Below, one piece after another: positions 1 to 64,000 of a stretch of 64,000 nucleotides of DNA. The stretch's first letter is position 1; each line of letters starts with the position of its first letter. The translations under genes were made by a program, and so were the position numbers. Source of the DNA: Roseibium alexandrii DFL-11 (lineage in GTDB: Bacteria; Pseudomonadota; Alphaproteobacteria; Rhizobiales; Stappiaceae); assembly GCF_000158095.2 (NCBI RefSeq), contig NZ_CM011002.1, forward strand, positions 2,061,228 through 2,125,227. Direction: 5' to 3'. Under the pieces are notes generated by a model. It saw only the letters and a program-made list of their open reading frames with translations, was not told where the DNA came from and searched no databases.

Positions 1-88
1 GTTTCGTGGTCCCGGATTTCACTCGTGCTCCCACAGGCACGAAATCTGAAAAGTACGGATCACTTACTTGTAAATCATATTGAGAAGT

Positions 89-117
89 TGGCGGCCTTTT
101 TGGCCGCCATTTTTTTT
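89..117 (+). terminator. Rho-independent terminator of an upstream gene
   Basis: A perfect 8-bp stem (TGGCGGCC / GGCCGCCA) with a TTTTT loop is followed by eight T residues. The T-tract is only on the plus strand, so it ends a plus-strand transcript entering from the left edge. Two short open frames from the edge, with stops at 46-48 and 81-83, could each be the 3' end of that gene. I cannot tell which, so no CDS is called there. Confidence 0.85.
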
Positions 118-145
118 CGGAAACGAACAATAAGAGCGCCTAAGT

Positions 146-970
146 TTATGGGGCTAAAATCATACCCTGGCGGGCGACAAGCGTGCCTGGGTGGACTGCT
201 TTTGCCGCAAGGCCGATTTCATCAAGAGCTTCGTCGGAGCGAGTCGGATCATGATGGAAGAGAACCGGTGTTTTGACGTTCGCAGTCTTTGCCAGTTCCA
301 CAGCCTTCTGCCAGGTCGAATGGCCCCATCCCTTGAACTTCTCATATTCGGCGTCGGTGTACATGGCATCATAGATCATGATATCTGCGCCTTCGACGAA
401 GGCAGGCAGAGCGGCATCAACATCCGGATCGCCATGCTCATGGTCCGTGATGATGCATATGGACTTGCCTTTGAAATCAAATCGATAGCCGCAGGCTCCA
501 CCAGGATGATTCAACCGGATCGTCCGGATCACAAGCTCATCGCGGCGCGGCAGCACATCTCCTGCCCGGAACGTCTTGAACTCCACTGCTTTCAAGGTCT
601 TGGCAGCCACCGGGAAAATCGGCGGCGACATGATGCGGCTGACGATATCCATCAGGCATGTGTCGTCCTGAAAGTGACCGGCCCAAGCAGTGACAGAAAA
701 ATTCGGATCATAGGCGGGCTTGAAGAATGGCAATCCGCAGATGTGATCCAAATGCGTGTGCGTAAACAGAAGATCGAAGGATCTGGTGCCAGCAGAGCAC
801 AGGTCCATTCCAAGGTTTCGGGCGCCGGAGCCGCAATCGATCAGAACCAGCGCATCTCCTGCCCGCAATTCAAAGCAGGAAGTTTCACCGCCATACCGCA
901 GAGTCTTCTGGCCGGGTGTCGGTGTGGACCCGCGGACTCCCCAACAACGAAGCGAAAAATTCTCTGCCAA
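146..970 (-). CDS. MBL-fold metallo-hydrolase
   Basis: A 274-residue metallo-beta-lactamase-fold hydrolase. The metal-binding motif HTHLDH (residues about 91-96) is followed by further His/Asp ligands around ITDHEHGD and a late HHDPTRSD segment, as in RNase Z and phosphodiesterase-like members. The N-terminal CWGVRGSTPTPG resembles the group often placed beside cyclic-nucleotide signalling genes. The start is a TTG at 970, 11 bp after the stop of the cyclic-nucleotide-binding gene and preceded by GGGAG. It is the last gene of a three-gene minus-strand operon. Substrate unknown. A phosphodiester such as a cyclic nucleotide is an inference from neighbours, not shown by sequence. Confidence 0.88.
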   Translation of the reverse strand: MAENFSLRCWGVRGSTPTPGQKTLRYGGETSCFELRAGDALVLIDCGSGARNLGMDLCSAGTRSFDLLFTHTHLDHICGLPFFKPAYDPNFSVTAWAGHFQDDTCLMDIVSRIMSPPIFPVAAKTLKAVEFKTFRAGDVLPRRDELVIRTIRLNHPGGACGYRFDFKGKSICIITDHEHGDPDVDAALPAFVEGADIMIYDAMYTDAEYEKFKGWGHSTWQKAVELAKTANVKTPVLFHHDPTRSDEALDEIGLAAKAVHPGTLVARQGMILAP

Positions 971-981
971 CCTGCTACTCC

Positions 982-1452
982 CTACCCGCCACTGTTTCCT
1001 TGGCGGGCTTCAGCCAGATCCCGGGTCGTCCGTTCCAGACGCATCGCCAGGGTCCGCATCACCTCAAGAGAAATATCCGGAAACTCATTTAAAAGCTTTA
1101 AGAAATCGTCTTTGGATACCATCAGGACGTCCATGCTGCTGGCGGCAACCAGGGTTGCCGTCCGCGGAACGTCGCAGAGAATGGCGATCTCGCCGACGAT
1201 CGAGTTCTCCGACACCTGGGCCACTTTTTTCTCCCCCGCAGGTGTGTTGACGAGAACGTCCGCGTCTCCGGACAAGATAATAAAGGCGCTGTCGCCCTCT
1301 TCACCTTGTGTGCAGAGGCGCTCACCGGTTTGAAACTCGGTCCGGTCGCTGATGAAAGCCAGCAAACGCAGTTTCGTGTCATCAATGCCGTGAAACAAAG
1401 GCACCTTACGCAGTGCTTCGACTTCGGTTTCCAGCGTCACATTTGTCTCCAT
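982..1452 (-). CDS. Cyclic nucleotide-binding domain protein
   Basis: A 156-residue protein that is almost entirely one cNMP-binding (CAP_ED) domain: the beta-roll runs from about residue 16 to 135, with the phosphate-binding cassette GEIAILCDVPRTATL (about 105-119) containing the conserved Glu and Arg. There is no DNA-binding helix-turn-helix after it, unlike CRP/FNR regulators, so it should act as a stand-alone ligand sensor, probably on its operon partners. It lies 81 bp downstream of the ABC exporter gene and 11 bp upstream of the MBL hydrolase. An adenylate cyclase is encoded 23 kb away in this window and could supply the ligand (inference). Confidence 0.9.
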   Translation of the reverse strand: METNVTLETEVEALRKVPLFHGIDDTKLRLLAFISDRTEFQTGERLCTQGEEGDSAFIILSGDADVLVNTPAGEKKVAQVSENSIVGEIAILCDVPRTATLVAASSMDVLMVSKDDFLKLLNEFPDISLEVMRTLAMRLERTTRDLAEARQGNSGG

Positions 1453-1533
1453 GAGCCGGTTGATCGGCTCTTTTCGTGTTATTCCCCTTGGTACCGGCCT
1501 GTTCAGCCGAATGACTGCCTGTTCGGCTTATTA

Positions 1534-4119
1534 TTATGTTTCACTCTCCGACAGCCGCCCCTGTTCCAGGGTGTAGCGATGCTCGAATTCAGCGGCGATA
1601 TCTGCATTGGAAGTCCCGAACAGAAGCGTCCTTCCGGACAATATGCTCCTGAGGTTTTCGCGCAAGGCCTTGTCTTCTTCCGTCATGCCGGTCGCAACAT
1701 CATCGAGGATGGTTGTCGGCGCGTTTTTCAGAAGGCCGCGAACAAGCGCGATCCGCCGGCGCTGGCCCGCGGACAGCCGCGACCCTGAAACGCCGACATG
1801 GAACCCAAAGCCTGCAAAAATGATCGGTTGGCGCAGACCCGTCTCTTCCACGATTGACCGGATAACGGCGTCGATGCGCCTGCGGGCGTCGCGCCGGTCG
1901 ACACGTGGACGACCGAAGAGAAGATTGTCTTCAATCGTCAGCGGCGGCAGATAGACCTCCGGATCGAAGGCCAGGAACTCATCGTTGTCCTTGACGACGG
2001 TCTCCAGGAATTTCGAACGCGCTGCAATGATTTCGGCCTTGAGCTCATCCGTCATCACACCCAAGCGGTGGCGGGCCGGCACCAGTTTGAACGCGAGGCC
2101 CGTCAGCCGTGACTTGTCGTTGTCTGAGAGACCAGGCCGGGTTTGTCCAGACCGGGCAATCCGCACCATGCGCTCAAAGTCCGGCAGCTCCTCCTGCGTG
2201 ATGAATGAATACGACCCAAGCAGGCCGCTGCTGCCCGACACGTTGGAGAAGAGCTCCAGCATGGTTTCTGCAATCTGGACCCCGATATCCTGTAGCTTTT
2301 TATCGAAACCGTTACTCGACAGGAAGCTTTTCACCACCGGCAAATCAGGTACTTGATCCATCGTGATGTCGGCATCGGACGGCACAGCAAAAAACAGGTT
2401 GTCAGCAAGGCTGGCGCTGGCATTAAAGGTGGACGGATCCCACAGCTCCACAAGGCCAGCGAGGGTCGGGTCGGCAGCAATCCGTGCGACCAGTTCCTTG
2501 CGGACATTCAAGATGCGCCCGGCGAACGTGTCGTTCATGGACGGATCAAAACGCGACTGAAGACCGAGACGGTAGATATCGGCATCCAGCTGGACCGCCC
2601 CCAGCAGCTCCAGTGCCTTCAAATCGAGCGCGTCGATATCGGTGACGCCGGCCTTTTTGAGATCATGCCAATCGGCGGCGAGGTCGTAAGATGGGTTTTT
2701 GGTTTCGGCGGCCTCGCTCAGACTGCGTTTATAGACCTTCAGTTGCTCACCCGTGCGCTCGACATTCGTCAACGGCCGGTGACGCAGACCGTAATAGAGG
2801 TTTTCGCGGATCGTCCCGGTCCACACATGTACCGCGCCACCGACATAGGCGATCTCGCGGCCAAGTGTGGAGTCCGTCAGCTTGTCCAGATCGTGTTCGC
2901 CAATATAGACCTTTCCGCTCAAGGGAGAGACCAATCCGGCCGCGAGCTGTAACACTTCCGCCCGTCCGGAACCATCCGGCCCCATCACCGCGCAAGCCGT
3001 TCCGTCCAACACCTTCAAGGTGATATCCGTCACCTCCTGGCCAGCCGCACCACCGGAGAACGTGACGCTTTCGAACTTCACGTCGCCTTTTAGATCAACG
3101 GTTTCATCATTGGTCAGCCGATCGGTGTCGTGAATGTCGGCGGGATCGAAGTTCTCGACGACGGTCTGATACTTGATGCCAACGTCAACCGTCATCTGGT
3201 AGTAGGCGAGCAGCTCTTTCCAGGGGCCCGCGAGGTCCTTGTAGGCCGCGATCACCGCGAGCAAAGCACCCATGCTGAGGTCGCCCTGGATCACAAGATA
3301 GCCGCCGATCATATAGAAAAAGAACGGCGTCAGCTGGTTCATGAAGTTATTGAGAAACTTAATGAAATACTTCCGGTTATAAATCTCGTACCGGATCTTG
3401 AAGTTCTCGTAGAGGCGGTCGGAGAGGTCTGCAGAATGCCAGGCGGATGCGTCGTTGGCATGAATTTCCGCAACACCCGTGATCCCCTCACCCACCTTGT
3501 CGGCAATGACCCGGATGTTTTTTACGCGCTTGCGGGAGAGCTCAGCCACCTTCCGCTGGAGGATCGGGATGATGTAGCCCTGCACCGGATATGAGGCGAC
3601 GGCAGCCAAACCCAGCAGGGGATCCTGCATGAAAATAAAGCCGAGCTGCACAATCAGCATGCCGCCCTGGTAAGCGGGCAGAGCAAACGCCTCACCGACG
3701 AACCCGCCGACGTCTTCCACCTCTGACGTGATCATCGGAATGATCTCGCCGGAGCTCACCTTTCGAAAGTGCGGCAGCCGAAACCTGAGAACGCGCTGAA
3801 ACAGTTCAAAGCGCAATCGGCGCAGCATCCGCTCGCCAAGCCGTCCCTTGTAGACGTTGAGGTAAAATTTCAGACCGTTGGAAACAACAACCAGAAACAG
3901 AAATATGCAGCACAAAAGGAACAGATACGGGATCTGGTCGAAGTCGAAACCGAAAAACGTCCGCGGAAAATTGTCCCCTTCCACGGCGTCATTGATGATC
4001 AGTTTCGGCAGTTCGAGAAGGATGTAAATGACGGGATAGGTCAGCACCGTGACCATGAGAATGTAGATTTGCTGACGTGAGCTGTACTTCCAAATGAAGC
4101 TAAAAAGGCTTTTTTCCAT
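1534..4119 (-). CDS. ABC exporter-like protein with degenerate, enlarged ATPase domain
   Basis: An 861-residue half-transporter: an ABC exporter membrane domain (about residues 15-320, several hydrophobic segments) fused to a nucleotide-binding domain (about 345-855). The ATPase motifs are abnormal. Walker A reads GPDGSGRA (380-387) with the catalytic Lys replaced by Arg and Ser/Thr by Ala. The signature LSAGQ (782-786) is kept. Walker B ends ILDD, with Asp in place of the catalytic Glu, and no switch His is seen after FGTSN. About 290 extra residues separate Walker A from the signature. This stretch carries three related motifs: TIRENLYYG (436), SLADNLFFA (570) and TIEDNLLFG (728). An upstream ATG at 4149 would add ten residues. 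It heads the operon with a cNMP-binding protein and an MBL hydrolase. ATP hydrolysis is doubtful; substrate unknown. Confidence 0.85.
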   Translation of the reverse strand: MEKSLFSFIWKYSSRQQIYILMVTVLTYPVIYILLELPKLIINDAVEGDNFPRTFFGFDFDQIPYLFLLCCIFLFLVVVSNGLKFYLNVYKGRLGERMLRRLRFELFQRVLRFRLPHFRKVSSGEIIPMITSEVEDVGGFVGEAFALPAYQGGMLIVQLGFIFMQDPLLGLAAVASYPVQGYIIPILQRKVAELSRKRVKNIRVIADKVGEGITGVAEIHANDASAWHSADLSDRLYENFKIRYEIYNRKYFIKFLNNFMNQLTPFFFYMIGGYLVIQGDLSMGALLAVIAAYKDLAGPWKELLAYYQMTVDVGIKYQTVVENFDPADIHDTDRLTNDETVDLKGDVKFESVTFSGGAAGQEVTDITLKVLDGTACAVMGPDGSGRAEVLQLAAGLVSPLSGKVYIGEHDLDKLTDSTLGREIAYVGGAVHVWTGTIRENLYYGLRHRPLTNVERTGEQLKVYKRSLSEAAETKNPSYDLAADWHDLKKAGVTDIDALDLKALELLGAVQLDADIYRLGLQSRFDPSMNDTFAGRILNVRKELVARIAADPTLAGLVELWDPSTFNASASLADNLFFAVPSDADITMDQVPDLPVVKSFLSSNGFDKKLQDIGVQIAETMLELFSNVSGSSGLLGSYSFITQEELPDFERMVRIARSGQTRPGLSDNDKSRLTGLAFKLVPARHRLGVMTDELKAEIIAARSKFLETVVKDNDEFLAFDPEVYLPPLTIEDNLLFGRPRVDRRDARRRIDAVIRSIVEETGLRQPIIFAGFGFHVGVSGSRLSAGQRRRIALVRGLLKNAPTTILDDVATGMTEEDKALRENLRSILSGRTLLFGTSNADIAAEFEHRYTLEQGRLSESET

Positions 4120-4349
4120 CAGCTTATCCGACTCGGTCCGGCACAACATTATGGCAGGCGCTTTGATGTGGATACATCAAAAAACATCAAATAAACGCGC
4201 CAACCCTGATCGGTCCCTGCAACTCAATCTTTAAATCTTTGAGCCGCTTCCTGTCGATAGTCATCCGATGATCTGATATCTGGACGTGACAACCGCGGCT
4301 CTTATGAGACATAAAGCCTGCGGGGCCGCATTACAATTCCAGGGGCAGT

Positions 4350-5567
4350 ATGAGTTCCACGACACCGAAGATCCTGATTTACAGCCACGACTCGTTTGGG
4401 CTGGGACATCTCCGACGCTGCCGCGCAATTGCACAATCCCTCGTCGGTGACTTCAGCACCCTGTCTGTCCTGATCTTGTCCGGCTCGCCAATCATCGGCA
4501 GTTTTGAATTCCGCTCCCGCGTCGATTTCGTCCGTATTCCCGGTGTCATTAAACTGCGGAATGGCGAATACACGCCCCTTTCCCTGCACATCAATATCGA
4601 TCAGACCCTCGCAATCCGCTCGTCAATCATTGAACACACAGCTGAGGTTTTTGATCCGGACATCTTTATTGTCGACAAGGAGCCAACAGGCCTGCGCGGT
4701 GAAGTGCTCGGCACCCTGGAAGCTTTGAAAAAAACGGATACACGCCTCGTGCTCGGTTTGCGCGACGTCATGGACGATCCGGAAACTCTCACCGAAGAAT
4801 GGGATCGCAAGAACGTCTACCCGGCGCTGGAAGATCTCTACGACGAGATCTGGGTCTATGGGCCTGAGGGAATTTGTGATCCCCTCGACGGCATTGACGT
4901 GTCGCCAAAGATCACAGACAAGCTCCGCTACACCGGCTATCTGCGGCGCAGCTTGCCCAAATCGGCGGAAGACCAGCCTGCACCGGCGCCGTTTGAAGAA
5001 GAGCCTTATATCCTTGTGACACCCGGCGGCGGTGGCGACGGCGTGGAAATGGTTGATTGGGTCATGCGCGCCTATGAAGCGCGGCAACGCCCTCTGTTCC
5101 CTGCGCTGATTGTGCTTGGCCCGTTTATGCCCGCCGCGGCAGCGGCTGATTTCACCGAACGTGCTGAGCACCTTCGCGATGTGGAAGTTTTGCGGTTTAC
5201 CCCGCAAATCGAACCGTACCTTGCGAATGCAACGGCCATTGTTGGCATGGGCGGCTACAACACCTTCTGCGAGATCCTCTCCTTCGACAAACCGACTTTG
5301 ATGGTCCCGCGTGTCGTGCCACGCCGCGAACAGGCCATCCGGGCAGAGCGCGCCGAACAGAGTAATTTGTTGAAGGTTCTACCGATTGAGCGGTATCCGG
5401 ATGTCGACCTGATGGCCGAAGCCTTGTCGGAGTTGCCGCAAATGGCACCACCCAGCACAGCCGGTGTCGACAATCTGCTTGGCGGTCTCGATGTCATCGG
5501 CCAACGAGTTGGAGACATTTTCGCTGAACGGCAGGAAACGCTTGCCCCCAAGCTGGTAAACTTCTAA
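4350..5567 (+). CDS. MurG-like glycosyltransferase
   Basis: A 405-residue GT-B fold glycosyltransferase. The N-terminal acceptor domain opens with ILIYSHDSFGLGHLRR. The C-terminal half has the GT28/MurG-like donor site: the glycine-rich TPGGGGDG near residue 225 and the GGYNT...E...PTLMVPRVVPRREQ block near 300-330. First gene of a plus-strand cluster (4350-11425) of four glycosyltransferases, a methyltransferase and a deacetylase-like protein, probably building or decorating a cell-surface glycan or glycolipid. It is divergent from the ABC exporter operon, with 230 bp between them that must hold both promoters. Sugar donor and acceptor unknown. Confidence 0.87.
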   Translation: MSSTTPKILIYSHDSFGLGHLRRCRAIAQSLVGDFSTLSVLILSGSPIIGSFEFRSRVDFVRIPGVIKLRNGEYTPLSLHINIDQTLAIRSSIIEHTAEVFDPDIFIVDKEPTGLRGEVLGTLEALKKTDTRLVLGLRDVMDDPETLTEEWDRKNVYPALEDLYDEIWVYGPEGICDPLDGIDVSPKITDKLRYTGYLRRSLPKSAEDQPAPAPFEEEPYILVTPGGGGDGVEMVDWVMRAYEARQRPLFPALIVLGPFMPAAAAADFTERAEHLRDVEVLRFTPQIEPYLANATAIVGMGGYNTFCEILSFDKPTLMVPRVVPRREQAIRAERAEQSNLLKVLPIERYPDVDLMAEALSELPQMAPPSTAGVDNLLGGLDVIGQRVGDIFAERQETLAPKLVNF

Positions 5568-5613
5568 CCGCTGCCCACGCCCCGTTTTACCCCGTCGATC
5601 CGAAGTCAACCAA

Positions 5614-6834
5614 ATGTCCCGAATTGCTGTTGTGATGAAAGGCTATCCACGCCTTTCCGAAACCTTTATTGCCCAGGAAATTCTTGGCCTGGAACGGCGG
5701 GGCATCGACTTTCTGATCGTCGCACTTCGCCAGCCGTACGACCCTTACATTCACGACCTGCACCGTCAGATCTCGGCGGAGGTCATGTACTTGCCGGAGT
5801 ATGTGAAGGACGATCCGGCGCGTGTTGCCCGCGCGAAAAAGTGGGCCGAGGCGCAACCGACCTATGAAGCGGCGAAGGCCTTGTTCGATGCAGATTTCTC
5901 CCACGAAAGCAACGCCAACCGGCAGCGCCGCTGGGCGCAGGGCTGCGTATTTGCGCATGAACTGCCCGAGGACATAACCTGGATCCACACCCATTATCTG
6001 CACACACCCTGCTCGGCTTCGCGCTATGCGGCGCATCTGTCCGGCCGCCGCTGGTCCTTTTCCGCCCACGCCAAGGACATCTGGACCAGCCCGGAGTGGG
6101 ATCTGCGCACGAAACTCGACGACGCAGAATGGGGTGTGACTTGTACCGGCGTCAACGCGAAGTACCTGAAAAGCCTTTGCAGCAATCCGGACAAGGTTGA
6201 GCTTGTTTATCACGGCCTGGATTTTTGCTGCTTTCCAATGCCGTCCGAGAAACCGTCCACCAAGGACGGCAGCGGTGCACCGGTTCAATTGATTTCCGTG
6301 GGCCGTGCGGTGGAAAAGAAAGGCTACAATGATCTATTGACAGCCCTTTCGAAACTGCCCGAAGACCTCAACTGGCATTTCACCCACATCGGCGGCGGCG
6401 CGCTCTCAGAAAAACTGAAGGAACGCGCGGACCGTCTGGGGTTGTCCGATAAGATCACCTGGCGCGGAGCGCAACCGCGTGAGGAAGTCATCAGCTCTTG
6501 CCAGAAGGCGGACCTTTTTGTTCTACCCTCCAAACTCACCAAATCCGGTGACCGGGACGGCATTCCGAACGTGCTGGTGGAAGCCCAATCGATGGGCATT
6601 TGCTGCCTGTCGACAAGCGTTTCGGCCATCCCTGAGCTGATTACCGATGGCGAGACAGGCCGCCTTGTGCCGCCCGCCGACCCCAAGACCCTTGCCAAGT
6701 CGCTGGAAGACCTGATTAAAAACCCGGGTGAGCGGGACCGGCTTGGCAAAGCCTCTGCCGAAAATGTCCGGACAAACTTTGCGACCGAGCCGGGCCTGGA
6801 TCATCTGGCGGAGAAGTTCCGCAAACTGTTGTAG
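5614..6834 (+). CDS. Glycosyltransferase family 4
   Basis: A 406-residue GT4-type retaining glycosyltransferase. The N-terminus MKGYPRLSETFIAQE is the acceptor-domain signature shared with WcaL/EpsF-like enzymes of exopolysaccharide synthesis. The C-terminal domain holds ISVGRAVEKKGY and the donor-binding E-x7-E region near DGIPNVLVEAQSMG. It starts 46 bp after the previous glycosyltransferase and ends 26 bp before the next, so the cluster is probably one transcript. Specificity cannot be read from the sequence. Confidence 0.9.
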   Translation: MSRIAVVMKGYPRLSETFIAQEILGLERRGIDFLIVALRQPYDPYIHDLHRQISAEVMYLPEYVKDDPARVARAKKWAEAQPTYEAAKALFDADFSHESNANRQRRWAQGCVFAHELPEDITWIHTHYLHTPCSASRYAAHLSGRRWSFSAHAKDIWTSPEWDLRTKLDDAEWGVTCTGVNAKYLKSLCSNPDKVELVYHGLDFCCFPMPSEKPSTKDGSGAPVQLISVGRAVEKKGYNDLLTALSKLPEDLNWHFTHIGGGALSEKLKERADRLGLSDKITWRGAQPREEVISSCQKADLFVLPSKLTKSGDRDGIPNVLVEAQSMGICCLSTSVSAIPELITDGETGRLVPPADPKTLAKSLEDLIKNPGERDRLGKASAENVRTNFATEPGLDHLAEKFRKLL

Positions 6835-6860
6835 CAGCTCATGAGAATCGAGGTCTTGCG

Positions 6861-8006
6861 GTGAAGATCGCCTTCACAGCTCCAATGAAGCCGCTGGACG
6901 ACCCAACCCCGTCCGGAGACCGCACCATGGGCCGTCTGATCGTGAAAGCGCTGGAGTTCGGCGGCCATGAGGTTCACACGGCAACCCGCTTCCAGGCCTG
7001 GCGCAAGAACGGCGGCGATGCCGAACTTTTGTCCGTCAAATCGGCAGCCCTGCAAGAAGCAGAGCGCGTTGGGGATGTTTGGGAGCAAGAAGGCTACCAG
7101 CCGGACATTTTTCTGACCTATCACCTCTATCACAAGGCTCCCGACTGGATCGGGCCAGCGCTGGCGGACCGGTTCAACATCCCCTTTGCGGTAATCGAGG
7201 CGAGCCGCGCACGCAAACGGCGCACAGGTCCCTGGGCGATCGGGTTTCAGGGCGCTGATGACGCCCTGACGCGTGCCGACGGGATCGCCGCACTTCATGA
7301 CTGGGACCGGGACCGGCTGCTGCCTTTCTTCGAAGAAACCGGCACCGACCCGGCGCAGCGCCTGCGCACCGTTCTCCCCTTTCTGGATCTTTCGGCATTT
7401 GCAAAGCCCCAATCATCGCGGCCAGTGCCGGAACCACCTTTTAGACTGCTCACGGTCGGCATGATGCGCGAGGGCGACAAAACGGCGTCCTACGAAGTTC
7501 TGGCAGCGGCCCTCGGCCAGCTATCCGACTTGCCGTGGCATCTCACAATTGTTGGCGACGGCCCCAACCGCGACGCGATTTTGGGCCAGTTACCCAAGGA
7601 CCGAATTGCCTGGCTGGGAGCCCTACCGCCCGAGCAGGTCATTGCCGAATACCCGAAGCACGACCTCTTCGTTTGGCCGGCGATCCGCGAGAGCTTCGGC
7701 TTTGTGCTTTTGGAAGCCCAGGCCTCCAGCCTTGGCGTTGTTGCCGGCGATGCGCTCGGTGTACCGGAAATCGTCGCAAACGGCACGACTGGCCTGCTCG
7801 CGCCCGAGGGAGACGCGCCAGCCTTTGCTGAAAGATTGCGCCAGCTGCTCACCGATCCGCAGCGCGTCCGGTCGTTTGGAGAAGCTGCAAGAGCCCGCAT
7901 GTTTGCATTACATTCTCTGGATGCAGGTGCCCGCCGCCTTGACGCCTTTCTGAATTGCGCACTAGACCACTACAAACGCTTGTCCGATCAACCCAAGGAT
8001 CGCTGA
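6861..8006 (+). CDS. Glycosyltransferase family 4
   Basis: A 381-residue GT4-like glycosyltransferase. The N-terminus KIAFTAPMKPLDDPTPSGDR matches the family's first strand and a loop that often binds acceptor. The C-terminal domain has LTVGMMREGDK and the donor-site run ESFGFVLLEAQASSLG with the paired Glu residues. The start is GTG at 6861; an ATG at 6841 hits a stop after seven codons. It is followed after only 5 bp by the next glycosyltransferase. Sequence is distinct from the gene at 5614, so this is probably a different linkage in the same glycan. Confidence 0.88.
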   Translation: MKIAFTAPMKPLDDPTPSGDRTMGRLIVKALEFGGHEVHTATRFQAWRKNGGDAELLSVKSAALQEAERVGDVWEQEGYQPDIFLTYHLYHKAPDWIGPALADRFNIPFAVIEASRARKRRTGPWAIGFQGADDALTRADGIAALHDWDRDRLLPFFEETGTDPAQRLRTVLPFLDLSAFAKPQSSRPVPEPPFRLLTVGMMREGDKTASYEVLAAALGQLSDLPWHLTIVGDGPNRDAILGQLPKDRIAWLGALPPEQVIAEYPKHDLFVWPAIRESFGFVLLEAQASSLGVVAGDALGVPEIVANGTTGLLAPEGDAPAFAERLRQLLTDPQRVRSFGEAARARMFALHSLDAGARRLDAFLNCALDHYKRLSDQPKDR

Positions 8007-8011
8007 TCATC

Positions 8012-9169
8012 ATGTCGCTGACCGCTTTCATCTATGTCCAACATCTTCTGGGGACGGGCCATGTGGTCCGGGCAACGGCGATCGGCAAGAAACTCGCGGA
8101 ACGCGGCGTTAACGTGACGCTCGCCTCCGGCAACCAGATCCCGCCGACACTGGATGTGGAAGGGCTGGAGGTTCTGGAACTTCCCGGCGCCAAGACGGCA
8201 AACGCGGAGTTTTCCCGTCTGATCACACTGGACGGCAAGGATCTGGATGATGAGTGGCGTGCCATGCGCACAGCCGAAACGCTGAATGCCTTCGCCGCCA
8301 AGCCCTACGATCTTCTCCTGACCGAGACTTATCCTTTCGGGCGCCGGCAATTCGAGTTCGAGCTCTCGGTTCTTATGGATACGGCCAAGGCGAGAGCCAA
8401 CCCGCCAATCATCGCAAGCTCCATCCGCGACATTCTCGTACCCAAGCAGCAGCTCTGGAAAGAGGAATGGATGGCCGACAAGGCGCGCGATTATTTCGAC
8501 AAGGTGCTGATTCACGCCGACCCGGATTTCATCACTCTGGCCGACAGCTTTCCGTTCGCCCACAAGATTGAGGATCTTCTGGCCTACACCGGCTATGTGG
8601 TTCGCGAAGGCGACCGGCCGGAGCCGCCGGAAGGCGACGGCGAGGACGAGGTTGTTGTCTCCTGTGGCGGCGGGGCCATGTCCGAAAGCCTCTTGAGCGC
8701 GGCCATTGATGCCCGTCCCCTGTCCCGGCGCGCCGAAGACTGCACTTGGCGGGTGCTCGCCGGTCACAATGTGCCGGAAGACGAGTTCCAGGCGTACAAG
8801 GCCCGTGCGGGCGAAGGGGTCATCGTGGAACGGGCCCGTCCCGATTTTCCGGGTCTTTTGAACCGGGCCCGGCTTTCCATCAGCCAGGGCGGCTACAACA
8901 CCGTTCTGGATGTTCTGGAAGCCGGGGTTCCATCCGTGATCGTGCCGTTTGCGCTCGCAACGGAAACCGAACAGGAGCAGCGCGCGAAGGCGTTGGCCAA
9001 CCATGGCCGCGTTGTCGTCGCCAGCGAGGACATGCTGACACCGGAACGCCTGGCTGCGGCCGCCGACGATGCGCTGGCCCTGCCGCGCAGTCACCACAAG
9101 GTGCTTCTGGGCGGCGCGGACCGCAGCGCGGACATTCTGATGGACTTGCTCAAGGCACGGGCGGCTTGA
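8012..9169 (+). CDS. MurG-like glycosyltransferase
   Basis: A 385-residue GT-B enzyme related in layout to the one at 4350. The N-terminal FIYVQHLLGTGHVVRA corresponds to the G-x-GH acceptor loop. The C-terminal half has VVSCGGGAMSE and the GGYNTVLDVLEAGVPSVIVP donor block followed by TEQEQR. ATG at 8012 is chosen because it lies 5 bp after the preceding stop; a longer frame from 7955 would overlap that gene by 52 bp and adds non-family residues. Two MurG-like enzymes in one cluster suggest addition of nucleotide-linked sugars to a lipid or small acceptor (inference). Confidence 0.88.
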   Translation: MSLTAFIYVQHLLGTGHVVRATAIGKKLAERGVNVTLASGNQIPPTLDVEGLEVLELPGAKTANAEFSRLITLDGKDLDDEWRAMRTAETLNAFAAKPYDLLLTETYPFGRRQFEFELSVLMDTAKARANPPIIASSIRDILVPKQQLWKEEWMADKARDYFDKVLIHADPDFITLADSFPFAHKIEDLLAYTGYVVREGDRPEPPEGDGEDEVVVSCGGGAMSESLLSAAIDARPLSRRAEDCTWRVLAGHNVPEDEFQAYKARAGEGVIVERARPDFPGLLNRARLSISQGGYNTVLDVLEAGVPSVIVPFALATETEQEQRAKALANHGRVVVASEDMLTPERLAAAADDALALPRSHHKVLLGGADRSADILMDLLKARAA

Positions 9170-9228
9170 CCATCACAGTGTGAACCGGTCACCTTTCGAA
9201 AGCATCGGCACCCAGTGGAGAACAGGTC

Positions 9229-10029
9229 ATGGAATTGAGCAAGTTCAAGGCCTTGAACGATGTTGACAGCGTAAACGCCTATATCTCCGCCTTAGAAGCC
9301 TTCGACGGGATCGCCGAGCTTCAGGAACTCAAGGACCTTGCCCGCACCCGCGGCGGTGTCGCTGCAGGAAAATCCATTCTCGATGTCGGTTGCGGGTTCG
9401 GTCTGGAGACCCGGCGCCTTGCAGAAGCGGCCGGCGCCCAAGGTAGTGCTTGCGGCCTCGACAAGAGCGCCGACTTCATCAAGGAAGCGCAGCGGCGCGC
9501 CGAAGCTGGAGGTCAGTCAATCGACTATCAAACCGGCGATGCGGCCGCGCTGCCCTATGGCGACGGAAGCTTTGACTGTGCCCGCGCCGAACGGATCCTG
9601 ATCTATCTGACCGATTTCAGGGCCGCGCTTTGCGAAATGCGCCGGGTTCTCAAACCCTCCGGAAAGATCGCCCTGATCGAACCGGATTTCTCCACCAACA
9701 CGATCAACATCTCGGACCGGACGCTCGCCCGCCGCGTTCTGGACCATGAGATCGAGACCGCCGTTGAAAACAGCTTTTTGCCAGGACCGCTGGTTTTGGC
9801 GCTTAAAGATCTCGGTTTCGCTAACATCGAGATTTCCTCGCGCGCGCTAATCTTCCCGCAGGACCTGGCGGCCAGCTATTTCTCAAGCCTTGCCGTCAAT
9901 GCTCTTAAGTCCAGCAAGATAACGACCAGCGAAAACGAGGCCTGGCAAACCGAACTTGATGACCTCAAGGCGCGGAATGCAATCTTTGCGACCATCAGCT
10001 ATTTTCTGTTCACCGCCGATGCGCCGTGA
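9229..10029 (+). CDS. Class I SAM-dependent methyltransferase
   Basis: A 266-residue Rossmann methyltransferase. Motif I is ILDVGCGFGLET (about residues 45-56), followed by an acidic residue at the end of strand 2 (GLDKSADF), then YQTGDAAALPYGDGSFDCA and the post-motif RVLKPSGKIALIEPD. The start ATG has GGAGAACAGG upstream. It overlaps the next gene by 4 bp (GTGA). In this cluster a sugar or glycolipid acceptor is plausible. The Methyltransf_11-like layout does not fix the substrate. Confidence 0.9.
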   Translation: MELSKFKALNDVDSVNAYISALEAFDGIAELQELKDLARTRGGVAAGKSILDVGCGFGLETRRLAEAAGAQGSACGLDKSADFIKEAQRRAEAGGQSIDYQTGDAAALPYGDGSFDCARAERILIYLTDFRAALCEMRRVLKPSGKIALIEPDFSTNTINISDRTLARRVLDHEIETAVENSFLPGPLVLALKDLGFANIEISSRALIFPQDLAASYFSSLAVNALKSSKITTSENEAWQTELDDLKARNAIFATISYFLFTADAP

Positions 10030-10859
10030 GTCTACTTGGAAACCCTGTGACAGCTCCCTCTACACCCAGCGATCTTGATCGCTTCAAGGCATCTTTGACC
10101 GCTCACCTCGACTGGTTTGCCGACCGTGGCCAAAAGGTCCGGTTCTGGTGGCGCGACGATGATGCGATCGAGCCCACACCGCAGCTGGAAAAACTACTCT
10201 CCCTTGCCAATAACCATGATGTCGATGTCGCCCTTGCGGTGATCCCGAAACAGGCAACTGCAGCCCTGGCGGACCGGCTGAAAGACGAGCGCCACGCCCC
10301 GGTTCTGCAACATGGCTGGCAGCACAAGAATTTTCAGCGCAAGGATTTGGGCGAACGGGCCGCCGAACTGGGATTCCGCCGTGATCTTGAGGAACTCGGC
10401 GCTCAACTGACCGAAGGCAAGGCCAAGCTGGACGAGCTCTTTGGTGAGAAATTCATTCCCGCGATCGTCCCGCCCTGGAACCGGATCGCCCCGGACGTCT
10501 CACGCGCCCTGCCCGGCCTCGGTCTGCCGGGCCTGTCCACGTTTACCTGGCACAATTTCCCAAAGGCCCATCAGGTTCAGTGCCACGTCGACATCATCAA
10601 GTGGAAACGGGACGTCCGGTTCATCGGCTGGGGCAGTGCGTTGCGCAAGTTCGACCTGGAGCTCTGCCGCCGCCGCAACAACCCTGACGAGCCCCTCGGT
10701 CTCCTGACCCACCACCTTGTCCATGACGTGGGCTGCTGGGAATTTCTGCAAGAGTTCCTCACAATCGCCGCGCATCACCCGGGGGCAGAATGGCCTGAAG
10801 TGAAAGACCTGTTTGGCTGCACTCCTGTAGCTGATCCATCCAAAAGCACTGCCGCATGA
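10026..10859 (+). CDS. Polysaccharide deacetylase-like protein
   Basis: A 277-residue protein of the polysaccharide deacetylase / NodB-like fold. It has the paired acidic motif WWRDDD (about residues 41-46), an HGWQH segment (about 98-102) that can serve as the zinc-binding H-x3-H motif, and PPWNRI near 149, matching the family's R-P-P-x-W region. GTG start at 10026 overlaps the methyltransferase stop. Its own stop overlaps the ATG of the DUF3088 gene (ATGA), showing tight translational coupling. Likely removes N-acetyl groups from the glycan assembled by the upstream enzymes (inference). Confidence 0.85.
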   Translation: MSLLGNPVTAPSTPSDLDRFKASLTAHLDWFADRGQKVRFWWRDDDAIEPTPQLEKLLSLANNHDVDVALAVIPKQATAALADRLKDERHAPVLQHGWQHKNFQRKDLGERAAELGFRRDLEELGAQLTEGKAKLDELFGEKFIPAIVPPWNRIAPDVSRALPGLGLPGLSTFTWHNFPKAHQVQCHVDIIKWKRDVRFIGWGSALRKFDLELCRRRNNPDEPLGLLTHHLVHDVGCWEFLQEFLTIAAHHPGAEWPEVKDLFGCTPVADPSKSTAA

Positions 10860-11425
10860 CCGACACGCTGTACCTGTTGAAACCCGGCTCTAGGGCGTGT
10901 CGCGTTTAATCGGAGGCATTTGACCGAGATGATTTTGGGTTCAGGTCAGGCGGGCTTTGTGCGGTGGTGCAAGTACCATAAACGAAGCCCAACGACGCCA
11001 GAACCAAAAAGCATCCGGCCCTTCGGGTGGTCGACCTCAGCCCATCGACGGCGTTGCACCGCTTGACCGATGCACCGCATCGCTCATCACGACGCGCCTC
11101 GCCGAGCGAACTCAGTACGACCATCAAATATTTCCGATTAAACGCGACCCGCCCTAAAGATCCGACCTATCCGGACATGACCTTCTACTGCTGGCACTGC
11201 GCCTTGATGGAAGGTGTTTTGACGTCCTTTCCGGATCTCGGCGCAGACTTGAATGTCAAACGCATCGCCTGGCCCCGCCAGAGAGTGGACCTCGTTGAGC
11301 TTCTCGGCGAAGACCACCAGAGCCTTCCGGTTCTGGTGCTGTCGGATGGCGGGTTCATCGACGACAAGGACGCCATCCTCGAACCCCTCACCAAGCGCCA
11401 CGGCTATCCCTTCCGCCATCCTTGA
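10856..11425 (+). pseudogene. DUF3088 gene split by a MITE insertion
   Basis: The gene starts with ATG at 10856, overlapping the deacetylase stop, and encodes MTDTLYLLKPGS. At 10891 a 262-bp inverted-repeat element interrupts it, and a TAA in the element (10907-10909) ends translation after 17 codons. Past the element the frame resumes at 11157 with KDPTYPDMTFYCWHCALMEG and runs to the stop at 11423-11425. Removing the element plus one TA joins the halves exactly (GGC TCT AAA GAT) into a complete protein of about 101 residues resembling the small DUF3088 family. A GTG at 11027 inside the element or ATG at 11178 could still give a C-terminal fragment. Function of the family is unknown. Confidence 0.9.
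10893..11154. mobile_element. MITE-like element, 262 bp, TA target duplication
   Basis: The ends are 31-bp inverted repeats (10893-10923 and 11124-11154) matching at 27 of 31 positions and beginning GGGCG(T/G)GTCGCGTTTAATC. TA dinucleotides flank both ends (10891-10892 and 11155-11156), as expected for a TA target duplication by IS630/Tc1-mariner-type transposases. There is no transposase frame inside, so the element is non-autonomous and would need a transposase in trans. The 264-bp gain is a multiple of three, but internal stops inactivate the host gene. Confidence 0.9.
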
Positions 11426-11470
11426 AGCCTGGCTTTCGTCTGACCAGAGCTTTTTTTGCCGAAAGGAAAC

Positions 11471-11647
11471 GGCATAGGTCACCGGGTCAAGCCCGGTGAT
11501 GACGGAGCTGGTGGCGAGTTTCTAGCGACATGACCAACACTGAATATTCAGCCCATGATGGTTTTTCCCAAAACCCCACCACAGCCGTCATTGCCGGACT
11601 TGAGGAGCCTGTCCCGGGCTTGACCAGGTGGCAATCCATGCCGTTAC
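11471..11647. repeat. REP-like inverted pair, unit A
   Basis: A left arm GGCATAGGTCACCGGGTCAA followed by GCCCGGTGATGACGG (from 11471) is mirrored by a right arm ending at 11647 (CGTCATTGCCGGACTTGAGG, then the reverse of the GTCAAGCCCGG core and GGCAATCCATGCCG). The two arms face each other around about 60 bp, so the transcript can fold into a long hairpin. Unit B (12027-12180) has the same design, and the 27 bp after its left arm also resembles unit A. This is a chromosomal dispersed repeat of the kind common in Hyphomicrobiales. Confidence 0.75.
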
Positions 11648-11720
11648 AGCAGCAAGGAACAAAGGCTGTCCAGGGAATGTGGCAAACCAAGCGGCGATGG
11701 ACGCTTAATTCTCACCCTGC

Positions 11721-12038
11721 CTATCGATTGAGATCCTTACCCAAATCAAACCATTCGGGATTGGTTGCTTCGATCAGCTCGATTTTCCAAGCACGTGACC
11801 AGTGTTTGATCGCCTTTTCACGCGAAATTGCCCGCTCAGCGGTCGCATGTTCTTCATACCAGACCAATCGCTTCACACTGTACTTCTGCGTGAACTTGGA
11901 CCCGGTTCCCTGTTGATGCTGATATAGTCTACGGGACAAATTGTTGGTTACGCCCGTATACAGCGTCCCGTTTTTTTGGCCTGCCAGGATGTAAACCCAA
12001 AACCGCCTTATCCGTAGATAGAAAACGGCATAGATCAC
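11721..12038 (-). CDS. GIY-YIG nuclease family protein (UvrC-like URI domain)
   Basis: A small GIY-YIG protein of the COG2827 type: WVYILAGQKNGTLYTGVTNN supplies the paired YIL...YTG motif, followed by the conserved Arg of LSRRLYQHQ, the KFT..Y..KRLVWYE strand and the Glu of the REKAIKHW helix. Usual length for the family is 90-110 residues. A GTG at 12038 gives 105. An ATG at 12134 would add 32 residues encoded by the REP-like repeat, which is unlikely to be real protein. There is no ATG between the two. The gene sits between repeat units A and B. Role unknown; a link to repeat mobility is speculation. Confidence 0.8.
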   Translation of the reverse strand: MIYAVFYLRIRRFWVYILAGQKNGTLYTGVTNNLSRRLYQHQQGTGSKFTQKYSVKRLVWYEEHATAERAISREKAIKHWSRAWKIELIEATNPEWFDLGKDLNR

Positions 12039-12180
12039 CGGGTCAAGCCCGGTGATGACGGAGGTTGTGGCGGGTTTCTTGCGAAAAAACCAACCGTGAA
12101 TACTCACATAAAGTTTTATACACCCTAAAACCAACTTCCTTCGTCATTGCCCGGCTCGACCGGGCAATCCATGCCGTGAC
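12027..12180. repeat. REP-like inverted pair, unit B
   Basis: The left arm (12027-12080) matches unit A's left arm (11471-11524) at nearly every position across 54 bp, including the CACCGGGTCAAGCCCGGTG core. The right arm (12142-12180) reads CGTCATTGCCCGGCTCGACC then GGGCAATCCATGCCG. The unit overlaps the 5' end of the GIY-YIG gene by a few codons and so forms the second of two direct copies around that gene. Confidence 0.75.
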
Positions 12181-12287
12181 CTTTGCCATGAGGCCCGGAC
12201 TTCCGAGCGGAAATGAACCGTCGTGCCCTCCGATCAAGGTCCGGGGAAGACGGAGCGTATGGAGAGACACTGTGCCAACAGTTCCTT

Positions 12288-12349
12288 CGTCATTGCCCGA
12301 CTTGAGGAGCCTGCCCCCGGTTTGACCGGGTGGCAATCCATGCCGTAAC
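12288..12349. repeat. Solitary REP-like repeat arm
   Basis: A third copy of the right arm, reading CGTCATTGCCCGACTTGAGG and ending in GGCAATCCATGCCGTAAC. It is closer to the arm at 11586-11647 than to its neighbour at 12142. No facing left arm is seen. The rest of 12181-12452 contains no gene I can support; a 118-codon minus-strand frame there is only repeat sequence. Confidence 0.7.
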
Positions 12350-12452
12350 GGCTGCTGGTATTTTTGGGCCTCACTCAGACACTCAGGAAATGCGATCAAC
12401 CTGTCGGCATTTGGAGGGACGAAAGCGCCCCCAGCTTTATCAATCCATATCC

Positions 12453-12950
12453 CTACTCCGCGGCCTCGCCGTCCCTGCGCAGGATGGCGGCGTAGTCGCG
12501 TCTCAAAAGATTGAGTTTCGGGTCGATGTACGTCTTGCAGAACGGGCGCTCGGGGCCGTTCAGGTAGTAGTTCTGAAACCGCTCGTCAGACGGCTTGAAG
12601 GCGGACAAAGTGAACACCTTGGTGACTAGCGGTTCGTCAAAGTGCTTTTGAAGGTCGTGCAGGATTTGGGCAACGCGGACGCCGGTGCCCGCATCATAGG
12701 TATAGACAGCGCTGCGGTATTTGCCGCGCATCTTGTGGTGTGATGTTGCCGAATGGGTGCGCAGATGAACCTCGATCAGCACCTCCATCGGCAACGCTAC
12801 TGGGTCAAAGGTGACTAAGACAGCTTCCGACCAGGCATGGTTGGGCGGGTCGGAGCGAACGAAGCCCTGCTCGACATTCGAAATCCCGGCAAGCGTCTGA
12901 AAAACGGCCTCGGTGCACCAGTGGCACCCGCCGCCGAGCCCGAGTTTCAT
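12453..12950 (-). CDS. msrA: Peptide methionine sulfoxide reductase MsrA
   Basis: A 165-residue MsrA reducing methionine-S-sulfoxide in oxidised proteins. The catalytic Cys lies near the N-terminus in [13 protein letters not shown] (usually GCFWC; His replaces Phe). The Asp/Tyr-rich middle includes [17 protein letters not shown] at 12950 is chosen because the family normally starts a few residues before the Gly-Cys motif; the frame stays open for another 57 codons upstream but gives unrelated sequence. No MsrB is adjacent. Divergent from the nitrile hydratase operon. Confidence 0.88.
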
Positions 12951-13169
12951 CGAGGTCTCCCAAGTTTCTGCAATGGTTCCGTCTCCCGCATGACGGCCAC
13001 TTTGCCGGGGAAAAGGAGAAATACAAAACGCCGTGACGAAGTTGCCCCCAATCCAGATCCTCGATTTTTGATTGAAGGCCTCTTGGCGCTCTCCGTCTAC
13101 CGCCTTAAGCTCAGGATCCAACGCCGGAACTTCTCAACGGTAAATCACCACACCTGCAACGGAGCCTTC

Positions 13170-13808
13170 ATGGCGCACAATCACGACCATGACCACGATC
13201 ACGACCATTCCGAACTCTCGGAAATCGAGCTCCGGGTGCGGGCGCTGGAAACGCTTCTGACAGAAAAGGGATATGTTGACCCACCTGCGCTGGATGAGCT
13301 GATCGAGACCTACGAGACAAAGATCGGCCCAAAGAATGGCGCGCAGGTGGTTGCGAGAGCGTGGTCGGATCCGGCGTATCTGGAGCGCTTGCGCGCGGAT
13401 GCGACCGCCGCGATTGCGGAGTTCGGCTTCACCGGCCGGCAGGGTGAACACATGATCGTGGTCGAAAACACGGCAAACACCCACAACATGGTCGTCTGCA
13501 CCTTGTGCTCCTGTTATCCGTGGACGGTGCTCGGCCTGCCGCCGGTCTGGTACAAATCCGCGCCCTACCGCTCCCGCGCGGTGCGCGATCCGCGGGGCGT
13601 TCTTCAGGAATTCGGCGTCAGCCTGCCGGAGACCAAGGACATCCGGGTCTGGGACTCCACAGCCGAAATCCGCTACCTGGTGATCCCCGAACGCCCGTCT
13701 GGAACCGACGGCTGGTCCGAAGAGCAACTGGCAGAACTCGTCACCCGCGACAGCATGATCGGCACCGGGCTTGCCCTTCAGCCCTCCCAACTGGAGGCGG
13801 CCAAATGA
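13170..13808 (+). CDS. nthA: Nitrile hydratase subunit alpha, cobalt type
   Basis: A 212-residue alpha subunit of nitrile hydratase, which hydrates nitriles to amides. The metal-site motif Cys-Thr-Leu-Cys-Ser-Cys lies at residues 110-115; Thr at the second position indicates the non-corrin cobalt type rather than iron (Ser). In the family two of these Cys become sulfinic and sulfenic acids. The N-terminus is unusual: residues 3-13 alternate His with Asp or Asn ([11 protein letters not shown]), a possible metal-gathering tail. The stop overlaps the beta-subunit ATG. No amidase gene lies next to the operon. Confidence 0.93.
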
Positions 13809-14464
13809 ACGGCGCTCAGGATCTTGGCGGACAGATGGGGTTCGGCCCGATCGAGCTGGAGGACAACGAACCAAACTTTCATGCCAAGTGGGAAGAGCGC
13901 GCCTTTGCGATCACGCTTGCCATGGGCGGGACCGGGAGTTGGAACATCGACACTTCACGCCATGCCCGCGAAACCCTGCCGCCGCCGATCTACCTCACCT
14001 CTAGCTATTACGAGATCTGGACACGGGGCCTTGAAAAGCTCTGTCTCGACAAGGAACTGATCACCGAAGCCGAGCTGAAGACCGGCCACATGGAAGTGCC
14101 GGCAAAACCTGTCAAACAGGTGCTTACGGCGGATAAAGTGGCTGCTGCCCTTGCCAGGGGCGGCCCAGCAGACAGGCCGGAACAGCAACCTGCCCGGTTC
14201 AAAGTCGGTGACAAGATCCGCACCAAACGGATGCACCCGGAAGGCCACACCCGCCTGCCCCGCTACGCGCGCGACGCCACTGGCGTCATCGAGGCCATGC
14301 ACGGTGTGCACGTTTTCCCGGACGCCAACGCCCATGGGCACGGCGAACAGCCGACCTGGCTCTACGGGGTGCTGTTCAAGGGAACCGACATATGGGGACC
14401 GGACAGCGATCCGAGCCTCTCCCTGCGCATCGATCTGTGGGAGCCCTATCTTGACCTTGCCTGA
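13805..14464 (+). CDS. nthB: Nitrile hydratase subunit beta
   Basis: A 219-residue beta subunit, which forms the heterodimer with alpha and supplies the two Arg residues contacting the metal centre. The N-terminus [16 protein letters not shown] is the family signature. The C-terminal SH3-like barrel begins near [23 protein letters not shown], with the expected final segment [16 protein letters not shown] at 13805 overlaps the alpha stop by 4 bp (ATGA), so the subunits are translationally coupled. A longer frame from 13505 is only the alpha gene read in another frame. Confidence 0.93.
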
Positions 14465-14798
14465 TCCCGTGCTTGCGACGCCGAAACTGCCGCTCGATCA
14501 GGACGGCGGCCCGGTCTTTTCCGAGCCTTGGGAAGCCCGTGTCTTTGCTATGACAGTGAAAGCGCATGAAAACGGAGTGTTTTCCTGGAGTGAATGGGCC
14601 GAGACGCTTGGCGCGGAGCTGGCAAAGGACGGCGATGGCGCTTGCCTTGGCTACTACGATCACTGGCTGAACGCTTTTGAAGCGCTGCTGAGCCGAAAAG
14701 GTGTCGCTGCGGCTGGACAGCTGCAAGGGTTGCGGGATGCCTGGGACCAGGCTGCGCGGGCCACGCCACATGGCGAACCCATCGAGCTGAAGAGGTGA
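14451..14798 (+). CDS. Nitrile hydratase accessory protein
   Basis: A 115-residue protein matching the small activator of cobalt nitrile hydratases (P14K/NhlE-like). That protein pairs with the alpha subunit and delivers cobalt by subunit exchange. It shows FSEPWEARVFAMTVKAHE and FSWSEWAETLGAEL, which resemble the N-terminal part of the beta subunit, as is typical. The start is not certain: TTG at 14451 or 14457, overlapping the beta stop, or GTG at 14469. Its stop overlaps the next GTG start. Confidence 0.85.
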   Translation: MTLPDPVLATPKLPLDQDGGPVFSEPWEARVFAMTVKAHENGVFSWSEWAETLGAELAKDGDGACLGYYDHWLNAFEALLSRKGVAAAGQLQGLRDAWDQAARATPHGEPIELKR

Positions 14799-15256
14799 GT
14801 GCCTTGGAACTGAAAGTCCCACCGCCGATCGTTTTCCTTGTCTGCCTCGGACTCCTTTACGCCGGACACATCGTCTTGCCGTTTGCCTCCGTCGCACCGC
14901 CGTTCAACACACCGATTGCTCTGATCATTATCTTGATCGGCGGCCTCCTGGGCGCCCAAGCTGTCCTGGCGTTTATAAAAGCCAAGACCACCGTGCATCC
15001 AATGCACCCGGAAGAAGCATCGGCTCTTGTGACCAGCGGATTTTACCGCATCAGCCGGAACCCGATGTATCTGGGACTTCTGCTGTTTCTGCTTGCAGCC
15101 GGGATCTATTGGGGCACCTTGACCCTGATTGTGGTCGGCCCTCTTTTCATCTGGTACATGACCGAGTTTCAGATCAAACCGGAAGAAACGCGGCTCGCAG
15201 ACAAGTTCGGGGAAGACTATCTGGACTATCTCACCAAGGTCCGCCGCTGGATCTGA
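14795..15256 (+). CDS. Isoprenylcysteine carboxyl methyltransferase-like membrane protein
   Basis: A 153-residue membrane protein of the ICMT/PEMT group: four hydrophobic segments (about residues 8-25, 35-55, 85-105, 108-125). The conserved SAM-binding region is SGFYRISRNPMYLGLLL, and the EF...EE..L...FG..Y..Y C-terminus is present (EETRLADKFGEDYLDY). GTG start at 14795 overlaps the preceding stop, so it is probably co-transcribed with the nitrile hydratase genes although no functional link is known. Substrate unknown in bacteria. Confidence 0.85.
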   Translation: MSALELKVPPPIVFLVCLGLLYAGHIVLPFASVAPPFNTPIALIIILIGGLLGAQAVLAFIKAKTTVHPMHPEEASALVTSGFYRISRNPMYLGLLLFLLAAGIYWGTLTLIVVGPLFIWYMTEFQIKPEETRLADKFGEDYLDYLTKVRRWI

Positions 15257-15260
15257 TAAA

Positions 15261-15280
15261 GGCCGCAGGGATCCGCGGCC
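15261..15280. terminator. Hairpin between convergent genes
   Basis: A GGCCGC / GCGGCC stem with an 8-nt loop starts 4 bp after the stop of the plus-strand gene. No T-tract follows on either strand, so it is only a weak terminator candidate. Confidence 0.35.
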
Positions 15281-15302
15281 CGGTCAAATTGTTTAGAGCA
15301 CG

Positions 15303-15731
15303 TCATGCTTCGGCGCGTTGATGGCGATGCGCTGGTGTTGAGAGTTTGCGCGCCGCCAGAAACTCAGCCACAGCAAAATCGGCAACGATCAATGCGATAC
15401 CTGCAACGATGTACCAGCCTGTTGCCGTGAATGCCGCCGCAAACTCCAAAAGCACGATGGCACTTGCAAGCACCCATGCCGCATCCAGGGCAGCGAGAAT
15501 ATTGAGCCGTTGAGCCATTCGCGCCGTGTCACGGCTGGCCCAAAGAACAACCGCAGCAGTCGTCACCAAACCGGCCCCAAGGCCAAGTGCTCCGGTAAAC
15601 AACCAGCTGCCGGAAGTGACGAACATCAATTCTGTCAAGACGCCCGGCAACATGATCAGGGCAAAGCCGCAGGCCGCGCAAAAAAGGGCATTGGCGGTCA
15701 AAACACGTTTTCCAAATTGTTCTGCAGTCAT
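15303..15731 (-). CDS. Four-helix membrane protein, unknown
   Basis: A 142-residue protein with four predicted transmembrane segments (about residues 10-32, 41-65, 78-100, 105-128) and a short basic C-terminal tail (ARKLSTPAHRHQR). I recognise no characterised family. It is divergent from the HTH regulator at 15843 with a 111-bp spacer that contains a palindrome, so it is the likely target of that regulator. Confidence 0.7.
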   Translation of the reverse strand: MTAEQFGKRVLTANALFCAACGFALIMLPGVLTELMFVTSGSWLFTGALGLGAGLVTTAAVVLWASRDTARMAQRLNILAALDAAWVLASAIVLLEFAAAFTATGWYIVAGIALIVADFAVAEFLAARKLSTPAHRHQRAEA

Positions 15732-15791
15732 TTTTCAGGTCTCCTGTGAGCGTGTACGCCCCAAAGGATGCCGAAGCCGTGACTGATCTCA

Positions 15792-15808
15792 ATTACCTTG
15801 GAGGTAAT
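15792..15808. promoter_or_regulatory. Palindromic operator candidate
   Basis: A perfect 7-bp inverted repeat, ATTACCT-TGG-AGGTAAT, lies in the spacer between the divergent membrane protein and HTH regulator genes. Its symmetry and position suit a dimeric regulator controlling both genes. It contains the alternative TTG/ATG starts at 15798 and 15807, which is one reason to prefer the later start at 15843. Confidence 0.55.
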
Positions 15809-15842
15809 GGACAAGCCGCTGACATATCGGAATAGTCAGTCC

Positions 15843-16628
15843 ATGACACAGACAGCCTCGAAGTTTCCCGAACTCCTGAAAACCTGGCGATCACGGCGGC
15901 GGCTCAGCCAACTTGACCTTGCTCTGGAAGCCGGGCTTTCCCAGCGGCACATCAGTTTTCTGGAAACCGGCCGGTCAAAACCCAGCCGGATGGCCATCTC
16001 GCAACTCGGTCTGGCGCTTGGCATGCCCGTCGCGGAGGTGGACACGATGCTGGTGTCTGCCGGATACGCCGCCCCCTCGATGGACCAGAGGTGGAGCGCA
16101 GAAACCCGTGCGGCAGTCCAGGCCTCCATCGATCATGTCCTGACAGGGCACGAACCTTTTCCTGCTTTCAGTGTCGACCGCATCTGGACGGTGCAAAAGG
16201 CCAATCACGCGGCGCAGACCTTTTTTGCATTTCTCGGAAATACCACCGAATTGAACATCCTGCGGGTCATTCTAAGCCCCGGGCCGGTCAGGGACCGCCT
16301 GCGCAATTGGACGGACAGCGCCCGGGCGCTAATGCGCATCGTCGAGATGGAAGCCGCCCGGCGGCCGAATGATCAGGAAGCCCAAGACCTCCTCAAGGAC
16401 CTGTTGGACTTGCCAGGTGTCCGAGACGCGATGGAGGCGGTTCCAGATGGTCCGCCCGAGCCGGTTCTTGCCCTCAAGATCGGCGTTGACGGCGTGGAGC
16501 TCAGCCTGTTTTCCATGATCGCGACCATCGGAATGAGTTCCGATGCGGCTCTCGATGACATCCGCATCGAAACACTTTTACCGGCGGATGATGCGACACG
16601 ATCCTGGTTTCTTGCGCGGGCTCACTGA
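15843..16628 (+). CDS. MmyB-like helix-turn-helix regulator
   Basis: A 261-residue regulator: an N-terminal Xre-type HTH (about residues 10-65; LSQLDLALEAGLSQRHISFLE) and a C-terminal MmyB-like ligand-binding domain (about 90-255), which in this family has a PAS-like fold. In-frame starts also exist at 15807 (ATG) and 15798 (TTG). ATG at 15843 (MTQTASKFPELLKTWR) places the HTH at its usual distance from the N-terminus and frees the upstream palindrome to act as an operator. It ends 5 bp before the convergent LysR gene. Likely represses itself and the divergent membrane protein gene. Confidence 0.85.
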   Translation: MTQTASKFPELLKTWRSRRRLSQLDLALEAGLSQRHISFLETGRSKPSRMAISQLGLALGMPVAEVDTMLVSAGYAAPSMDQRWSAETRAAVQASIDHVLTGHEPFPAFSVDRIWTVQKANHAAQTFFAFLGNTTELNILRVILSPGPVRDRLRNWTDSARALMRIVEMEAARRPNDQEAQDLLKDLLDLPGVRDAMEAVPDGPPEPVLALKIGVDGVELSLFSMIATIGMSSDAALDDIRIETLLPADDATRSWFLARAH

Positions 16629-16633
16629 CCCGG

Positions 16634-17527
16634 TCATGAGCTACCTGCATAGAAGTGGCTCTTTTTGGCGAACGTATCAGCGGCAAACCGCATGAAGGTA
16701 CGGATGCGGGCAACGTTCTTCAGCTCCGGGTGGGTCAACAGCCAGATATCGAGATAATGCTCCGGCTCCAGGCCTGGAACACGCATCAATTCGGGATCCG
16801 GATCGCCCATAAAGCATGGCATGTGGACCATGCCGAGGCCTGAGCGGGCGGCTGCGTGGGCCGCGATCATGTCGTCAGCCATGACACTCACATAGGCATT
16901 CGGAAATCGGGCGAGAATGCGCTTGGGCACGCTTTGCGAGGCCCATTTAAAGACGAGACATCCAATCTCGGCATTTGACGGATTGGCCGCAAGCGAATCT
17001 CCGAATTGGCGCGCATGGTCCCTTGAGATGTAATAGGTCCGCTTTTGACGGGTTGCGAGCCGGCCAAACAAGGCTTCGTCCGGCCTGTTGGTCACCCGGA
17101 CCGCCACATCAGCCTCGCGCCGGTGAAGGCTCAGGATCTCGTTGGCCGCAATCATTTCCATCTGGATCCGGGGATGTTTCTCGGCAAAGGCCTTCATGAT
17201 GTCAGCGAGCTGTACCTGGAACATCAACTGCGGCGCGGTGATGCGAAGCGGTCCTTCCAGTTCCGCGTCTTGCGCTGTGATGCTGGTATCAAGCGCCAGC
17301 ATTTCGCGCTCCACACGTCCAGCAACATTCAAAGCCTCCTGCCCGGCGGCTGTCGGCAGGAACCCCTCGGGTATCCGCTCAAACAACCGCGTTCCAAGCT
17401 CTGCTTCCAGACTTGCAAGGCGCCGCGAAACGGTCGAATGGGTGACCTTCAAACCGCGCGCTGCTTTGGTGATGTTCCCGGCCTTGGCAATCGCCAGAAC
17501 AAATTTCAGATCGTCCCACTTTTCCAT
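16634..17527 (-). CDS. LysR-family transcriptional regulator
   Basis: A 297-residue LysR regulator. The winged HTH is at residues 1-60 (FVLAIAKAGNITKAARGLKVTHSTVSRRLASLE) and the periplasmic-binding-protein-like effector domain spans about 90-290. The start at 17527 (MEKWDDLKF) fits the family; ATG at 17536 adds three residues, and an open frame extending to 17863 is not part of the gene. It is divergent from the small DUF1330-like gene at 17627, the usual arrangement for a LysR regulator and its target. Effector unknown. Confidence 0.9.
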   Translation of the reverse strand: MEKWDDLKFVLAIAKAGNITKAARGLKVTHSTVSRRLASLEAELGTRLFERIPEGFLPTAAGQEALNVAGRVEREMLALDTSITAQDAELEGPLRITAPQLMFQVQLADIMKAFAEKHPRIQMEMIAANEILSLHRREADVAVRVTNRPDEALFGRLATRQKRTYYISRDHARQFGDSLAANPSNAEIGCLVFKWASQSVPKRILARFPNAYVSVMADDMIAAHAAARSGLGMVHMPCFMGDPDPELMRVPGLEPEHYLDIWLLTHPELKNVARIRTFMRFAADTFAKKSHFYAGSS

Positions 17528-17626
17528 AGTGTGCATTTTTGCACATGATGCGTCTGCAATTGAAGAATTTTTATCATGACCGATGGACCTTATGTTGTGC
17601 GTGTCGCAATCAACGGAGACTTTCTC

Positions 17627-17914
17627 ATGACCACGCACGCCCTTGCCATGATCACAATCACTGACCGGGAACTCCTTGGCGCCTATCGCGAAAAGGCCCC
17701 CGCGGCCCTCGCCAGACATGGTGGCGCTCTGGTAACGGTTGATCCGGAACCGATCGTCCTTGAGTCCGCTGGAGACGCACCCAATGTCGCCGCGCTTTTG
17801 TCGTTTCCAGACGCGGATGCAGCAAAAGCATGGATCAACGACCCCGATCTCGCCGATGTGCATGCCCTGCGGAACGAGGGTGGCAGATCAACAATCGTCG
17901 TGATCCCGAACTAG
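17627..17914 (+). CDS. DUF1330-like small protein
   Basis: A 95-residue protein of the dimeric alpha/beta-barrel type resembling DUF1330: AYREKAPAALARHGGALV, then the EPIVLE strand and FPDADAAKAWINDPDL helix. ATG at 17627 has GGAG 8 bp upstream; an in-frame ATG at 17576 would add 17 residues that are not family-like. Divergent from the LysR gene and probably controlled by it. Confidence 0.75.
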   Translation: MTTHALAMITITDRELLGAYREKAPAALARHGGALVTVDPEPIVLESAGDAPNVAALLSFPDADAAKAWINDPDLADVHALRNEGGRSTIVVIPN

Positions 17915-17938
17915 AGAGCCTGGAAACAAGAAAGAAAA

Positions 17939-17970
17939 GCCGGGCATCTGCAATGACGCAGATGCCCGGC
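17939..17970 (-). terminator. Strong hairpin terminator
   Basis: A perfect 13-bp stem GCCGGGCATCTGC / GCAGATGCCCGGC with a 6-nt loop. On the minus strand it is followed by TTTTCTTTCTT, so it best serves the minus-strand gene ending at 18031. It also lies just after the plus-strand stop at 17914 and may act on both. Confidence 0.75.
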
Positions 17971-18030
17971 AGTCATCTCAGGAGGAATGCGTTTGTCAGG
18001 ATGGGGCCACAATCGCACTTTTTTTGTTTT

Positions 18031-18267
18031 TCAGCTCAGGTCTAGTTTTTGCCTAATTTCCTGAGCCAGAGCTTTCATAGTCTTCAGCACATCCTGTTTC
18101 AGGTTGCTCGACATGAATGCAATGTTGTCTTCCGCCGTTTCAAGGTCCTGTGCTAGCCGGGCAAGGTCCGAACAAATCTCCTCGATCTCCGGATCAGCCG
18201 CACAGTTTTCCAAAACAATGGGCCAATCTTCGGGAAATAACGATTTGATCTGCTCCGCATATGACAT
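18031..18267 (-). CDS. Small acidic helical protein, unknown
   Basis: A 78-residue protein (MSYAEQIKSLFPEDWP...) rich in Glu, Asp, Leu and Lys with a heptad-like C-terminal half, probably helical. No family recognised. ATG at 18267 has AGGAG 13 bp upstream; the frame extends to 18330 with a less convincing start. It is followed by the terminator at 17939-17970 and is divergent from the gene at 18417. Confidence 0.55.
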   Translation of the reverse strand: MSYAEQIKSLFPEDWPIVLENCAADPEIEEICSDLARLAQDLETAEDNIAFMSSNLKQDVLKTMKALAQEIRQKLDLS

Positions 18268-18416
18268 GAGCCGCCGGAATCTCCTGTGTGGAGCAAGATC
18301 GCGGTGTACAACCCAAAAGACAAGTGACACACGGTGACATAAACCGTGACGCGAAACTGCCGCAGCGTCATTTTTGGTTGTTATTCAACGCTGTTTGATG
18401 CAAACTTACCGCTATA

Positions 18417-19790
18417 ATGGCAAAACTCGACCCCACAATTGTTTCCAGTGAATTTCACGGTGACTCGGCGCAGGTACTGTCAGCTTTATCGGAGATCTTG
18501 GCGAGCGCCACCTTTTGGAACGCGGATCGACTCAAGAGTTTCCTGGAATATGTCGTCCTTGAAACCGTTCACGGGCGCGGCGATGGCATCCGGGGGAAAA
18601 CCATCGCCCAGGATGTTTACGGGCGGCGTGCCGAGACGGACGGGGACCCCGAAAATGTTGTAAGGGTCGACGCACGCCGGCTCCGTCGGCGCCTTAGCGA
18701 ATATTATGAGGATGAAGGCCGCGATGCGAAGGTGCGCATCCATATTGACAGCGGCGGATACACGCCGCGGTTCGAAACAGTCTCCGATGCAGAGGCTGCC
18801 GAAATCGATGAACCTTCATCCGCTCCCGGTCCTCCCCTCCCCGATCAACCGAAACACCACCGCACACTGCCATACTGGGTGGCAGGAGCAGCGCTCTTTA
18901 TCGTGACTGCCTTCGGTGCAACGTTTTCCATCTATGGGTTTCATACCCATTCGAGCGAGATCAGCGCGTCTTCGGGCAGGTTGGTTGAAAGACAAGCCAT
19001 TCTGGAGAAATCTCCGGCTGCGCTGCAAGCCGTCAATATGGCAGAGCAGGCGCGCGATCTCATTTTTCCGATATTCGACGTTGAGCGGCAGCGGCTGTCG
19101 CTCGGTTTTTTCAAAGAAGCTATCCGCCTCGACCCGGACTACGCGGGCGGGTATGCGGGCGCGGCCCAGACCACCGGGACGCTTGCTTTGTTGAGCCCGG
19201 CCGGCGATCAGAAGGAAACTCTCAAAACCCAAGCGCGCTCCTATGCAGAGAAGGCCGTGGCGCTGGATCCGACCGATCCCTGGTCGCAGTCTGCCGCCTC
19301 TTGGGCCGCCATGGCGAACGGGGACTATGCGGAAGCAAGCCGGCTGTCCACGCGGGCAAACGCGATGGCACCAACGGACCTTCATGTCCTGGAGATTTAT
19401 GGCACGGTGGCCCTTGCAAACGGTGACTTCCAGCTGGCGCTGAACCTGTCGCGGCCACTCATTGAGGCTCAAGAGAAACTGCACCGCACCGCGAACCGGA
19501 ACGTCTATGCAGTCGCGAATTTCTTTCTTGGCAACTACGCTGAGACCCTTCAGGCACTTAAGATAGCAGCCGAACAGGGGGAGCCCGTTAGCTCTGGCAT
19601 GCTGGCCTTCAAGATTGCCGCGCACCAAGCCTTGGGCCATACCGAGACGGCTCAAAGACATGCCAAGATCCTGATGGACACTTGGCCCATTCCGATCGAC
19701 GAGGTCATTGCGCGTTTCATGCGGGACCCAGCCCACCCGGACCGAGTGGCGGGCTACCTCAAGCAGGCCGGATGGTCACCTCCGGACTGA
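18417..19790 (+). CDS. Winged-helix / single-TM / TPR signalling protein
   Basis: A 457-residue protein with three parts. The N-terminal region (about residues 20-115) holds RLKSFLEYVVLETVHGRG and NVVRVDARRLRRRLSEYYE, the winged-helix-like domain often found fused to adenylate cyclase or TPR modules in Rhizobiales. One transmembrane segment follows (about 142-165, PYWVAGAALFIVTAFGATFS). The rest (about 190-450) is periplasmic TPR-like helices (YAGGYAGAAQTTGTLALL, YAEKAVALDPTDPWSQSAA). A CadC-like membrane transcription factor is a reasonable guess. No catalytic domain is present. Confidence 0.7.
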   Translation: MAKLDPTIVSSEFHGDSAQVLSALSEILASATFWNADRLKSFLEYVVLETVHGRGDGIRGKTIAQDVYGRRAETDGDPENVVRVDARRLRRRLSEYYEDEGRDAKVRIHIDSGGYTPRFETVSDAEAAEIDEPSSAPGPPLPDQPKHHRTLPYWVAGAALFIVTAFGATFSIYGFHTHSSEISASSGRLVERQAILEKSPAALQAVNMAEQARDLIFPIFDVERQRLSLGFFKEAIRLDPDYAGGYAGAAQTTGTLALLSPAGDQKETLKTQARSYAEKAVALDPTDPWSQSAASWAAMANGDYAEASRLSTRANAMAPTDLHVLEIYGTVALANGDFQLALNLSRPLIEAQEKLHRTANRNVYAVANFFLGNYAETLQALKIAAEQGEPVSSGMLAFKIAAHQALGHTETAQRHAKILMDTWPIPIDEVIARFMRDPAHPDRVAGYLKQAGWSPPD

Positions 19791-19882
19791 GAATGGGACC
19801 GTTTCTACTCGTTCCGAGCGGATTGCCAGATCGGCACCAGTCAATAAGTGGTCCTTTCCGCCGCGCGGCTCGTAGACGTTTC

Positions 19883-20479
19883 ATGCTGAAGTATTTTGCA
19901 ATCACGTTTGGCGCGCTCCTTCTACTCGGTGGTATCGGAACACTGCTCTGGTCCAACATGTCAAGGTTTCTGGAGCAGCCGCAATTCACACTGGTTGCGT
20001 CCCACGGCCCGATCGAAATCCGGCAATACAAATCAGCGGCCGCTGCAGAGGTCACAGTCATGGGTGACCGGGATGAAGCGGCCCGTGACGCGTTCCGGAT
20101 CCTGTTCGGCTATATTTCAGGAAACAATGGAGCGACCGACAAGATTTCCATGACAGCACCCGTCATCCAAAGCCCTACGGATGCGGAGAGCTGGACTGTC
20201 GCGTTCTATCTGCCATCCGATTTTTCACCAGAAACTGCGCCGCAGCCGGAGGACACCAGGGTTTCCATAGTCCCGATTTCGGATGCGACCGTTGCGGCAA
20301 TCCGGTTTTCCGGGAGATGGTCTCCGCAAAATCTGAAAGAGCATCAGGCAAGACTTGAAGCGTTCTTGCAAGAGGAAGGGCTCACGGCCTTGGGGCCGCC
20401 GACCTTTGCGTTTTTCAATGACCCGTTGACCCCGCCGCCCTTCCGGCGCAACGAGGTGCAGATCCGGATCTCCGGATAG
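19883..20479 (+). CDS. SOUL family haem-binding protein
   Basis: A 198-residue SOUL/HBP protein anchored by an N-terminal hydrophobic segment (residues about 5-25). Family marks are YEIRQY-like IEIRQYKSAAAAEV, FGYISGNN, KISMTAPVIQ and the closing FFNDPLTPPPFRRNEVQI. ATG at 19883 is chosen; the frame is open from 19682 but overlaps the previous gene by 109 bp without family sequence. Binds haem or tetrapyrrole in characterised homologues. The role in this organism is unknown. Confidence 0.88.
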   Translation: MLKYFAITFGALLLLGGIGTLLWSNMSRFLEQPQFTLVASHGPIEIRQYKSAAAAEVTVMGDRDEAARDAFRILFGYISGNNGATDKISMTAPVIQSPTDAESWTVAFYLPSDFSPETAPQPEDTRVSIVPISDATVAAIRFSGRWSPQNLKEHQARLEAFLQEEGLTALGPPTFAFFNDPLTPPPFRRNEVQIRISG

Positions 20480-20481
20480 CA

Positions 20482-20511
20482 GAAAAGCCGCCCCGTTCTC
20501 CAAGAGCGGCT
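20482..20511 (-). terminator. Terminator between convergent genes
   Basis: An AGCCGC / GCGGCT stem lies between the SOUL gene and the convergent methyltransferase. On the minus strand it is followed by TTTTCT, fitting termination of the ABC importer / methyltransferase transcript. Confidence 0.6.
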
Positions 20512-20538
20512 CTCCTTTCTCAATACATGGGGTCCGGA

Positions 20539-21135
20539 TCAGACGACCGGTTTAACCAGCCGCATACGCCAGGTCACGCTGCCCTTTTTGTCGGATGTCA
20601 GCCGGTAATCGTCCAGCACATCCCACTTGTTCGCATCATCCGTAGCATCCCACAGCTTCTCAATAAGCTTGTTGGCACCGGATTTCGGTTTGTTCGGCGA
20701 GTACATCGAAAGCGCGATCACGCCGTCGTCCTTGAGAAACGGCAGGTAACGCTCAACAACAGCCGCCGGATCTTCAGCAAAATGAAGAACCTCATTGAAG
20801 ACGATGGCTGAGAACCGTTCATTTGCCTCCGGTTCAAAGGTGTGCATGTCGCCAGCGCGCAAGGACGCGATTTCCGGATCGACATTGGCAATCTTGAGAG
20901 ACGCCGGAGACAGATCCATGCCGACGTAACGCTTGACGCCCATCGGCTGGAGCCGTTCATAGAGCAGCCCCTCACCGCAGCCGATGTCCAGCACCTCTTC
21001 AATCGAGTTGGTCAGGTTGAGCCACATGCCGATAATGCCGTACCGGCCGCTTTCGGGAAGTGATCGCAAAAAGGCCCAGCGCCCGGCGACGTATTCTTCA
21101 TCCCAGCCTTCGGCGGTGCTCGCATTGTTCGACAT
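20539..21135 (-). CDS. Class I SAM-dependent methyltransferase
   Basis: A 198-residue methyltransferase: motif I VLDIGCGEGLLYERL (about residues 42-56), YVGMDLSPASL, SLRAGDMHTF, and the post-motif PFLKDDGVIALSMYS. ATG at 21135 (MSNNASTAEGWDEEYVAG) is preferred to one at 21162. It begins 60 bp after the permease gene and is the last gene before the terminator at 20482-20511, so it may belong to the ABC importer operon. Substrate unknown. Confidence 0.87.
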   Translation of the reverse strand: MSNNASTAEGWDEEYVAGRWAFLRSLPESGRYGIIGMWLNLTNSIEEVLDIGCGEGLLYERLQPMGVKRYVGMDLSPASLKIANVDPEIASLRAGDMHTFEPEANERFSAIVFNEVLHFAEDPAAVVERYLPFLKDDGVIALSMYSPNKPKSGANKLIEKLWDATDDANKWDVLDDYRLTSDKKGSVTWRMRLVKPVV

Positions 21136-21195
21136 GATTGCTCCATTGGACGAAGCGGACACGGCCGGCCCGCTACTTATTTTTTGATCTCGTGA

Positions 21196-22377
21196 TCACT
21201 TATAGGGATCAGCCGCATCGCGCAAACCATCACCGAGGAAATTGAAGGCCAAAACCACAATGATGATCGGGATCACCGGTGCCATCAGCCAGGGATAGAC
21301 CGTGACGACGGAAATGTTTTGCGCCTCGTTCAGAAGGACGCCCCAGGAGATGGCCGGTCTTCGAAGTCCGAGGTTGAGGAACGACAGAGCCGTCTCGCCA
21401 AGGATCATTGCCGGGATCGACAGGCTGGCCGAGGCTATGATGTGACTGGTGAAGCCAGGCAGAAGGTGACGAGTGATGACCCGCTTTGGCTTCGCCCCCA
21501 TCATGACCGCCGCCTTGGCGTACTCTTCTTCGCGGAGAGACAGGAGCTTTGACCGGACGGCACGTGCTAGCCCCGGCCAATCGAGCAGTCCGAGGATAAT
21601 CGTCAGGCCAAAATAGACCCAGACGGGGCTCCAGGTCACGGGCAAGGCAGCGGACAACGCCATCCAGAGTGGCAATTCCGGCAGAGAACGCATGATCTCG
21701 ATCAACCGCTGAATGAGCGTGTCCGCGATGCCGCCGAAGTAGCCGGCAATGCCGCCAAAAAACAGCCCCAACACAATGGAGATCGTAACGCCAACCAAAC
21801 CAATCGTCAGCGACAGCCGGGCACCGTAAACCAACCCTGAGAACTGGTCCCGGCCCAATCGATCGGTCCCAAGAAGAAATGCGGTACCGCCCTCTGCAGG
21901 ACAAAACAGATGGACCGTGGCCGGGAACAAACCCCAGAACTCGTAATCATCGCCGGAACAGAAGAACCGGAGTGGCTGCACCTTATCCAGATCTGGAGCG
22001 TACTCCCACTGGAGCGTTTCCATGTTGATTTCAGATTTCAAACCGTAAACGAAGGGGCCAACAAACGAACCGTCATGGAAAAGATGCACCGGCTGCGGCG
22101 GGGCATAGAGGTGATAGCTGTCCCGCGTATCCGGCGCATAAGGCGCTATTATCTCTGCAAAGGGCACACAAAGGTAGAAAATCAAAAGGACAACGCCGGA
22201 CCAAACAGCCAGTTTGTGGCGCTTGAACTTCCACCACATGATTTGCCACTGGGAGGCCTGGTAGAACTGCTCCTGCTCGGGGCTGAGTTCTTCGACGACA
22301 GCCGGATTGAACGGTTCGGGATCCACATAATGCTCGACTTCCCGCACCGGTGTCTTGTTCTTCAGGTCGTCGCTCAT
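21196..22377 (-). CDS. Peptide-type ABC transporter permease (DppC/YejE-like)
   Basis: A 393-residue permease with a longer than usual soluble stretch (about residues 60-150) between the first transmembrane segment and the core. The five-helix core carries the conserved LGTDRLGRDQFSGLVYGAR segment and the EAA-type loop around REEEYAKAAVMMGAKPKRVI. ATG at 22377 overlaps the stop of the partner permease (TGATG); a GTG at 22380 is an equivalent alternative. Pairs with the gene at 22377-23399 to form the membrane channel. Confidence 0.9.
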   Translation of the reverse strand: MSDDLKNKTPVREVEHYVDPEPFNPAVVEELSPEQEQFYQASQWQIMWWKFKRHKLAVWSGVVLLIFYLCVPFAEIIAPYAPDTRDSYHLYAPPQPVHLFHDGSFVGPFVYGLKSEINMETLQWEYAPDLDKVQPLRFFCSGDDYEFWGLFPATVHLFCPAEGGTAFLLGTDRLGRDQFSGLVYGARLSLTIGLVGVTISIVLGLFFGGIAGYFGGIADTLIQRLIEIMRSLPELPLWMALSAALPVTWSPVWVYFGLTIILGLLDWPGLARAVRSKLLSLREEEYAKAAVMMGAKPKRVITRHLLPGFTSHIIASASLSIPAMILGETALSFLNLGLRRPAISWGVLLNEAQNISVVTVYPWLMAPVIPIIIVVLAFNFLGDGLRDAADPYK

Positions 22378-23399
22378 CACGAAGCCCTCCCGCCGAGACG
22401 AATTCTTGGGTCAAGCACGGCCAGCAGCAGATCAGAAATCAACATCCCGATCAGGGTCAGAACAGCCACAAAGAGAAGCACAAAACCGGCAAGGAACTGA
22501 TCCTGCGATTGCAGCGCGGACAAGAGAACCGGGCCGACAGTCGGCAAGCTCATGACGACCGATACGATCACCGAGCCCGAGACGAGAGAGGGAATAAGAT
22601 TGCCGATGTCTGCGATGAACGGATTGATGGCCATCCGCAACGGATATTTGATCAGAAGCTGGCCTTCTTTCAGGCCCTTTGCCCGGCCTGTTGTTACATA
22701 CTGCTTGTGCAATTCATCGAGCAGGTTGGCCCTGAGGCGTCTGATCATACCTGCCGTCCCCGACGTCCCGATCACGATGGTCGGGACAATAAGGTGTGCG
22801 AGGACTGACATCGCCTTGTCGAAACTCCAGGGCTGGTCGATGTACTCCGGGGCCATCAACCCGCCGACAGCCAGGCCGAACCACTGATTGAAGAAATACA
22901 GGAGGATCAATGCGAGCAGAAAGTTTGGTGTGGCAAGGCCCACATATCCGATGAAGGTGAAACCATAATCGCCCCAAGAGTATTGGCGCGTCGCTGAGTA
23001 AATGCCGATTGGAAAGGACATCACGTAGACGAACAGAATGGTCGCGAAATTGAGCACAATTGTCAGCGGCAAAGTTGGTCCAACGACTTCCGCCACCGGC
23101 TTGTCAAATTCAAACGACCAGCCCCAGTTGCCCTGCAGCAACCCATCCAGCCCATGCGGCCCCGGCCAAAGACCCACCCAGATCAGGTACCGCTCGAAAA
23201 ACGGACGATCGAGGGAAAACTCCTTGCGGAGGAACTCCAGCTTCGCAATAGACGATTGCTCGCCGGACGTTTTCAGCGCGGCGATCTGGTTTGAAATGTA
23301 ATCGCCTGTCGGCAACTCGATGATGAAGAACACCAGAAAACTGATCACGAACAAGGTCGGAATCATCATCAAGATCCGGCGCACAATGTAATACAGCAC
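22377..23399 (-). CDS. Peptide-type ABC transporter permease (DppB/YejB-like)
   Basis: A 340-residue inner-membrane permease. It has the N-terminal RRILMMIPTLFVISFLVF helix, the BPD_transp_1 core, and the EAA loop TTGRAKGLKEGQLLIKYPLR that docks on the ATPase. Six transmembrane segments can be read. It is separated from the upstream binding-protein gene by 254 bp that contain a hairpin (23484-23508), and overlaps the second permease. Confidence 0.92.
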   Translation of the reverse strand: MLYYIVRRILMMIPTLFVISFLVFFIIELPTGDYISNQIAALKTSGEQSSIAKLEFLRKEFSLDRPFFERYLIWVGLWPGPHGLDGLLQGNWGWSFEFDKPVAEVVGPTLPLTIVLNFATILFVYVMSFPIGIYSATRQYSWGDYGFTFIGYVGLATPNFLLALILLYFFNQWFGLAVGGLMAPEYIDQPWSFDKAMSVLAHLIVPTIVIGTSGTAGMIRRLRANLLDELHKQYVTTGRAKGLKEGQLLIKYPLRMAINPFIADIGNLIPSLVSGSVIVSVVMSLPTVGPVLLSALQSQDQFLAGFVLLFVAVLTLIGMLISDLLLAVLDPRIRLGGRAS

Positions 23400-23483
23400 C
23401 TAATTTCCCCTCAGCCTCGGAGCTTCTGCATCACGGCCCCGAAAAGTTCCGGGAGCCGGGCGACGCTGAAGATCCAAATGCCA

Positions 23484-23508
23484 TACCGGCAGAAAGCCAC
23501 ACTGCCGG
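23484..23508. promoter_or_regulatory. Intra-operon hairpin
   Basis: An ACCGGCAG / CTGCCGGT stem with a 9-nt loop sits in the 254-bp gap between the binding-protein and permease genes. Such structures often protect the abundant binding-protein mRNA or reduce read-through. On the plus strand it is followed by TTTTTG, but no plus-strand gene ends here. Confidence 0.5.
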
Positions 23509-23653
23509 TTTTTGAGGCGGCGCGTTGACAACGGTGCTGCAACAACACCGCTGGCTCTCTTGCCGCCTACAACTATCGGACCAACGCTCTAATCCCGTGT
23601 TGTTCCTGCCCGTACCGGCTCCGGCGAACCGGCCCGGAATCTCGTAGCAAACC

Positions 23654-25540
23654 TTAGTCGTCCATGTAGAATTCATCCATGCGATGAATGCCGTAGTGTG
23701 CGCCCGGATCCCACCCGTAGATGCCTTCGAGCGGAACGTTCTTTACGTCCTTGATCACGACAGGTTGGCGCACGCCAGATACGAGGCCGATCCGGATGGT
23801 TTCATCCGCATGGATCTGCAGCATTTCCTGCCAGATTTTTTCGCGTTCTTCTGTCGTTTCGGACACTAGCCAGGCCTGATAAAGCTCCATCAACCGTTGT
23901 GCAGGCGCCCAATCCAACGGCTCCCCGCCTGTGCCCTTGGTTTCGTAGTGATCGCCCCAAGCATGCCAGGTCAGGCTCTCCGACTGAACAGGTGCCAGAT
24001 CATTCGGGCTCATGTCCGCGGTCGGGATGCCATTTTCCATGCCCCACCAGACCGACATGACCAGATCGCCGGTGATGGCCCGCTCCCGCAGGTTGTCACG
24101 CTGGCTCGGCTTGGAAAACAATTTGACGCCGATTTCAGCCCAGTTTTCTGCAATGAGCTCCAACGCATCCAACTGGGTTTCATCTTCGCCGGATGTCTCC
24201 ACAATAATCTCAAGTGGACGGCCATCGCTCATCAGCCGGATGCCGTCATCATCGCGCTCGGTCAGACCGATTTCATCGAGCAGTGCGTTGGCTTTATCGA
24301 CATCGTATTCGGCCCACTTGGTGGTGAACTCCGGCTGATGCAGCGGGCTCCTGCTCAACACGGTGTCATTGCCTGGTGTTCCAAGACCAAAAAACAGCAC
24401 CCGGTTCAAAAGCGTACGGTCAATACCGAGCGACAAGGCATGGCGGAACCGGGTATCGCGCATCAATTTCCGCCAAACAGGGTCCTTGACCGTGAGATTC
24501 GGCAGGATCGACATCTCCGAGCCTTTGGCGTTGGACCAAAGAGCCGTGATGTAGTCGTTCAGCTTCTCGCCCTTTTTCAGCACCGTGATGTCTGAGAAGT
24601 TGAGGTTCCGTGCCTGAAGATTGGTCTCCCCGGCCTGTGTCTTGGCCGGAATGAGCTTTCCGTCAGCAACCGTCATGATGATTTCGTCGATATAGGGAAG
24701 CTGCTGACCCGCGGAATCGACGCGGTGATAGAACGGGTTCCGAACGAGAATGAAACGAAGATCGCTTTTGTCGTCCCTGCGGATCCAGGGCTGAAGGCTG
24801 GGAAGGTCGACATTGCGCGCGCTGTACATGTCATCCTTCTTGTTGTGCAGCGGTGCCCAACTGCGGGCCTTTACCTTCTCAGCTTCCGCCGCGATGGTCT
24901 CCGGATCGCCGTACTTTTCATGGAATTGTTTCAGATAATGCGCAGGCCGGTAGATAAACGGCGGGCGGGCCTTGGCGAGCTCTGTCAGGAAGAGCGGGTT
25001 CGGCGCATCCCAGGTAAACCGGACGGTCGTCTCGTCAAGCACTTCGAACTTCGGTCCCTTGCCATCAGCCAGCAAGAACGGCGGCAGGCCCGACGGTGTC
25101 AGCTCCGGATTACTGACAACGTCTTCAAAATAATACCGGATGTCTTCCGCACCAAAAGGATGGCCATCGGACCATTTATGACCCTCTCGGGTGTGCAGCG
25201 TGAAGATACGACCCTCTTCCACATCAACGCTTTCGAGAAGGTCCGGTACCAGTTCCAAGTCTTCGTTGTACCCCATCAGGCGCGCATACCCCCACACGTT
25301 GATGAGGCGCACATCTTTGGATCGGCCGATCAGTGTGTTCAGCTTGCCGCCGTGTTCGCCAACGGTGCGCCCCTTGGCTTCAAGGTCCACGATCAACGGC
25401 TCGGACGGAACCCGTTCCGCCACAGGCGGAAGTTTGGTATCAAGGCCCGGAGTTTCCTTAAGATCCAATGCGGACGATGGCCCGGCCAGCGCAAAAGCGG
25501 CAAGAAAGGCCCCCCCACCAAGAATGCGTTTCAGTTTCAT
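23654..25540 (-). CDS. ABC transporter substrate-binding protein (SBP_bac_5)
   Basis: A 628-residue periplasmic solute-binding protein with an N-terminal signal peptide (KLKRILGGGAFLAAFALAGPSSALD, cleavage near residue 25). Family 5 features include FTLHTREGHKWSDGHPFGAEDIRYYFEDV and RFRHALSLGIDRTLLNRVLFFGLGTPG. It is long for the group (usually about 500-550), like YejA-type proteins. The ATG overlaps the ATPase stop by 4 bp. Ligand is probably a peptide or peptide-like compound, though this cluster cannot be assigned more precisely. Confidence 0.92.
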   Translation of the reverse strand: MKLKRILGGGAFLAAFALAGPSSALDLKETPGLDTKLPPVAERVPSEPLIVDLEAKGRTVGEHGGKLNTLIGRSKDVRLINVWGYARLMGYNEDLELVPDLLESVDVEEGRIFTLHTREGHKWSDGHPFGAEDIRYYFEDVVSNPELTPSGLPPFLLADGKGPKFEVLDETTVRFTWDAPNPLFLTELAKARPPFIYRPAHYLKQFHEKYGDPETIAAEAEKVKARSWAPLHNKKDDMYSARNVDLPSLQPWIRRDDKSDLRFILVRNPFYHRVDSAGQQLPYIDEIIMTVADGKLIPAKTQAGETNLQARNLNFSDITVLKKGEKLNDYITALWSNAKGSEMSILPNLTVKDPVWRKLMRDTRFRHALSLGIDRTLLNRVLFFGLGTPGNDTVLSRSPLHQPEFTTKWAEYDVDKANALLDEIGLTERDDDGIRLMSDGRPLEIIVETSGEDETQLDALELIAENWAEIGVKLFSKPSQRDNLRERAITGDLVMSVWWGMENGIPTADMSPNDLAPVQSESLTWHAWGDHYETKGTGGEPLDWAPAQRLMELYQAWLVSETTEEREKIWQEMLQIHADETIRIGLVSGVRQPVVIKDVKNVPLEGIYGWDPGAHYGIHRMDEFYMDD

Positions 25541-27423
25541 GCTGCAGTCCCCTCAAGTGCTCCGGCATTCTTAAGACCGGGTGCACAAACAAAATGTTCT
25601 GGTTCCATCTCGAAAAGCGACGGAACATCGTCATTGGTGACACGGAACGGCTCCGGCCACAGATGCGGTTCGGATGCGCGGTTGGCATCCAGCGCCGAAA
25701 AATCTAGCGGTGTGTCGAGATCCGGTTCCGGGACCGCAGACAACAAGGCCTTTGTGTATGGGTGAAGCGGATTGGAAACGACCTCGCGGGTTTCTCCGAG
25801 CTCCACCAACCGTCCACGGCACATTACGGCGATACGGTCGGCAATATAGTCGACGACTGCAAGGTTATGGCTGACAAACAAGTATGTCAGATTGAGATCG
25901 CGCTTCAGATCCTGAAGCAGGTTCAGGATCTGCGCCTGCACTGACACATCCAGAGCCGATGTCGGTTCATCGCACAGGATGAACTCCGGATTGAGCGCCA
26001 GCGCCCGGGCGATGCCAATCCGCTGCCGCTGACCACCAGAAAACGAATGCGGATAGCGCCGCAGAAACCGTGGATCGAGTCCCACGAGGCTTATAAGGCC
26101 GCGCACACGTTCTGCGCGCTCTTCCGCTGTGCCAATTCCGTGAACTTCAAACGGCTCCGTCAAAATGTCGTTGATGGTCATGCGTGGATTGAGGGACGAG
26201 AACGGATCCTGGAATATCAGCTGGACCCGCCGCCGGTAGTCCATCAGGTCTTCACCTTTGAGAGTGGCTATGTTTTCGAGCCCGTTACCCCGGTTATAGA
26301 CAACCTCGCCATGCTCTAAATGAAGTGCACGCAGGATCGCCTTGGCGGCCGTGGTTTTGCCTGATCCAGATTCTCCGACAAGACCAAGACATTCGCCACG
26401 CTTGATGGTCATATTGATACAATCAAGCGCTTTGAGTGTCTTTGGTTTTCCGCCGAAGAATGATCCCTTGCGAAGCGTGAATTCCTTTGTCACGTTCCGC
26501 ATTTCCATAAGAGTTTCGCCCGGTAGGACATCGCATTTCGGCCGGTTTTTTGTCAGATCGTCGGATTTCACCTCGATCGGCCGGATGGGAACCAGCCGCT
26601 CCGACTTGTCCATGTGAAACCCGGGAACCGCATTGAGAAGCGCCTTCAGGTAATCGTGCTGTGGGTTTCCGAAAAGCTGCTCAGCCGTGCCTTTTTCCAT
26701 GATCCGGCCATGATAGATTACGGCGATCTCGTCGGCCATGTTGGCAACCACCCCGAAATCGTGGGTGATCATCAAAACCGACATCCGAAGTTCGGACTGC
26801 ACATCCTTGATAAGTTTGAGAATTTCAGCCTGGATCGTCACATCCAATGCGGTGGTTGGCTCATCGGCAATCAACAGCGCCGGATTGCAGATCATCGCCA
26901 TGGAGATCATGGCACGCTGGCGCAAACCGCCGGACAACTCGAACGGATATGTGTCCAGCGCTCTCGCAGGATCCGGAAACTGAACCAGACGCAACATTTC
27001 CTGGGTCAATTCGCGCGCTTCGGGCGCGGTGACATTGCGGTGGAGTTTAGCCGCCTCGCCGATCTGATCGCCAATCGTATGCAGCGGCGACAAAGAGGTC
27101 ATAGGTTCCTGAAAAATAATCGCCACCCGGTTGCCACGCAGATGGCGCATCTGAGCACCCTTGCGGTCCAGCGCAGCAATGTCGACCGGCGGTTCTGCGC
27201 CTGTCGGATCGGACAGGATCACTTTTCCGGATGCCACCGAAGCGGACGGCGGCAGCAAACCCATGATGGTTTGGGAGATGACCGTCTTGCCGGAGCCCGA
27301 TTCTCCAACAAGTGCAACGGTCTTGTTCTCCGGGACCACGAAGGAAACATCGTTGACCGCCTTGGTCCGTCCCTCGGCCGTATTAAACTCTACCGTCAAT
27401 CCCTCGATGGAGAGAACATTCAC
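25537..27423 (-). CDS. Dual-domain ABC transporter ATPase (YejF-like)
   Basis: A 628-residue fusion of two ABC ATPase domains (DppD and DppF equivalents). The first has Walker A GESGSGKT and signature LSGGLRQRA. The second has GESGSGKTT and FSGGQRQRIGIARAL, with Walker B LCDEPTSALD. All catalytic residues look intact. GTG at 27423 (MNVLSIEGLTVEF) is preferred because GGGAGG lies 9 bp upstream; a TTG at 27444 contains that ribosome site. First gene of the importer operon. A CRP-like palindrome lies 116 bp upstream. Confidence 0.92.
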   Translation of the reverse strand: MNVLSIEGLTVEFNTAEGRTKAVNDVSFVVPENKTVALVGESGSGKTVISQTIMGLLPPSASVASGKVILSDPTGAEPPVDIAALDRKGAQMRHLRGNRVAIIFQEPMTSLSPLHTIGDQIGEAAKLHRNVTAPEARELTQEMLRLVQFPDPARALDTYPFELSGGLRQRAMISMAMICNPALLIADEPTTALDVTIQAEILKLIKDVQSELRMSVLMITHDFGVVANMADEIAVIYHGRIMEKGTAEQLFGNPQHDYLKALLNAVPGFHMDKSERLVPIRPIEVKSDDLTKNRPKCDVLPGETLMEMRNVTKEFTLRKGSFFGGKPKTLKALDCINMTIKRGECLGLVGESGSGKTTAAKAILRALHLEHGEVVYNRGNGLENIATLKGEDLMDYRRRVQLIFQDPFSSLNPRMTINDILTEPFEVHGIGTAEERAERVRGLISLVGLDPRFLRRYPHSFSGGQRQRIGIARALALNPEFILCDEPTSALDVSVQAQILNLLQDLKRDLNLTYLFVSHNLAVVDYIADRIAVMCRGRLVELGETREVVSNPLHPYTKALLSAVPEPDLDTPLDFSALDANRASEPHLWPEPFRVTNDDVPSLFEMEPEHFVCAPGLKNAGALEGTAA

Positions 27424-27538
27424 CGTCAATTTCCTCCCGGGCAAAGGTTATTACACTGATGCTTACCCAGCCTGTGTTGCGAAACAAAGACAACCAAATT
27501 TACGCTGTATTAGCAACGCAATAATCCGGAAGCGGTGC

Positions 27539-27554
27539 TGTGATCTAGATCACG
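27539..27554. promoter_or_regulatory. CRP-like palindrome
   Basis: TGTGA-TCTAGA-TCACG matches the CRP half-site pattern TGTGA-N6-TCACA at nine of ten positions. It lies between the adenylate cyclase stop (27614) and the importer operon start (27423), at a distance compatible with activating the importer promoter. Regulation by a CRP/FNR-family protein is inferred. Confidence 0.55.
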
Positions 27555-27613
27555 CCAACCTAATAATGCCTATCATATGCGCAACTTACACACACGTTAC
27601 GAATTGAAGGCAA

Positions 27614-29494
27614 TTACTCCGCTGCGGAAACCGGCGCTTCCGATGCTTCATCTACGGGCAAAACGTCGATTGCGGTTGGCGCCAGCCAGTATACTTCCAT
27701 CCGCCCGGACCGGCCGCGCAGGTAATGTTCGCCGACCTGTGTCTGGCTGTGTTCATTCGGCAATCGGCATACGGTCTCTGCGCTTGCCAGAATTGTTATC
27801 TCCGGCTCACCGGCCACTTCGCGGCCCAAATGCTGCAGCCGTTCTGCAGCGTTCACTGTATCGCCGACCACCGTGTAGTTCCAGCGGTCCAGAGCGCCAA
27901 CATTGCCAACCAGCACCGGTCCTGTGTGGATCCCGATCCGCATCCTCAGCGTCACGCCACCTTCGGCTTTGGCCGTTTCGTTTGCCTGCATTTGGGCGGC
28001 TGCAATGCGCCGGGCTGTCCGAACCGCTGCTTCTGCGTGATCCGGCTGGTCGTCCGGCGCGCCGAAGAAGGCCAGCATTCCATCACCCATGAATTTGTCG
28101 ACCGTACCGCCTTCGCTTTCAACAGCTTCCACCAGAATCGCAAAATGCTGATTGAGAAGCGCGGCCGCTTGTTCCGCGCTCATGTTTTCAGAAAGAGCCG
28201 TGAAACCGACAATGTCCGTGAACAGGATCGTCAGCTCCGCCTTGCGGGCCTCGGCTGCCTTTTGCCCGCCAAGGCGCATGAGCTTGATGAACAATGACCG
28301 TGGAACGTAGGTGTTCATGGCCTTGAGGCCTTCCACCATCGCATTAAAGGCAGAGGCAACCTGATCCATCTCCACGACGCGGCTGCGCGGCAGTGGCTCA
28401 ACGTCTTGCAGAGACAAGGTCGCAACCCGCTCGGACTGGCGCGCCAGATTGCGCAACGGGCGAGCTACGCGGCGCCCGATCCAGATCGCTACCAGAACGG
28501 AAATAACCAAGGCCCCTAGACCTACAAAGCCTGACCCCGCCAAGCGCCGGACCTCCCGCGAGACAGTCGCACCAAGGTAATATTGCCCAACGGTCAGAGG
28601 CTGATCACTGAAGCCGGGGACGACCCGGCGCATCATCAGATATTCATCGTCGGCTGCGTCGATGATCGAGACATCGATGCCAAGCTCCGAGGCGCGCTCA
28701 AACTCTTCGAGTTTTGTTTCATCGCCCATGGCGGCCAAGACCGGGTCACCAATTGTGTCCCATGACCCCGGTAGGTTTTCGGCAATGCTGCCGCCGGTCT
28801 GAATCCAGTCCGCGTCGGAGTGCATCAAGACGTCTCCGTTGCCATCGAGGATGAACACCGTGTTGTTGACGCCCTCATCCTGGCTGGCAACGATGATGGA
28901 CAGGTTTTCCATCGTGGTTGCCGCCGTCAATACGGCAAACATTTCGCCATCATGAACAAGCGGCGCGGAGACGTTGGCAAAAAGCCCCACTTCATGCCGC
29001 ATGATCGGGCCCCATGTCGGAGGGCTATCGGCCGAGAGCACCGGGACGACTTCGTCTCTCATGCCCGGCGGCGGCGCGTCCGAATTGATCCGCCACAGCT
29101 TGCCGTTTTTCGCCCGGTAGACCCCGAGACGGCGGCCGTCTGCATAGGTGATGGCAAGCGTGGTCAGGTCCGTGTTGGTCTGGAGCGCGATTGAAAAATC
29201 TTCGTAAATCCGGTTTCGGTCCTCGATCGACAAGGTGCCGTCTTCAAAGAAAGGCTTCAGGCCAATCACCGCATTCTCAACTGACTGGAAATGGGTGCGC
29301 ACTTGGGTCTCAAGCGACTGCGTGCTCAAGATCGTCTTGTCGTTCAACAAGGAGAAGGTGTTCTGGAAATTCGCGGTCACTGAAAGGGCCAGGACCAATC
29401 CGATGGCCAAAGCCACAAACCCGCCGAAGCCGAGCCCGACAATCGTCGTCAGCTGAAGCCGGACACGCCGGGGTTTGCGAAAATTCAGCGCCAT
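27614..29494 (-). CDS. Membrane class III adenylate cyclase
   Basis: A 626-residue sensor cyclase. Residues about 15-40 form the first transmembrane segment, about 45-315 a periplasmic Cache-like sensor, about 322-340 the second transmembrane segment, then a HAMP domain (341-395) and a class III catalytic domain (about 418-600). Catalytic residues are all visible: metal-binding D427 (FTDIVGF) and D471 (MGDGML), purine-selecting K467 and D545 typical of ATP, N548 and R552. It should therefore make cAMP. Transcribed alone; possible partners are the CRP-like site next to it and the cNMP-binding protein at 982-1452. Confidence 0.92.
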   Translation of the reverse strand: MALNFRKPRRVRLQLTTIVGLGFGGFVALAIGLVLALSVTANFQNTFSLLNDKTILSTQSLETQVRTHFQSVENAVIGLKPFFEDGTLSIEDRNRIYEDFSIALQTNTDLTTLAITYADGRRLGVYRAKNGKLWRINSDAPPPGMRDEVVPVLSADSPPTWGPIMRHEVGLFANVSAPLVHDGEMFAVLTAATTMENLSIIVASQDEGVNNTVFILDGNGDVLMHSDADWIQTGGSIAENLPGSWDTIGDPVLAAMGDETKLEEFERASELGIDVSIIDAADDEYLMMRRVVPGFSDQPLTVGQYYLGATVSREVRRLAGSGFVGLGALVISVLVAIWIGRRVARPLRNLARQSERVATLSLQDVEPLPRSRVVEMDQVASAFNAMVEGLKAMNTYVPRSLFIKLMRLGGQKAAEARKAELTILFTDIVGFTALSENMSAEQAAALLNQHFAILVEAVESEGGTVDKFMGDGMLAFFGAPDDQPDHAEAAVRTARRIAAAQMQANETAKAEGGVTLRMRIGIHTGPVLVGNVGALDRWNYTVVGDTVNAAERLQHLGREVAGEPEITILASAETVCRLPNEHSQTQVGEHYLRGRSGRMEVYWLAPTAIDVLPVDEASEAPVSAAE

Positions 29495-29598
29495 CTGGCT
29501 CCGTCCTGAGTTTGCCTAAAAATCGTAATGCCTGACAGTTGCCTTCAAATTAAGGCAGCCGCCGCGAAGAATACCATCCGATTGTTTCCCCTGCGGCT

Positions 29599-30204
29599 TC
29601 AGTCTTTTGCGGCCTGAAGTTCACGTAGCGCCAGATCCTGCAGGAGAATCACCGTTTTGGCATCCCGGATACGGCTATCGGACACCATCAGAAGCGCCTC
29701 TTCCAGTGGAACATGAAGCACTTCGATGTCCTCTCCTTCACTTTCCGCACCGCCGCCCTCGCCCGTACGCTGGCGCTCCTGATAGCTGCCGCGGAAATAG
29801 GACAAGACCTCCGTGATGGACCCGGGGCTCATTTGCAGATCGAAGAGATGCTCCAGCTCCGATACTTCAAAGCCGGTTTCTTCCATCAACTCCGCACGCA
29901 TCCGCTCGTCTGGTCGCGCACCTTCAAGCAGGCCAGCCGGCGCCTCGATGAACGCTGCGGACCCATCAGTGAGCCAAACGGGCAAGCGGAATTGACGTGT
30001 TAGAAGAACACAGCCTGTTTCCGGATTGTGCAACAAGCACGCCGCGCCATGGCCCCGGTCATAGACCTCGCGGGTCTGCCGCTGCCAGGTCCCATCCCGG
30101 CGCCGGTAATCAAGCGTGTATTTGGTGACCTTGCCCCAATTGTCCGACAAAAGCTCTTCGTTCAGGATCTTGAGGAAGTCAGTCTCCTTCACCGGCGCGC
30201 TCAT
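29599..30204 (-). CDS. Nudix hydrolase (ADP-sugar pyrophosphatase-like)
   Basis: A 201-residue Nudix enzyme resembling NudF/NudK. The Nudix box is GLLEGARPDERMRAELMEE followed by TGF, with the metal-binding Glu residues present and Ala where the consensus Arg usually sits. The preceding LTRQFRLPVWLTDG strand is typical of ADP-ribose / GDP-mannose pyrophosphatases. ATG at 30204 lies 5 bp after the CoA-transferase stop; a TTG at 30213 would overlap it. Co-transcribed with that gene. Confidence 0.88.
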   Translation of the reverse strand: MSAPVKETDFLKILNEELLSDNWGKVTKYTLDYRRRDGTWQRQTREVYDRGHGAACLLHNPETGCVLLTRQFRLPVWLTDGSAAFIEAPAGLLEGARPDERMRAELMEETGFEVSELEHLFDLQMSPGSITEVLSYFRGSYQERQRTGEGGGAESEGEDIEVLHVPLEEALLMVSDSRIRDAKTVILLQDLALRELQAAKD

Positions 30205-30209
30205 AGAGA

Positions 30210-31388
30210 TCAACCCTCGTCTGTCAAACCAAGCTCAGCCAGGATCTCGGCGGTGTGTTCGCCAAGTGCAGGCGCTGCCCGCTCCAGAACAAGCGATCCA
30301 TTCTTGAACCGGATTGGCGTCCGGACCGAAGTCACAGACCCGCCATCCACATCCGTTGCCGGCAAGTCGACTTTCATCTCCCGGTGATTGATCTGCTTGT
30401 CTTCAAAGACATCTTCTACCGAATTGATCGGACCAGCCGGAACACCCTCCATTTCCAGAGCTGCAAGGAGATCGTCCCGCGCCCGTGCCGCGGTCTCTTC
30501 TGTCAGGATTGCAACCAGTTCCGTTCTGGACGCAACCCGGGCGGCATTCGTGGCAAACTTCGGATCGTCTGCTAGCTCCGGTCGGCCCAGCACTCCGCAC
30601 AAGCGCTTGTATTGCCCGTCATTGCCCACCGCGATGATGAGGTGGCCATCACTGGCAGAAAAGACCTGATACGGCACAATGTTGGGGTGCGCATTGCCCA
30701 AACGCTTTGGGGTTTTGCCGGTCACGAAATAGTTGAGCGCCTGATTTGCCAGAACACCGACCTGGGCGTCCAGAAGCGCCATGTCGACCCATTCACCCTC
30801 CCCGGTCTCATCACGGCGGCGGAGCGCGGCCAAAACGCCGATCACTCCGTAAAGACCAGTAAAGATATCCGCGAAGGCGACGCCAATCTTTTGCGGAGCG
30901 CCATCCGGATCGCCGGTCAGGTCCATGATGCCGCCCATACCCTGGATCATAAAGTCATATCCAGCACGATGGGCATAAGGTCCATCCTGACCAAAGCCAG
31001 TTACGGAGCAATAGATTAGCTTCGGATTGACCTTTGACAGGCTCTCATAATCAAGGCCGTATTTGGCCAGTCCGCCAACCTTGAAGTTTTCAACCAGCAC
31101 ATCGGCATCCGCCACCAGTCTGCGGACAATTTCCTGCCCTTCTTCGGTGCGGAAATCGACCGTAATCGACCGCTTGCCGCGGTTGCAGGAATGAAAATAA
31201 GCCGCATCGCCCGCCTCACCGCCCTCGGTGTTTAGGAACGGCGGGCCCCATCCTCGCGTATCGTCGCCCTGTGGCGCTTCGACCTTGATCACATCGGCGC
31301 CGAGATCAGAGAGGGTTTGGCCGATCCATGGGCCTGCCAGGATCCGGGCCAATTCAACGACTTTGATGCCTTTGAGCGGCGCTGTCAT
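30210..31388 (-). CDS. CaiB/BaiF family CoA-transferase
   Basis: A 392-residue class III CoA-transferase. It has the N-terminal GIKVVELARILAGPWIGQTL and the catalytic Asp region near YSGF-like YCSVTGFGQDGPYAHRAGYD, followed by GIMDLTGDPDGAPQKIG. It moves CoA between carboxylic acids such as formyl/oxalyl or succinyl donors in known members; substrate here unknown. The downstream Nudix gene is tightly coupled, and a small methyltransferase lies 26 bp downstream-facing at its 5' side. Confidence 0.9.
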   Translation of the reverse strand: MTAPLKGIKVVELARILAGPWIGQTLSDLGADVIKVEAPQGDDTRGWGPPFLNTEGGEAGDAAYFHSCNRGKRSITVDFRTEEGQEIVRRLVADADVLVENFKVGGLAKYGLDYESLSKVNPKLIYCSVTGFGQDGPYAHRAGYDFMIQGMGGIMDLTGDPDGAPQKIGVAFADIFTGLYGVIGVLAALRRRDETGEGEWVDMALLDAQVGVLANQALNYFVTGKTPKRLGNAHPNIVPYQVFSASDGHLIIAVGNDGQYKRLCGVLGRPELADDPKFATNAARVASRTELVAILTEETAARARDDLLAALEMEGVPAGPINSVEDVFEDKQINHREMKVDLPATDVDGGSVTSVRTPIRFKNGSLVLERAAPALGEHTAEILAELGLTDEG

Positions 31389-31414
31389 TTGGTATTTCCT
31401 TGATTGTCAGCGCG

Positions 31415-31912
31415 TCAGGCTTCGGAAGTCTTGCGGTAGATGAAATTCCGGTCTGCCTTGATGCCCTCAGGATTTGGCAGATGCTCAAAATTGGGAAGTT
31501 TGAGCTCCAGGCCGGTCAATATGTAACCGCCCACGGCCATCCGCTCGTCAATCATCGGCGCGAGCCAATGCACGGTGGCCAGATCCGTGGTCGGATCCCC
31601 GGATCCAATGTCGATATGTGCAAAAGACGCCTTGCCGCCGACCCGTGGCCCGCAGAAGGCCAGCGTGTCCCGAATGTCGCCCTGGATCATGTGCTCCGCG
31701 TCCGGGGCGCAACTCGGGTGGCAGGTCAAGGCATGATCGAAAACGAAAATCTCTTTGTTCGGATAGATTTCCCGCAGGTGATCGTATGTCCGGCCGTTGC
31801 CCAGCCCCAACTCCAAGATTGGCCCGTCAACCTCGTTCACTTTGTCTATAAGGGATTCAAGAATGATCTTCTGGGAGGTCATCCGGCGGATAAAACTGTC
31901 CAAGCGGCTCAT
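31415..31912 (-). CDS. Small class I SAM-dependent methyltransferase
   Basis: A 165-residue protein with PILELGLGNGRTYDHLRE (SAM motif I, about residues 31-48), IFVFDHALTCHPSC and FAHIDIGSGDP. It lacks the C-terminal extension of larger methyltransferases. ATG at 31912 (MSRLDSFIRRMTSQ) is preferred to one at 31945. It is upstream of the CoA-transferase with 26 bp between, so probably in the same transcript. Substrate unknown. Confidence 0.8.
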   Translation of the reverse strand: MSRLDSFIRRMTSQKIILESLIDKVNEVDGPILELGLGNGRTYDHLREIYPNKEIFVFDHALTCHPSCAPDAEHMIQGDIRDTLAFCGPRVGGKASFAHIDIGSGDPTTDLATVHWLAPMIDERMAVGGYILTGLELKLPNFEHLPNPEGIKADRNFIYRKTSEA

Positions 31913-32028
31913 GCAAAAAGTCCTGACTGTGCAAAGTGTTTGCACTGCATAGACCGGCAGGCGAGCAAGGTCAAAGCTGAACGGGCAGACTTGTTTGCGG
32001 CTGGACGCCTTGGTTCGGATACCGAGGC

Positions 32029-33030
32029 CTAAAGGAACGAAACGATACCGACTATGTTCGCGTCCATTTCGACTTGCCTGGCTTGAAGCTCGTCCACGTT
32101 GGCCTGCACTGCTCGCTGCTGCGTTGTTAACGTCGCCTGAGTGATCTGAATCTGCTGATCGACCAAGCCAGTAAGAACGTTACTGACCTTTGCCGCGAAG
32201 GTGTCAGCGGACAATGCCTTGTAGCCAACCTGTGTCTGAACACTCGCGACATTCAGGCCGGTCGCCTGAAACCGCATTCCCGCGAGGACAACTTCAGAAA
32301 CCGGATAGACCTTTATCAGCGTAACGCCGTAAACTTGGAGCCCCCATGTTGATAGAACGATCTGACCACCAAGCATTCCGGAAAGGCTGATCTTCCCGAC
32401 GAAACTGGTCTTAAACAATTTGGTGAACCAGTTGCTGTTGCCACTCGTGCTGCTGGAACTGTCGCCAGTGGTGTTGTCAGTACTGTCGCCCTGCACCGTT
32501 TCCGTTTTGTTATTGGCGAACAGCTCCATGTCGCCGGTTTTGTCGCCAGCGTTGAGCGTCAGCGTCTTGTTGGTGCCGCTCTTGAGGCTCATGATATCGC
32601 CGGACTGAACGTTCACGCTGCCGGTTGTTTCGTGCTCATAATCGCCATTGACTTGAAGATGGTGATCCCCGGTTTCGACGAACATGTTTTCTGCGGCCTT
32701 CAGAAGGAAATGCCCGTCACAGGCCATCAGAATGCCATGGCTGGACTGATCGCTGCTGCCTGCTGAATTTTTGAAGATGTTTTCGCTGCCCGTGCCCTGA
32801 GATTCGATGTGTTTTTGCGGATAGTAATGTTGTTGATCTGCAGGAACGTTCTGAGCTTGCTGCTCCAAGTCGCTATATCCGCCAAGCCGTAACATCGCAC
32901 CAAGGTCGATGTTGTCGGCAACTTCCCCATCTTCTGTCGGCACTTTGGGCAGATAAAAGTAGACGTGCTTGGTGTTGTAATCGATCTGCGAGCCAGATCC
33001 TGAATCGTTTGTGTTTGCGTCAGACACCAT
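32029..33030 (-). CDS. Uncharacterised 333-residue protein, tandem paralogue 1
   Basis: A 333-residue protein of no recognised family. No signal peptide. An N-terminal region (1-95) contains HVYFYLPKVPTEDGEVADN. Residues about 98-182 form a run of short strand-turn units (FLLKAAENMFVETGDHHLQV, GSVNVQSGDIMSLKSG, TLTLNAGDK) like the beta-helical needles of VgrG/gp5 tail-spike proteins, though no VgrG core is present. Then come a Ser/Thr-rich spacer, a hydrophobic conserved block (223-274) and a helical C-terminus. Closely related to the next gene upstream, with conserved 5' flanks. GGGGGG precedes the ATG. Confidence 0.75.
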   Translation of the reverse strand: MVSDANTNDSGSGSQIDYNTKHVYFYLPKVPTEDGEVADNIDLGAMLRLGGYSDLEQQAQNVPADQQHYYPQKHIESQGTGSENIFKNSAGSSDQSSHGILMACDGHFLLKAAENMFVETGDHHLQVNGDYEHETTGSVNVQSGDIMSLKSGTNKTLTLNAGDKTGDMELFANNKTETVQGDSTDNTTGDSSSSTSGNSNWFTKLFKTSFVGKISLSGMLGGQIVLSTWGLQVYGVTLIKVYPVSEVVLAGMRFQATGLNVASVQTQVGYKALSADTFAAKVSNVLTGLVDQQIQITQATLTTQQRAVQANVDELQARQVEMDANIVGIVSFL

Positions 33031-33320
33031 ACACCCCCCCAGCTAAGAATCAGCCCGCCGCAACGATGGCACAGGCATCGTTATGCGAGCAATCCAACGA
33101 TTCAATACAGCCTATGTTTGCATTCAAGTTGGATAGATATTGGAAACATAACCTGGCCCAGAGAAAAATCCGGGCTAAAAACTGACACCGACCCGATAGG
33201 CGTGAAGTGCGGCTGGAACCGACGGCGCCGACGGAAACACTACGAGCTTTTCACGGCCAACAGTGGCTGTTGCCCCATCCCAAAACAATCATACTTGCGT
33301 ATCCCGATTGGAACCTCGGG

Positions 33321-34322
33321 CTACAGAAACACTACAACGCCCTTTGTGTTGGCCTGTACATCACCGTTGTTCAGTTCAACCTGCTGGGCAGCAAGACGGA
33401 TCGCGTTATCAGCGGCATTGATGTTCGTTTCCTGAATTTTGATACCAATCCCGTCGAGACTGGTCAGGTCACTGCGCAAGTTAGCGATACGGCTTTCGAC
33501 CGACAATGCCTTATAGCCGACCTGGGTTTGGACACTTGCCATGTTAAGACCAGTTGCCTGAAACCGCATGCCGGCAAGTACAACTTCGGAAACCGGATAA
33601 ACCTTGACGAGGGTTGCGAGATAAAGCTGGAGCCCCCAGGAGGACGTAACGATCTGCCCCGCTGCAAACGCGGAATAAGCCACATCGAGGCTGTAAGTCA
33701 TCGTCAACCCCCAAGTGGTAATCGTATTATTTCCTTTCGTAGAGTCGGTTTTATTGCCCGACGTATTGTTGTTGTTGTCGCCCTGCACCGTTTCCGTCTT
33801 GTTGTTGGCGAGCAATTCCATATCGCCGGTTTTATCGCCTGCGTTGAGCGTCAGTGTCTTGTTGGTGCCGCTCTTGAGATTCATGATGTCGCCGGACTGA
33901 ACATTCACGCTGCCGGTGGTGTCGTGCTCATAATCGCCATTGACCTGCAGATGGTGGTCCCCGGTTTCGACAAACATCTTTTCGGCAGCTTTCAAAAGAA
34001 AATGCCCGTCACAGGCCATCAGAATGCCGTGACTGGACTCGGTGCTGCTGCCGGCGGATTTCTTGAAGATGTTTTCGCTGCCAGCCCCTTGCGTATCGAT
34101 ATATTTTTGAGGGTAATAATGAAGCTCGTCTGCCGGAAGCTTGTGAGCTTGCTGCTCCAGATCGCAGTAGCCGCCGAGGCGTAACATTGCCCCAAGGTCG
34201 ATGTTGTCGGCAACTTCCCCATCTTCTGTCGGCACTTTGGGCAGATAAAAGTAGACGTGCTTGGTGTTGTAATCGATCTGCGAGCCAGATCCTGAATCGT
34301 TTGTGTTTTCGTCTGACACCAC
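33321..34322 (-). CDS. Uncharacterised 333-residue protein, tandem paralogue 2
   Basis: The same length as the gene at 32029 and nearly identical over residues 1-182 and about 223-274. It differs in the middle spacer (NNNNTSGNKTDSTKGNN, then a Thr/Tyr-rich stretch) and in the C-terminal 59 residues, apart from a shared V-x-FL end. GTG start at 34322 with GGGAGG upstream; the paralogue uses ATG. The two genes are 290 bp apart, and the first 60-70 bp upstream of each are similar, so the duplication included the promoter region. No recognised domain; secretion or injection-apparatus role is only a guess from the needle-like repeats. Confidence 0.75.
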   Translation of the reverse strand: MVSDENTNDSGSGSQIDYNTKHVYFYLPKVPTEDGEVADNIDLGAMLRLGGYCDLEQQAHKLPADELHYYPQKYIDTQGAGSENIFKKSAGSSTESSHGILMACDGHFLLKAAEKMFVETGDHHLQVNGDYEHDTTGSVNVQSGDIMNLKSGTNKTLTLNAGDKTGDMELLANNKTETVQGDNNNNTSGNKTDSTKGNNTITTWGLTMTYSLDVAYSAFAAGQIVTSSWGLQLYLATLVKVYPVSEVVLAGMRFQATGLNMASVQTQVGYKALSVESRIANLRSDLTSLDGIGIKIQETNINAADNAIRLAAQQVELNNGDVQANTKGVVVFL

Positions 34323-34584
34323 ACACCTCCCAGCAAAGGATCAGCCCGCGGAAACGATGGCACGGAGATCGTCACGTGGGCAATCCCATTATGCCATGCC
34401 GCTTATGTTTGATATGAAGATGGCCATGAAGGCATTGAAAATGAACCAGTATTACCAATTTTTAACATGCTGGATAACTGCCATCCATCGATATTTGGAT
34501 GCAAGGCGATTGACGAACCGTTCCGAACCCTGCAAGCAGCGGCCCTGATTGCCTCTTACAGGCGAGACGCACGCGGAGACATGA

Positions 34585-37230
34585 ATGCCATCTGAAACGC
34601 CGACAACCATCAAGCTGGAAGACTACCAGCCGCCGGCCTATCGCATTGAAACCGCAAACCTCAATGTTCTCCTGGACCCCACGGCTACGCTGGTCATTGC
34701 TGAGCTGAAAGTCGTCCGCCAACCGGATACGAAACCCGGCGCTCCTCTCATCCTGGATGGCGATAACCTCAAACTGTTGTCGATTGCGGTTGATGGCGCG
34801 CCTCTGCAGAGCAACGCGTATGACGTAACACCATCTGCGCTTGAGCTGACACCGCCAACCGGTGACACGTTCACACTGACCATAACCACCGAACTCAATC
34901 CGGATGCGAACACGCAATTGATGGGACTCTACAGGTCATCCGGAACCTACTGCACCCAGTGCGAAGCTGACGGGTTCCGCCGCATTACCTATTTTCCGGA
35001 CCGCCCGGATGTCCTCAGTGTCTACACAGTCCGGCTGGAAGCCCCGCGCGATGCCTGCCCGGTCCTGCTTTCAAATGGAAACCTGATTAAGACGGGCTTG
35101 GTTCCAGACACCGATCGGCATTTTGCCATCTGGCACGACCCGCATCCCAAACCGGCCTATCTGTTTGCTTTGGTGGCGGGTGATCTTGCCAAGATCACGG
35201 ACAACTTTACCACCGCGTCCGGCAACCCCGTCGAGCTCAACATCTTCGTTGAACATGGCAAGGAAGCGCTTTGCGACTGGGCCATGGATTCGCTCAAACG
35301 GTCCATGCGCTGGGATGAAGAGGCTTTCGGCCGCGAATATGATCTTGATGTCTTCAACATTGTTGCCGTGTCGGACTTCAACATGGGCGCGATGGAGAAC
35401 AAGGGCCTCAACATCTTCAACGACAAGTACGTGCTTGCCGATCCGGAGACGGCCACCGATCAGGATTACGCCAATATCGAGGCCGTGATCGCCCACGAGT
35501 ATTTTCACAACTGGACCGGCAACCGGATCACCTGCCGGGACTGGTTCCAGCTGTGCCTGAAGGAAGGCCTCACCGTTTTCCGGGACCAGGAGTTTTCAGC
35601 CGACATGCGCTCGCGCCCGGTGAAACGGATCGCGGATGTGAAGCTCTTGAAAATGCACCAGTTTCCTGAAGATGCCGGCCCGCTGGCCCATCCGGTGAGA
35701 CCGCGCTCTTATCAGGAAATCAACAACTTCTACACCGCGACGATCTACGAAAAAGGGGCCGAAGTCGTCCGGATGCTGCAAACGCTACTTGGCGAAGACG
35801 GCTTCCGGTCCGGATTGGACCTGTACTTCGACCGGCACGACGGCGAAGCCACCACGATTGAAGCATTCCTGAAGTGTTTCGAAGATGCCACCGGCTCGGA
35901 TCTGGACCAGTTTGCACTCTGGTACGAACAGGCCGGGACGCCGTTGGTATCGGTCAATACCGCCCACAACCCGAAAGACAACAGCTTCAAACTGACCCTC
36001 TCCCAGGAGATCCCGCCATTGCCGGGACAACAATCGGCAAAGGCGGCCGTGATCCCGCTGAGATTTGGCCTTCTTGGACCCGATGGTCAGGATCTTGAGA
36101 TCACAACGGGGGACAGCACGAAGGTGACCGGCGACGTCATTCTTCTCAAAAGACCAGCCCAGACAATCACCTTCCAGAATGTGCCTGACGCCCCGAAGGT
36201 CTCCCTGTTACGCGGCTTCTCCGCCCCGGTCCGTCTCACCCAGGACCAGTCGGCTGACGACCTGGCGTTCCTTGCCAAGCACGACAGCGATCCCTACAAC
36301 CGCTGGCAAGCCGTTCAGACGCTGGCCACTCAAACCCTTCTTGCGCGTACTGAAGCGGTTCGCCGCAAAGTGGCGTTTGCAAGCGCCGCAGATCTTGTCG
36401 CCGTTCTGCAAACCGTGCTGGAGGATGACCGTCTCGATCCTGCGCTCAAAGCCCAGGCACTGACGCTGCCGAGCGAAACAGACACTGCTCAGGACATCGG
36501 CAACAACGTTGATCCGGATGCTATTCATACTGCCCGCACCCGCCTGATTGCGGAAATCGCGGATGAGCTGCAACCCCTGCTGTTGCCATTAGCGCGGGAT
36601 TACGCGAAAGACAGCGCCTTTTCCCCGGACGCAGCCTCGGCAGGAAAACGCGCTCTGTCCAACCGGGCCCTGCACTATCATGCCCACTCAAGCAATCCGG
36701 GCGCCGTTGCCCTGGTCAATGACCGGTTCGAAAACGCAAACAACATGACCGACAGGATCATGGCGCTGACCTTACTCGTGCACCACGGCTTTGAAGGCGC
36801 AATGGACGCCCTTCAAGCGTTCCGCTCCCGTCATGCGACCAGCGCCCTTGCCATGGACAAATGGTTCGCCGCACGCGCCACAGCCCCGCGCGATGAAACA
36901 CTACAAGTGGTGCAGGATTTGATCGCCGACCCGCTTTATGAGCCCAGCAATCCGAACCGCGTCCGCGCCGTGCTGCACTCCTTTGCCACCGGGAACCCGA
37001 CGCAGTTTTCACGCGCTGACGGCAAGGGTTTCAATCTTATTGCCGAATCAGTTCTGCAGATTGACAAAAGAAATCCGCAGGTCGCCTCGCGATTATTGAC
37101 AAGCTTCCGCTCCTGGAGAGCTTTGGAGGGGCGGAGATCATCCCTTGCTGAATCTGCCCTCTTGAGGGTTTCTTCAAGCGAAGAACTGTCGAGAGACTGC
37201 CGTGACATTGTCGACAGGACATTGCAGTAA
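34585..37230 (+). CDS. pepN: Aminopeptidase N
   Basis: An 881-residue M1 zinc metallopeptidase that removes N-terminal residues from peptides in the cytoplasm. The exopeptidase motif is in FNMGAMENKGLNIF (about residues 267-280), and the zinc site is HEYFHNW with the downstream Glu in LKEGLTVFRDQEFS. The length and the C-terminal all-helical domain match the E. coli PepN type. Stands alone between the paralogue pair and the histidine kinase; spacing to each neighbour exceeds 150 bp. Confidence 0.96.
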   Translation: MPSETPTTIKLEDYQPPAYRIETANLNVLLDPTATLVIAELKVVRQPDTKPGAPLILDGDNLKLLSIAVDGAPLQSNAYDVTPSALELTPPTGDTFTLTITTELNPDANTQLMGLYRSSGTYCTQCEADGFRRITYFPDRPDVLSVYTVRLEAPRDACPVLLSNGNLIKTGLVPDTDRHFAIWHDPHPKPAYLFALVAGDLAKITDNFTTASGNPVELNIFVEHGKEALCDWAMDSLKRSMRWDEEAFGREYDLDVFNIVAVSDFNMGAMENKGLNIFNDKYVLADPETATDQDYANIEAVIAHEYFHNWTGNRITCRDWFQLCLKEGLTVFRDQEFSADMRSRPVKRIADVKLLKMHQFPEDAGPLAHPVRPRSYQEINNFYTATIYEKGAEVVRMLQTLLGEDGFRSGLDLYFDRHDGEATTIEAFLKCFEDATGSDLDQFALWYEQAGTPLVSVNTAHNPKDNSFKLTLSQEIPPLPGQQSAKAAVIPLRFGLLGPDGQDLEITTGDSTKVTGDVILLKRPAQTITFQNVPDAPKVSLLRGFSAPVRLTQDQSADDLAFLAKHDSDPYNRWQAVQTLATQTLLARTEAVRRKVAFASAADLVAVLQTVLEDDRLDPALKAQALTLPSETDTAQDIGNNVDPDAIHTARTRLIAEIADELQPLLLPLARDYAKDSAFSPDAASAGKRALSNRALHYHAHSSNPGAVALVNDRFENANNMTDRIMALTLLVHHGFEGAMDALQAFRSRHATSALAMDKWFAARATAPRDETLQVVQDLIADPLYEPSNPNRVRAVLHSFATGNPTQFSRADGKGFNLIAESVLQIDKRNPQVASRLLTSFRSWRALEGRRSSLAESALLRVSSSEELSRDCRDIVDRTLQ

Positions 37231-37387
37231 GTCTCTATATTTGGAAACGTTAACAAGAGCTCTGGTAAAAGCGCGCCTTGTTAACCATTTTCTTCTTCTG
37301 CGACTCTAGACAAATACTGACGATTTGATTCAAATGGAAGTGATTCGGAGCTCGGCTTCGGAGCGGCGGAATTGAGGCACACTTCCT

Positions 37388-39760
37388 ATGTCAAGAGCAT
37401 TTGCGGGCTCCGCTACCGGGCGGCGCAGCGCTAAGGATTCAGGACGTAAAACCAGCGCGGGCGCGCAAAGAGCGCTCTGGCGCAACTTCGTGTCTTCCGC
37501 CCATAATCACCTTGAACGCTCTGACAGCCTGATGCGGCGGCTGATCCCGGCTCTCGCCATCTTGTTTCTCGTTTTCCTTGCCATGTATCGGACAGGCGAA
37601 CTTGTCGGGCAACACGAATCAGCCCGTTCAGACGCAGAGACCACCCTCAGCCTCATGGCGTCGGTTGTTGCAGCCCCCCTCAATGCATCCGGCAAAGACC
37701 TTCCGGCGGCGGGCTACCGGACGACGCTGAAGCGCATCCTTGCAGACAGCCTGCCCACCGGCGCGACCAGCAAGGGCCGCATTTTCCTGATCTCCGACAC
37801 GAACGGCAAGATCGCAGCGTCCGCGCCGCTTCAACCTTCTCTGGAAGGCCGCCCGCTGACCGACCTCCTCGGCCCGGCACAACCCCTGACCGTGTTCGGC
37901 GAACGCGCAGGTGTCCTTTCCATTCCGGTGAACCTGACCGGCCGTGACGGCCCGGAGCCCGTGCTTGCTACCGTTCGCCATCTTGACGGTCAGCTTGGTA
38001 TGATTGCGGTCGTGCAACCAGAGTCAGTCGTATTTGCAGACTGGCGCAGTGCACTTTCTGCGAATGTCACCTTGTATGTCGGCGTGTCGCTGGTGCTTCT
38101 GGCCATTATCTATGGATTTTTCAGCCAAGCCTCGCGGGCCGAACAGGCTGACGAGAACTATGCGGCGACCCGGGCCCGCATTGACACCGCCCTCACCCAT
38201 GGCCGTTGCGGTCTCTTCGATTGGGATCTCTCCCGCGGGCGCATGTTCTGGTCCTCGTCTCTTTATGAACTCCTTGGCCGGGAACCCAAGGATGACATCT
38301 TGAGCTTTTCGGAAGTCTCCGACCTTACGCACCCGGATGACATCGACCTTCTCGGGCTTGCCGAACACCTCCTTGAAAGCGGCGAAACACTGGTCGACGA
38401 AACATTCCGCATGCGCCACGCCGACGGCAGCTGGATTTGGCTGCGGGCCCGCGGCGAAATCCAGGTCGATCCGGGCCGGGCCGAGCCGCACCTTATCGGT
38501 ATTTGCCTCGACATAACCGAGCAGCATTTGCTTGCAGAGCAAAGCCAGATGGCGGACTTGCGCCTGCGCGATGCGATCGAGACCATCTCCGAGGCGTTTG
38601 TCCTTTGGAACACCCGCAACGAATTGGTGATTTGCAACTCCAACTATCAGTCCCTGCACAACCTGCCACCGAGCGCCGTCAAGCCCGGAACCCCCTACAA
38701 GGATGTTCTCGCCGCAGCCGAAAATGGCCCGGCGTCTCCGCAGCCGGTCCAACTCAGCAAGCGTCAGGGCGGACCGGAAGGATCATATGAAGCTCAGCTG
38801 GAAGATGGACGCTGGCTGCAAATCTCGGAACGCCGGACCAAGGACGGCGGCTTCGTTTCAGTGGGCACCGACATCACCGCGCTGAAGAAGCACGAAGAGC
38901 GCCTGACGGAATCTGAGAAGCGCTTGAAAGCAACGGTCACAGACCTGCAGCGGTCCCGCAAGATCCTGGAAGTCCAGACGCGCCAGCTTTCCGAAATGGC
39001 CGAGAAGTATCAGGAAGAAAAGACACGCGCAGAAGCCGCCAACCAGGCGAAGTCTGAATTCCTCGCCAATATCTCTCACGAGCTGCGGACACCGCTGAAC
39101 GCCATCATCGGCTTTTCCGACATCATGACGCAGGAAATGTTCGGTCCGCTCGGCACAGACAGATATGCCGATTATTGCAAGGACATCTACTCTTCCGGCA
39201 CCTACCTTTTGAATGTGATCAACGACATCCTCGACATGTCGAAGATCGAGGCCGGCCGGATGTCGATCGAAACCGAGGTGGTCAACGCCAGCGAGGCCGC
39301 AGAAGATGCAGCGCGGATCATCACGGGAGCCGCTTCTGAAAAGAACATCGTTATCTCTGCAGATGTCGCCGACAACCTCCATGTCGATGTCGACAAACGG
39401 GCATTGAAACAGGTGCTCCTCAATCTTCTCGCCAATGCTGTCAAGTTCACCCCGGACCATGGGACCGTGACATTGAAGGCCCGCCCGCGCGGCGACAAAG
39501 TCCGGTTTGAAGTGACCGATACCGGGATTGGTATTTCGGAGCGCGATATAGAGCGGTTGGCCAAGCCATTTGTTCAGGTGGAAAACCAGTTCACCAAGAC
39601 CCACCAGGGGTCCGGACTGGGCCTTGCAATTGCCCGTTCCCTGGTGGAATTGCATGGCGGAAAACTTGCCATTGAATCTGAGGTCAAGAAAGGGACGGTC
39701 GTCAGCTTCTCGCTGCCACTGGCCCGCACCGACAGCACTCAGATCGCTCAGTCAGCCTGA
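37388..39760 (+). CDS. PAS-domain sensor histidine kinase (PleC-like)
   Basis: A 790-residue membrane kinase. Two transmembrane segments (about residues 50-68 and 222-242) enclose a periplasmic sensor of about 150 residues. Two PAS domains follow (about 260-385 and 395-500), then a coiled coil, HisKA with the phospho-acceptor H564 in NISHELRTPLNAIIGFSDIM, and a HATPase_c domain with DTGIGI and GSGLGLAI. There is no receiver domain, so a separate response regulator is needed and none is adjacent. The motif wording is that of the PleC/DivJ group. The exact orthologue is not certain. Confidence 0.9.
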   Translation: MSRAFAGSATGRRSAKDSGRKTSAGAQRALWRNFVSSAHNHLERSDSLMRRLIPALAILFLVFLAMYRTGELVGQHESARSDAETTLSLMASVVAAPLNASGKDLPAAGYRTTLKRILADSLPTGATSKGRIFLISDTNGKIAASAPLQPSLEGRPLTDLLGPAQPLTVFGERAGVLSIPVNLTGRDGPEPVLATVRHLDGQLGMIAVVQPESVVFADWRSALSANVTLYVGVSLVLLAIIYGFFSQASRAEQADENYAATRARIDTALTHGRCGLFDWDLSRGRMFWSSSLYELLGREPKDDILSFSEVSDLTHPDDIDLLGLAEHLLESGETLVDETFRMRHADGSWIWLRARGEIQVDPGRAEPHLIGICLDITEQHLLAEQSQMADLRLRDAIETISEAFVLWNTRNELVICNSNYQSLHNLPPSAVKPGTPYKDVLAAAENGPASPQPVQLSKRQGGPEGSYEAQLEDGRWLQISERRTKDGGFVSVGTDITALKKHEERLTESEKRLKATVTDLQRSRKILEVQTRQLSEMAEKYQEEKTRAEAANQAKSEFLANISHELRTPLNAIIGFSDIMTQEMFGPLGTDRYADYCKDIYSSGTYLLNVINDILDMSKIEAGRMSIETEVVNASEAAEDAARIITGAASEKNIVISADVADNLHVDVDKRALKQVLLNLLANAVKFTPDHGTVTLKARPRGDKVRFEVTDTGIGISERDIERLAKPFVQVENQFTKTHQGSGLGLAIARSLVELHGGKLAIESEVKKGTVVSFSLPLARTDSTQIAQSA

Positions 39761-40081
39761 GCCAAGCCATTTTTACCCGTCGCCCCGGATCTTCGCTGGC
39801 CTCACACGGTGAAACTGCCTCCTGCCGATAAAACTCCATATCGCAGTGCACAATTTTTCCACACAAGATATACTTAGCCCGACAAACAGTTTTCCCTTAA
39901 TTTACAGAAGCAAACTCTTGTCTCATTCCCAAGTAATCACCTTCCCAAAACCAAAAAGCCGACTAAACTTCTGGTTTTATTTTCGTATTACACTATCCTA
40001 TTTACACAAGATTCATCCATCGAAACAATGATCAGGAGCGTTCACCCTTTCGAATGAACACGCTTACGCTAGGTCATCAAG
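39761..40081. other. AT-rich spacer upstream of the chemoreceptor gene
   Basis: A 321-bp stretch, noticeably richer in A and T than the surrounding genes, with no supported gene. It contains a weak AAAACCA / TGGTTTT inverted repeat (39947-39953 and 39972-39978) followed by ATTTT, a possible terminator for the kinase, and presumably the chemoreceptor promoter nearer 40081. Confidence 0.5.
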
Positions 40082-42529
40082 ATGAATTCTCTTGTTAAAT
40101 TCTTCAGTAATTTGAAATTTTCATACAAGGTTTGGAGCGGCTTCGCAGCGATTTTGCTTCTCACCTTGATTGTCGGAGGGGTTGCGACTTTCGCCATACT
40201 TGGATTGGCGGAAAGAACACAAGTGTCGGACAAGACCTCAGCGGCGATGGCCGGCCTAAACCAAGCTGCCAATGCGCGAGAAGCCTATCTCAAGGCGCCG
40301 AGCACTCGAAACGCGGAAGAAGCCACACAGAGGCTGGATGACCTTCGCGAGTTGGTTATGCCTTTGCACAAGGCTGTTGCGGACGGGACGCCGGCAACTG
40401 ACAAGTTAGGTTCGGCCAGACAAAAGGTGGAGGAACTGGAGGGAACGTTCAAGCGCCTCACTTCGGCAATGTCTGCACAATTAGCAGCGCTTGAGACCGT
40501 GATGTCGACGAGCGCGAAGCTTTCAGACTTGACGCATCTTATCGGCGAAGCAGTCACCAAGGAACAACAGTCCGCTGTTGCAGCAGCTCAAGTCGCCAAG
40601 GCCACACAAGACGCCGCGCGCCTCTACGGGATTGCGGCAGCAGAAGTGGAAACACAAGCCAAATCCCTGGCGCCGCGTTTTGGCCACGGCGGTCAATACA
40701 AGGCCAAAGATCTGACCGACGACGTGATGGCTGAAATCAATGACGGCATTTCGAAAATGATTGCAGCCGCAGAACGTTTGGAAACTGCGAGCCTTGCAAC
40801 ACTGAAACCGGAAGACACCAAACTTCTCGCAGACAGTGCAAGGGCCTTCCCTGTCGCACTTTAAGATCTGCTTGGGGAAACCAATCTCTTTAACCGGGCA
40901 GGCAAGAAAAAGACCGTCGCTGACCTCGTCACCGTCCTTCAGGACGGCAGTCTGAATGCGCGGATTACAATCTATGAAACCTTCGGTGAGGAACTGGAAA
41001 ATGCCACCGAAAACCAATCAAGATTGGCCGCATTGGCAGGCATCAGCCGGCAAGCAATCGCCCTCGCACAGGCCACAACGACGACCCGGGCGGGGACTGT
41101 GGAGTTTGCGACCGGCCTTGGCACTGTTACCGCGGACGAAATCCGCGACGTAGCGGATGAGTTTCAAACAATCTCCACAGCCATGGAGGAGGCTGGCGAG
41201 ACCATTCCGGAAGCCACTGAAAGCATTTCTTCGGTTCGCGATGCGACGCTGGCTTTCGCTGATGCCTTCGATGAAATCGTAGCGGCGAAGGCAGAGCGGG
41301 ACACGCTTCCGGCACAAATGCAGTCCTTGTCCAACGACGTCGGATCTGAAATCACGGCAATTGCAGCCGGTCAGTCCACACTGACACGCGCGGCGAGCCA
41401 AAACGCGCTGTATCAAATCGGCGTCGCGCTCGCCGTCGCGATCAGTGCTGGTTTTCTTCTGGTTTATGTCTTGAGCCTTGCCATTACACGGCCGATCGGC
41501 TCCCTCACTCAGGTGATGGCGCGTCTTGCAGGCGGTGAACGCGATATGGAGATCCCGGACACCGACCGTCTCGATGAAATCGGCGAAATGAGCCGGACCG
41601 TTGAAGTCTTTAAAACGAACGCACAAGAGCGCGCCCGCCTTCGGGCGGATCAGGAAGCAGATCAAAAAACGCGGCAAAGCCGCCAGCAACAGATCGACAC
41701 CTTGATCAACGACTTCCGCGCAACGGCACAGGATCTTCTGGAGTCTGTCGGAGCAACAGCTGAAACGCTCGATCAGACGGCGCAAAACCTGACAGGGATT
41801 GCCCAGGACAGTGCGTCGAGCGCCAACAACACACTGACAGCCTCCAGCGATGCAGCACAAAACGTACAGACAGTTGCTTCAGCTGCAGAAGAACTGGCCG
41901 CATCCATCGGCGAAATTACCGTGCAGGTTTCCCGCACAACTCAAGTGGTTGCCAAGGCAACCGAAGGTACTCGGACCACAAATCAAAAAGTTGAAGGCTT
42001 ATCTGCCTCTGCATCCAAGATTGGCGAGGTGGTCACTCTCATCCAAGCGATCGCCGAACAGACCAATCTGCTCGCGCTCAATGCAACCATCGAGGCGGCA
42101 CGAGCTGGCGAAGCGGGCAAAGGTTTTGCCGTTGTCGCCGCCGAGGTCAAGGAACTGGCGACACAGACGTCAAAGGCGACTGAAGAAATCTCCTCGCAAA
42201 TTGCTGCGATCCAGATTGCGACCCAGGAATCCGCCGATGCCATCGGCTCGATCACCGAGACCATGGACGAGGTCAACAGCTACACCAGTGCGATAGCAGC
42301 CGCAGTTGAGCAACAAGGCTCAGCTACCTCCGAGATCTCCCGGAACATCCAGCAAACCTCTGAAGGCACAAAGGTGGTGACGGACAACGTTACGGAACTG
42401 ACCGAGGCGGTGACCCGGACCAATGCCTCGGCCGGCGAAGTTGTGACCGCATCAGATGATCTGAACACCAAGACCGAGGCCTTGAAACTGGCCGTTGACC
42501 GGTTTTTGGAGGACGTCGCCGCAGCATAA
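40082..42529 (+). pseudogene. Methyl-accepting chemotaxis protein interrupted by an in-frame stop
   Basis: One continuous frame of 816 codons is broken only by TAA at 40862-40864 (codon 261). The N-terminal part has a transmembrane segment (about residues 18-40) and a long helical sensor resembling the HBM class. After the stop the same frame continues ([18 protein letters not shown]...) to the second transmembrane segment near [20 protein letters not shown], a HAMP domain and the signalling tip [20 protein letters not shown]. The stop splits the sensor domain, so neither half could work alone. It may be a true nonsense mutation, a recent phase change, or a sequencing error. A TTG at 41024 could restart a cytoplasm-anchored fragment. 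Confidence 0.88.
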
Positions 42530-42570
42530 ACCTCGTCGTGCTCAAGGCGCGTGTGACCATATCGACAGTC

Positions 42571-42609
42571 AAAAAACATCCCAGGCGTCACGCTTGGGAT
42601 GTTTTTTTT
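42571..42609. terminator. Bidirectional rho-independent terminator
   Basis: AAAAAACATCCCA pairs with TGGGATGTTTTTT around a short loop, with A and T tracts on the two sides. It lies between the chemoreceptor and the convergent hydrolase gene and can serve both. Confidence 0.85.
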
Positions 42610-42655
42610 GCCCCTTTTTCAGATGGAACCTCTGACAGGAAAGCGCGAATGGTTG

Positions 42656-43540
42656 TCAGGCTTTCCCAACCAATGAAGTCAGAATGTCCCGTGATCGCGT
42701 CCAGAGCAGCGACCCGCCCTCGTCCTCAAAGAAGTGCCGGTTCGCATGCTTGAGGCGGGATGCCATCAGTGCCCCGCCATCAGGCGAATGCACCGGGCTT
42801 GCATCCTTGCCGCCGTACCAAAGATCCACCGGACAGGTGATTGCGTCCCAAGTGAACGTCCATGGTCCCATCGCGGCAACCGTATCGAGGGCATAGCCGG
42901 CTGGCCTTTGCGCAAACCCGCGTTCCAGAGCGGATTTGAAGGCCGAGTGAAACGGTTCGGACAGATAGACCGCCTGATCCAACTCGGAACTGGTTGAGAT
43001 GATGAACTCCAAAAAGCTATCCGGATCGAAAAAGCCTTCGAGCATTATGATCAATGCATCGGGATTGTGCTTGGCATCCCGAACCATCTGCTGAAGCTGG
43101 TCCGGCAAGCCACTGAAGAACTCCGGCCGGGACAGTTCGTCCTGCCCCGAGACAACTGCCAACCGACTGACCGGTCCGTCGGCCGAAAGCGCCAGTGCGA
43201 AAGGCACGCCCTGCGAGACGGCGGCAACAGGGATTGCACCAGCGCCGAGATATCCGATCATTTCGGCAAAATCATCAGCCACACTTTGCAGGGTTTTGCT
43301 GGGATCCGGGTCAGACCCGCCAAGGCCCGGCCGGTCGGGAGCAATCAGGCGAATGTTCAGTTCATCGAGACAATCAGCACCAAAGCCAAGCGACCCAGCA
43401 GTTCCTGCACCAGAAATGAACAGGATCGGCTGACCGGTCTCCGGCCCCCACTCGTACCAGGCCAGTCTGCGGCCGTTTTGCAAAGAAAGCTTCGCTGTGC
43501 GCTCCGGATTGCGGATCGCGTCAGATGTCGGGAAAGTCAA
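42656..43540 (-). CDS. Alpha/beta hydrolase
   Basis: A 294-residue alpha/beta hydrolase. The oxyanion-side motif is PILFISGAGTAGS, DRPGLGGSDPDP is the usual HG-x-DRPG-like turn, and the nucleophile elbow reads AVSQG (Ala in place of the first Gly). The late acid is in DLWYGGKDASPVH, and the catalytic His lies in ANRHFFEDEGG. Transcribed alone. Substrate unknown. It converges on the chemoreceptor gene at the terminator 42571-42609. Confidence 0.85.
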   Translation of the reverse strand: MTFPTSDAIRNPERTAKLSLQNGRRLAWYEWGPETGQPILFISGAGTAGSLGFGADCLDELNIRLIAPDRPGLGGSDPDPSKTLQSVADDFAEMIGYLGAGAIPVAAVSQGVPFALALSADGPVSRLAVVSGQDELSRPEFFSGLPDQLQQMVRDAKHNPDALIIMLEGFFDPDSFLEFIISTSSELDQAVYLSEPFHSAFKSALERGFAQRPAGYALDTVAAMGPWTFTWDAITCPVDLWYGGKDASPVHSPDGGALMASRLKHANRHFFEDEGGSLLWTRSRDILTSLVGKA

Positions 43541-43770
43541 TTGAAATACTCCGGGAAATACAAATGGTCGCGCAAATTGATAAATGCGCGAAGAGACTGA
43601 GGCCGCCGGACGATGCTGTCCCTACACCAGCGCACATGCGCAAACAAGCCTTAGGTGTGCCAGATGCAACCACCACTAAAAGGTATCTACAGGCCACCGT
43701 CGTGGATTTTTTATGGAACGAAGTTCGGCTTCCCGCGTTTGTTCAATGCATGACACTGAAAGGAGACATG

Positions 43771-43920
43771 ATGACAGACCGTGAAAAACGCAAAGCTGAA
43801 ATCAAAAAAGAAGCCGAGCGCATCAAGAAAGTCGCGGAAAACTCAAGCACCGGCGGTCAACTGGGGGGCACTTTCTTCGGTCAGGAACACGACGGCGGCA
43901 TGAACGCTGGCCGCGGATAA
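43771..43920 (+). CDS. Small conserved-looking protein, unknown
   Basis: A 49-residue protein with a charged helix (DREKRKAEIKKEAERIKKVAE) and a Gly-rich tail (GGQLGGTFFGQEHDGG). ATG at 43771 has AGGAG 5 bp upstream; an adjacent ATG at 43768 is too close to that site. A longer frame from 43525 is unlikely. The charged-helix plus Gly tail layout suggests a real small protein. I cannot assign a family. Confidence 0.6.
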   Translation: MTDREKRKAEIKKEAERIKKVAENSSTGGQLGGTFFGQEHDGGMNAGRG

Positions 43921-43928
43921 AAATTTCC

Positions 43929-43978
43929 GCCCCTTTGCTCTCGCGCGCGGCACATGACCAGCGATCAAGCAAAGGGGC
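43929..43978. terminator. Terminator between small protein and glnE
   Basis: An 11-bp perfect stem, GCCCCTTTGCT / AGCAAAGGGGC, lies between the two convergent genes. On the minus strand a run including ATTTTT follows, so it can end the glnE transcript. Confidence 0.65.
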
Positions 43979-43984
43979 AATTAC

Positions 43985-46927
43985 TTACTGCGATGTTGGC
44001 GCGGCCTCGATGATTTCGACCGGGCCAACTAGCCGTTCAAAGATAGCCCGGACGCCTTGCTGCATCTCATTCAACTCAGCCTCAAGGCGCTCAAAGGTCG
44101 GACTGCCCGAAGCTTGAAGCAGCAGATCGAGCACTCCGCGCGGAGCATCCGCAGGAACAAATTTCCCAGACAAAGCCAAGCGCAGGACCTGGGTTAGCCG
44201 GTGATAGAGCCGCAAGGCCTCCAAAAGGTTTCCGGCATCTCCACTGTCCAAAAAGCCCCCGTCCCGCAAGTTTTCCAAAGCCTGTTCGGTTCCTTGCGCC
44301 AGAACACTTCGGCTCTCATCTGCGTTTGCGAGCAGCAGGAACTGTGCCATGAACTCAATGTCGACCAGACCGCCGGCGACCTGTTTCAAGTCCCAGATGT
44401 CCTTGGTCCCCTTTTCCTTTTCAATTTTTGCCCGCATGGAGCGGACATCATCGGCCAGACTTTTCAGATCTCTTGGCTGAACTAAGGTCCCGCAGATGCT
44501 GTCCTGGATCTTTTTCTTGAAGGCATCGGAGGTCGATGCAATTACCCGCCCTCGCGTCAGGGCCATGTGTTCCCAGGTCCAAGCATCCTTTTCCTGATAA
44601 GCAAGGAAGCCGTCCAAGTTGGTGGCAAGCGGTCCCGCATTGCCGGACGGGCGCAGGCGGAAATCAACTTCATAGAGTGACCCTTCGGCTGTCGGTGCAG
44701 ACAAGGCCGTGACCAGGCGCTGGGTCAGGCGCGTGTAATATTGGCTGATGGCGAGCGGGCGTTTTCCGTCAGACTGTTTGACGCCCTCAGGAGCTTCATA
44801 AAGCAGGATCAGGTCCAGATCAGAGGCTGCTGTCATTTCACGACCGCCGAGCTTGCCCATGGCAAGAACAGCCACCTCTCCGCCATGCACGGTTCCATGG
44901 GTCTCGCCAACATGGGCGATCACTTGCGTCATGATCCGGTCGACCACCACCTCGGCAAGACGCGCCAACGCAAAGCCCACCCGGTCCGCAGACAGCGTGT
45001 CGGAGATCAAGCGCAGACCGATGAGGAACTGCTGTTCCTGCGCAAAGATCCGAGCCCGATCAAGAGCCTCTTCATAGAACTGCGACTGCGACAGTGTCCG
45101 GTCCAAGCCTGACCGGAACTCGTCAACGCTTGGCATGGCTCCGAAAAACGCCGGGTCCAGAACCGCGTCCAGGACATGCACCCGTTTGGACACCGTGTCC
45201 GCCATGCGCGGCGCCGCGCCCATGGTTGTCGCGAGCAGTGTGAGAAGTTGCGGATTGGAGCGAAGCAGCGAAAAGAGCTGCACCCCGGCCGGCAGTTTGG
45301 CCATAAAACTGTCAAAGGCCCGGAGCGCTGCGTCCGCATTGTCTGTGGCAGCCAGCGAACTCAAAAGCGCCGGATGCATCTCTGTCAGACGTTCACGGGC
45401 CTTTGTCGAACGGGTACACGGATACCGTCCGAAATGCCACGCCTTGACGATGGCGGCTGCTTCAGCCGGTTGCTGGAAGCCGAGCTTTGACAGGGTCTCC
45501 AGCGTGTCCGGATCGTGATCATCGCCTGTGAACACCAGGTTGCCGGTCTCGGACGAAAGCCCCGGCTCATCTTCAAACAGCTCCGCATAGTGATGCTGAA
45601 CGTTCTGGAAATGACCAAGCAGATCCGTTTTGAAAGCATCCAGCGTTTCGTATCCCATCAAGGACGCGATCCGGTTCAAACCTTCAGTGTCTTTGGGCAA
45701 GAGCTGGGTCTGCTCGTCGTTGAGCATCTGGATACGGTGTTCGACGGTTCTTAGGAACCGGTAGGCGCTGGTGAGTTCATCCCGTGCCTTTGGGCGGATC
45801 CAGTCGGCCTGGGTCAGCCCTTGCAACATGTCGAGAGTCCGGCGTCCGCGAAGCTCCGGGTTGCGCCCCCCGGCGATCAATTGTTGGGTTTGAACGAAAA
45901 ACTCGACCTCGCGAATGCCGCCACGGCCAAGTTTGACGTTATGGCCAGCAACGGCAATTGCGCCATGGCCCTTGTGCATGTGGATCTGGCGCTTGATCGC
46001 TTGCACGTCCGCAATCGCTGCAAAATCGAGATATTTGCGCCAGATGAACGGCACAATTTCCTTCAAGAAAGCCTCACCGGCAGGAATGTCACCGGCACAA
46101 GGCCGTGCCTTTATGAGGGCCGCGCGCTCCCAGTTCTGCCCGAGGGACTCGTAATAAACGAGAGCAGCGGGAACCGACATGGCGAGCGGAGTGGCACCCG
46201 GGTCCGGCCGCAAACGCAGGTCTGTGCGAAACACATACCCGTCCGCCGTCCGGTCCTGCATGATTTTCACAAGACGCCGGGTCAGCCGCACAAACTCTAC
46301 CGGGGCCTCGGCGGATCCGGCCATGGGCGCCTTGTCCGGCTCGTACAGCACAATCAGATCAATGTCGGAGGAGTAGTTCAGCTCACTTGCACCATGCTTG
46401 CCCATGGCGAGCACAATTAGGCCTGAGTCGACTTCCGGTTTTTCCGGATCCTTCGGCTCAAACTTGCCGCGCCGGGTCAAATCATTGAGGCAGAACCGGA
46501 TTGACGCGGTCAGCGACGCATCGGCAAAGCCTGCAAGCGCATGAGTAACTTGATCAAGATCCATCGCACCGCCGATGTCGGCCAATCCGAGCGTCAAGGC
46601 CAGATCCTGTTTCAACAGGCGGAGCGCCCGTGTGATCCCTGCCTCATCTTCGGCGGTCGTTTCCCGGGCCGTTTCCAGCAAATCTGCAAGCCGCCGTTCA
46701 GGCGAATCGGTGAGGATGCTCAACAATCGCGCGGCATTGGCCGTCATGAGATCTCTGAGATACGGCGAGTTTCCAATGACGCCAAGCAGCATCCGCGCAA
46801 GATCGGGCTTGTCCTCAAGCAGCGCATTGACATCTGCACCAGCCTCGGGCTGGGCTAGGATATCGTTTAGGAAAAGCTGCGCGTGATCAGGGTCTGCAAC
46901 GGGCGGGATGATCGAAATCCGCGCCAT
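43985..46927 (-). CDS. glnE: Bifunctional glutamine synthetase adenylyltransferase / deadenylylase
   Basis: A 980-residue GlnE, which attaches AMP to glutamine synthetase under nitrogen excess and removes it under limitation. Two nucleotidyltransferase sites are visible: ELNYSSDIDLIVLYEPD in the N-terminal half (deadenylylase) and GGREMTAASDLDLILLYEAP in the C-terminal half (adenylyltransferase), each followed by the glutamine-synthetase regulatory domain. ATG at 46927 (MARISIIPP) follows the kinase stop by 22 bp; a longer frame overlaps the kinase gene. Fourth gene of the degP-RR-HK-glnE block. Confidence 0.95.
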   Translation of the reverse strand: MARISIIPPVADPDHAQLFLNDILAQPEAGADVNALLEDKPDLARMLLGVIGNSPYLRDLMTANAARLLSILTDSPERRLADLLETARETTAEDEAGITRALRLLKQDLALTLGLADIGGAMDLDQVTHALAGFADASLTASIRFCLNDLTRRGKFEPKDPEKPEVDSGLIVLAMGKHGASELNYSSDIDLIVLYEPDKAPMAGSAEAPVEFVRLTRRLVKIMQDRTADGYVFRTDLRLRPDPGATPLAMSVPAALVYYESLGQNWERAALIKARPCAGDIPAGEAFLKEIVPFIWRKYLDFAAIADVQAIKRQIHMHKGHGAIAVAGHNVKLGRGGIREVEFFVQTQQLIAGGRNPELRGRRTLDMLQGLTQADWIRPKARDELTSAYRFLRTVEHRIQMLNDEQTQLLPKDTEGLNRIASLMGYETLDAFKTDLLGHFQNVQHHYAELFEDEPGLSSETGNLVFTGDDHDPDTLETLSKLGFQQPAEAAAIVKAWHFGRYPCTRSTKARERLTEMHPALLSSLAATDNADAALRAFDSFMAKLPAGVQLFSLLRSNPQLLTLLATTMGAAPRMADTVSKRVHVLDAVLDPAFFGAMPSVDEFRSGLDRTLSQSQFYEEALDRARIFAQEQQFLIGLRLISDTLSADRVGFALARLAEVVVDRIMTQVIAHVGETHGTVHGGEVAVLAMGKLGGREMTAASDLDLILLYEAPEGVKQSDGKRPLAISQYYTRLTQRLVTALSAPTAEGSLYEVDFRLRPSGNAGPLATNLDGFLAYQEKDAWTWEHMALTRGRVIASTSDAFKKKIQDSICGTLVQPRDLKSLADDVRSMRAKIEKEKGTKDIWDLKQVAGGLVDIEFMAQFLLLANADESRSVLAQGTEQALENLRDGGFLDSGDAGNLLEALRLYHRLTQVLRLALSGKFVPADAPRGVLDLLLQASGSPTFERLEAELNEMQQGVRAIFERLVGPVEIIEAAPTSQ

Positions 46928-46949
46928 AAGCGGCTGGTGTTGCCCCTGC

Positions 46950-48407
46950 TCATTCCGGTTTTGGGTTTGCCCCGTCTGATTGCCCGCCGTGCCCATTGCT
47001 GCTCCCGCTGCTTCCCGGTCTGGCCCGGGTAAGATCGATCCGGGCGACAAGGCCCGGGTCCCCATTTGTGAGCTGCAACTCTCCACCATGCAAGCGGGCA
47101 ACGGCCTTGACCAAGCTCAATCCCAAACCGGTTCCCGGCTCCGAGCGGCTTTCATCAAGACGGACAAACCGGTCTTTGACCCGATCCTGATCCTTTTCCG
47201 GGATTCCAGGGCCTGTGTCGGAGACATTTAACACCACCCGGCCCTCATGCTCGCTCGCAGAGATTCTAATCCGGAACTCTCCATCCTTTGGGCGTCCGTA
47301 TTTCAGAGCATTCTCGATAAGGTTGACCAGCCCCTGGAACACCAGATCTTTTTGGCAGACCGCTTCGAGACCGCCGGACACTTGGGTCTCCAAAACGCCC
47401 CCTTCATCTTCAACCAGCGGCTCGTAGAGCTCTGACACTTCATTGATGAGGTTGTTGATATCAACGCGCTCCATAACCTCTCCAGGTGCCATGGATTCGA
47501 TCCGCGCAATCCGCAACAGCGCGTTAAAGATCCTCAGCAAGTGATCGGTTTCGCTCAGCGTTTCTTCAAGCGCCTCTTTGTAGCGGTTTTGCCCTTCCGC
47601 CTGACGCAAGGCGGTTTCCACGCGGGTTTGCAAACGCGTCAGAGGCGTCTTCAGATCATGCGCGATGTTGTCGGTCACATCCTTCATGGACCGCATCAGA
47701 AGCTCGATCCGGTCGAGCATCGTATTCAGGCTAACGGCCAACCGGTCGAATTCATCATCATTGCCGGCAATCGGCAATCGTCCGGTCAGATCTCCGGTCA
47801 TGATCGTGCGGCTGGTGTCCGTGATCTCGTCGATCCGCTTCATCACGCGCCGGCTGACAAAGAGCCAGGTGATCGCACCCATGACGACGACAACGATCAG
47901 CCACAAGCGAAGTGCATTGCCGAGAAGGTGAGAAAAGCGCAGCTGTTCGCCAAGGTCACGCCCAACCAGCAGGCGAAACCCGCCGCGCAGCTCAAAGGTC
48001 CGGACCATTGCCTGGCGTTGCGTATCCGGACTGTCCTGCCCAATGCGGGTGTAGTGAACGCGGCGGATACCGCCATCGGCCTCCTCCAGAACAGTTGTTG
48101 GCAGGCGGGCGATGTTGCCAACCAGGGCATTGCCCGAAAAATCAACAAGAAGGTAGAGGCTGGCGTCCGGATGGCGTGACCGCCGGTCGATGGTCTCCAC
48201 CAGATCGCGCACACCGCCGCGTACATAAATATCCGACAGCCCCTTGAGTTCGGCGTCGATGGTCTGAACCACCTGTTCCGACATCAGGTGGTCGGTATTT
48301 TCGGAAATGTAGATGAGCAGGAAACCCGACAACAGCGTGAACACTGCGATGTACAGCAGTGACAGCTTGAACGCTGTTGTCCGGGTAAACCTAGTGAGCC
48401 GTGTCAC
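46950..48407 (-). CDS. HAMP-domain sensor histidine kinase
   Basis: A 485-residue kinase with two transmembrane segments (about residues 12-32 and 155-178) and a periplasmic sensor between them. HAMP (180-235), HisKA with NIAHDLKTPLTRLQ (His near 250) and HATPase_c with NLIENALKYGR, DTGPGIP and GTGLGLSLV follow. GTG at 48407 overlaps the response regulator stop by 17 bp. Forms a two-component pair with 48391-49077. The signal is probably an envelope condition, given the DegP gene upstream (inference). Confidence 0.9.
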   Translation of the reverse strand: MTRLTRFTRTTAFKLSLLYIAVFTLLSGFLLIYISENTDHLMSEQVVQTIDAELKGLSDIYVRGGVRDLVETIDRRSRHPDASLYLLVDFSGNALVGNIARLPTTVLEEADGGIRRVHYTRIGQDSPDTQRQAMVRTFELRGGFRLLVGRDLGEQLRFSHLLGNALRLWLIVVVVMGAITWLFVSRRVMKRIDEITDTSRTIMTGDLTGRLPIAGNDDEFDRLAVSLNTMLDRIELLMRSMKDVTDNIAHDLKTPLTRLQTRVETALRQAEGQNRYKEALEETLSETDHLLRIFNALLRIARIESMAPGEVMERVDINNLINEVSELYEPLVEDEGGVLETQVSGGLEAVCQKDLVFQGLVNLIENALKYGRPKDGEFRIRISASEHEGRVVLNVSDTGPGIPEKDQDRVKDRFVRLDESRSEPGTGLGLSLVKAVARLHGGELQLTNGDPGLVARIDLTRARPGSSGSSNGHGGQSDGANPKPE

Positions 48408-49077
48408 GGATGGTGTATCCGGCACCGCGGATCGTATGGAGCAGCGGGACGTCGAACCCTTTGTCGATCTTGCCGCGCAAACGCGAGATGTGGACATCAA
48501 TAACGTTTGTCTGAGGGTCAAAATGATACTCCCAGACATTTTCCAGGAGCATTGTCCGGGTCACAACCTGTCCCGCATGCTGCATCAGATATTCCAGCAA
48601 ACGGAATTCGCGCGGTTGCAGCGGGATTTCCATGTCACCGCGACGGCAGGAGTGGGCCATCCTGTCCAGCGTCAGGTCGCCGACTGTGTAGGTGGTTTCT
48701 ACTTGACTGGCAGATTTAGGCCGCCGCGCCAAAGCTTCGACGCGTGCCTGCAATTCTGTGAAAGCATAGGGTTTGGGCAGATAATCATCGCCCCCGGCCT
48801 TTAAACCCGTGACGCGGTCATCGACCTGACCGAGCGCTGACAGGATCAGAACCGGCGTATGATTGCCGCTCTTCCGCAGTTCCTCGATTACGGCGAGGCC
48901 ATCGCGTTTGGGCAACATGCGATCGACGATCAGGATGTCGTAGTCGCGATCAAGCGCCATTTGCAGACCGGTCTCACCGTCGTCCGCCTTGTCCGCCCTG
49001 TGACCAAGCTCGCTCAAACCCTTCGCAAGGTAGTTGGCTGCTTCGTGGTCGTCTTCAATCACAAGAATCTGCAACAT
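48391..49077 (-). CDS. OmpR-family response regulator
   Basis: A 228-residue regulator: a receiver domain with phospho-acceptor D52 (ILIVDRMLP), acidic pocket E8/D9/D10, and a C-terminal winged-helix DNA-binding domain (about 130-225; LLEYLMQHAGQVVTRTMLLENVW). Pairs with the kinase just downstream and lies 161 bp after degP. The same order is common in Rhizobiales genomes. Confidence 0.93.
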   Translation of the reverse strand: MLQILVIEDDHEAANYLAKGLSELGHRADKADDGETGLQMALDRDYDILIVDRMLPKRDGLAVIEELRKSGNHTPVLILSALGQVDDRVTGLKAGGDDYLPKPYAFTELQARVEALARRPKSASQVETTYTVGDLTLDRMAHSCRRGDMEIPLQPREFRLLEYLMQHAGQVVTRTMLLENVWEYHFDPQTNVIDVHISRLRGKIDKGFDVPLLHTIRGAGYTIRDTAH

Positions 49078-49160
49078 GGCTCTGTTTTACCGCGAGTGAG
49101 ATAAGAAAGAAATGGGCTGGCAACAATGTGGATGTGAACACTGTTGCCAGCCATCAATTC

Positions 49161-49208
49161 GCAAGACCGGCCCGTCGGGGTTGGGGGCAGAGGGCAGACC
49201 GGTCTTGC
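49161..49208. terminator. Hairpin downstream of degP
   Basis: A 10-bp inverted repeat, GCAAGACCGG / CCGGTCTTGC, with a 28-nt loop lies 30 bp after the degP stop on the minus strand. No T-tract is seen, so it may attenuate rather than terminate transcription towards the response regulator. Confidence 0.4.
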
Positions 49209-49238
49209 TCTCAGATGCCGGTGCAGGACCGGCCCTGA

Positions 49239-50768
49239 TCAGGCCAGGTTCATGGGCAGAGCCACAAACCGGGTGTTGTCGTTGCTTTCAACCCGGAACA
49301 AGACTGCCTTGCGGCCATCTTCTTCCGCCTTCTTCACCGCCTTGATAACGTCTTCCGGCGAGTTGACCGGCATGCCGGCAACTTCAAGGATCACATCACC
49401 GCGGCTCAAGCGCTTTTCGGAGGCCGGGCTGTCCGGATCAATGTCGGCGATCAGGACGCCGTTACCGTCAAGACCAGCATCTGCCTTGGACGTCAGGACA
49501 AGACCCATGTCGTCCAGGCTGGTTTTTTGCTGCTCCACGGCTTCCGGCTCGGCAGCAGCTTGCTGCTGATCCTGCAGGCGACCGAGGGTCACATCGATGT
49601 CCTGCTCCTTGCCATCGCGCCAAACGGTGATTTCCACTGAGGTATCCGGATCATATGCGGCGATGATCTTGGACAGATCACGCGGGCCATCGACCTTTGC
49701 ACCTTCAACTTCGAGGATCGTGTCACCGGACCGCAGACCTGCCTTGGCGGCGGGGCTGCCTTCCTGGGCTTCAGAGACGATCGCGCCATGCGCTTCATCA
49801 AGACCAAGGCTTTCGGCAATGTCATCGGTCACGTTCTGGATCTGAACACCGAGCCAGCCGCGCACGACCGTGCCATCGTCCTTCAGTTCCATAATGACAT
49901 CCTGAGCCGTGGAGGCCGGGATGGCGAATGCGATGCCGACGTTGCCGCCGGACGGCGAGAAGATCGCAGCGTTCACGCCGATGACCTCACCGTTCATGTT
50001 GAACGCCGGACCACCGGAGTTGCCACGGTTCACCGGAGCATCGATCTGGATGAAGTCGTCATAGGGACCTGCGCCGATGTCACGGCCACGTGCAGACACG
50101 ATACCTGCGGTTACCGATCCACCGAGACCGAACGGGTTGCCGATGGCAACGGTCCACTCGCCAACTTCCGGCGCCTCGTCGGCAAAGTCGACATAGGTGA
50201 AATCCTTGCCGCCGTCGATTTTCAGAAGCGCAAGATCCGTGCGCTTGTCGGCTCCGATCAGGACGGCGTCATACTCTTCGCCTTCATGATCGATTACTGT
50301 GAATTCAGTGCCCTTGTCGATCACGTGCTGGTTCGTCACAACAAATCCATCAGCGGAGATAAAGAAACCGGAACCCTGGGACATGCCGTATTGCCGCGGC
50401 GTGGGGCGTTGCGGCCGGCCTTCTTCGCCGCCACGTTCGCCGAAGTCACGAAAGAAACGCTCGAACGGGTGCCCGTTTGGCAGATCCTCGAAGAAATCAC
50501 GGAAGTTGTTGCCGCCGTTGAAATTCATCATCCGGGGCTCAGCAGCCTGTTTGACCTGCACACTGACAACAGCCGGGCTCACGGCTCCGACGACATCAGA
50601 GAAATCAGCAGGTGCGGCGTTATCGATACGGACTGGCGTTGCTTGCGCCAGTTGCGCCGGCACAATGGTCTGCACGGTCATGAGACCGGCCGCACCGAGT
50701 ACGACTGCACCGGCCAGCAGTTTGGCGCGGCGAGACCGCAAAGGGGAGCTTGACCGACGATTTTCCAT
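49239..50768 (-). CDS. degP: DegP/HtrA-like periplasmic serine protease
   Basis: A 509-residue Do-family protease/chaperone. N-terminal membrane-targeting segment (about residues 16-38), then the trypsin-like domain with triad His in VTNQHVID, Asp in RTDLALLKI and Ser in RGNSGGPAF. Two PDZ domains follow (about 280-370 and 405-495). A Phe/Gly-rich insertion (NGGNNFRDFFEDLPNGHPFE) precedes the protease domain, as in other alphaproteobacterial DegP. It degrades misfolded envelope proteins. Probable promoter lies in 50769-50949, which also has a CCTTACA / TGTAAGG inverted repeat (50867-50906). Confidence 0.95.
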   Translation of the reverse strand: MENRRSSSPLRSRRAKLLAGAVVLGAAGLMTVQTIVPAQLAQATPVRIDNAAPADFSDVVGAVSPAVVSVQVKQAAEPRMMNFNGGNNFRDFFEDLPNGHPFERFFRDFGERGGEEGRPQRPTPRQYGMSQGSGFFISADGFVVTNQHVIDKGTEFTVIDHEGEEYDAVLIGADKRTDLALLKIDGGKDFTYVDFADEAPEVGEWTVAIGNPFGLGGSVTAGIVSARGRDIGAGPYDDFIQIDAPVNRGNSGGPAFNMNGEVIGVNAAIFSPSGGNVGIAFAIPASTAQDVIMELKDDGTVVRGWLGVQIQNVTDDIAESLGLDEAHGAIVSEAQEGSPAAKAGLRSGDTILEVEGAKVDGPRDLSKIIAAYDPDTSVEITVWRDGKEQDIDVTLGRLQDQQQAAAEPEAVEQQKTSLDDMGLVLTSKADAGLDGNGVLIADIDPDSPASEKRLSRGDVILEVAGMPVNSPEDVIKAVKKAEEDGRKAVLFRVESNDNTRFVALPMNLA

Positions 50769-50949
50769 CTATTCTTCCTTTTTCGACAGTTTGACTGGAG
50801 GTCAATTCATTCAGGAACACGCGGGGTCGTGCGTTTCCTGGTCGAAACTGAAGATAGGAAAGGCTCCCTTACAGGCGCCTGTCGGATGGATTACGTTTTT
50901 GTAAGGTTGCTTGGGGCTCAGCCGGACAACAGCTTAAATATCTGACAAA

Positions 50950-51594
50950 TCACGGAAAAAAGATTGGCGTATCACCGTTTTCCCACTTGGAAAACTTCGG
51001 CATGATGGCCGCGAACCTGTCGGATTTCTCGAAAGTCACCAGCCACGTTTTCAGGTTTTCCCAGTCTTGAGAATCGAACCAGTCGCGGTCCGCATTCGCA
51101 AACTGTCTGACGAAGGGCAGAATCGCAAAGTCTGCCAAACAAGGCCGCGCTCCAAACAGCCAAGCGGAGCCATCGAGCCGCCGGTCCAGCTCTTTCAGGA
51201 ACTCAGAGGCCGCTGACCGCTCGGACGTCTTGTCCGCATCAGCATACCGCGTATCGTATTTGTATCGATCCAGATTGGTTTTAAACGGCCCGTCACAAGT
51301 TGCGATCAAGGTACGCATCTCGTTCAGACTCCCCGTTTCCGGTTTAAGCCAATTGTCCGGGTCAGATTGCTCCAATGCCCAGACCATGATGTCGAGGCTT
51401 TCATCAATCACCTGCGTACCCGACTTCAGGCACGGAACCGTTGCAGAAGGAGATGTTTCCAGAAATTCAGGTGCCTTGTCGCGCAGAACAATTTCCCGCA
51501 ATTCCACGGTCAATCCGCTGGACATTAATGCGAGCCTTGCCCGCATCGCGTAAGGGCAGCGCCGGAAAGAATAGAGTATTGGCTGGTCGGTCAT
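50950..51594 (-). CDS. Glutathione S-transferase-like protein
   Basis: A 214-residue GST-type protein. The N-terminal thioredoxin fold has LYSFRRCPYAMRARLAL with a Cys at the active position, as in omega/glutaredoxin-like members, and the cis-Pro segment ATVPCL. The C-terminal helical domain follows. ATG at 51594 (MTDQPILYSF) is preferred; a GTG/ATG a few codons upstream is possible. Closest in layout to YfcG/omega-like proteins, specific substrate unknown. Confidence 0.85.
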   Translation of the reverse strand: MTDQPILYSFRRCPYAMRARLALMSSGLTVELREIVLRDKAPEFLETSPSATVPCLKSGTQVIDESLDIMVWALEQSDPDNWLKPETGSLNEMRTLIATCDGPFKTNLDRYKYDTRYADADKTSERSAASEFLKELDRRLDGSAWLFGARPCLADFAILPFVRQFANADRDWFDSQDWENLKTWLVTFEKSDRFAAIMPKFSKWENGDTPIFFP

Positions 51595-51716
51595 AACGTT
51601 CCCATCGCGCATCCGCTCTCCGCGGTCAAGCAGCCCGCGTATCTGCCCTTGGGGAACGCCTTGCTTAGATCTTTTTTTACAACTTCCAGCAATAATTGCT
51701 GTTGGTAGGATTTGTT

Positions 51717-52718
51717 ATGGACGATTCGCTTCTTAAACTTGCAAAGGCAAGCTCTTCGCAGAAAAAGCACGAGTTGGCAGCTCATATGACCGGGCTGCTC
51801 GCGGTGCGTGATGACGCTACCACCTCCTCCGAAGAAACCAAGTTGCTGAATTCCATGCTGGAAGGCGTTTATACGTCTCTTGGCGACGACGCCAAGCAGG
51901 AGATGTCAGACAAGCTGGCAGACGTCTCTGCCATGTCCTCAACCCTTGCTGCAGCCCTTGCGAACGAGGAAATCCCGATCGCCCAGGCTGTTCTGGAGCG
52001 CTCCACCTCGCTTTCCGAAGCAGACATCGTCAAGCTGGCCCAAACCAAGGGCCAGGATTTTCTCCTCGCGCTCGCCAAACGCGATCACGTCAGTAAAGAC
52101 GTGACCAAGATCCTGATTTCGCGCGGAGACAAGGACGTCAAGCAAACCGTTGCCTGCAATCTTGGCGCAGAGATCGAGATGCCGGAGTTTGAGGCATTGG
52201 TCAAAGACATGCCCAAACAGATGGGCGACCGGATCCGCCACCTGCGCAAGTCCAACGAAGAGCTTCTGGAAGACCTCTTCAAGGACGATGGTGAAATTGC
52301 CGCCGGCAGTGAACTTCAACGCCGCCCGTCCAAAATCAGCCCGAAAGCCTGGGTCATGGGCATCAAGATGGGCAAGACCACGCTCAACAAGGCTGTCTAC
52401 CAGTGCAGTGTGGAACACAATCTCTTCGATGTGGTCGCCTTGCTTTCCTTCTTCTCCGGCATGCAGTTGAAGTATGTCCACAACCTTATGGTCCGGTTCG
52501 ACAGCACCGGGATTGCGACCATCTGCCGGGCAACGGGCCTTGGTGCCAAGGAGTTCCAGGCAATCTGCAAGGAGCGTTGCAAGCATCTGAAGTTTCCGGA
52601 GAGCACCGGCAGCAAATGGCTGACCAATTACCACATGTTGGATGATACCGATGCCCGCCGGCTGTTGAACCTGATGAAAATCAAGCTCAAGGCAACCGAA
52701 CGCGCCGAAGCTGCCTGA
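51717..52718 (+). CDS. DUF2336 domain protein, tandem paralogue 1
   Basis: A 333-residue all-helical protein matching the alphaproteobacterial DUF2336 family in its repeated helical layout (HELAAHMTGLL, LANEEIPIAQAVLERS, LIxR-like ILISRGDKDVKQTVACNLGAEI). It ends with the same DDTDARRLLNLMKIKLK motif type as the gene at 52934. ATG at 51717 is preceded by GTTGGTAGGA. Function of the family is not established; proposed links are to cell envelope or c-di-GMP-associated regulation (not supported by this sequence alone). Confidence 0.8.
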   Translation: MDDSLLKLAKASSSQKKHELAAHMTGLLAVRDDATTSSEETKLLNSMLEGVYTSLGDDAKQEMSDKLADVSAMSSTLAAALANEEIPIAQAVLERSTSLSEADIVKLAQTKGQDFLLALAKRDHVSKDVTKILISRGDKDVKQTVACNLGAEIEMPEFEALVKDMPKQMGDRIRHLRKSNEELLEDLFKDDGEIAAGSELQRRPSKISPKAWVMGIKMGKTTLNKAVYQCSVEHNLFDVVALLSFFSGMQLKYVHNLMVRFDSTGIATICRATGLGAKEFQAICKERCKHLKFPESTGSKWLTNYHMLDDTDARRLLNLMKIKLKATERAEAA

Positions 52719-52933
52719 CCTGCTTCAGTTCCAGTCTTCCTTTGCAGAGCATCTATATTGGCCGGTTCCGGGCGGTTAAGTTCCACTGCTTGCCCGCCAG
52801 CAATAGATAGTCGTAATTATTTTCATTGTTATTTATAATTACACCATTAACACTCGAGATTACTTAGGCTCCTTAGCGTTCTATAAACTCACGGCACGTT
52901 ATTTATCCTACTCCCACAGTAGGCGTGCACCCA

Positions 52934-54013
52934 ATGCTTGAAAAACTTATTGAACTTGCCAACAACACCACACCTGAAAAACGACACAAGCTCGCTCATC
53001 ATGTAACCGAGCTCTTTATCAAAGGCGCCGACAGCTATCAGGTCGAAGAGATCGCCCTTTTCAATCTGCTGCTGGAAAATATGCTGCCGTTGATGGAGCA
53101 GCAGCAAAAGAAAAAGATCTCAGAAAAGCTGGCGCCCGTCCGCAAGGCCTCGCGCGGGTTGGCGGTATCGCTTGCGCGGGAGAAGATCGATATTGCCCGG
53201 CCCATGCTTACGACATCAGAAGCCCTTCAGAACGATGATATTCTCAAACTCGCCAAGACCATGGGCCAAGATCATTTGTTGGCGATCTCTCAAAGGCACC
53301 ATCTGGAGTCCAACGTAACGGATGTCTTGCTGGAGCGCGGCGAGCAGCCAGTCAAACGTTCCGTTGCCGCCAACTCCGGTGCAGAGATTTCAAAGTGGGG
53401 AGCCCGTATCCTCGTTAAACTGGCCGAGAGCGATGAGACCATCCGCGATTCCATGATCGAACGATCGGACATCACGGAAGCTGATTTGGAAAAACTCATT
53501 AGCCACATGCCACCAAAGCAGCAAGACGTCATTCGAGGCTTGCGTCATCAGAACGAGGAGCTTGTCCACGAGCTCTTCCAGAAAGCCAGCCGGGCTGTCA
53601 CTGCAACAACACTTCAGCGCAAGGCATCGCGCATCAACGCCAAGGTCATGCTCAAGGACATCCGGGACGAAGAATCGACCTTGGGCAAGGCAATCACCCA
53701 ACTGGCATTGTCCAACAATCTGTTCGAGATCTGTTTCCTTATGTCCGAAATGGCCGGGCTTGAGCAGAAATATGTGACGAACATGCTTCTGCGCTACGAC
53801 GCCGCCGGCGCAGCTGTTCTTTGCAAGGCACTTGATCTGACTGAGGCCGAGTACAGGGCGGTTTCGAAAGCAAGGACAGTTCAAAACAAGCAACCGGCAA
53901 CCACTGTCGACAACTGGGTAGCAGATTATCAAACGCTGTCATCGCGCGACGCCCGTCGCTTGTTGTCGTTTATGAAAATCCGGCTGGCCACGCTTAGCGA
54001 TGAAGCGGCGTAA
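52934..54013 (+). CDS. DUF2336 domain protein, tandem paralogue 2
   Basis: A 359-residue paralogue of the preceding gene: same helical arrangement (HKLAHHVTELF, LAREKIDIARPMLTTSEAL, VLLERGEQPVKRSVAANSGAEI) and the same DARRLLSFMKIRL ending. ATG at 52934 with AGTAGG 10 bp upstream is preferred to GTG at 52925. The two are 215 bp apart, so they may have separate promoters. The spacer (52719-52933) is AT-rich near its end and holds no gene. Confidence 0.8.
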   Translation: MLEKLIELANNTTPEKRHKLAHHVTELFIKGADSYQVEEIALFNLLLENMLPLMEQQQKKKISEKLAPVRKASRGLAVSLAREKIDIARPMLTTSEALQNDDILKLAKTMGQDHLLAISQRHHLESNVTDVLLERGEQPVKRSVAANSGAEISKWGARILVKLAESDETIRDSMIERSDITEADLEKLISHMPPKQQDVIRGLRHQNEELVHELFQKASRAVTATTLQRKASRINAKVMLKDIRDEESTLGKAITQLALSNNLFEICFLMSEMAGLEQKYVTNMLLRYDAAGAAVLCKALDLTEAEYRAVSKARTVQNKQPATTVDNWVADYQTLSSRDARRLLSFMKIRLATLSDEAA

Positions 54014-54034
54014 CTTGAAATGACATAGCAGCGC

Positions 54035-55270
54035 TCAGGCTTCAACTTCGCGGGTGACGACAGCAGCCCCGGCTTCCAGCGTCCTGTGAACGGGGCACTT
54101 GTCCGCGATCTCGAGCAATCGTGTCCGGGTTGCTGCATCGAGATCGCCCTCCAGCGTGATCAACCGCTCAAAACGGTCAATTTTGCCACCGCGGGTTTTC
54201 TGCTCCTCCGAACAGTCCTCGCATTCAGCGGCATGGACCTTGTCATGCAACACCGTCGTCCCGATCCGGTCGATGTCCAGCCCCTTCCGGTCGGCATACA
54301 TGCGCAGCGTCATGACCGTACACGCACCAAGCGCTGCAGAGAGATACCCATAGGGCGACGGGCCGCTGTCAAAACCGCCATAGCTTTCCGGTTCGTCGGC
54401 AATCAGCCGGTGATGTCCACTGGCGACGAGTGCCTGAAACTTGCCCTGCCCCGTTTCGACGACTTCCACGCCGTCGCCTTTCGCACTGGCGTCCGGTTCA
54501 ACAATCGGATCCAGATAGCCGCTGGACCATCCGGCAATAACTTTCGCTGCGTATTCGGCATCCTGACTGCGGGACAGCAGGTGATCGGCCTTATCCAGCG
54601 ACACAAAGCTCTTTGGGTGCTTGGCGGCGAGAAAGATTTCGCCGGCATTGTCGATGCCGACCGTTTCGTCCAGCGGCGCATGCATGACCAGAAGTGCTTT
54701 TCCGAGTTCTGCTGTGTGCGAGAGCACAGCTTGGCGTTCCAGGTCTGCCAGAAACTCGCGCCGGATGGTGAAGGGCCGACCGGCAAGATCAACCTCTAGG
54801 GCGCCCTGCTCCTTAATATCATCGATCGCATGGGCAAAATTATGCACGACATGACCCGCTTCAGATGGGGCACCAATCGTGACGACCGCACGCACCTCGG
54901 GGATGTCTTTGGCGACAGACAGAACAGCCGCGCCGCCAAGCGAATGGCCGATAAGAAGCTGCGGAGCTTCGTAGTTCTTGCGCAGGAAATCCGCCGCGAC
55001 CTTCAGGTCTTCGACATTGGAGGAAAACCCGGTTGAGGAAAAATCGCCGCCGCTGCCGCCAAGTCCGGTAAAGTCGAACCGCAAAACGGCAACGCCTTCT
55101 GCGCTCAACGCGCCGGCGATGTGTCGCGCGGCTGCGATGTCCTTCGAACAGGTGAAGCAATGGGCGAACAGCGCAAAGGCGCGGATGGGCCCAGCCGGCA
55201 GATCAAGCCGCGCGGCAAGGTGCGCGCCTTGCGATCCTTCAAATTCCAGTTTTTGTGCTTGTTGTGCCAA
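54035..55270 (-). CDS. Alpha/beta hydrolase-OsmC fusion protein
   Basis: A 411-residue fusion. Residues about 1-255 form an alpha/beta hydrolase with nucleophile elbow GHSLGG and the FDFTGLGGSGGDF segment. Residues about 270-405 form an OsmC domain with the redox Cys pair in LGACTVMTLRMYADRKG and AEAE-like CPVHRTLEAG (a typical peroxide-sensing cysteine position). TTG at 55270 is chosen because GGAGG lies 8 bp upstream and a hairpin covers the ATG at 55333. Fusions like this are known in proteobacteria. Likely involved in organic hydroperoxide handling, but the hydrolase substrate is unknown. Confidence 0.85.
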   Translation of the reverse strand: MAQQAQKLEFEGSQGAHLAARLDLPAGPIRAFALFAHCFTCSKDIAAARHIAGALSAEGVAVLRFDFTGLGGSGGDFSSTGFSSNVEDLKVAADFLRKNYEAPQLLIGHSLGGAAVLSVAKDIPEVRAVVTIGAPSEAGHVVHNFAHAIDDIKEQGALEVDLAGRPFTIRREFLADLERQAVLSHTAELGKALLVMHAPLDETVGIDNAGEIFLAAKHPKSFVSLDKADHLLSRSQDAEYAAKVIAGWSSGYLDPIVEPDASAKGDGVEVVETGQGKFQALVASGHHRLIADEPESYGGFDSGPSPYGYLSAALGACTVMTLRMYADRKGLDIDRIGTTVLHDKVHAAECEDCSEEQKTRGGKIDRFERLITLEGDLDAATRTRLLEIADKCPVHRTLEAGAAVVTREVEA

Positions 55271-55328
55271 CGCCCGGCCCTCCAGTCTTGTTTCCCTGCA
55301 CAGGTAAGGAGAGCTTAAAGGCAAACAA

Positions 55329-55355
55329 GTCACGCCTTGGTGTCAAGGCCGTGAC
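55329..55355 (-). terminator. Hairpin after the cytochrome c maturation operon
   Basis: GTCAC-GCCTTG pairs with CAAGGC-CGTGAC around a 4-nt loop with a one-base bulge, and TTGTTT follows on the minus strand. It lies 43 bp beyond the ccmH stop, so it is a terminator candidate for the ccm operon. Confidence 0.5.
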
Positions 55356-55397
55356 CAGTGCGTTCGCACAAGATGTTCCGAGCGAATGCCGTTCGGA

Positions 55398-55889
55398 TCA
55401 GCTCTGATCTTTTGAAGACAGCAGCACTTTCAAGCGCTTTTCTTCTTCCGCAGACAATTTCGGCGCCGGCTGGTTTTCTCCCGCCGCAGCAGCTGTCGTT
55501 TGTCTGCGGCGCAGTGTGATGACAATGGCGGCAATCCCCGCGATCAAAGCAAGGGGCCCGGCGGCCCACAGAAAGAGCGTGTGCCAAGCAAACCGTGGCT
55601 TCAAAAGAACAAATTCGCCGTACCGGTCGACCAGGAAATCAATCACCTGCGCATCCGTGTCACCGGCGACCAGACGCTCGCGCACCAGAACCCGCAGGTC
55701 CTTGGCGAGCGGCGCGTCGCTGTCGTCGATTGACTGGTTCTGACAGACCATGCAGCGGAGCTCGGCCGACAAGGCCCGGGCCCGCGTCTCCAGCGCCGGG
55801 TCCTCCAGGATTTCATCCGGTGAGATGGCAAGCGCAGGCCCTGAAAGGACACACAAGACCAGCGAAAGACAGGCAAGGAGCCGTTTCAT
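55398..55889 (-). CDS. ccmH: Cytochrome c maturation thiol reductase CcmH/CycL
   Basis: A 163-residue periplasmic-facing protein: signal peptide (MKRLLACLSLVLCVLSGPALA), then the redox motif RCMVCQNQSIDDSDA that keeps apocytochrome Cys residues reduced for haem attachment, and a C-terminal transmembrane anchor (about residues 105-125). ATG at 55889 begins the signal peptide; the open frame upstream is not plausible protein. Last gene of ccmI-E-F-H. Confidence 0.93.
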   Translation of the reverse strand: MKRLLACLSLVLCVLSGPALAISPDEILEDPALETRARALSAELRCMVCQNQSIDDSDAPLAKDLRVLVRERLVAGDTDAQVIDFLVDRYGEFVLLKPRFAWHTLFLWAAGPLALIAGIAAIVITLRRRQTTAAAAGENQPAPKLSAEEEKRLKVLLSSKDQS

Positions 55890-55902
55890 CGGGATCAGTC
55901 TC

Positions 55903-57891
55903 CTATTCCGCCGGAACGCTGGCAGTTTGTTTGCGTTTGGTAGCCGGTTTCGGAGCCCCAACCCGCAAGCGGCGGTCCGCCATGGAGAAGGCCGCGCCAA
56001 GCGCCATGATCACACAGCCGATCCAGATGAGCGTGATCAGCGGCTTGTAATAGGCACGGACATCCACCGCACCGTCATTGCGCCGTTCCCCTAGGGAGAC
56101 ATAGACCTGCGAAAAGCCAGTCGTATGAATTGCCGCTTCAGTGGTCGGCATCTGGCGCGCTGTATAGACCCGTTTGGACGGCTTCATCTCGGCAACGAAT
56201 GCACCACCTTCACGAACCGTGAAGTGCCCGACCTCTTCAACGAAGTTTGGCCCGCGGCGCGGCACCGCGCCGTCAAAAGTCAGCTCATATCCAGAGACGT
56301 TCACCGTATCGCCGGGCCGCATTGTCCGGACCTGCTCTTCCTGGAACGCAGAGGATGTCACAATGCCAAGCACGGTGACGCCGATGCCGAAATGGGCGGT
56401 GGCAGTTCCCCAGGCAGAGCCTGGAAGACCATAGAGACGCGCAAAACCGCGTTTTGGACCGATTTCGAAGAACTTCACCCGTGTGACGATTTCGGAAATT
56501 GCCCCGGCCATTACCCAGACCGCCAGTCCGACACCGAGAGGGGCAAGAACCCGCTCCATGCCCCAGAGCCAGAAGGTGAACAGGGTCATCAGCAACGCAA
56601 GTCCGAACGCCGCATAGAGCCGCTGTGAGGCTGCCAGAAGATCCCCGCGTTTCCAGGCCAGGATTGGCCCGAACGGAACAGCCATCAGGAGCGGCACCAT
56701 CAACGGTCCGAAGGTCAGATTGAAGAACGGTTCACCAACCGAAATCATTTCGCCGGTGATTGCGTCCAGCACCAGCGGATACAGCGTCCCGACCAGAACA
56801 GCGGCCGTGGCCGCCGTCAGGAAGAGGTTGTTGAGAACCAGTCCGCCTTCCCGGCTGATCGGGGCAAACAGGCCGCCCTGTTTCAGCATCGGTGCACGCC
56901 AGGCAAACAGCGACAGCGAGCCGCCGATAAAGAGGCACAGGAGCCCGAGAATAAACACGCCACGCGAGGGATCAGTGGCAAATGCATGAACAGATGTCAG
57001 CACACCCGAGCGGACCAGGAAGGCGCCCAGCAGCGACAGCGAGAACGTGAAGATCGCCAGAAGCACCGTCCAGACCTTCAACGCTTCCCGTTTTTCCATA
57101 ACGATCGCGGAGTGGAGCAGCGCCGTGCCGGCAAGCCACGGCATAAAGGATGCATTTTCGACCGGATCCCAGAACCACCAGCCGCCCCAGCCGAGCTCGT
57201 AGTATGCCCAATAAGAGCCCATAGCGATGCCGAGTGTCAGGAAGCTCCAGGCCAGCAGTGTCCACGGCCGGACCCAACGAGCCCAGGCCGCGTCCGTACG
57301 TCCCAAAATGAGCGCAGCGACAGCAAAGGAGAAGGTGATCGAGAAACCGACATAGCCGACATAGAGCAACGGCGGGTGGATCGCCAGGCCAATATCCTGC
57401 AGGATCGGGTTGAGGTCGTTGCCTTCAATTGGCGGATTTTCATAACGGTTGAACGGGTTTGACGTTGCCAGCAGGAACAGCAGGAAACCGGCGGAAATCC
57501 AGCCCTGAACAGCCAGCGTGGTGGCTCTCAGATCATCCGGAAGATTGCCGCCAAATACCCCGACCAGAGCTCCGAAGAAGACCAGAATCAGCACCCAGAG
57601 CAACATGGAGCCTTCATGATTGCCCCAGACACCGGTGATCTTGAAAAGAAGCGGTTTTGCGGAGTGCGAGTTCTCATAAACGTTCACGACGGAAAAATCC
57701 GAAGCAACGTAAGCCACGGTCAGAACCGCAAACGACACAAGAACCAGAAAGAAGACGGTCACGGAGACCGGTGTGGCGACTGCCATGAGGCGGCCATCGC
57801 CTTTCAAGGCTCCCCATAACGGCACCACTGACACAACCAGTGTCAAAGCAAACGCCAATACCAGAGCGTAATGTCCGAGTTCGACCAACAT
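55903..57891 (-). CDS. ccmF: Haem lyase subunit CcmF/CycK
   Basis: A 662-residue polytopic membrane protein that attaches haem to cytochrome c. The WWD haem-handling motif reads WGGWWFWDPVENASFMPW (near residue 230), with conserved periplasmic His residues around it. About a dozen transmembrane segments can be read. ATG at 57891 is used; GGAC lies upstream, and a further five-residue extension is possible. It is followed by ccmH after 13 bp. Confidence 0.95.
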   Translation of the reverse strand: MLVELGHYALVLAFALTLVVSVVPLWGALKGDGRLMAVATPVSVTVFFLVLVSFAVLTVAYVASDFSVVNVYENSHSAKPLLFKITGVWGNHEGSMLLWVLILVFFGALVGVFGGNLPDDLRATTLAVQGWISAGFLLFLLATSNPFNRYENPPIEGNDLNPILQDIGLAIHPPLLYVGYVGFSITFSFAVAALILGRTDAAWARWVRPWTLLAWSFLTLGIAMGSYWAYYELGWGGWWFWDPVENASFMPWLAGTALLHSAIVMEKREALKVWTVLLAIFTFSLSLLGAFLVRSGVLTSVHAFATDPSRGVFILGLLCLFIGGSLSLFAWRAPMLKQGGLFAPISREGGLVLNNLFLTAATAAVLVGTLYPLVLDAITGEMISVGEPFFNLTFGPLMVPLLMAVPFGPILAWKRGDLLAASQRLYAAFGLALLMTLFTFWLWGMERVLAPLGVGLAVWVMAGAISEIVTRVKFFEIGPKRGFARLYGLPGSAWGTATAHFGIGVTVLGIVTSSAFQEEQVRTMRPGDTVNVSGYELTFDGAVPRRGPNFVEEVGHFTVREGGAFVAEMKPSKRVYTARQMPTTEAAIHTTGFSQVYVSLGERRNDGAVDVRAYYKPLITLIWIGCVIMALGAAFSMADRRLRVGAPKPATKRKQTASVPAE

Positions 57892-57955
57892 TGTCCTGCG
57901 TCCCATCCCTCAGGTTATGTCTTTGGCTGCGTCATAGGCATTCAGCCTGACAGCA

Positions 57956-58405
57956 TTAGTTGGCAGCGCCCTCTCCGCCCTGCCAATGGCCCTGATCCTT
58001 CAGAGCTTCCGCCACTTCTTTGGGCATGTAATTCTCATCGTGCTTGGCCAAGACGCTGTCGGCAACGAAAATCCCGCTTGGCGTCAATACGCCTTCGGTT
58101 ACAACGCCCTGCCCTTCACGGAACAGATCCGGAAGAATGCCCTGATAAGTCACCGCCACAGAATGCGCGGTATCGGTCACGCGGAATTTCACGTTTGCGT
58201 CATCAGAGCGCTCGACAGACCCGTCTTCGACCAGTCCACCAAGCCGAATTCTCTGCCCTTCAGGGATTTGCTGGCTCGCAATATCGCTTGGGCTTTGAAA
58301 GAAAACGATTTGATCATTCAGCGCGAACAGGATCAATCCAAGTGCAAGCGCCAGAACGGCCCCCGCGGATCCGATCAGTGTAAAACGCCGTTGTTTCCGA
58401 GTCAT
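57956..58405 (-). CDS. ccmE: Haem chaperone CcmE/CycJ
   Basis: A 149-residue periplasmic haem chaperone: N-terminal transmembrane anchor (about residues 8-28), OB-fold barrel with [18 protein letters not shown], and the haem-binding His in [11 protein letters not shown]. Length and motifs fit the standard CcmE that hands haem to CcmF. Lies 63 bp downstream of ccmI and 64 bp upstream of ccmF. Confidence 0.95.
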
Positions 58406-58468
58406 TTTAGTTCCGTCTAACGTTGCCTGACAGCAAGCTCCCGCCCCTCAAGGATTTTGCCGCGTTGT

Positions 58469-59605
58469 CTATGACCCACTCAACCCCAGAGTGACTGCCG
58501 CGTCTTTGATCCTGGCCAATTCGGCCGGTCTTTCCGCGAAAATTTTTTCAGCGCGCCGATAGGTGTCGAACGCTTCGTCCCGTTTACCTAGGACCATATA
58601 GGCGCGCATCAACTGGCCCCATTCTGCAACAGTTCCGCCATTGGCATCAATCCGTGCGGCAAGGCCCTGGACCATGGTCGTGATCATCTTTTGGCGATCA
58701 TCGTCACTCATCTCACCGGCAGCCTCGACATCGGCCTGACTTGGACCTCTCAGAGCTGGAAGCAGTTCTGGTGTCTCTCCGGTCAAACCAGCCAATTCCC
58801 GCCGCGCGACTGGCACCCATGCCGCCTGAGGATCAGCCCCTTCAAGAAGGGCCTGCCAAGCATTGATGGCCTCATCCCTCTTTCCTTCCTGGGTCAGCGC
58901 CAGAGCAAGAAAGAACCTCGGTTTCACTGCCGTCGGCTCCAGATCCACGGCCTGTTGAAAGGCCGTCCGCGCCAGTTCGGTAATGACACCCTCATTGGAC
59001 ACGGTCATGGCTTCACCCATGTCCGTCAGCCAGTCCGGTCTTGAACCGAGAATCCGGATCGCGTTGGAATAGGCACGTGCTGCGGAATCCGGCTGGCCCA
59101 TCCGCATATAGACCGGTGCAATCACAGCCCAGCCCTGACCGTCTTCGGGGTCTTCCGCCAAGTGGCGTTCAACCCGGGCAACCAGCAGTTCGACCGGTTG
59201 CTCATCAGCGGGGGCCGACAAACGCGCAGCAAGTGGCTGGTCTTGAAGGTCGGGCGATCCGAGAGCGAGATATGTTCCAAGGGCAGCTGCCGGCAACGCC
59301 ACGAGCGCAATGAGTTGAACGGATCGGATCCGAAGTTTCGAGACGGTTACCGGGCGTGACTCGTCCTTCCGGTCATGCACGGAGAGCAAGCGGCGCGCTG
59401 TTTCGGTACGGGCCGCTTCAGCCGCTTCTGCGTCGATCAGGCCGTCCGACAAGTCTCGATCAATTGCTGCCAATTGTTCTTTGTAAACAGCTGCATCAGC
59501 TTGCGCTGCGGCTTCCTCCACAGAGGACCGCGACCGCGTCAGCGGAACAAGAACAGAAAGGGCCGCCAGCGCGGTCAAAACCGAGATTAGGATCCAAAAA
59601 ATCAT
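58469..59605 (-). CDS. ccmI: Cytochrome c maturation protein CcmI/CycH
   Basis: A 378-residue protein with an N-terminal transmembrane segment (IFWILISVLTALAALSVLVPL), a cytoplasmic loop (YKEQLAAIDRDLSDGLIDAEAAEAARTE), a second transmembrane segment (about residues 90-108) and a C-terminal TPR-rich periplasmic domain that presents apocytochrome c. ATG at 59605 starts the transmembrane segment; an upstream ATG at 59641 is less likely. First gene of the operon. Confidence 0.92.
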   Translation of the reverse strand: MIFWILISVLTALAALSVLVPLTRSRSSVEEAAAQADAAVYKEQLAAIDRDLSDGLIDAEAAEAARTETARRLLSVHDRKDESRPVTVSKLRIRSVQLIALVALPAAALGTYLALGSPDLQDQPLAARLSAPADEQPVELLVARVERHLAEDPEDGQGWAVIAPVYMRMGQPDSAARAYSNAIRILGSRPDWLTDMGEAMTVSNEGVITELARTAFQQAVDLEPTAVKPRFFLALALTQEGKRDEAINAWQALLEGADPQAAWVPVARRELAGLTGETPELLPALRGPSQADVEAAGEMSDDDRQKMITTMVQGLAARIDANGGTVAEWGQLMRAYMVLGKRDEAFDTYRRAEKIFAERPAELARIKDAAVTLGLSGS

Positions 59606-59717
59606 GGATGCATATAGACAACCGAATGTGTCGAAATGCAAGTAAATGCGTGTGTGACTGGCGGTCGCGGCCTAAAACCTGCGAACTGCACTCAACGCGT
59701 CATCCAGAGCTTCGGAA

Positions 59718-61199
59718 TCAAGCGCGTTTCAGGGCCTTGTTGATCAACCGGCGCTCCGGTGTAGCGGCGGCGGTTTCATCGCCTGCCCGCGTCTTGGCCT
59801 TTGCAAGCGCCGCATGGCGGCTGCGCCGCAATTGGTCGGCATACTCCGCACCGAAATAGATTTCCGACAACATGATCGCAACATCGGCGGCTGCCTGATG
59901 CGCTTCCAGTTGCGGGCTTTTTGCCTTGCCAAGATCGGTAATCAAAGATCTGGTCACAATTTCGAGTGTCTGCTCGACGGTCTGGCGCGTGCGTTTGCTG
60001 ATATCATTGACTGCAAACGTCTCAGAGCCATGGCGCACCATGTTGACAACCCGCACAGCCCGTACTGCGTCATTGATTGCCGTCTGGTCCAAAATCAACT
60101 TGCCGTCATCATCCAGCTTTGGAACCTGCAGGGCACGGCGGACTGCCGTATGCGCATTGTGCAGTTCCCTGGTCACCACATCGGAAATGCTGCGTTTTGT
60201 GTCAGCCAGCCGGCTGTGCCACTTGCCCGTCACGGTCAAATCGACATCGCGCTCGATTCCCCGGACCAGCGAGTTGTAGTCGGAAAGCGCGTTTGAAAAA
60301 GCCACCGGATCGGGATTGTTGTTGCGGTGATCCACTGCAAGGATGTTCAGGCGTTCGGCCTCGCTCATCACCACATCAACAAAGGGGGCGAATTGCGACC
60401 CTGCGATCACTTTCGGATCGTCATCTCCGGCAAGCCGGCCTGCAAACGCACACAAGGCCGAAGGCTTGTCAGCGCGGTCGACAAGAGCGGCGGCGACCAG
60501 TGGAAGATGGTCCGGAAAACGCTCGGAACACTTATCAACCATGCGCAGGACATCGTGGTCCTGCTTTAAGCGCCGTTCGTTGATCCTGTCGGGCATGGCT
60601 TCCAGAAACGGCATGAGCCAACGCTCGGATGAGAAGACCTTGTGAATGTCGCGCAGCTCGGAAATGCCGCGCTCACCGCCAAGCTCGATCCCCATGCGGC
60701 GGTGTTCGCGGTCATCGATTTCACCGCGCCTCAAGGCTTCACCGATCGCGTCCGCAGACCGGGTTCTGAGGGCTTGTACCAAACCATCAACCCGTTCGCC
60801 GCTGACGGCGGCATTGCCCGCCTGCTCAAGCACGAGCTGAACGTCCGTCGGCATGACGTCCCGGCCGAGCCATTTCCAAACCTTGTTCAACATGCCGCGA
60901 TGGATGCGGCCTTCCTGACGATTTGGAAGAAACTCGTCGATCAGGAAACCGTCGAGTGAGGTGAAGAACATCCGTTGAATTTGACCGCGCCGATGTTCAT
61001 TGCCTTCTGTATCGAGAGGGTGTGTCGTCGGTTTTCGCAGGATTGCAAGGGCTGAGTTAAGCACCAACTCAATATTCGGATCCGCATCGGCCTGGGCCTT
61101 CGCACGCTCAAGATTGCGCACAAGCGCCTCAATCGCCTTCGGACTGAGGCTGCTAAGATAGGTCCTGATTTTAGCTTGTAGCTGGTCCAGCTGTGTCAT
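59718..61199 (-). CDS. Uncharacterised 493-residue helical protein
   Basis: A long, mainly helical, soluble-looking protein without signal peptide or transmembrane segments, and no motif I recognise. Landmarks: LERAKAQADADPNIELVLNS near the N-terminus, HRRGQIQRMFFTSLDGFLID near residue 70, and TRQTVEQTLEIVTRSLITDL near 410. Its neighbours are the ccm operon on one side and a lipoprotein on the other, with over 100 bp on each side. This looks like a conserved Hyphomicrobiales protein of unknown function. Confidence 0.75.
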   Translation of the reverse strand: MTQLDQLQAKIRTYLSSLSPKAIEALVRNLERAKAQADADPNIELVLNSALAILRKPTTHPLDTEGNEHRRGQIQRMFFTSLDGFLIDEFLPNRQEGRIHRGMLNKVWKWLGRDVMPTDVQLVLEQAGNAAVSGERVDGLVQALRTRSADAIGEALRRGEIDDREHRRMGIELGGERGISELRDIHKVFSSERWLMPFLEAMPDRINERRLKQDHDVLRMVDKCSERFPDHLPLVAAALVDRADKPSALCAFAGRLAGDDDPKVIAGSQFAPFVDVVMSEAERLNILAVDHRNNNPDPVAFSNALSDYNSLVRGIERDVDLTVTGKWHSRLADTKRSISDVVTRELHNAHTAVRRALQVPKLDDDGKLILDQTAINDAVRAVRVVNMVRHGSETFAVNDISKRTRQTVEQTLEIVTRSLITDLGKAKSPQLEAHQAAADVAIMLSEIYFGAEYADQLRRSRHAALAKAKTRAGDETAAATPERRLINKALKRA

Positions 61200-61368
61200 T
61201 CACGAGATCTACGGCAGCCAATGTTTCTTTTGTGATGGTAAACGCCGAACCTTAAACAAGTATGTAGAAAACACGATGCCGTTACGCGACACGAATTGCC
61301 GCGAACACTTGCTATTTCAGGATTATTGAAAGAATTCAGAGGTGTGTTTCGGAAAGACTGCCCGGCTT

Positions 61369-61806
61369 TTAGCCGATAACCTTCCAGTCACCACGATCCA
61401 TTTCACACGCTGTGCCGCGCGCCTGGAGAACACGGCCCTGGAGAACCATTTCATGGGTGAATTCGCGGCATTCGGTTTCATTCACGGAATAGACAGGCCC
61501 GGGAAGAACACGGCCACTGCGGCCCGTCCGGTCATTTTGCCAAGCAACCGACACACCAACACCGCGGGCACGCAGTGCCCGGTCCTGTGCCTGTTCCGCA
61601 GCTCGCCTGTCAGAGGGTTCCAGCGCTTCACCGAATTCATTGTTCACCAAAACGGAGATGGCGGCACTTGCTTCCGTGCCCGAGACGCTGCCCCTCGGAT
61701 CGCCGAAAGACGACCCCCAACCACCAACACCATTTGCACCGGATGCGATGGAGCATCCTCCCAAAAGAGTGGCTGTGAGCAAACAAAGGGCGCTGCGCAA
61801 TTTCAT
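61369..61806 (-). CDS. Surface-antigen-like lipoprotein
   Basis: A 145-residue lipoprotein: signal peptide ending in lipobox LLGGC (Cys near residue 18), then a Gly/Ser-rich linker and a C-terminal domain with WQNDRTGRSGRVLPGPVY, CREFTHEMVLQGR and GTACEMDRGDWKVIG. That pattern matches the 17-kDa surface antigen / RT0821-type family. ATG at 61806 (MKLRSALCLL) is preferred to an upstream start at 61905. Likely outer-membrane attached. Single gene. Confidence 0.8.
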   Translation of the reverse strand: MKLRSALCLLTATLLGGCSIASGANGVGGWGSSFGDPRGSVSGTEASAAISVLVNNEFGEALEPSDRRAAEQAQDRALRARGVGVSVAWQNDRTGRSGRVLPGPVYSVNETECREFTHEMVLQGRVLQARGTACEMDRGDWKVIG

Positions 61807-61972
61807 GCACCTAGTCTCCAAATCGGCTTTGTGGACCAAGTCCCCGGGAAGCGACTCAGTGGTAACGTGACTTTGTGGCCGAACTTGGCCACGATATAGA
61901 AACATTGCCTGTGACCTGCATCACATGTGATCACAGGCGATTTAAAAATCTGCAAACCATTCCGTTAGGGCA

Positions 61973-63403
61973 TCAGCTATCGCCAAGCAAGGGCAGGATC
62001 AAACGCGCCCTCAATCCACCCATTGAAGACCGCCCGAGTTCCAGGCGTCCTCCGTAAAGCGCTGCCAAATCTGCAACAATCGAGAGGCCGAGCCCAGTTC
62101 CGGGGACCGTTTCGTCCAGGCGGCGGCCGCGCTTGACGGCTTCTGCACATTGCTCCTCAGACAAGCCCGGGCCATCATCCTCGACACGGATTTCGACCAT
62201 CCCACGGGCGCTGGATGCGTCCGCGATGGGAGTTGCCGTCACCTGCACCGCAGATTTTGCCCATTTGCAGGCATTGTCGATGAGGTTGCCGGACATTTCC
62301 TCAAGGTCCTGCCCCTCGCCCCGGAACCGCAACTTGGCATCTTGAAGGCCATCAAGGCGCACATCCCGTTCCCGGTAAATTTTATTCATCGCCCGCACGA
62401 GCCTGTCCAAAACCGGCTGGACTTCGCAAGACACGCCAATCACCCGCCGTTGTGCCGCCATCCGGGCCCGTTCCAGATGATGCTGGATCTGGGTCGACAT
62501 CACCTCGGTCTGTTCGATCACCTTCTCCGCCAGTGGGCCTTCCGATGCGCGGGCTTCATTGGAGATCACGGAAAGTGGCGTCTTGAGACCGTGTGCAAGG
62601 TTGCCGACATGGGTCCGGGCCCGCTCGACGATTTCCTTATTGGAGCCGATAAGCGAGTTCAGTTCCACAGCCAGCGGTGCGATCTCACGCGGCAAAGCCT
62701 CGTCGATCCGCTCTGCCTCCCCTTGGCGCACGGCGCTTAGCGAAGACCTCAATCGTACCAGAGGCATTAGCCCGACACGGACCTGGAGAAACGTGGCCAA
62801 AACCAGTCCAAGCCCTACGATGAGAAGCGTCAGTGCGGCGAGGCGTGCGAACTCGCGGATATCGGCCCAAAAGCCTGCGGTCGCAGCCCCAACAGCGATG
62901 ACGTAAGGCGTCTCCCCAACGGCGATACGCTGTTGCATGACCCGGATTTCATCGCCTGTCGGTCCAGCAACAAAACCGGCTCCAGTATCGGCCTCCGCCA
63001 ATGCAGGCACTGCGAGTGGATCTCCAACCAGAGATTCAGATGCATAGAGAACCGTTCCTGTATCTGCCTGGCGAACGGTCCAATACCAGCCGGACAGAGG
63101 CAAAGAAAACCGCGGATCGCCCAGATAAGTCGGCTGTTGGACCTGAGGCGTTGCGCGCAAAACGGTCTCGTCGCTTGTTTCCAGCATCTCCGAAACAAGC
63201 GCTTTGATATGGATTTCGAGCTGGGCATCAAACGAGCGCTCGCTGGCCCGTTGATAGAGGCTGACAAGAAACACACCCGCAATCGCAAGTGCCAGCGTCG
63301 ACCATACGGCCGCCACCAGAACGAGACGGCCGGCAAGGGATCGCTGCGGCTTTACGGGCTTCGGAGCCGGTTCAGCTGCACCTTCCGCGCTGTCACTCGT
63401 CAC
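61973..63403 (-). CDS. Sensor histidine kinase (FeuQ/PhoQ-like)
   Basis: A 476-residue kinase with two transmembrane segments (about residues 22-45 and 182-205), a periplasmic sensor, HAMP (about 206-258), an HisKA-like helix with GNLAHGLKTPLSVISNEA (His near 270), and HATPase_c with DNACKWAK, DDGPGLSEE and GTGLGLSIV. GTG at 63403 overlaps the regulator stop by 11 bp. The layout recalls FeuQ/PhoQ-type kinases of Rhizobiales, but I am not certain of orthology. Confidence 0.9.
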   Translation of the reverse strand: MTSDSAEGAAEPAPKPVKPQRSLAGRLVLVAAVWSTLALAIAGVFLVSLYQRASERSFDAQLEIHIKALVSEMLETSDETVLRATPQVQQPTYLGDPRFSLPLSGWYWTVRQADTGTVLYASESLVGDPLAVPALAEADTGAGFVAGPTGDEIRVMQQRIAVGETPYVIAVGAATAGFWADIREFARLAALTLLIVGLGLVLATFLQVRVGLMPLVRLRSSLSAVRQGEAERIDEALPREIAPLAVELNSLIGSNKEIVERARTHVGNLAHGLKTPLSVISNEARASEGPLAEKVIEQTEVMSTQIQHHLERARMAAQRRVIGVSCEVQPVLDRLVRAMNKIYRERDVRLDGLQDAKLRFRGEGQDLEEMSGNLIDNACKWAKSAVQVTATPIADASSARGMVEIRVEDDGPGLSEEQCAEAVKRGRRLDETVPGTGLGLSIVADLAALYGGRLELGRSSMGGLRARLILPLLGDS

Positions 63404-64000
63404 GGGCCTCTCCCAGACGGTACCCGAGGCCGCGAATGGTTTCGATCATTTCAGCCCCGATCTTCTTGCGCAGACGGCCCACAAAAACCTCGACCGTATT
63501 GGAATCGCGGTCGAAATCCTGATCGTAGAGGTGCTCGGTCAACTCCGTCCGGGAAATAACTTTCCCCTGATGGTGCAGGAGGTAGGACAAGAGCCGGTAT
63601 TCATGGGAGGTGAGCTTGATCGGCGAGCCATCCACCGTGACGCGGCCAGCTCTCAAGTCCAGCCGGACATTGCCGCAGGTGAGTTCGTTAGAGGCGTGGC
63701 CCGCAGCCCGGCGAACCAAAGCCCGAACGCGCGCCAGAACTTCTTCCATGTGAAAGGGCTTTGCGACGTAATCATCCGCACCGGCATCAATTCCGGCCAC
63801 CTTGTCGGACCAGCGGTCACGGGCGGTGAGGATCAGAACAGGCATTGTCTTCCCGTCGCGGCGCCATTTTTCCAGGACAGAGAGGCCATCCAGCGTTGGA
63901 AGTCCAAGATCGAGCACAACCGCGTCATACGGTTCGGTGTCTCCGAGGAAATGTCCTTCTTCGCCGTCAAACGCGCTGTCTACCACATAGCCTGCCTCTT
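63393..64000 (-). CDS. OmpR-family response regulator, 5' end outside window
   Basis: A regulator of the OmpR type, entering from the right edge: the visible frame starts EAGYVVDSAFDGEEG, with phospho-acceptor Asp in AVVLDLGLP and the C-terminal winged helix RLLSYLLHHQGKVISRTELTEHLY. The first 25 or so residues, including the first acidic pocket, are beyond the window. Cognate of the kinase at 61973-63403. Confidence 0.9.
   Translation of the reverse strand, partial: EAGYVVDSAFDGEEGHFLGDTEPYDAVVLDLGLPTLDGLSVLEKWRRDGKTMPVLILTARDRWSDKVAGIDAGADDYVAKPFHMEEVLARVRALVRRAAGHASNELTCGNVRLDLRAGRVTVDGSPIKLTSHEYRLLSYLLHHQGKVISRTELTEHLYDQDFDRDSNTVEVFVGRLRKKIGAEMIETIRGLGYRLGEARDE

Follow-up and report, generated by a model that had tools for sequence, protein, structure and literature searches.

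A widespread alphaproteobacterial family of degenerate ABC exporters with a cyclic-nucleotide-binding partner

The window, i.e. the whole stretch of DNA analysed here, comprises 64,000 nucleotides of contig NZ_CM011002.1 from Roseibium alexandrii DFL-11. Near its left end, the reverse strand carries a gene for an ABC exporter with broken ATPase motifs, followed closely by genes for a cyclic-nucleotide-binding (cNMP) protein and a putative hydrolase. The features of these three genes and of the ABC protein, which consists of a transmembrane domain (TMD) and an interrupted nucleotide-binding domain (NBD), are as follows:

146..970, minus strand: hydrolase with a metallo-beta-lactamase fold, separated from the cNMP gene by 11 bp; candidate phosphodiesterase for cyclic nucleotides
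982..1452, minus strand: stand-alone cNMP-binding protein, 156 aa, 81 bp downstream of the ABC gene (PF00027, E=3.5e-19)
1153..1197, minus strand: phosphate-binding cassette VGEIAILCDVPRTAT, residues 86-100 of the cNMP protein, Glu and Arg present
1534..4119, minus strand: degenerate ABC-exporter protein, 861 aa (open reading frame confirmed; PF00664 and PF00005 matches)
3130..4119, minus strand: TMD, residues 1-330 (PF00664, E=6.2e-18)
2779..3099, minus strand: first part of the NBD, residues 341-447, with broken Walker A, Q-loop region and ENL motif 1 (PF00005 at 364-462)
2788..2814, minus strand: ENL motif 1, TIRENLYYG, residues 436-444 (exact motif scan)
1939..2778, minus strand: insertion, residues 448-727, about 280-290 residues beyond a canonical NBD
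2386..2412, minus strand: ENL motif 2, SLADNLFFA, residues 570-578 (exact motif scan)
2275..2538, minus strand: repeat unit, residues 528-615 (hhalign)
1804..2055, minus strand: second copy of the repeat unit, residues 689-772 (hhalign, aligned to 528-615)
1912..1938, minus strand: ENL motif 3, TIEDNLLFG, residues 728-736 (exact motif scan)
1537..1905, minus strand: second part of the NBD, residues 739-861, with LSAGQ and TILDD and without the switch His (motifs, alignment)

The initial annotation had described the product of 1534..4119 as an ABC exporter with a degenerate ATPase domain, and this description holds: the exporter TMD and the NBD fold are both present (PF00664 and PF00005 above cutoff, together with a structure match), and the catalytic motifs are broken. 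In place of the GxxGxGK(S/T) Walker A of an ATP-hydrolysing exporter, the protein has GPDGSGRA (380-387), with Arg386 at the Lys position and Ala387 at the Ser/Thr position. The Walker B motif ends in DD (TILDD, 803-807), placing Asp807 at the position of the catalytic Glu; Ser837 aligns with the switch His, and the signature LSAGQ (782-786) is retained, all in line with the original description. The Q-loop, on which that annotation was silent, has also lost its Gln (YVGG, 425-428, with Gly428). Likewise, the motif (T/S)xx(E/D)NLx(F/Y)(G/A) does occur three times, as exact matches at residues 436, 570 and 728; by a hand estimate, well below 0.01 matches would be expected by chance in 861 residues. 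Walker A and signature are separated by 397 residues, compared with 103-109 in six canonical exporters encoded elsewhere in this genome, which agrees with the long segment first reported; across 79 aligned members of the family, the median distance is 396 residues (range 369-468).

What the additional residues contain is best seen by profile-profile comparison. An hhalign alignment of residues 520-620 with 681-780 spans 84 columns with E=1e-19 and a score of 101.8; the best score from 40 column shuffles was 16.4. By this comparison, the insertion holds two further copies of the ABC helical subdomain, so that the subdomain is triplicated. The proposal of an internal expansion is thus supported by the profile-profile repeats and, more weakly, by the fold predicted for the insertion alone (residues 446-728, mean pLDDT 90.8). 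In sequence searches, the window copy of the insertion matched no Pfam family and no PDB sequence. The model of the full 861-residue protein (mean pLDDT 84) recovers a predicted exporter-type TMD plus an NBD-like domain; its best structural match is chain A of 3qf4, a heterodimeric exporter, and the matches within 1 of its Z-score include homodimers.

Proteins of this kind are numerous. Out of 7993 candidates scored in a protein search, 2950 had E<=1e-3, ordinary ABC exporters included. The best 120 of these 2950 comprise 119 proteins of 839-926 aa and one of 593 aa, and come from Roseibium, Stappia, Pseudovibrio, Polymorphum, Breoghania and other genera. An alignment search added members in Nisaea and Rhizobium, and plasmid records added others in Sinorhizobium, Azospirillum, Mesorhizobium and further genera. 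A class-wide profile search (E<=1e-60) found matches in 149 of 387 sampled alphaproteobacterial genomes, or 145 of the 378 good ones, both figures being counts of profile matches, with a few partial ones among the matches listed. With a single-sequence query at the same threshold, 28 of 398 genomes sampled across the phylum had a match, and outside the class there was a single match, to a short frame, on a small contig, for the TMD alone. The locus comparisons below use 74 full-length loci, defined by an ABC frame of more than 600 aa, with flanks reaching at most about 8-11 kb, and less at a few such as L020; their sampling is skewed phylogenetically, Roseibium, Labrenzia or Stappia supplying most of the 50 contigs that carry a name. 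The sequence data thus describe a widespread alphaproteobacterial family rather than a single oddity. Literature searches found no paper on a degenerate ABC family with a cNMP partner. In one member (L174:8484-12506), the open frame extends the N-terminus by about 440 residues, a part without any Pfam match.

A frameshift or sequencing artefact, which might in principle explain so long an insertion, is not the cause, because protein length is conserved throughout the family and dN/dS is low: between the window protein and its 98% identical relative at L003, values are 0.021-0.046 across four regions, the insertion included. Judged from this pair, the NBD and the insertion are under purifying selection.

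The catalytic residues show a different picture. None of the 79 aligned members retains all eight catalytic positions; one retains six, eight retain five, and eight retain none. Walker A keeps its Lys in 36 and its Ser/Thr in 18 of the 79, with Arg or Ala at the Lys position in 40; the Q-loop Gln survives in 11, the switch His in 17, the signature Ser in 46 and the signature Gly in 18, and Walker B has its Asp in 33 and its Glu in 37. The asparagines of the three ENL motifs (Asn440, Asn574 and Asn732) are present in 77, 79 and 79 members, respectively. In the alignment, catalytic positions have been lost piecemeal, with all motifs affected and different members having lost different positions. 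The member with six is P0114, which shares 57% identity with the window protein; it has Lys, Ser/Thr, the signature Ser and Gly, and the Walker B Asp and Glu, so that only the Gln of the Q-loop and the His of the switch are missing. Two others (L123 and L136) have GKS and DE without the Gln, signature Gly and switch His. Since these proteins and the 36 members with a Walker A Lys exist, part of the family may still bind nucleotide.

The two domains differ in conservation. In the aligned sequences, no part of the family is better conserved than the TMD: mean pairwise identity among the 79 members is 0.54 for the TMD and 0.358 for the NBD core, and the NBD core is the less conserved of the two in 3034 of 3081 member pairs. 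For a single canonical exporter, compared across 28 orthologues within the class, the corresponding values are 0.511 (TMD) and 0.645 (NBD), and the NBD is the less conserved in only 1 of 378 pairs. According to a review, NBDs usually show the highest conservation of any region in transporters of this kind (PMC7756269). Measured by sequence identity, constraint has moved from the NBD to the TMD, the inverse of the situation in canonical exporters.

In one branch the NBD is missing altogether. TMD-only frames of about 400 aa turned up in the phylum-sample search, and a search with one such protein (399 aa) returned 260 proteins at E<=1e-3, some of which may be fragments. The 26 that were aligned end 0-76 residues past the TMD, which is too short for an NBD. 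In a phylogenetic tree, the NBD-less proteins form one clade (support 1.0) within the full-length family, where support is modest, at 0.785 for the joining node and 0.692 for separating the whole family from six outgroup exporters. Genomes carry the NBD-less proteins less often than full-length members, frames below 480 aa accounting for 3 of 31 genome matches. The label "ABC transporter ATP-binding protein" has been given to some of them, though they are too short for an NBD. The genes located are:

L132:9000-10199: NBD-less gene
L133:9539-10780: NBD-less gene
L169:8867-10093: NBD-less gene
L176:8001-9200: NBD-less gene
L177:7848-9152: NBD-less gene

Copper-resistance genes flank those of L132, L133, L176 (Thalassospira) and L177 (Roseovarius), and a MerR-type regulator and a cation-efflux protein flank that of L169; across these five loci, the neighbours include multicopper oxidase, CopB, cupredoxin, PCuAC and MerR/CDF proteins. 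In Defluviicoccus (L178), the neighbour is an RND efflux gene, with no copper gene named among the neighbours. L132, L134 and L176 represent one lineage, because L132 and L176 encode the same protein and L134 has the same layout as judged by ORF lengths. Most of the NBD-less loci examined are thus copper or other metal-resistance islands. Against Pfam, the L132 protein, the one scanned, gave PF00664 as its sole family at E<=0.01 and no SbmA/BacA family match. That such relatives exist suggests that the TMD can work without a motor.

The most constant neighbour of the full-length gene is the cNMP domain. It occurs in all 74 full-length loci, encoded by an adjacent gene in 65 and fused to the ABC protein in 9, and also in 30 of 30 class-sampled loci, a set that includes the window's own genome and others already counted; it occurs in none of 30 canonical-exporter loci with comparable flanks. 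This association of a cNMP domain, beside or fused, with a degenerate ABC exporter is a new finding. Among eight relatives scanned for domains, five (L119, L121, L123, L049 and L050) carry the domain as a C-terminal fusion, and L122, L124 and the TMD-only L132 have no fused copy. It was also absent from the four NBD-less loci searched, one of which is a 3-kb contig piece.

The window's cNMP protein matches PKA/PKG-type domains and the SthK channel domain in the PDB, and its phosphate-binding cassette has both the Glu and the Arg. Among 66 stand-alone copies, these residues are present in 63 and 65, respectively; among 13 copies classed as fused (one of them, L174, an artefact), Glu is present in 9 and replaced by Asp in 4, and Arg is present in all 13. 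Imperfect cassettes were seen in L128 and L129. A Thr, which is associated with cGMP binding in PKG, follows the cassette Arg in 62 of the 66 stand-alone copies. On these residues, the partner protein probably senses cAMP or cGMP. By analogy with HetC, a domain of this kind may bind another nucleotide: the cNMP-type domain of HetC bound ppGpp, and cAMP gave no stabilisation (PMC10986499).

Enzymes that could make and remove such a signal are frequently close by. A relative of the metallo-hydrolase is found in 53 of the 74 loci. In 48 of the 74, the same strand encodes a class III cyclase 0.3-6.4 kb downstream (sequence search, E 1e-5); PF00211 was confirmed in all six of these 48 that were scanned (L017, L115, L122, L128, L129 and L131) and in the own genome's copy. 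The latter (L168:12460-13815, minus strand) lies about 1.4 kb past the window's left edge, the order being ABC, cNMP, metallo-hydrolase, HTH-like protein (below cutoff) and cyclase. Chance proximity is unlikely for one locus, because the 5.46-Mb genome encodes 19 domains of this class; for the count as a whole, the Roseibium and Stappia loci are not independent. In 26 of the 74 loci there is no cyclase within the flanks, some of which are short. Among five additional full-length loci, L170 encodes a CHASE2 cyclase immediately upstream of its fused gene, L174 has a cyclase downstream, and the other three (L171-L173) have none within their flanks. In L128, L129 and L131, a different, 2Fe-2S-bearing cyclase directly follows the cNMP gene, which suggests a redox-sensing input to the ABC/cNMP module. 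These ferredoxin-domain cyclases lie at L129:6864-8618, L128:3176-5158 and L131:5357-7084.

Divergently from the ABC gene runs a cluster of glycosyltransferase genes, and further along the window an importer is encoded beside another cyclase:

4350..5567, plus strand: first GT28-type glycosyltransferase, divergent from the ABC gene (PF04101, 1.2e-6); relative in 63/74 loci
5614..6834, plus strand: glycosyltransferase family 4 (a) (PF00534); 62/74 loci
6861..8006, plus strand: glycosyltransferase family 4 (b) (PF00534); 61/74 loci
8012..9169, plus strand: second GT28-type glycosyltransferase (PF04101, 1.6e-12); 62/74 loci
9229..10029, plus strand: methyltransferase (PF13649); relative in only 6/74 loci
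10026..10859, plus strand: 277-aa cluster protein, polysaccharide-deacetylase-like by eye only; relative in 59/74 loci
21196..27444, minus strand: oligopeptide-type importer (OppC, OppB, solute-binding protein family 5, double ATPase)
27614..29494, minus strand: class III adenylate/guanylate cyclase beside the importer, with HAMP and a weak dCache below cutoff (PF00211, 1.4e-28)

The first GT28, first GT4 and second GT28 genes occur together in 61 of the 74 loci, and any glycosyltransferase or 277-aa gene within the flanks in 64; eight of the ten loci without any have a fused cNMP domain. The 277-aa protein matched no family in Pfam or NCBIfam. Importer relatives (at least two genes) are found in the ABC locus itself in L118, L127, L128, L129, L131, L135, L179 (S. 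meliloti) and L181 (Azospirillum). In several Stappia loci, OppC lies at most 0.7 kb from the 277-aa gene, and in the window the importer is 10 kb away from it. Between these two halves, positions 11721-14464 hold GIY-YIG, MsrA and nitrile hydratase subunit-like ORFs (by eye only), perhaps an insertion that has split the locus in the Roseibium lineage. Elsewhere in the window, 56001-58000 has the highest AT skew among the 2-kb blocks (0.239). Since cyclases, glycosyltransferases and importer relatives share the locus, it suggests an envelope-glycan system under cyclic-nucleotide control.

On balance, these observations make it probable that the family uses an ABC exporter scaffold that has ceased to consume ATP and whose conformation is set by cAMP or cGMP. 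The cNMP domain would dock on the enlarged pseudo-NBD, and binding of cAMP or cGMP would drive or release the conformational change that ATP drives in a normal exporter; the TMD would then become a ligand-gated passage or a secondary transporter. The cyclase would make the signal, and the metallo-hydrolase, where present, may remove it. Given the conserved set of glycosyltransferases beside the ABC gene in most loci, the cargo would most likely be a glycoconjugate or a precursor of one. That a pump has turned into a gated protein is a hypothesis drawn from genomic and evolutionary evidence only. The initial annotation had envisaged a move from ATPase to sensor, scaffold or regulated channel. 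Its first half, the loss of ATPase function, is borne out by the residue census, the inverted conservation and the NBD-less relatives. A regulated membrane protein is supported too, in a specific form absent from that annotation, namely the cNMP-binding partnership; the protein may have any of the three roles.

A fuller account, plausible and put forward tentatively, would be that of an old and common alphaproteobacterial transporter or channel, gated by cyclic nucleotides and independent of ATP, that arose from an ABC exporter. Its cassette, with the helical subdomain in triplicate, would now act as an allosteric adaptor, a second messenger would have replaced ATP as the switch, and the NBD-less branch would later have been recruited into metal-resistance islands.

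Among the alternatives, a purely signalling role, in which the TMD carries nothing and the protein is a membrane receptor or scaffold that informs the cyclase and the cNMP protein of a lipid or periplasmic signal, would account for these two neighbours and for the lost catalytic positions. It is nonetheless unlikely, since the TMD retains the exporter fold and is the best-conserved part of the family, and since the TMD-alone branch does without a cNMP domain in the four loci searched and lies mostly in metal-resistance islands, which suggests transport.

Less probable still is a heterodimeric exporter in which the protein serves as the inactive half, a gene elsewhere supplies the canonical ATPase half and the cNMP protein tunes the resulting pump. 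The heterodimeric 3qf4 chain A as best structural match speaks for this, with homodimers close behind. However, no second exporter ORF was found in the flanks of 78 loci (E 1e-6), in a search that missed other ABC ATPases known to be there, and a partner gene may lie at a distance. Known degenerate-site exporters retain a nucleotide-binding Walker A in both halves, whereas 40 of the 79 members have Arg or Ala in place of its Lys, and an obligate NBD:NBD interface fits badly with the poorly conserved NBD core. In L120, an HlyD-type gene adjoins a 576-aa ORF (read by length only). A weak or slow ATPase, whose altered Walker motifs still bind ATP under regulation by the insertion, would be in keeping with the LSAGQ of the window protein, the partial retention of Lys, Asp and Glu (36, 33 and 37 of 79) and the six of eight positions in P0114, but is very improbable given losses that span all motifs, differ by member and accompany a constraint inverted relative to ATPases.

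ABC transporters are defined by ATP. If the gated-scaffold reading is true, a family without ATPase activity and with a cNMP partner would be a bacterial counterpart to the repurposing seen in CFTR, and cAMP or cGMP would gain a direct, non-transcriptional membrane target; few outputs of class III cyclases are known in these bacteria. The NBD-less relatives, in turn, allow one to ask what an exporter TMD does once freed from its motor. CFTR and SUR resemble the present family in that an ABC exporter scaffold is not used as a pump; they differ in being eukaryotic and in still binding ATP, and to our knowledge have no cNMP-domain partner. SbmA/BacA, an ABC-exporter-like TMD that works without an NBD, is comparable to the NBD-less branch. 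The closest known exporters are MsbA, TM287/288 and PCAT1 (type I, type IV fold), from which the family differs by its lost catalytic residues, about 290 extra residues, cNMP partner and higher conservation of TMD than NBD. Assignment as the MsbA lipid A exporter was rejected (TIGR02203, 160.7 bits against an equivalog cutoff of 602), as was assignment as a HetC/NHLM exporter (TIGR03796, 125.4 bits against a cutoff of 853.3). Of HetC of Nostoc and the NHLM-type exporters, HetC resembles the family in joining an ABC exporter to a cyclic-nucleotide-binding-type domain (PMC10986499). It has an N-terminal cNMP domain and a C39 peptidase, and an ATPase residue is required in vivo. No peptidase or N-terminal cNMP match was found in the window protein and the seven full-length relatives scanned; the family described here, by contrast, has broken ATPase motifs and carries its cNMP domain either as a separate protein or at the C-terminus.
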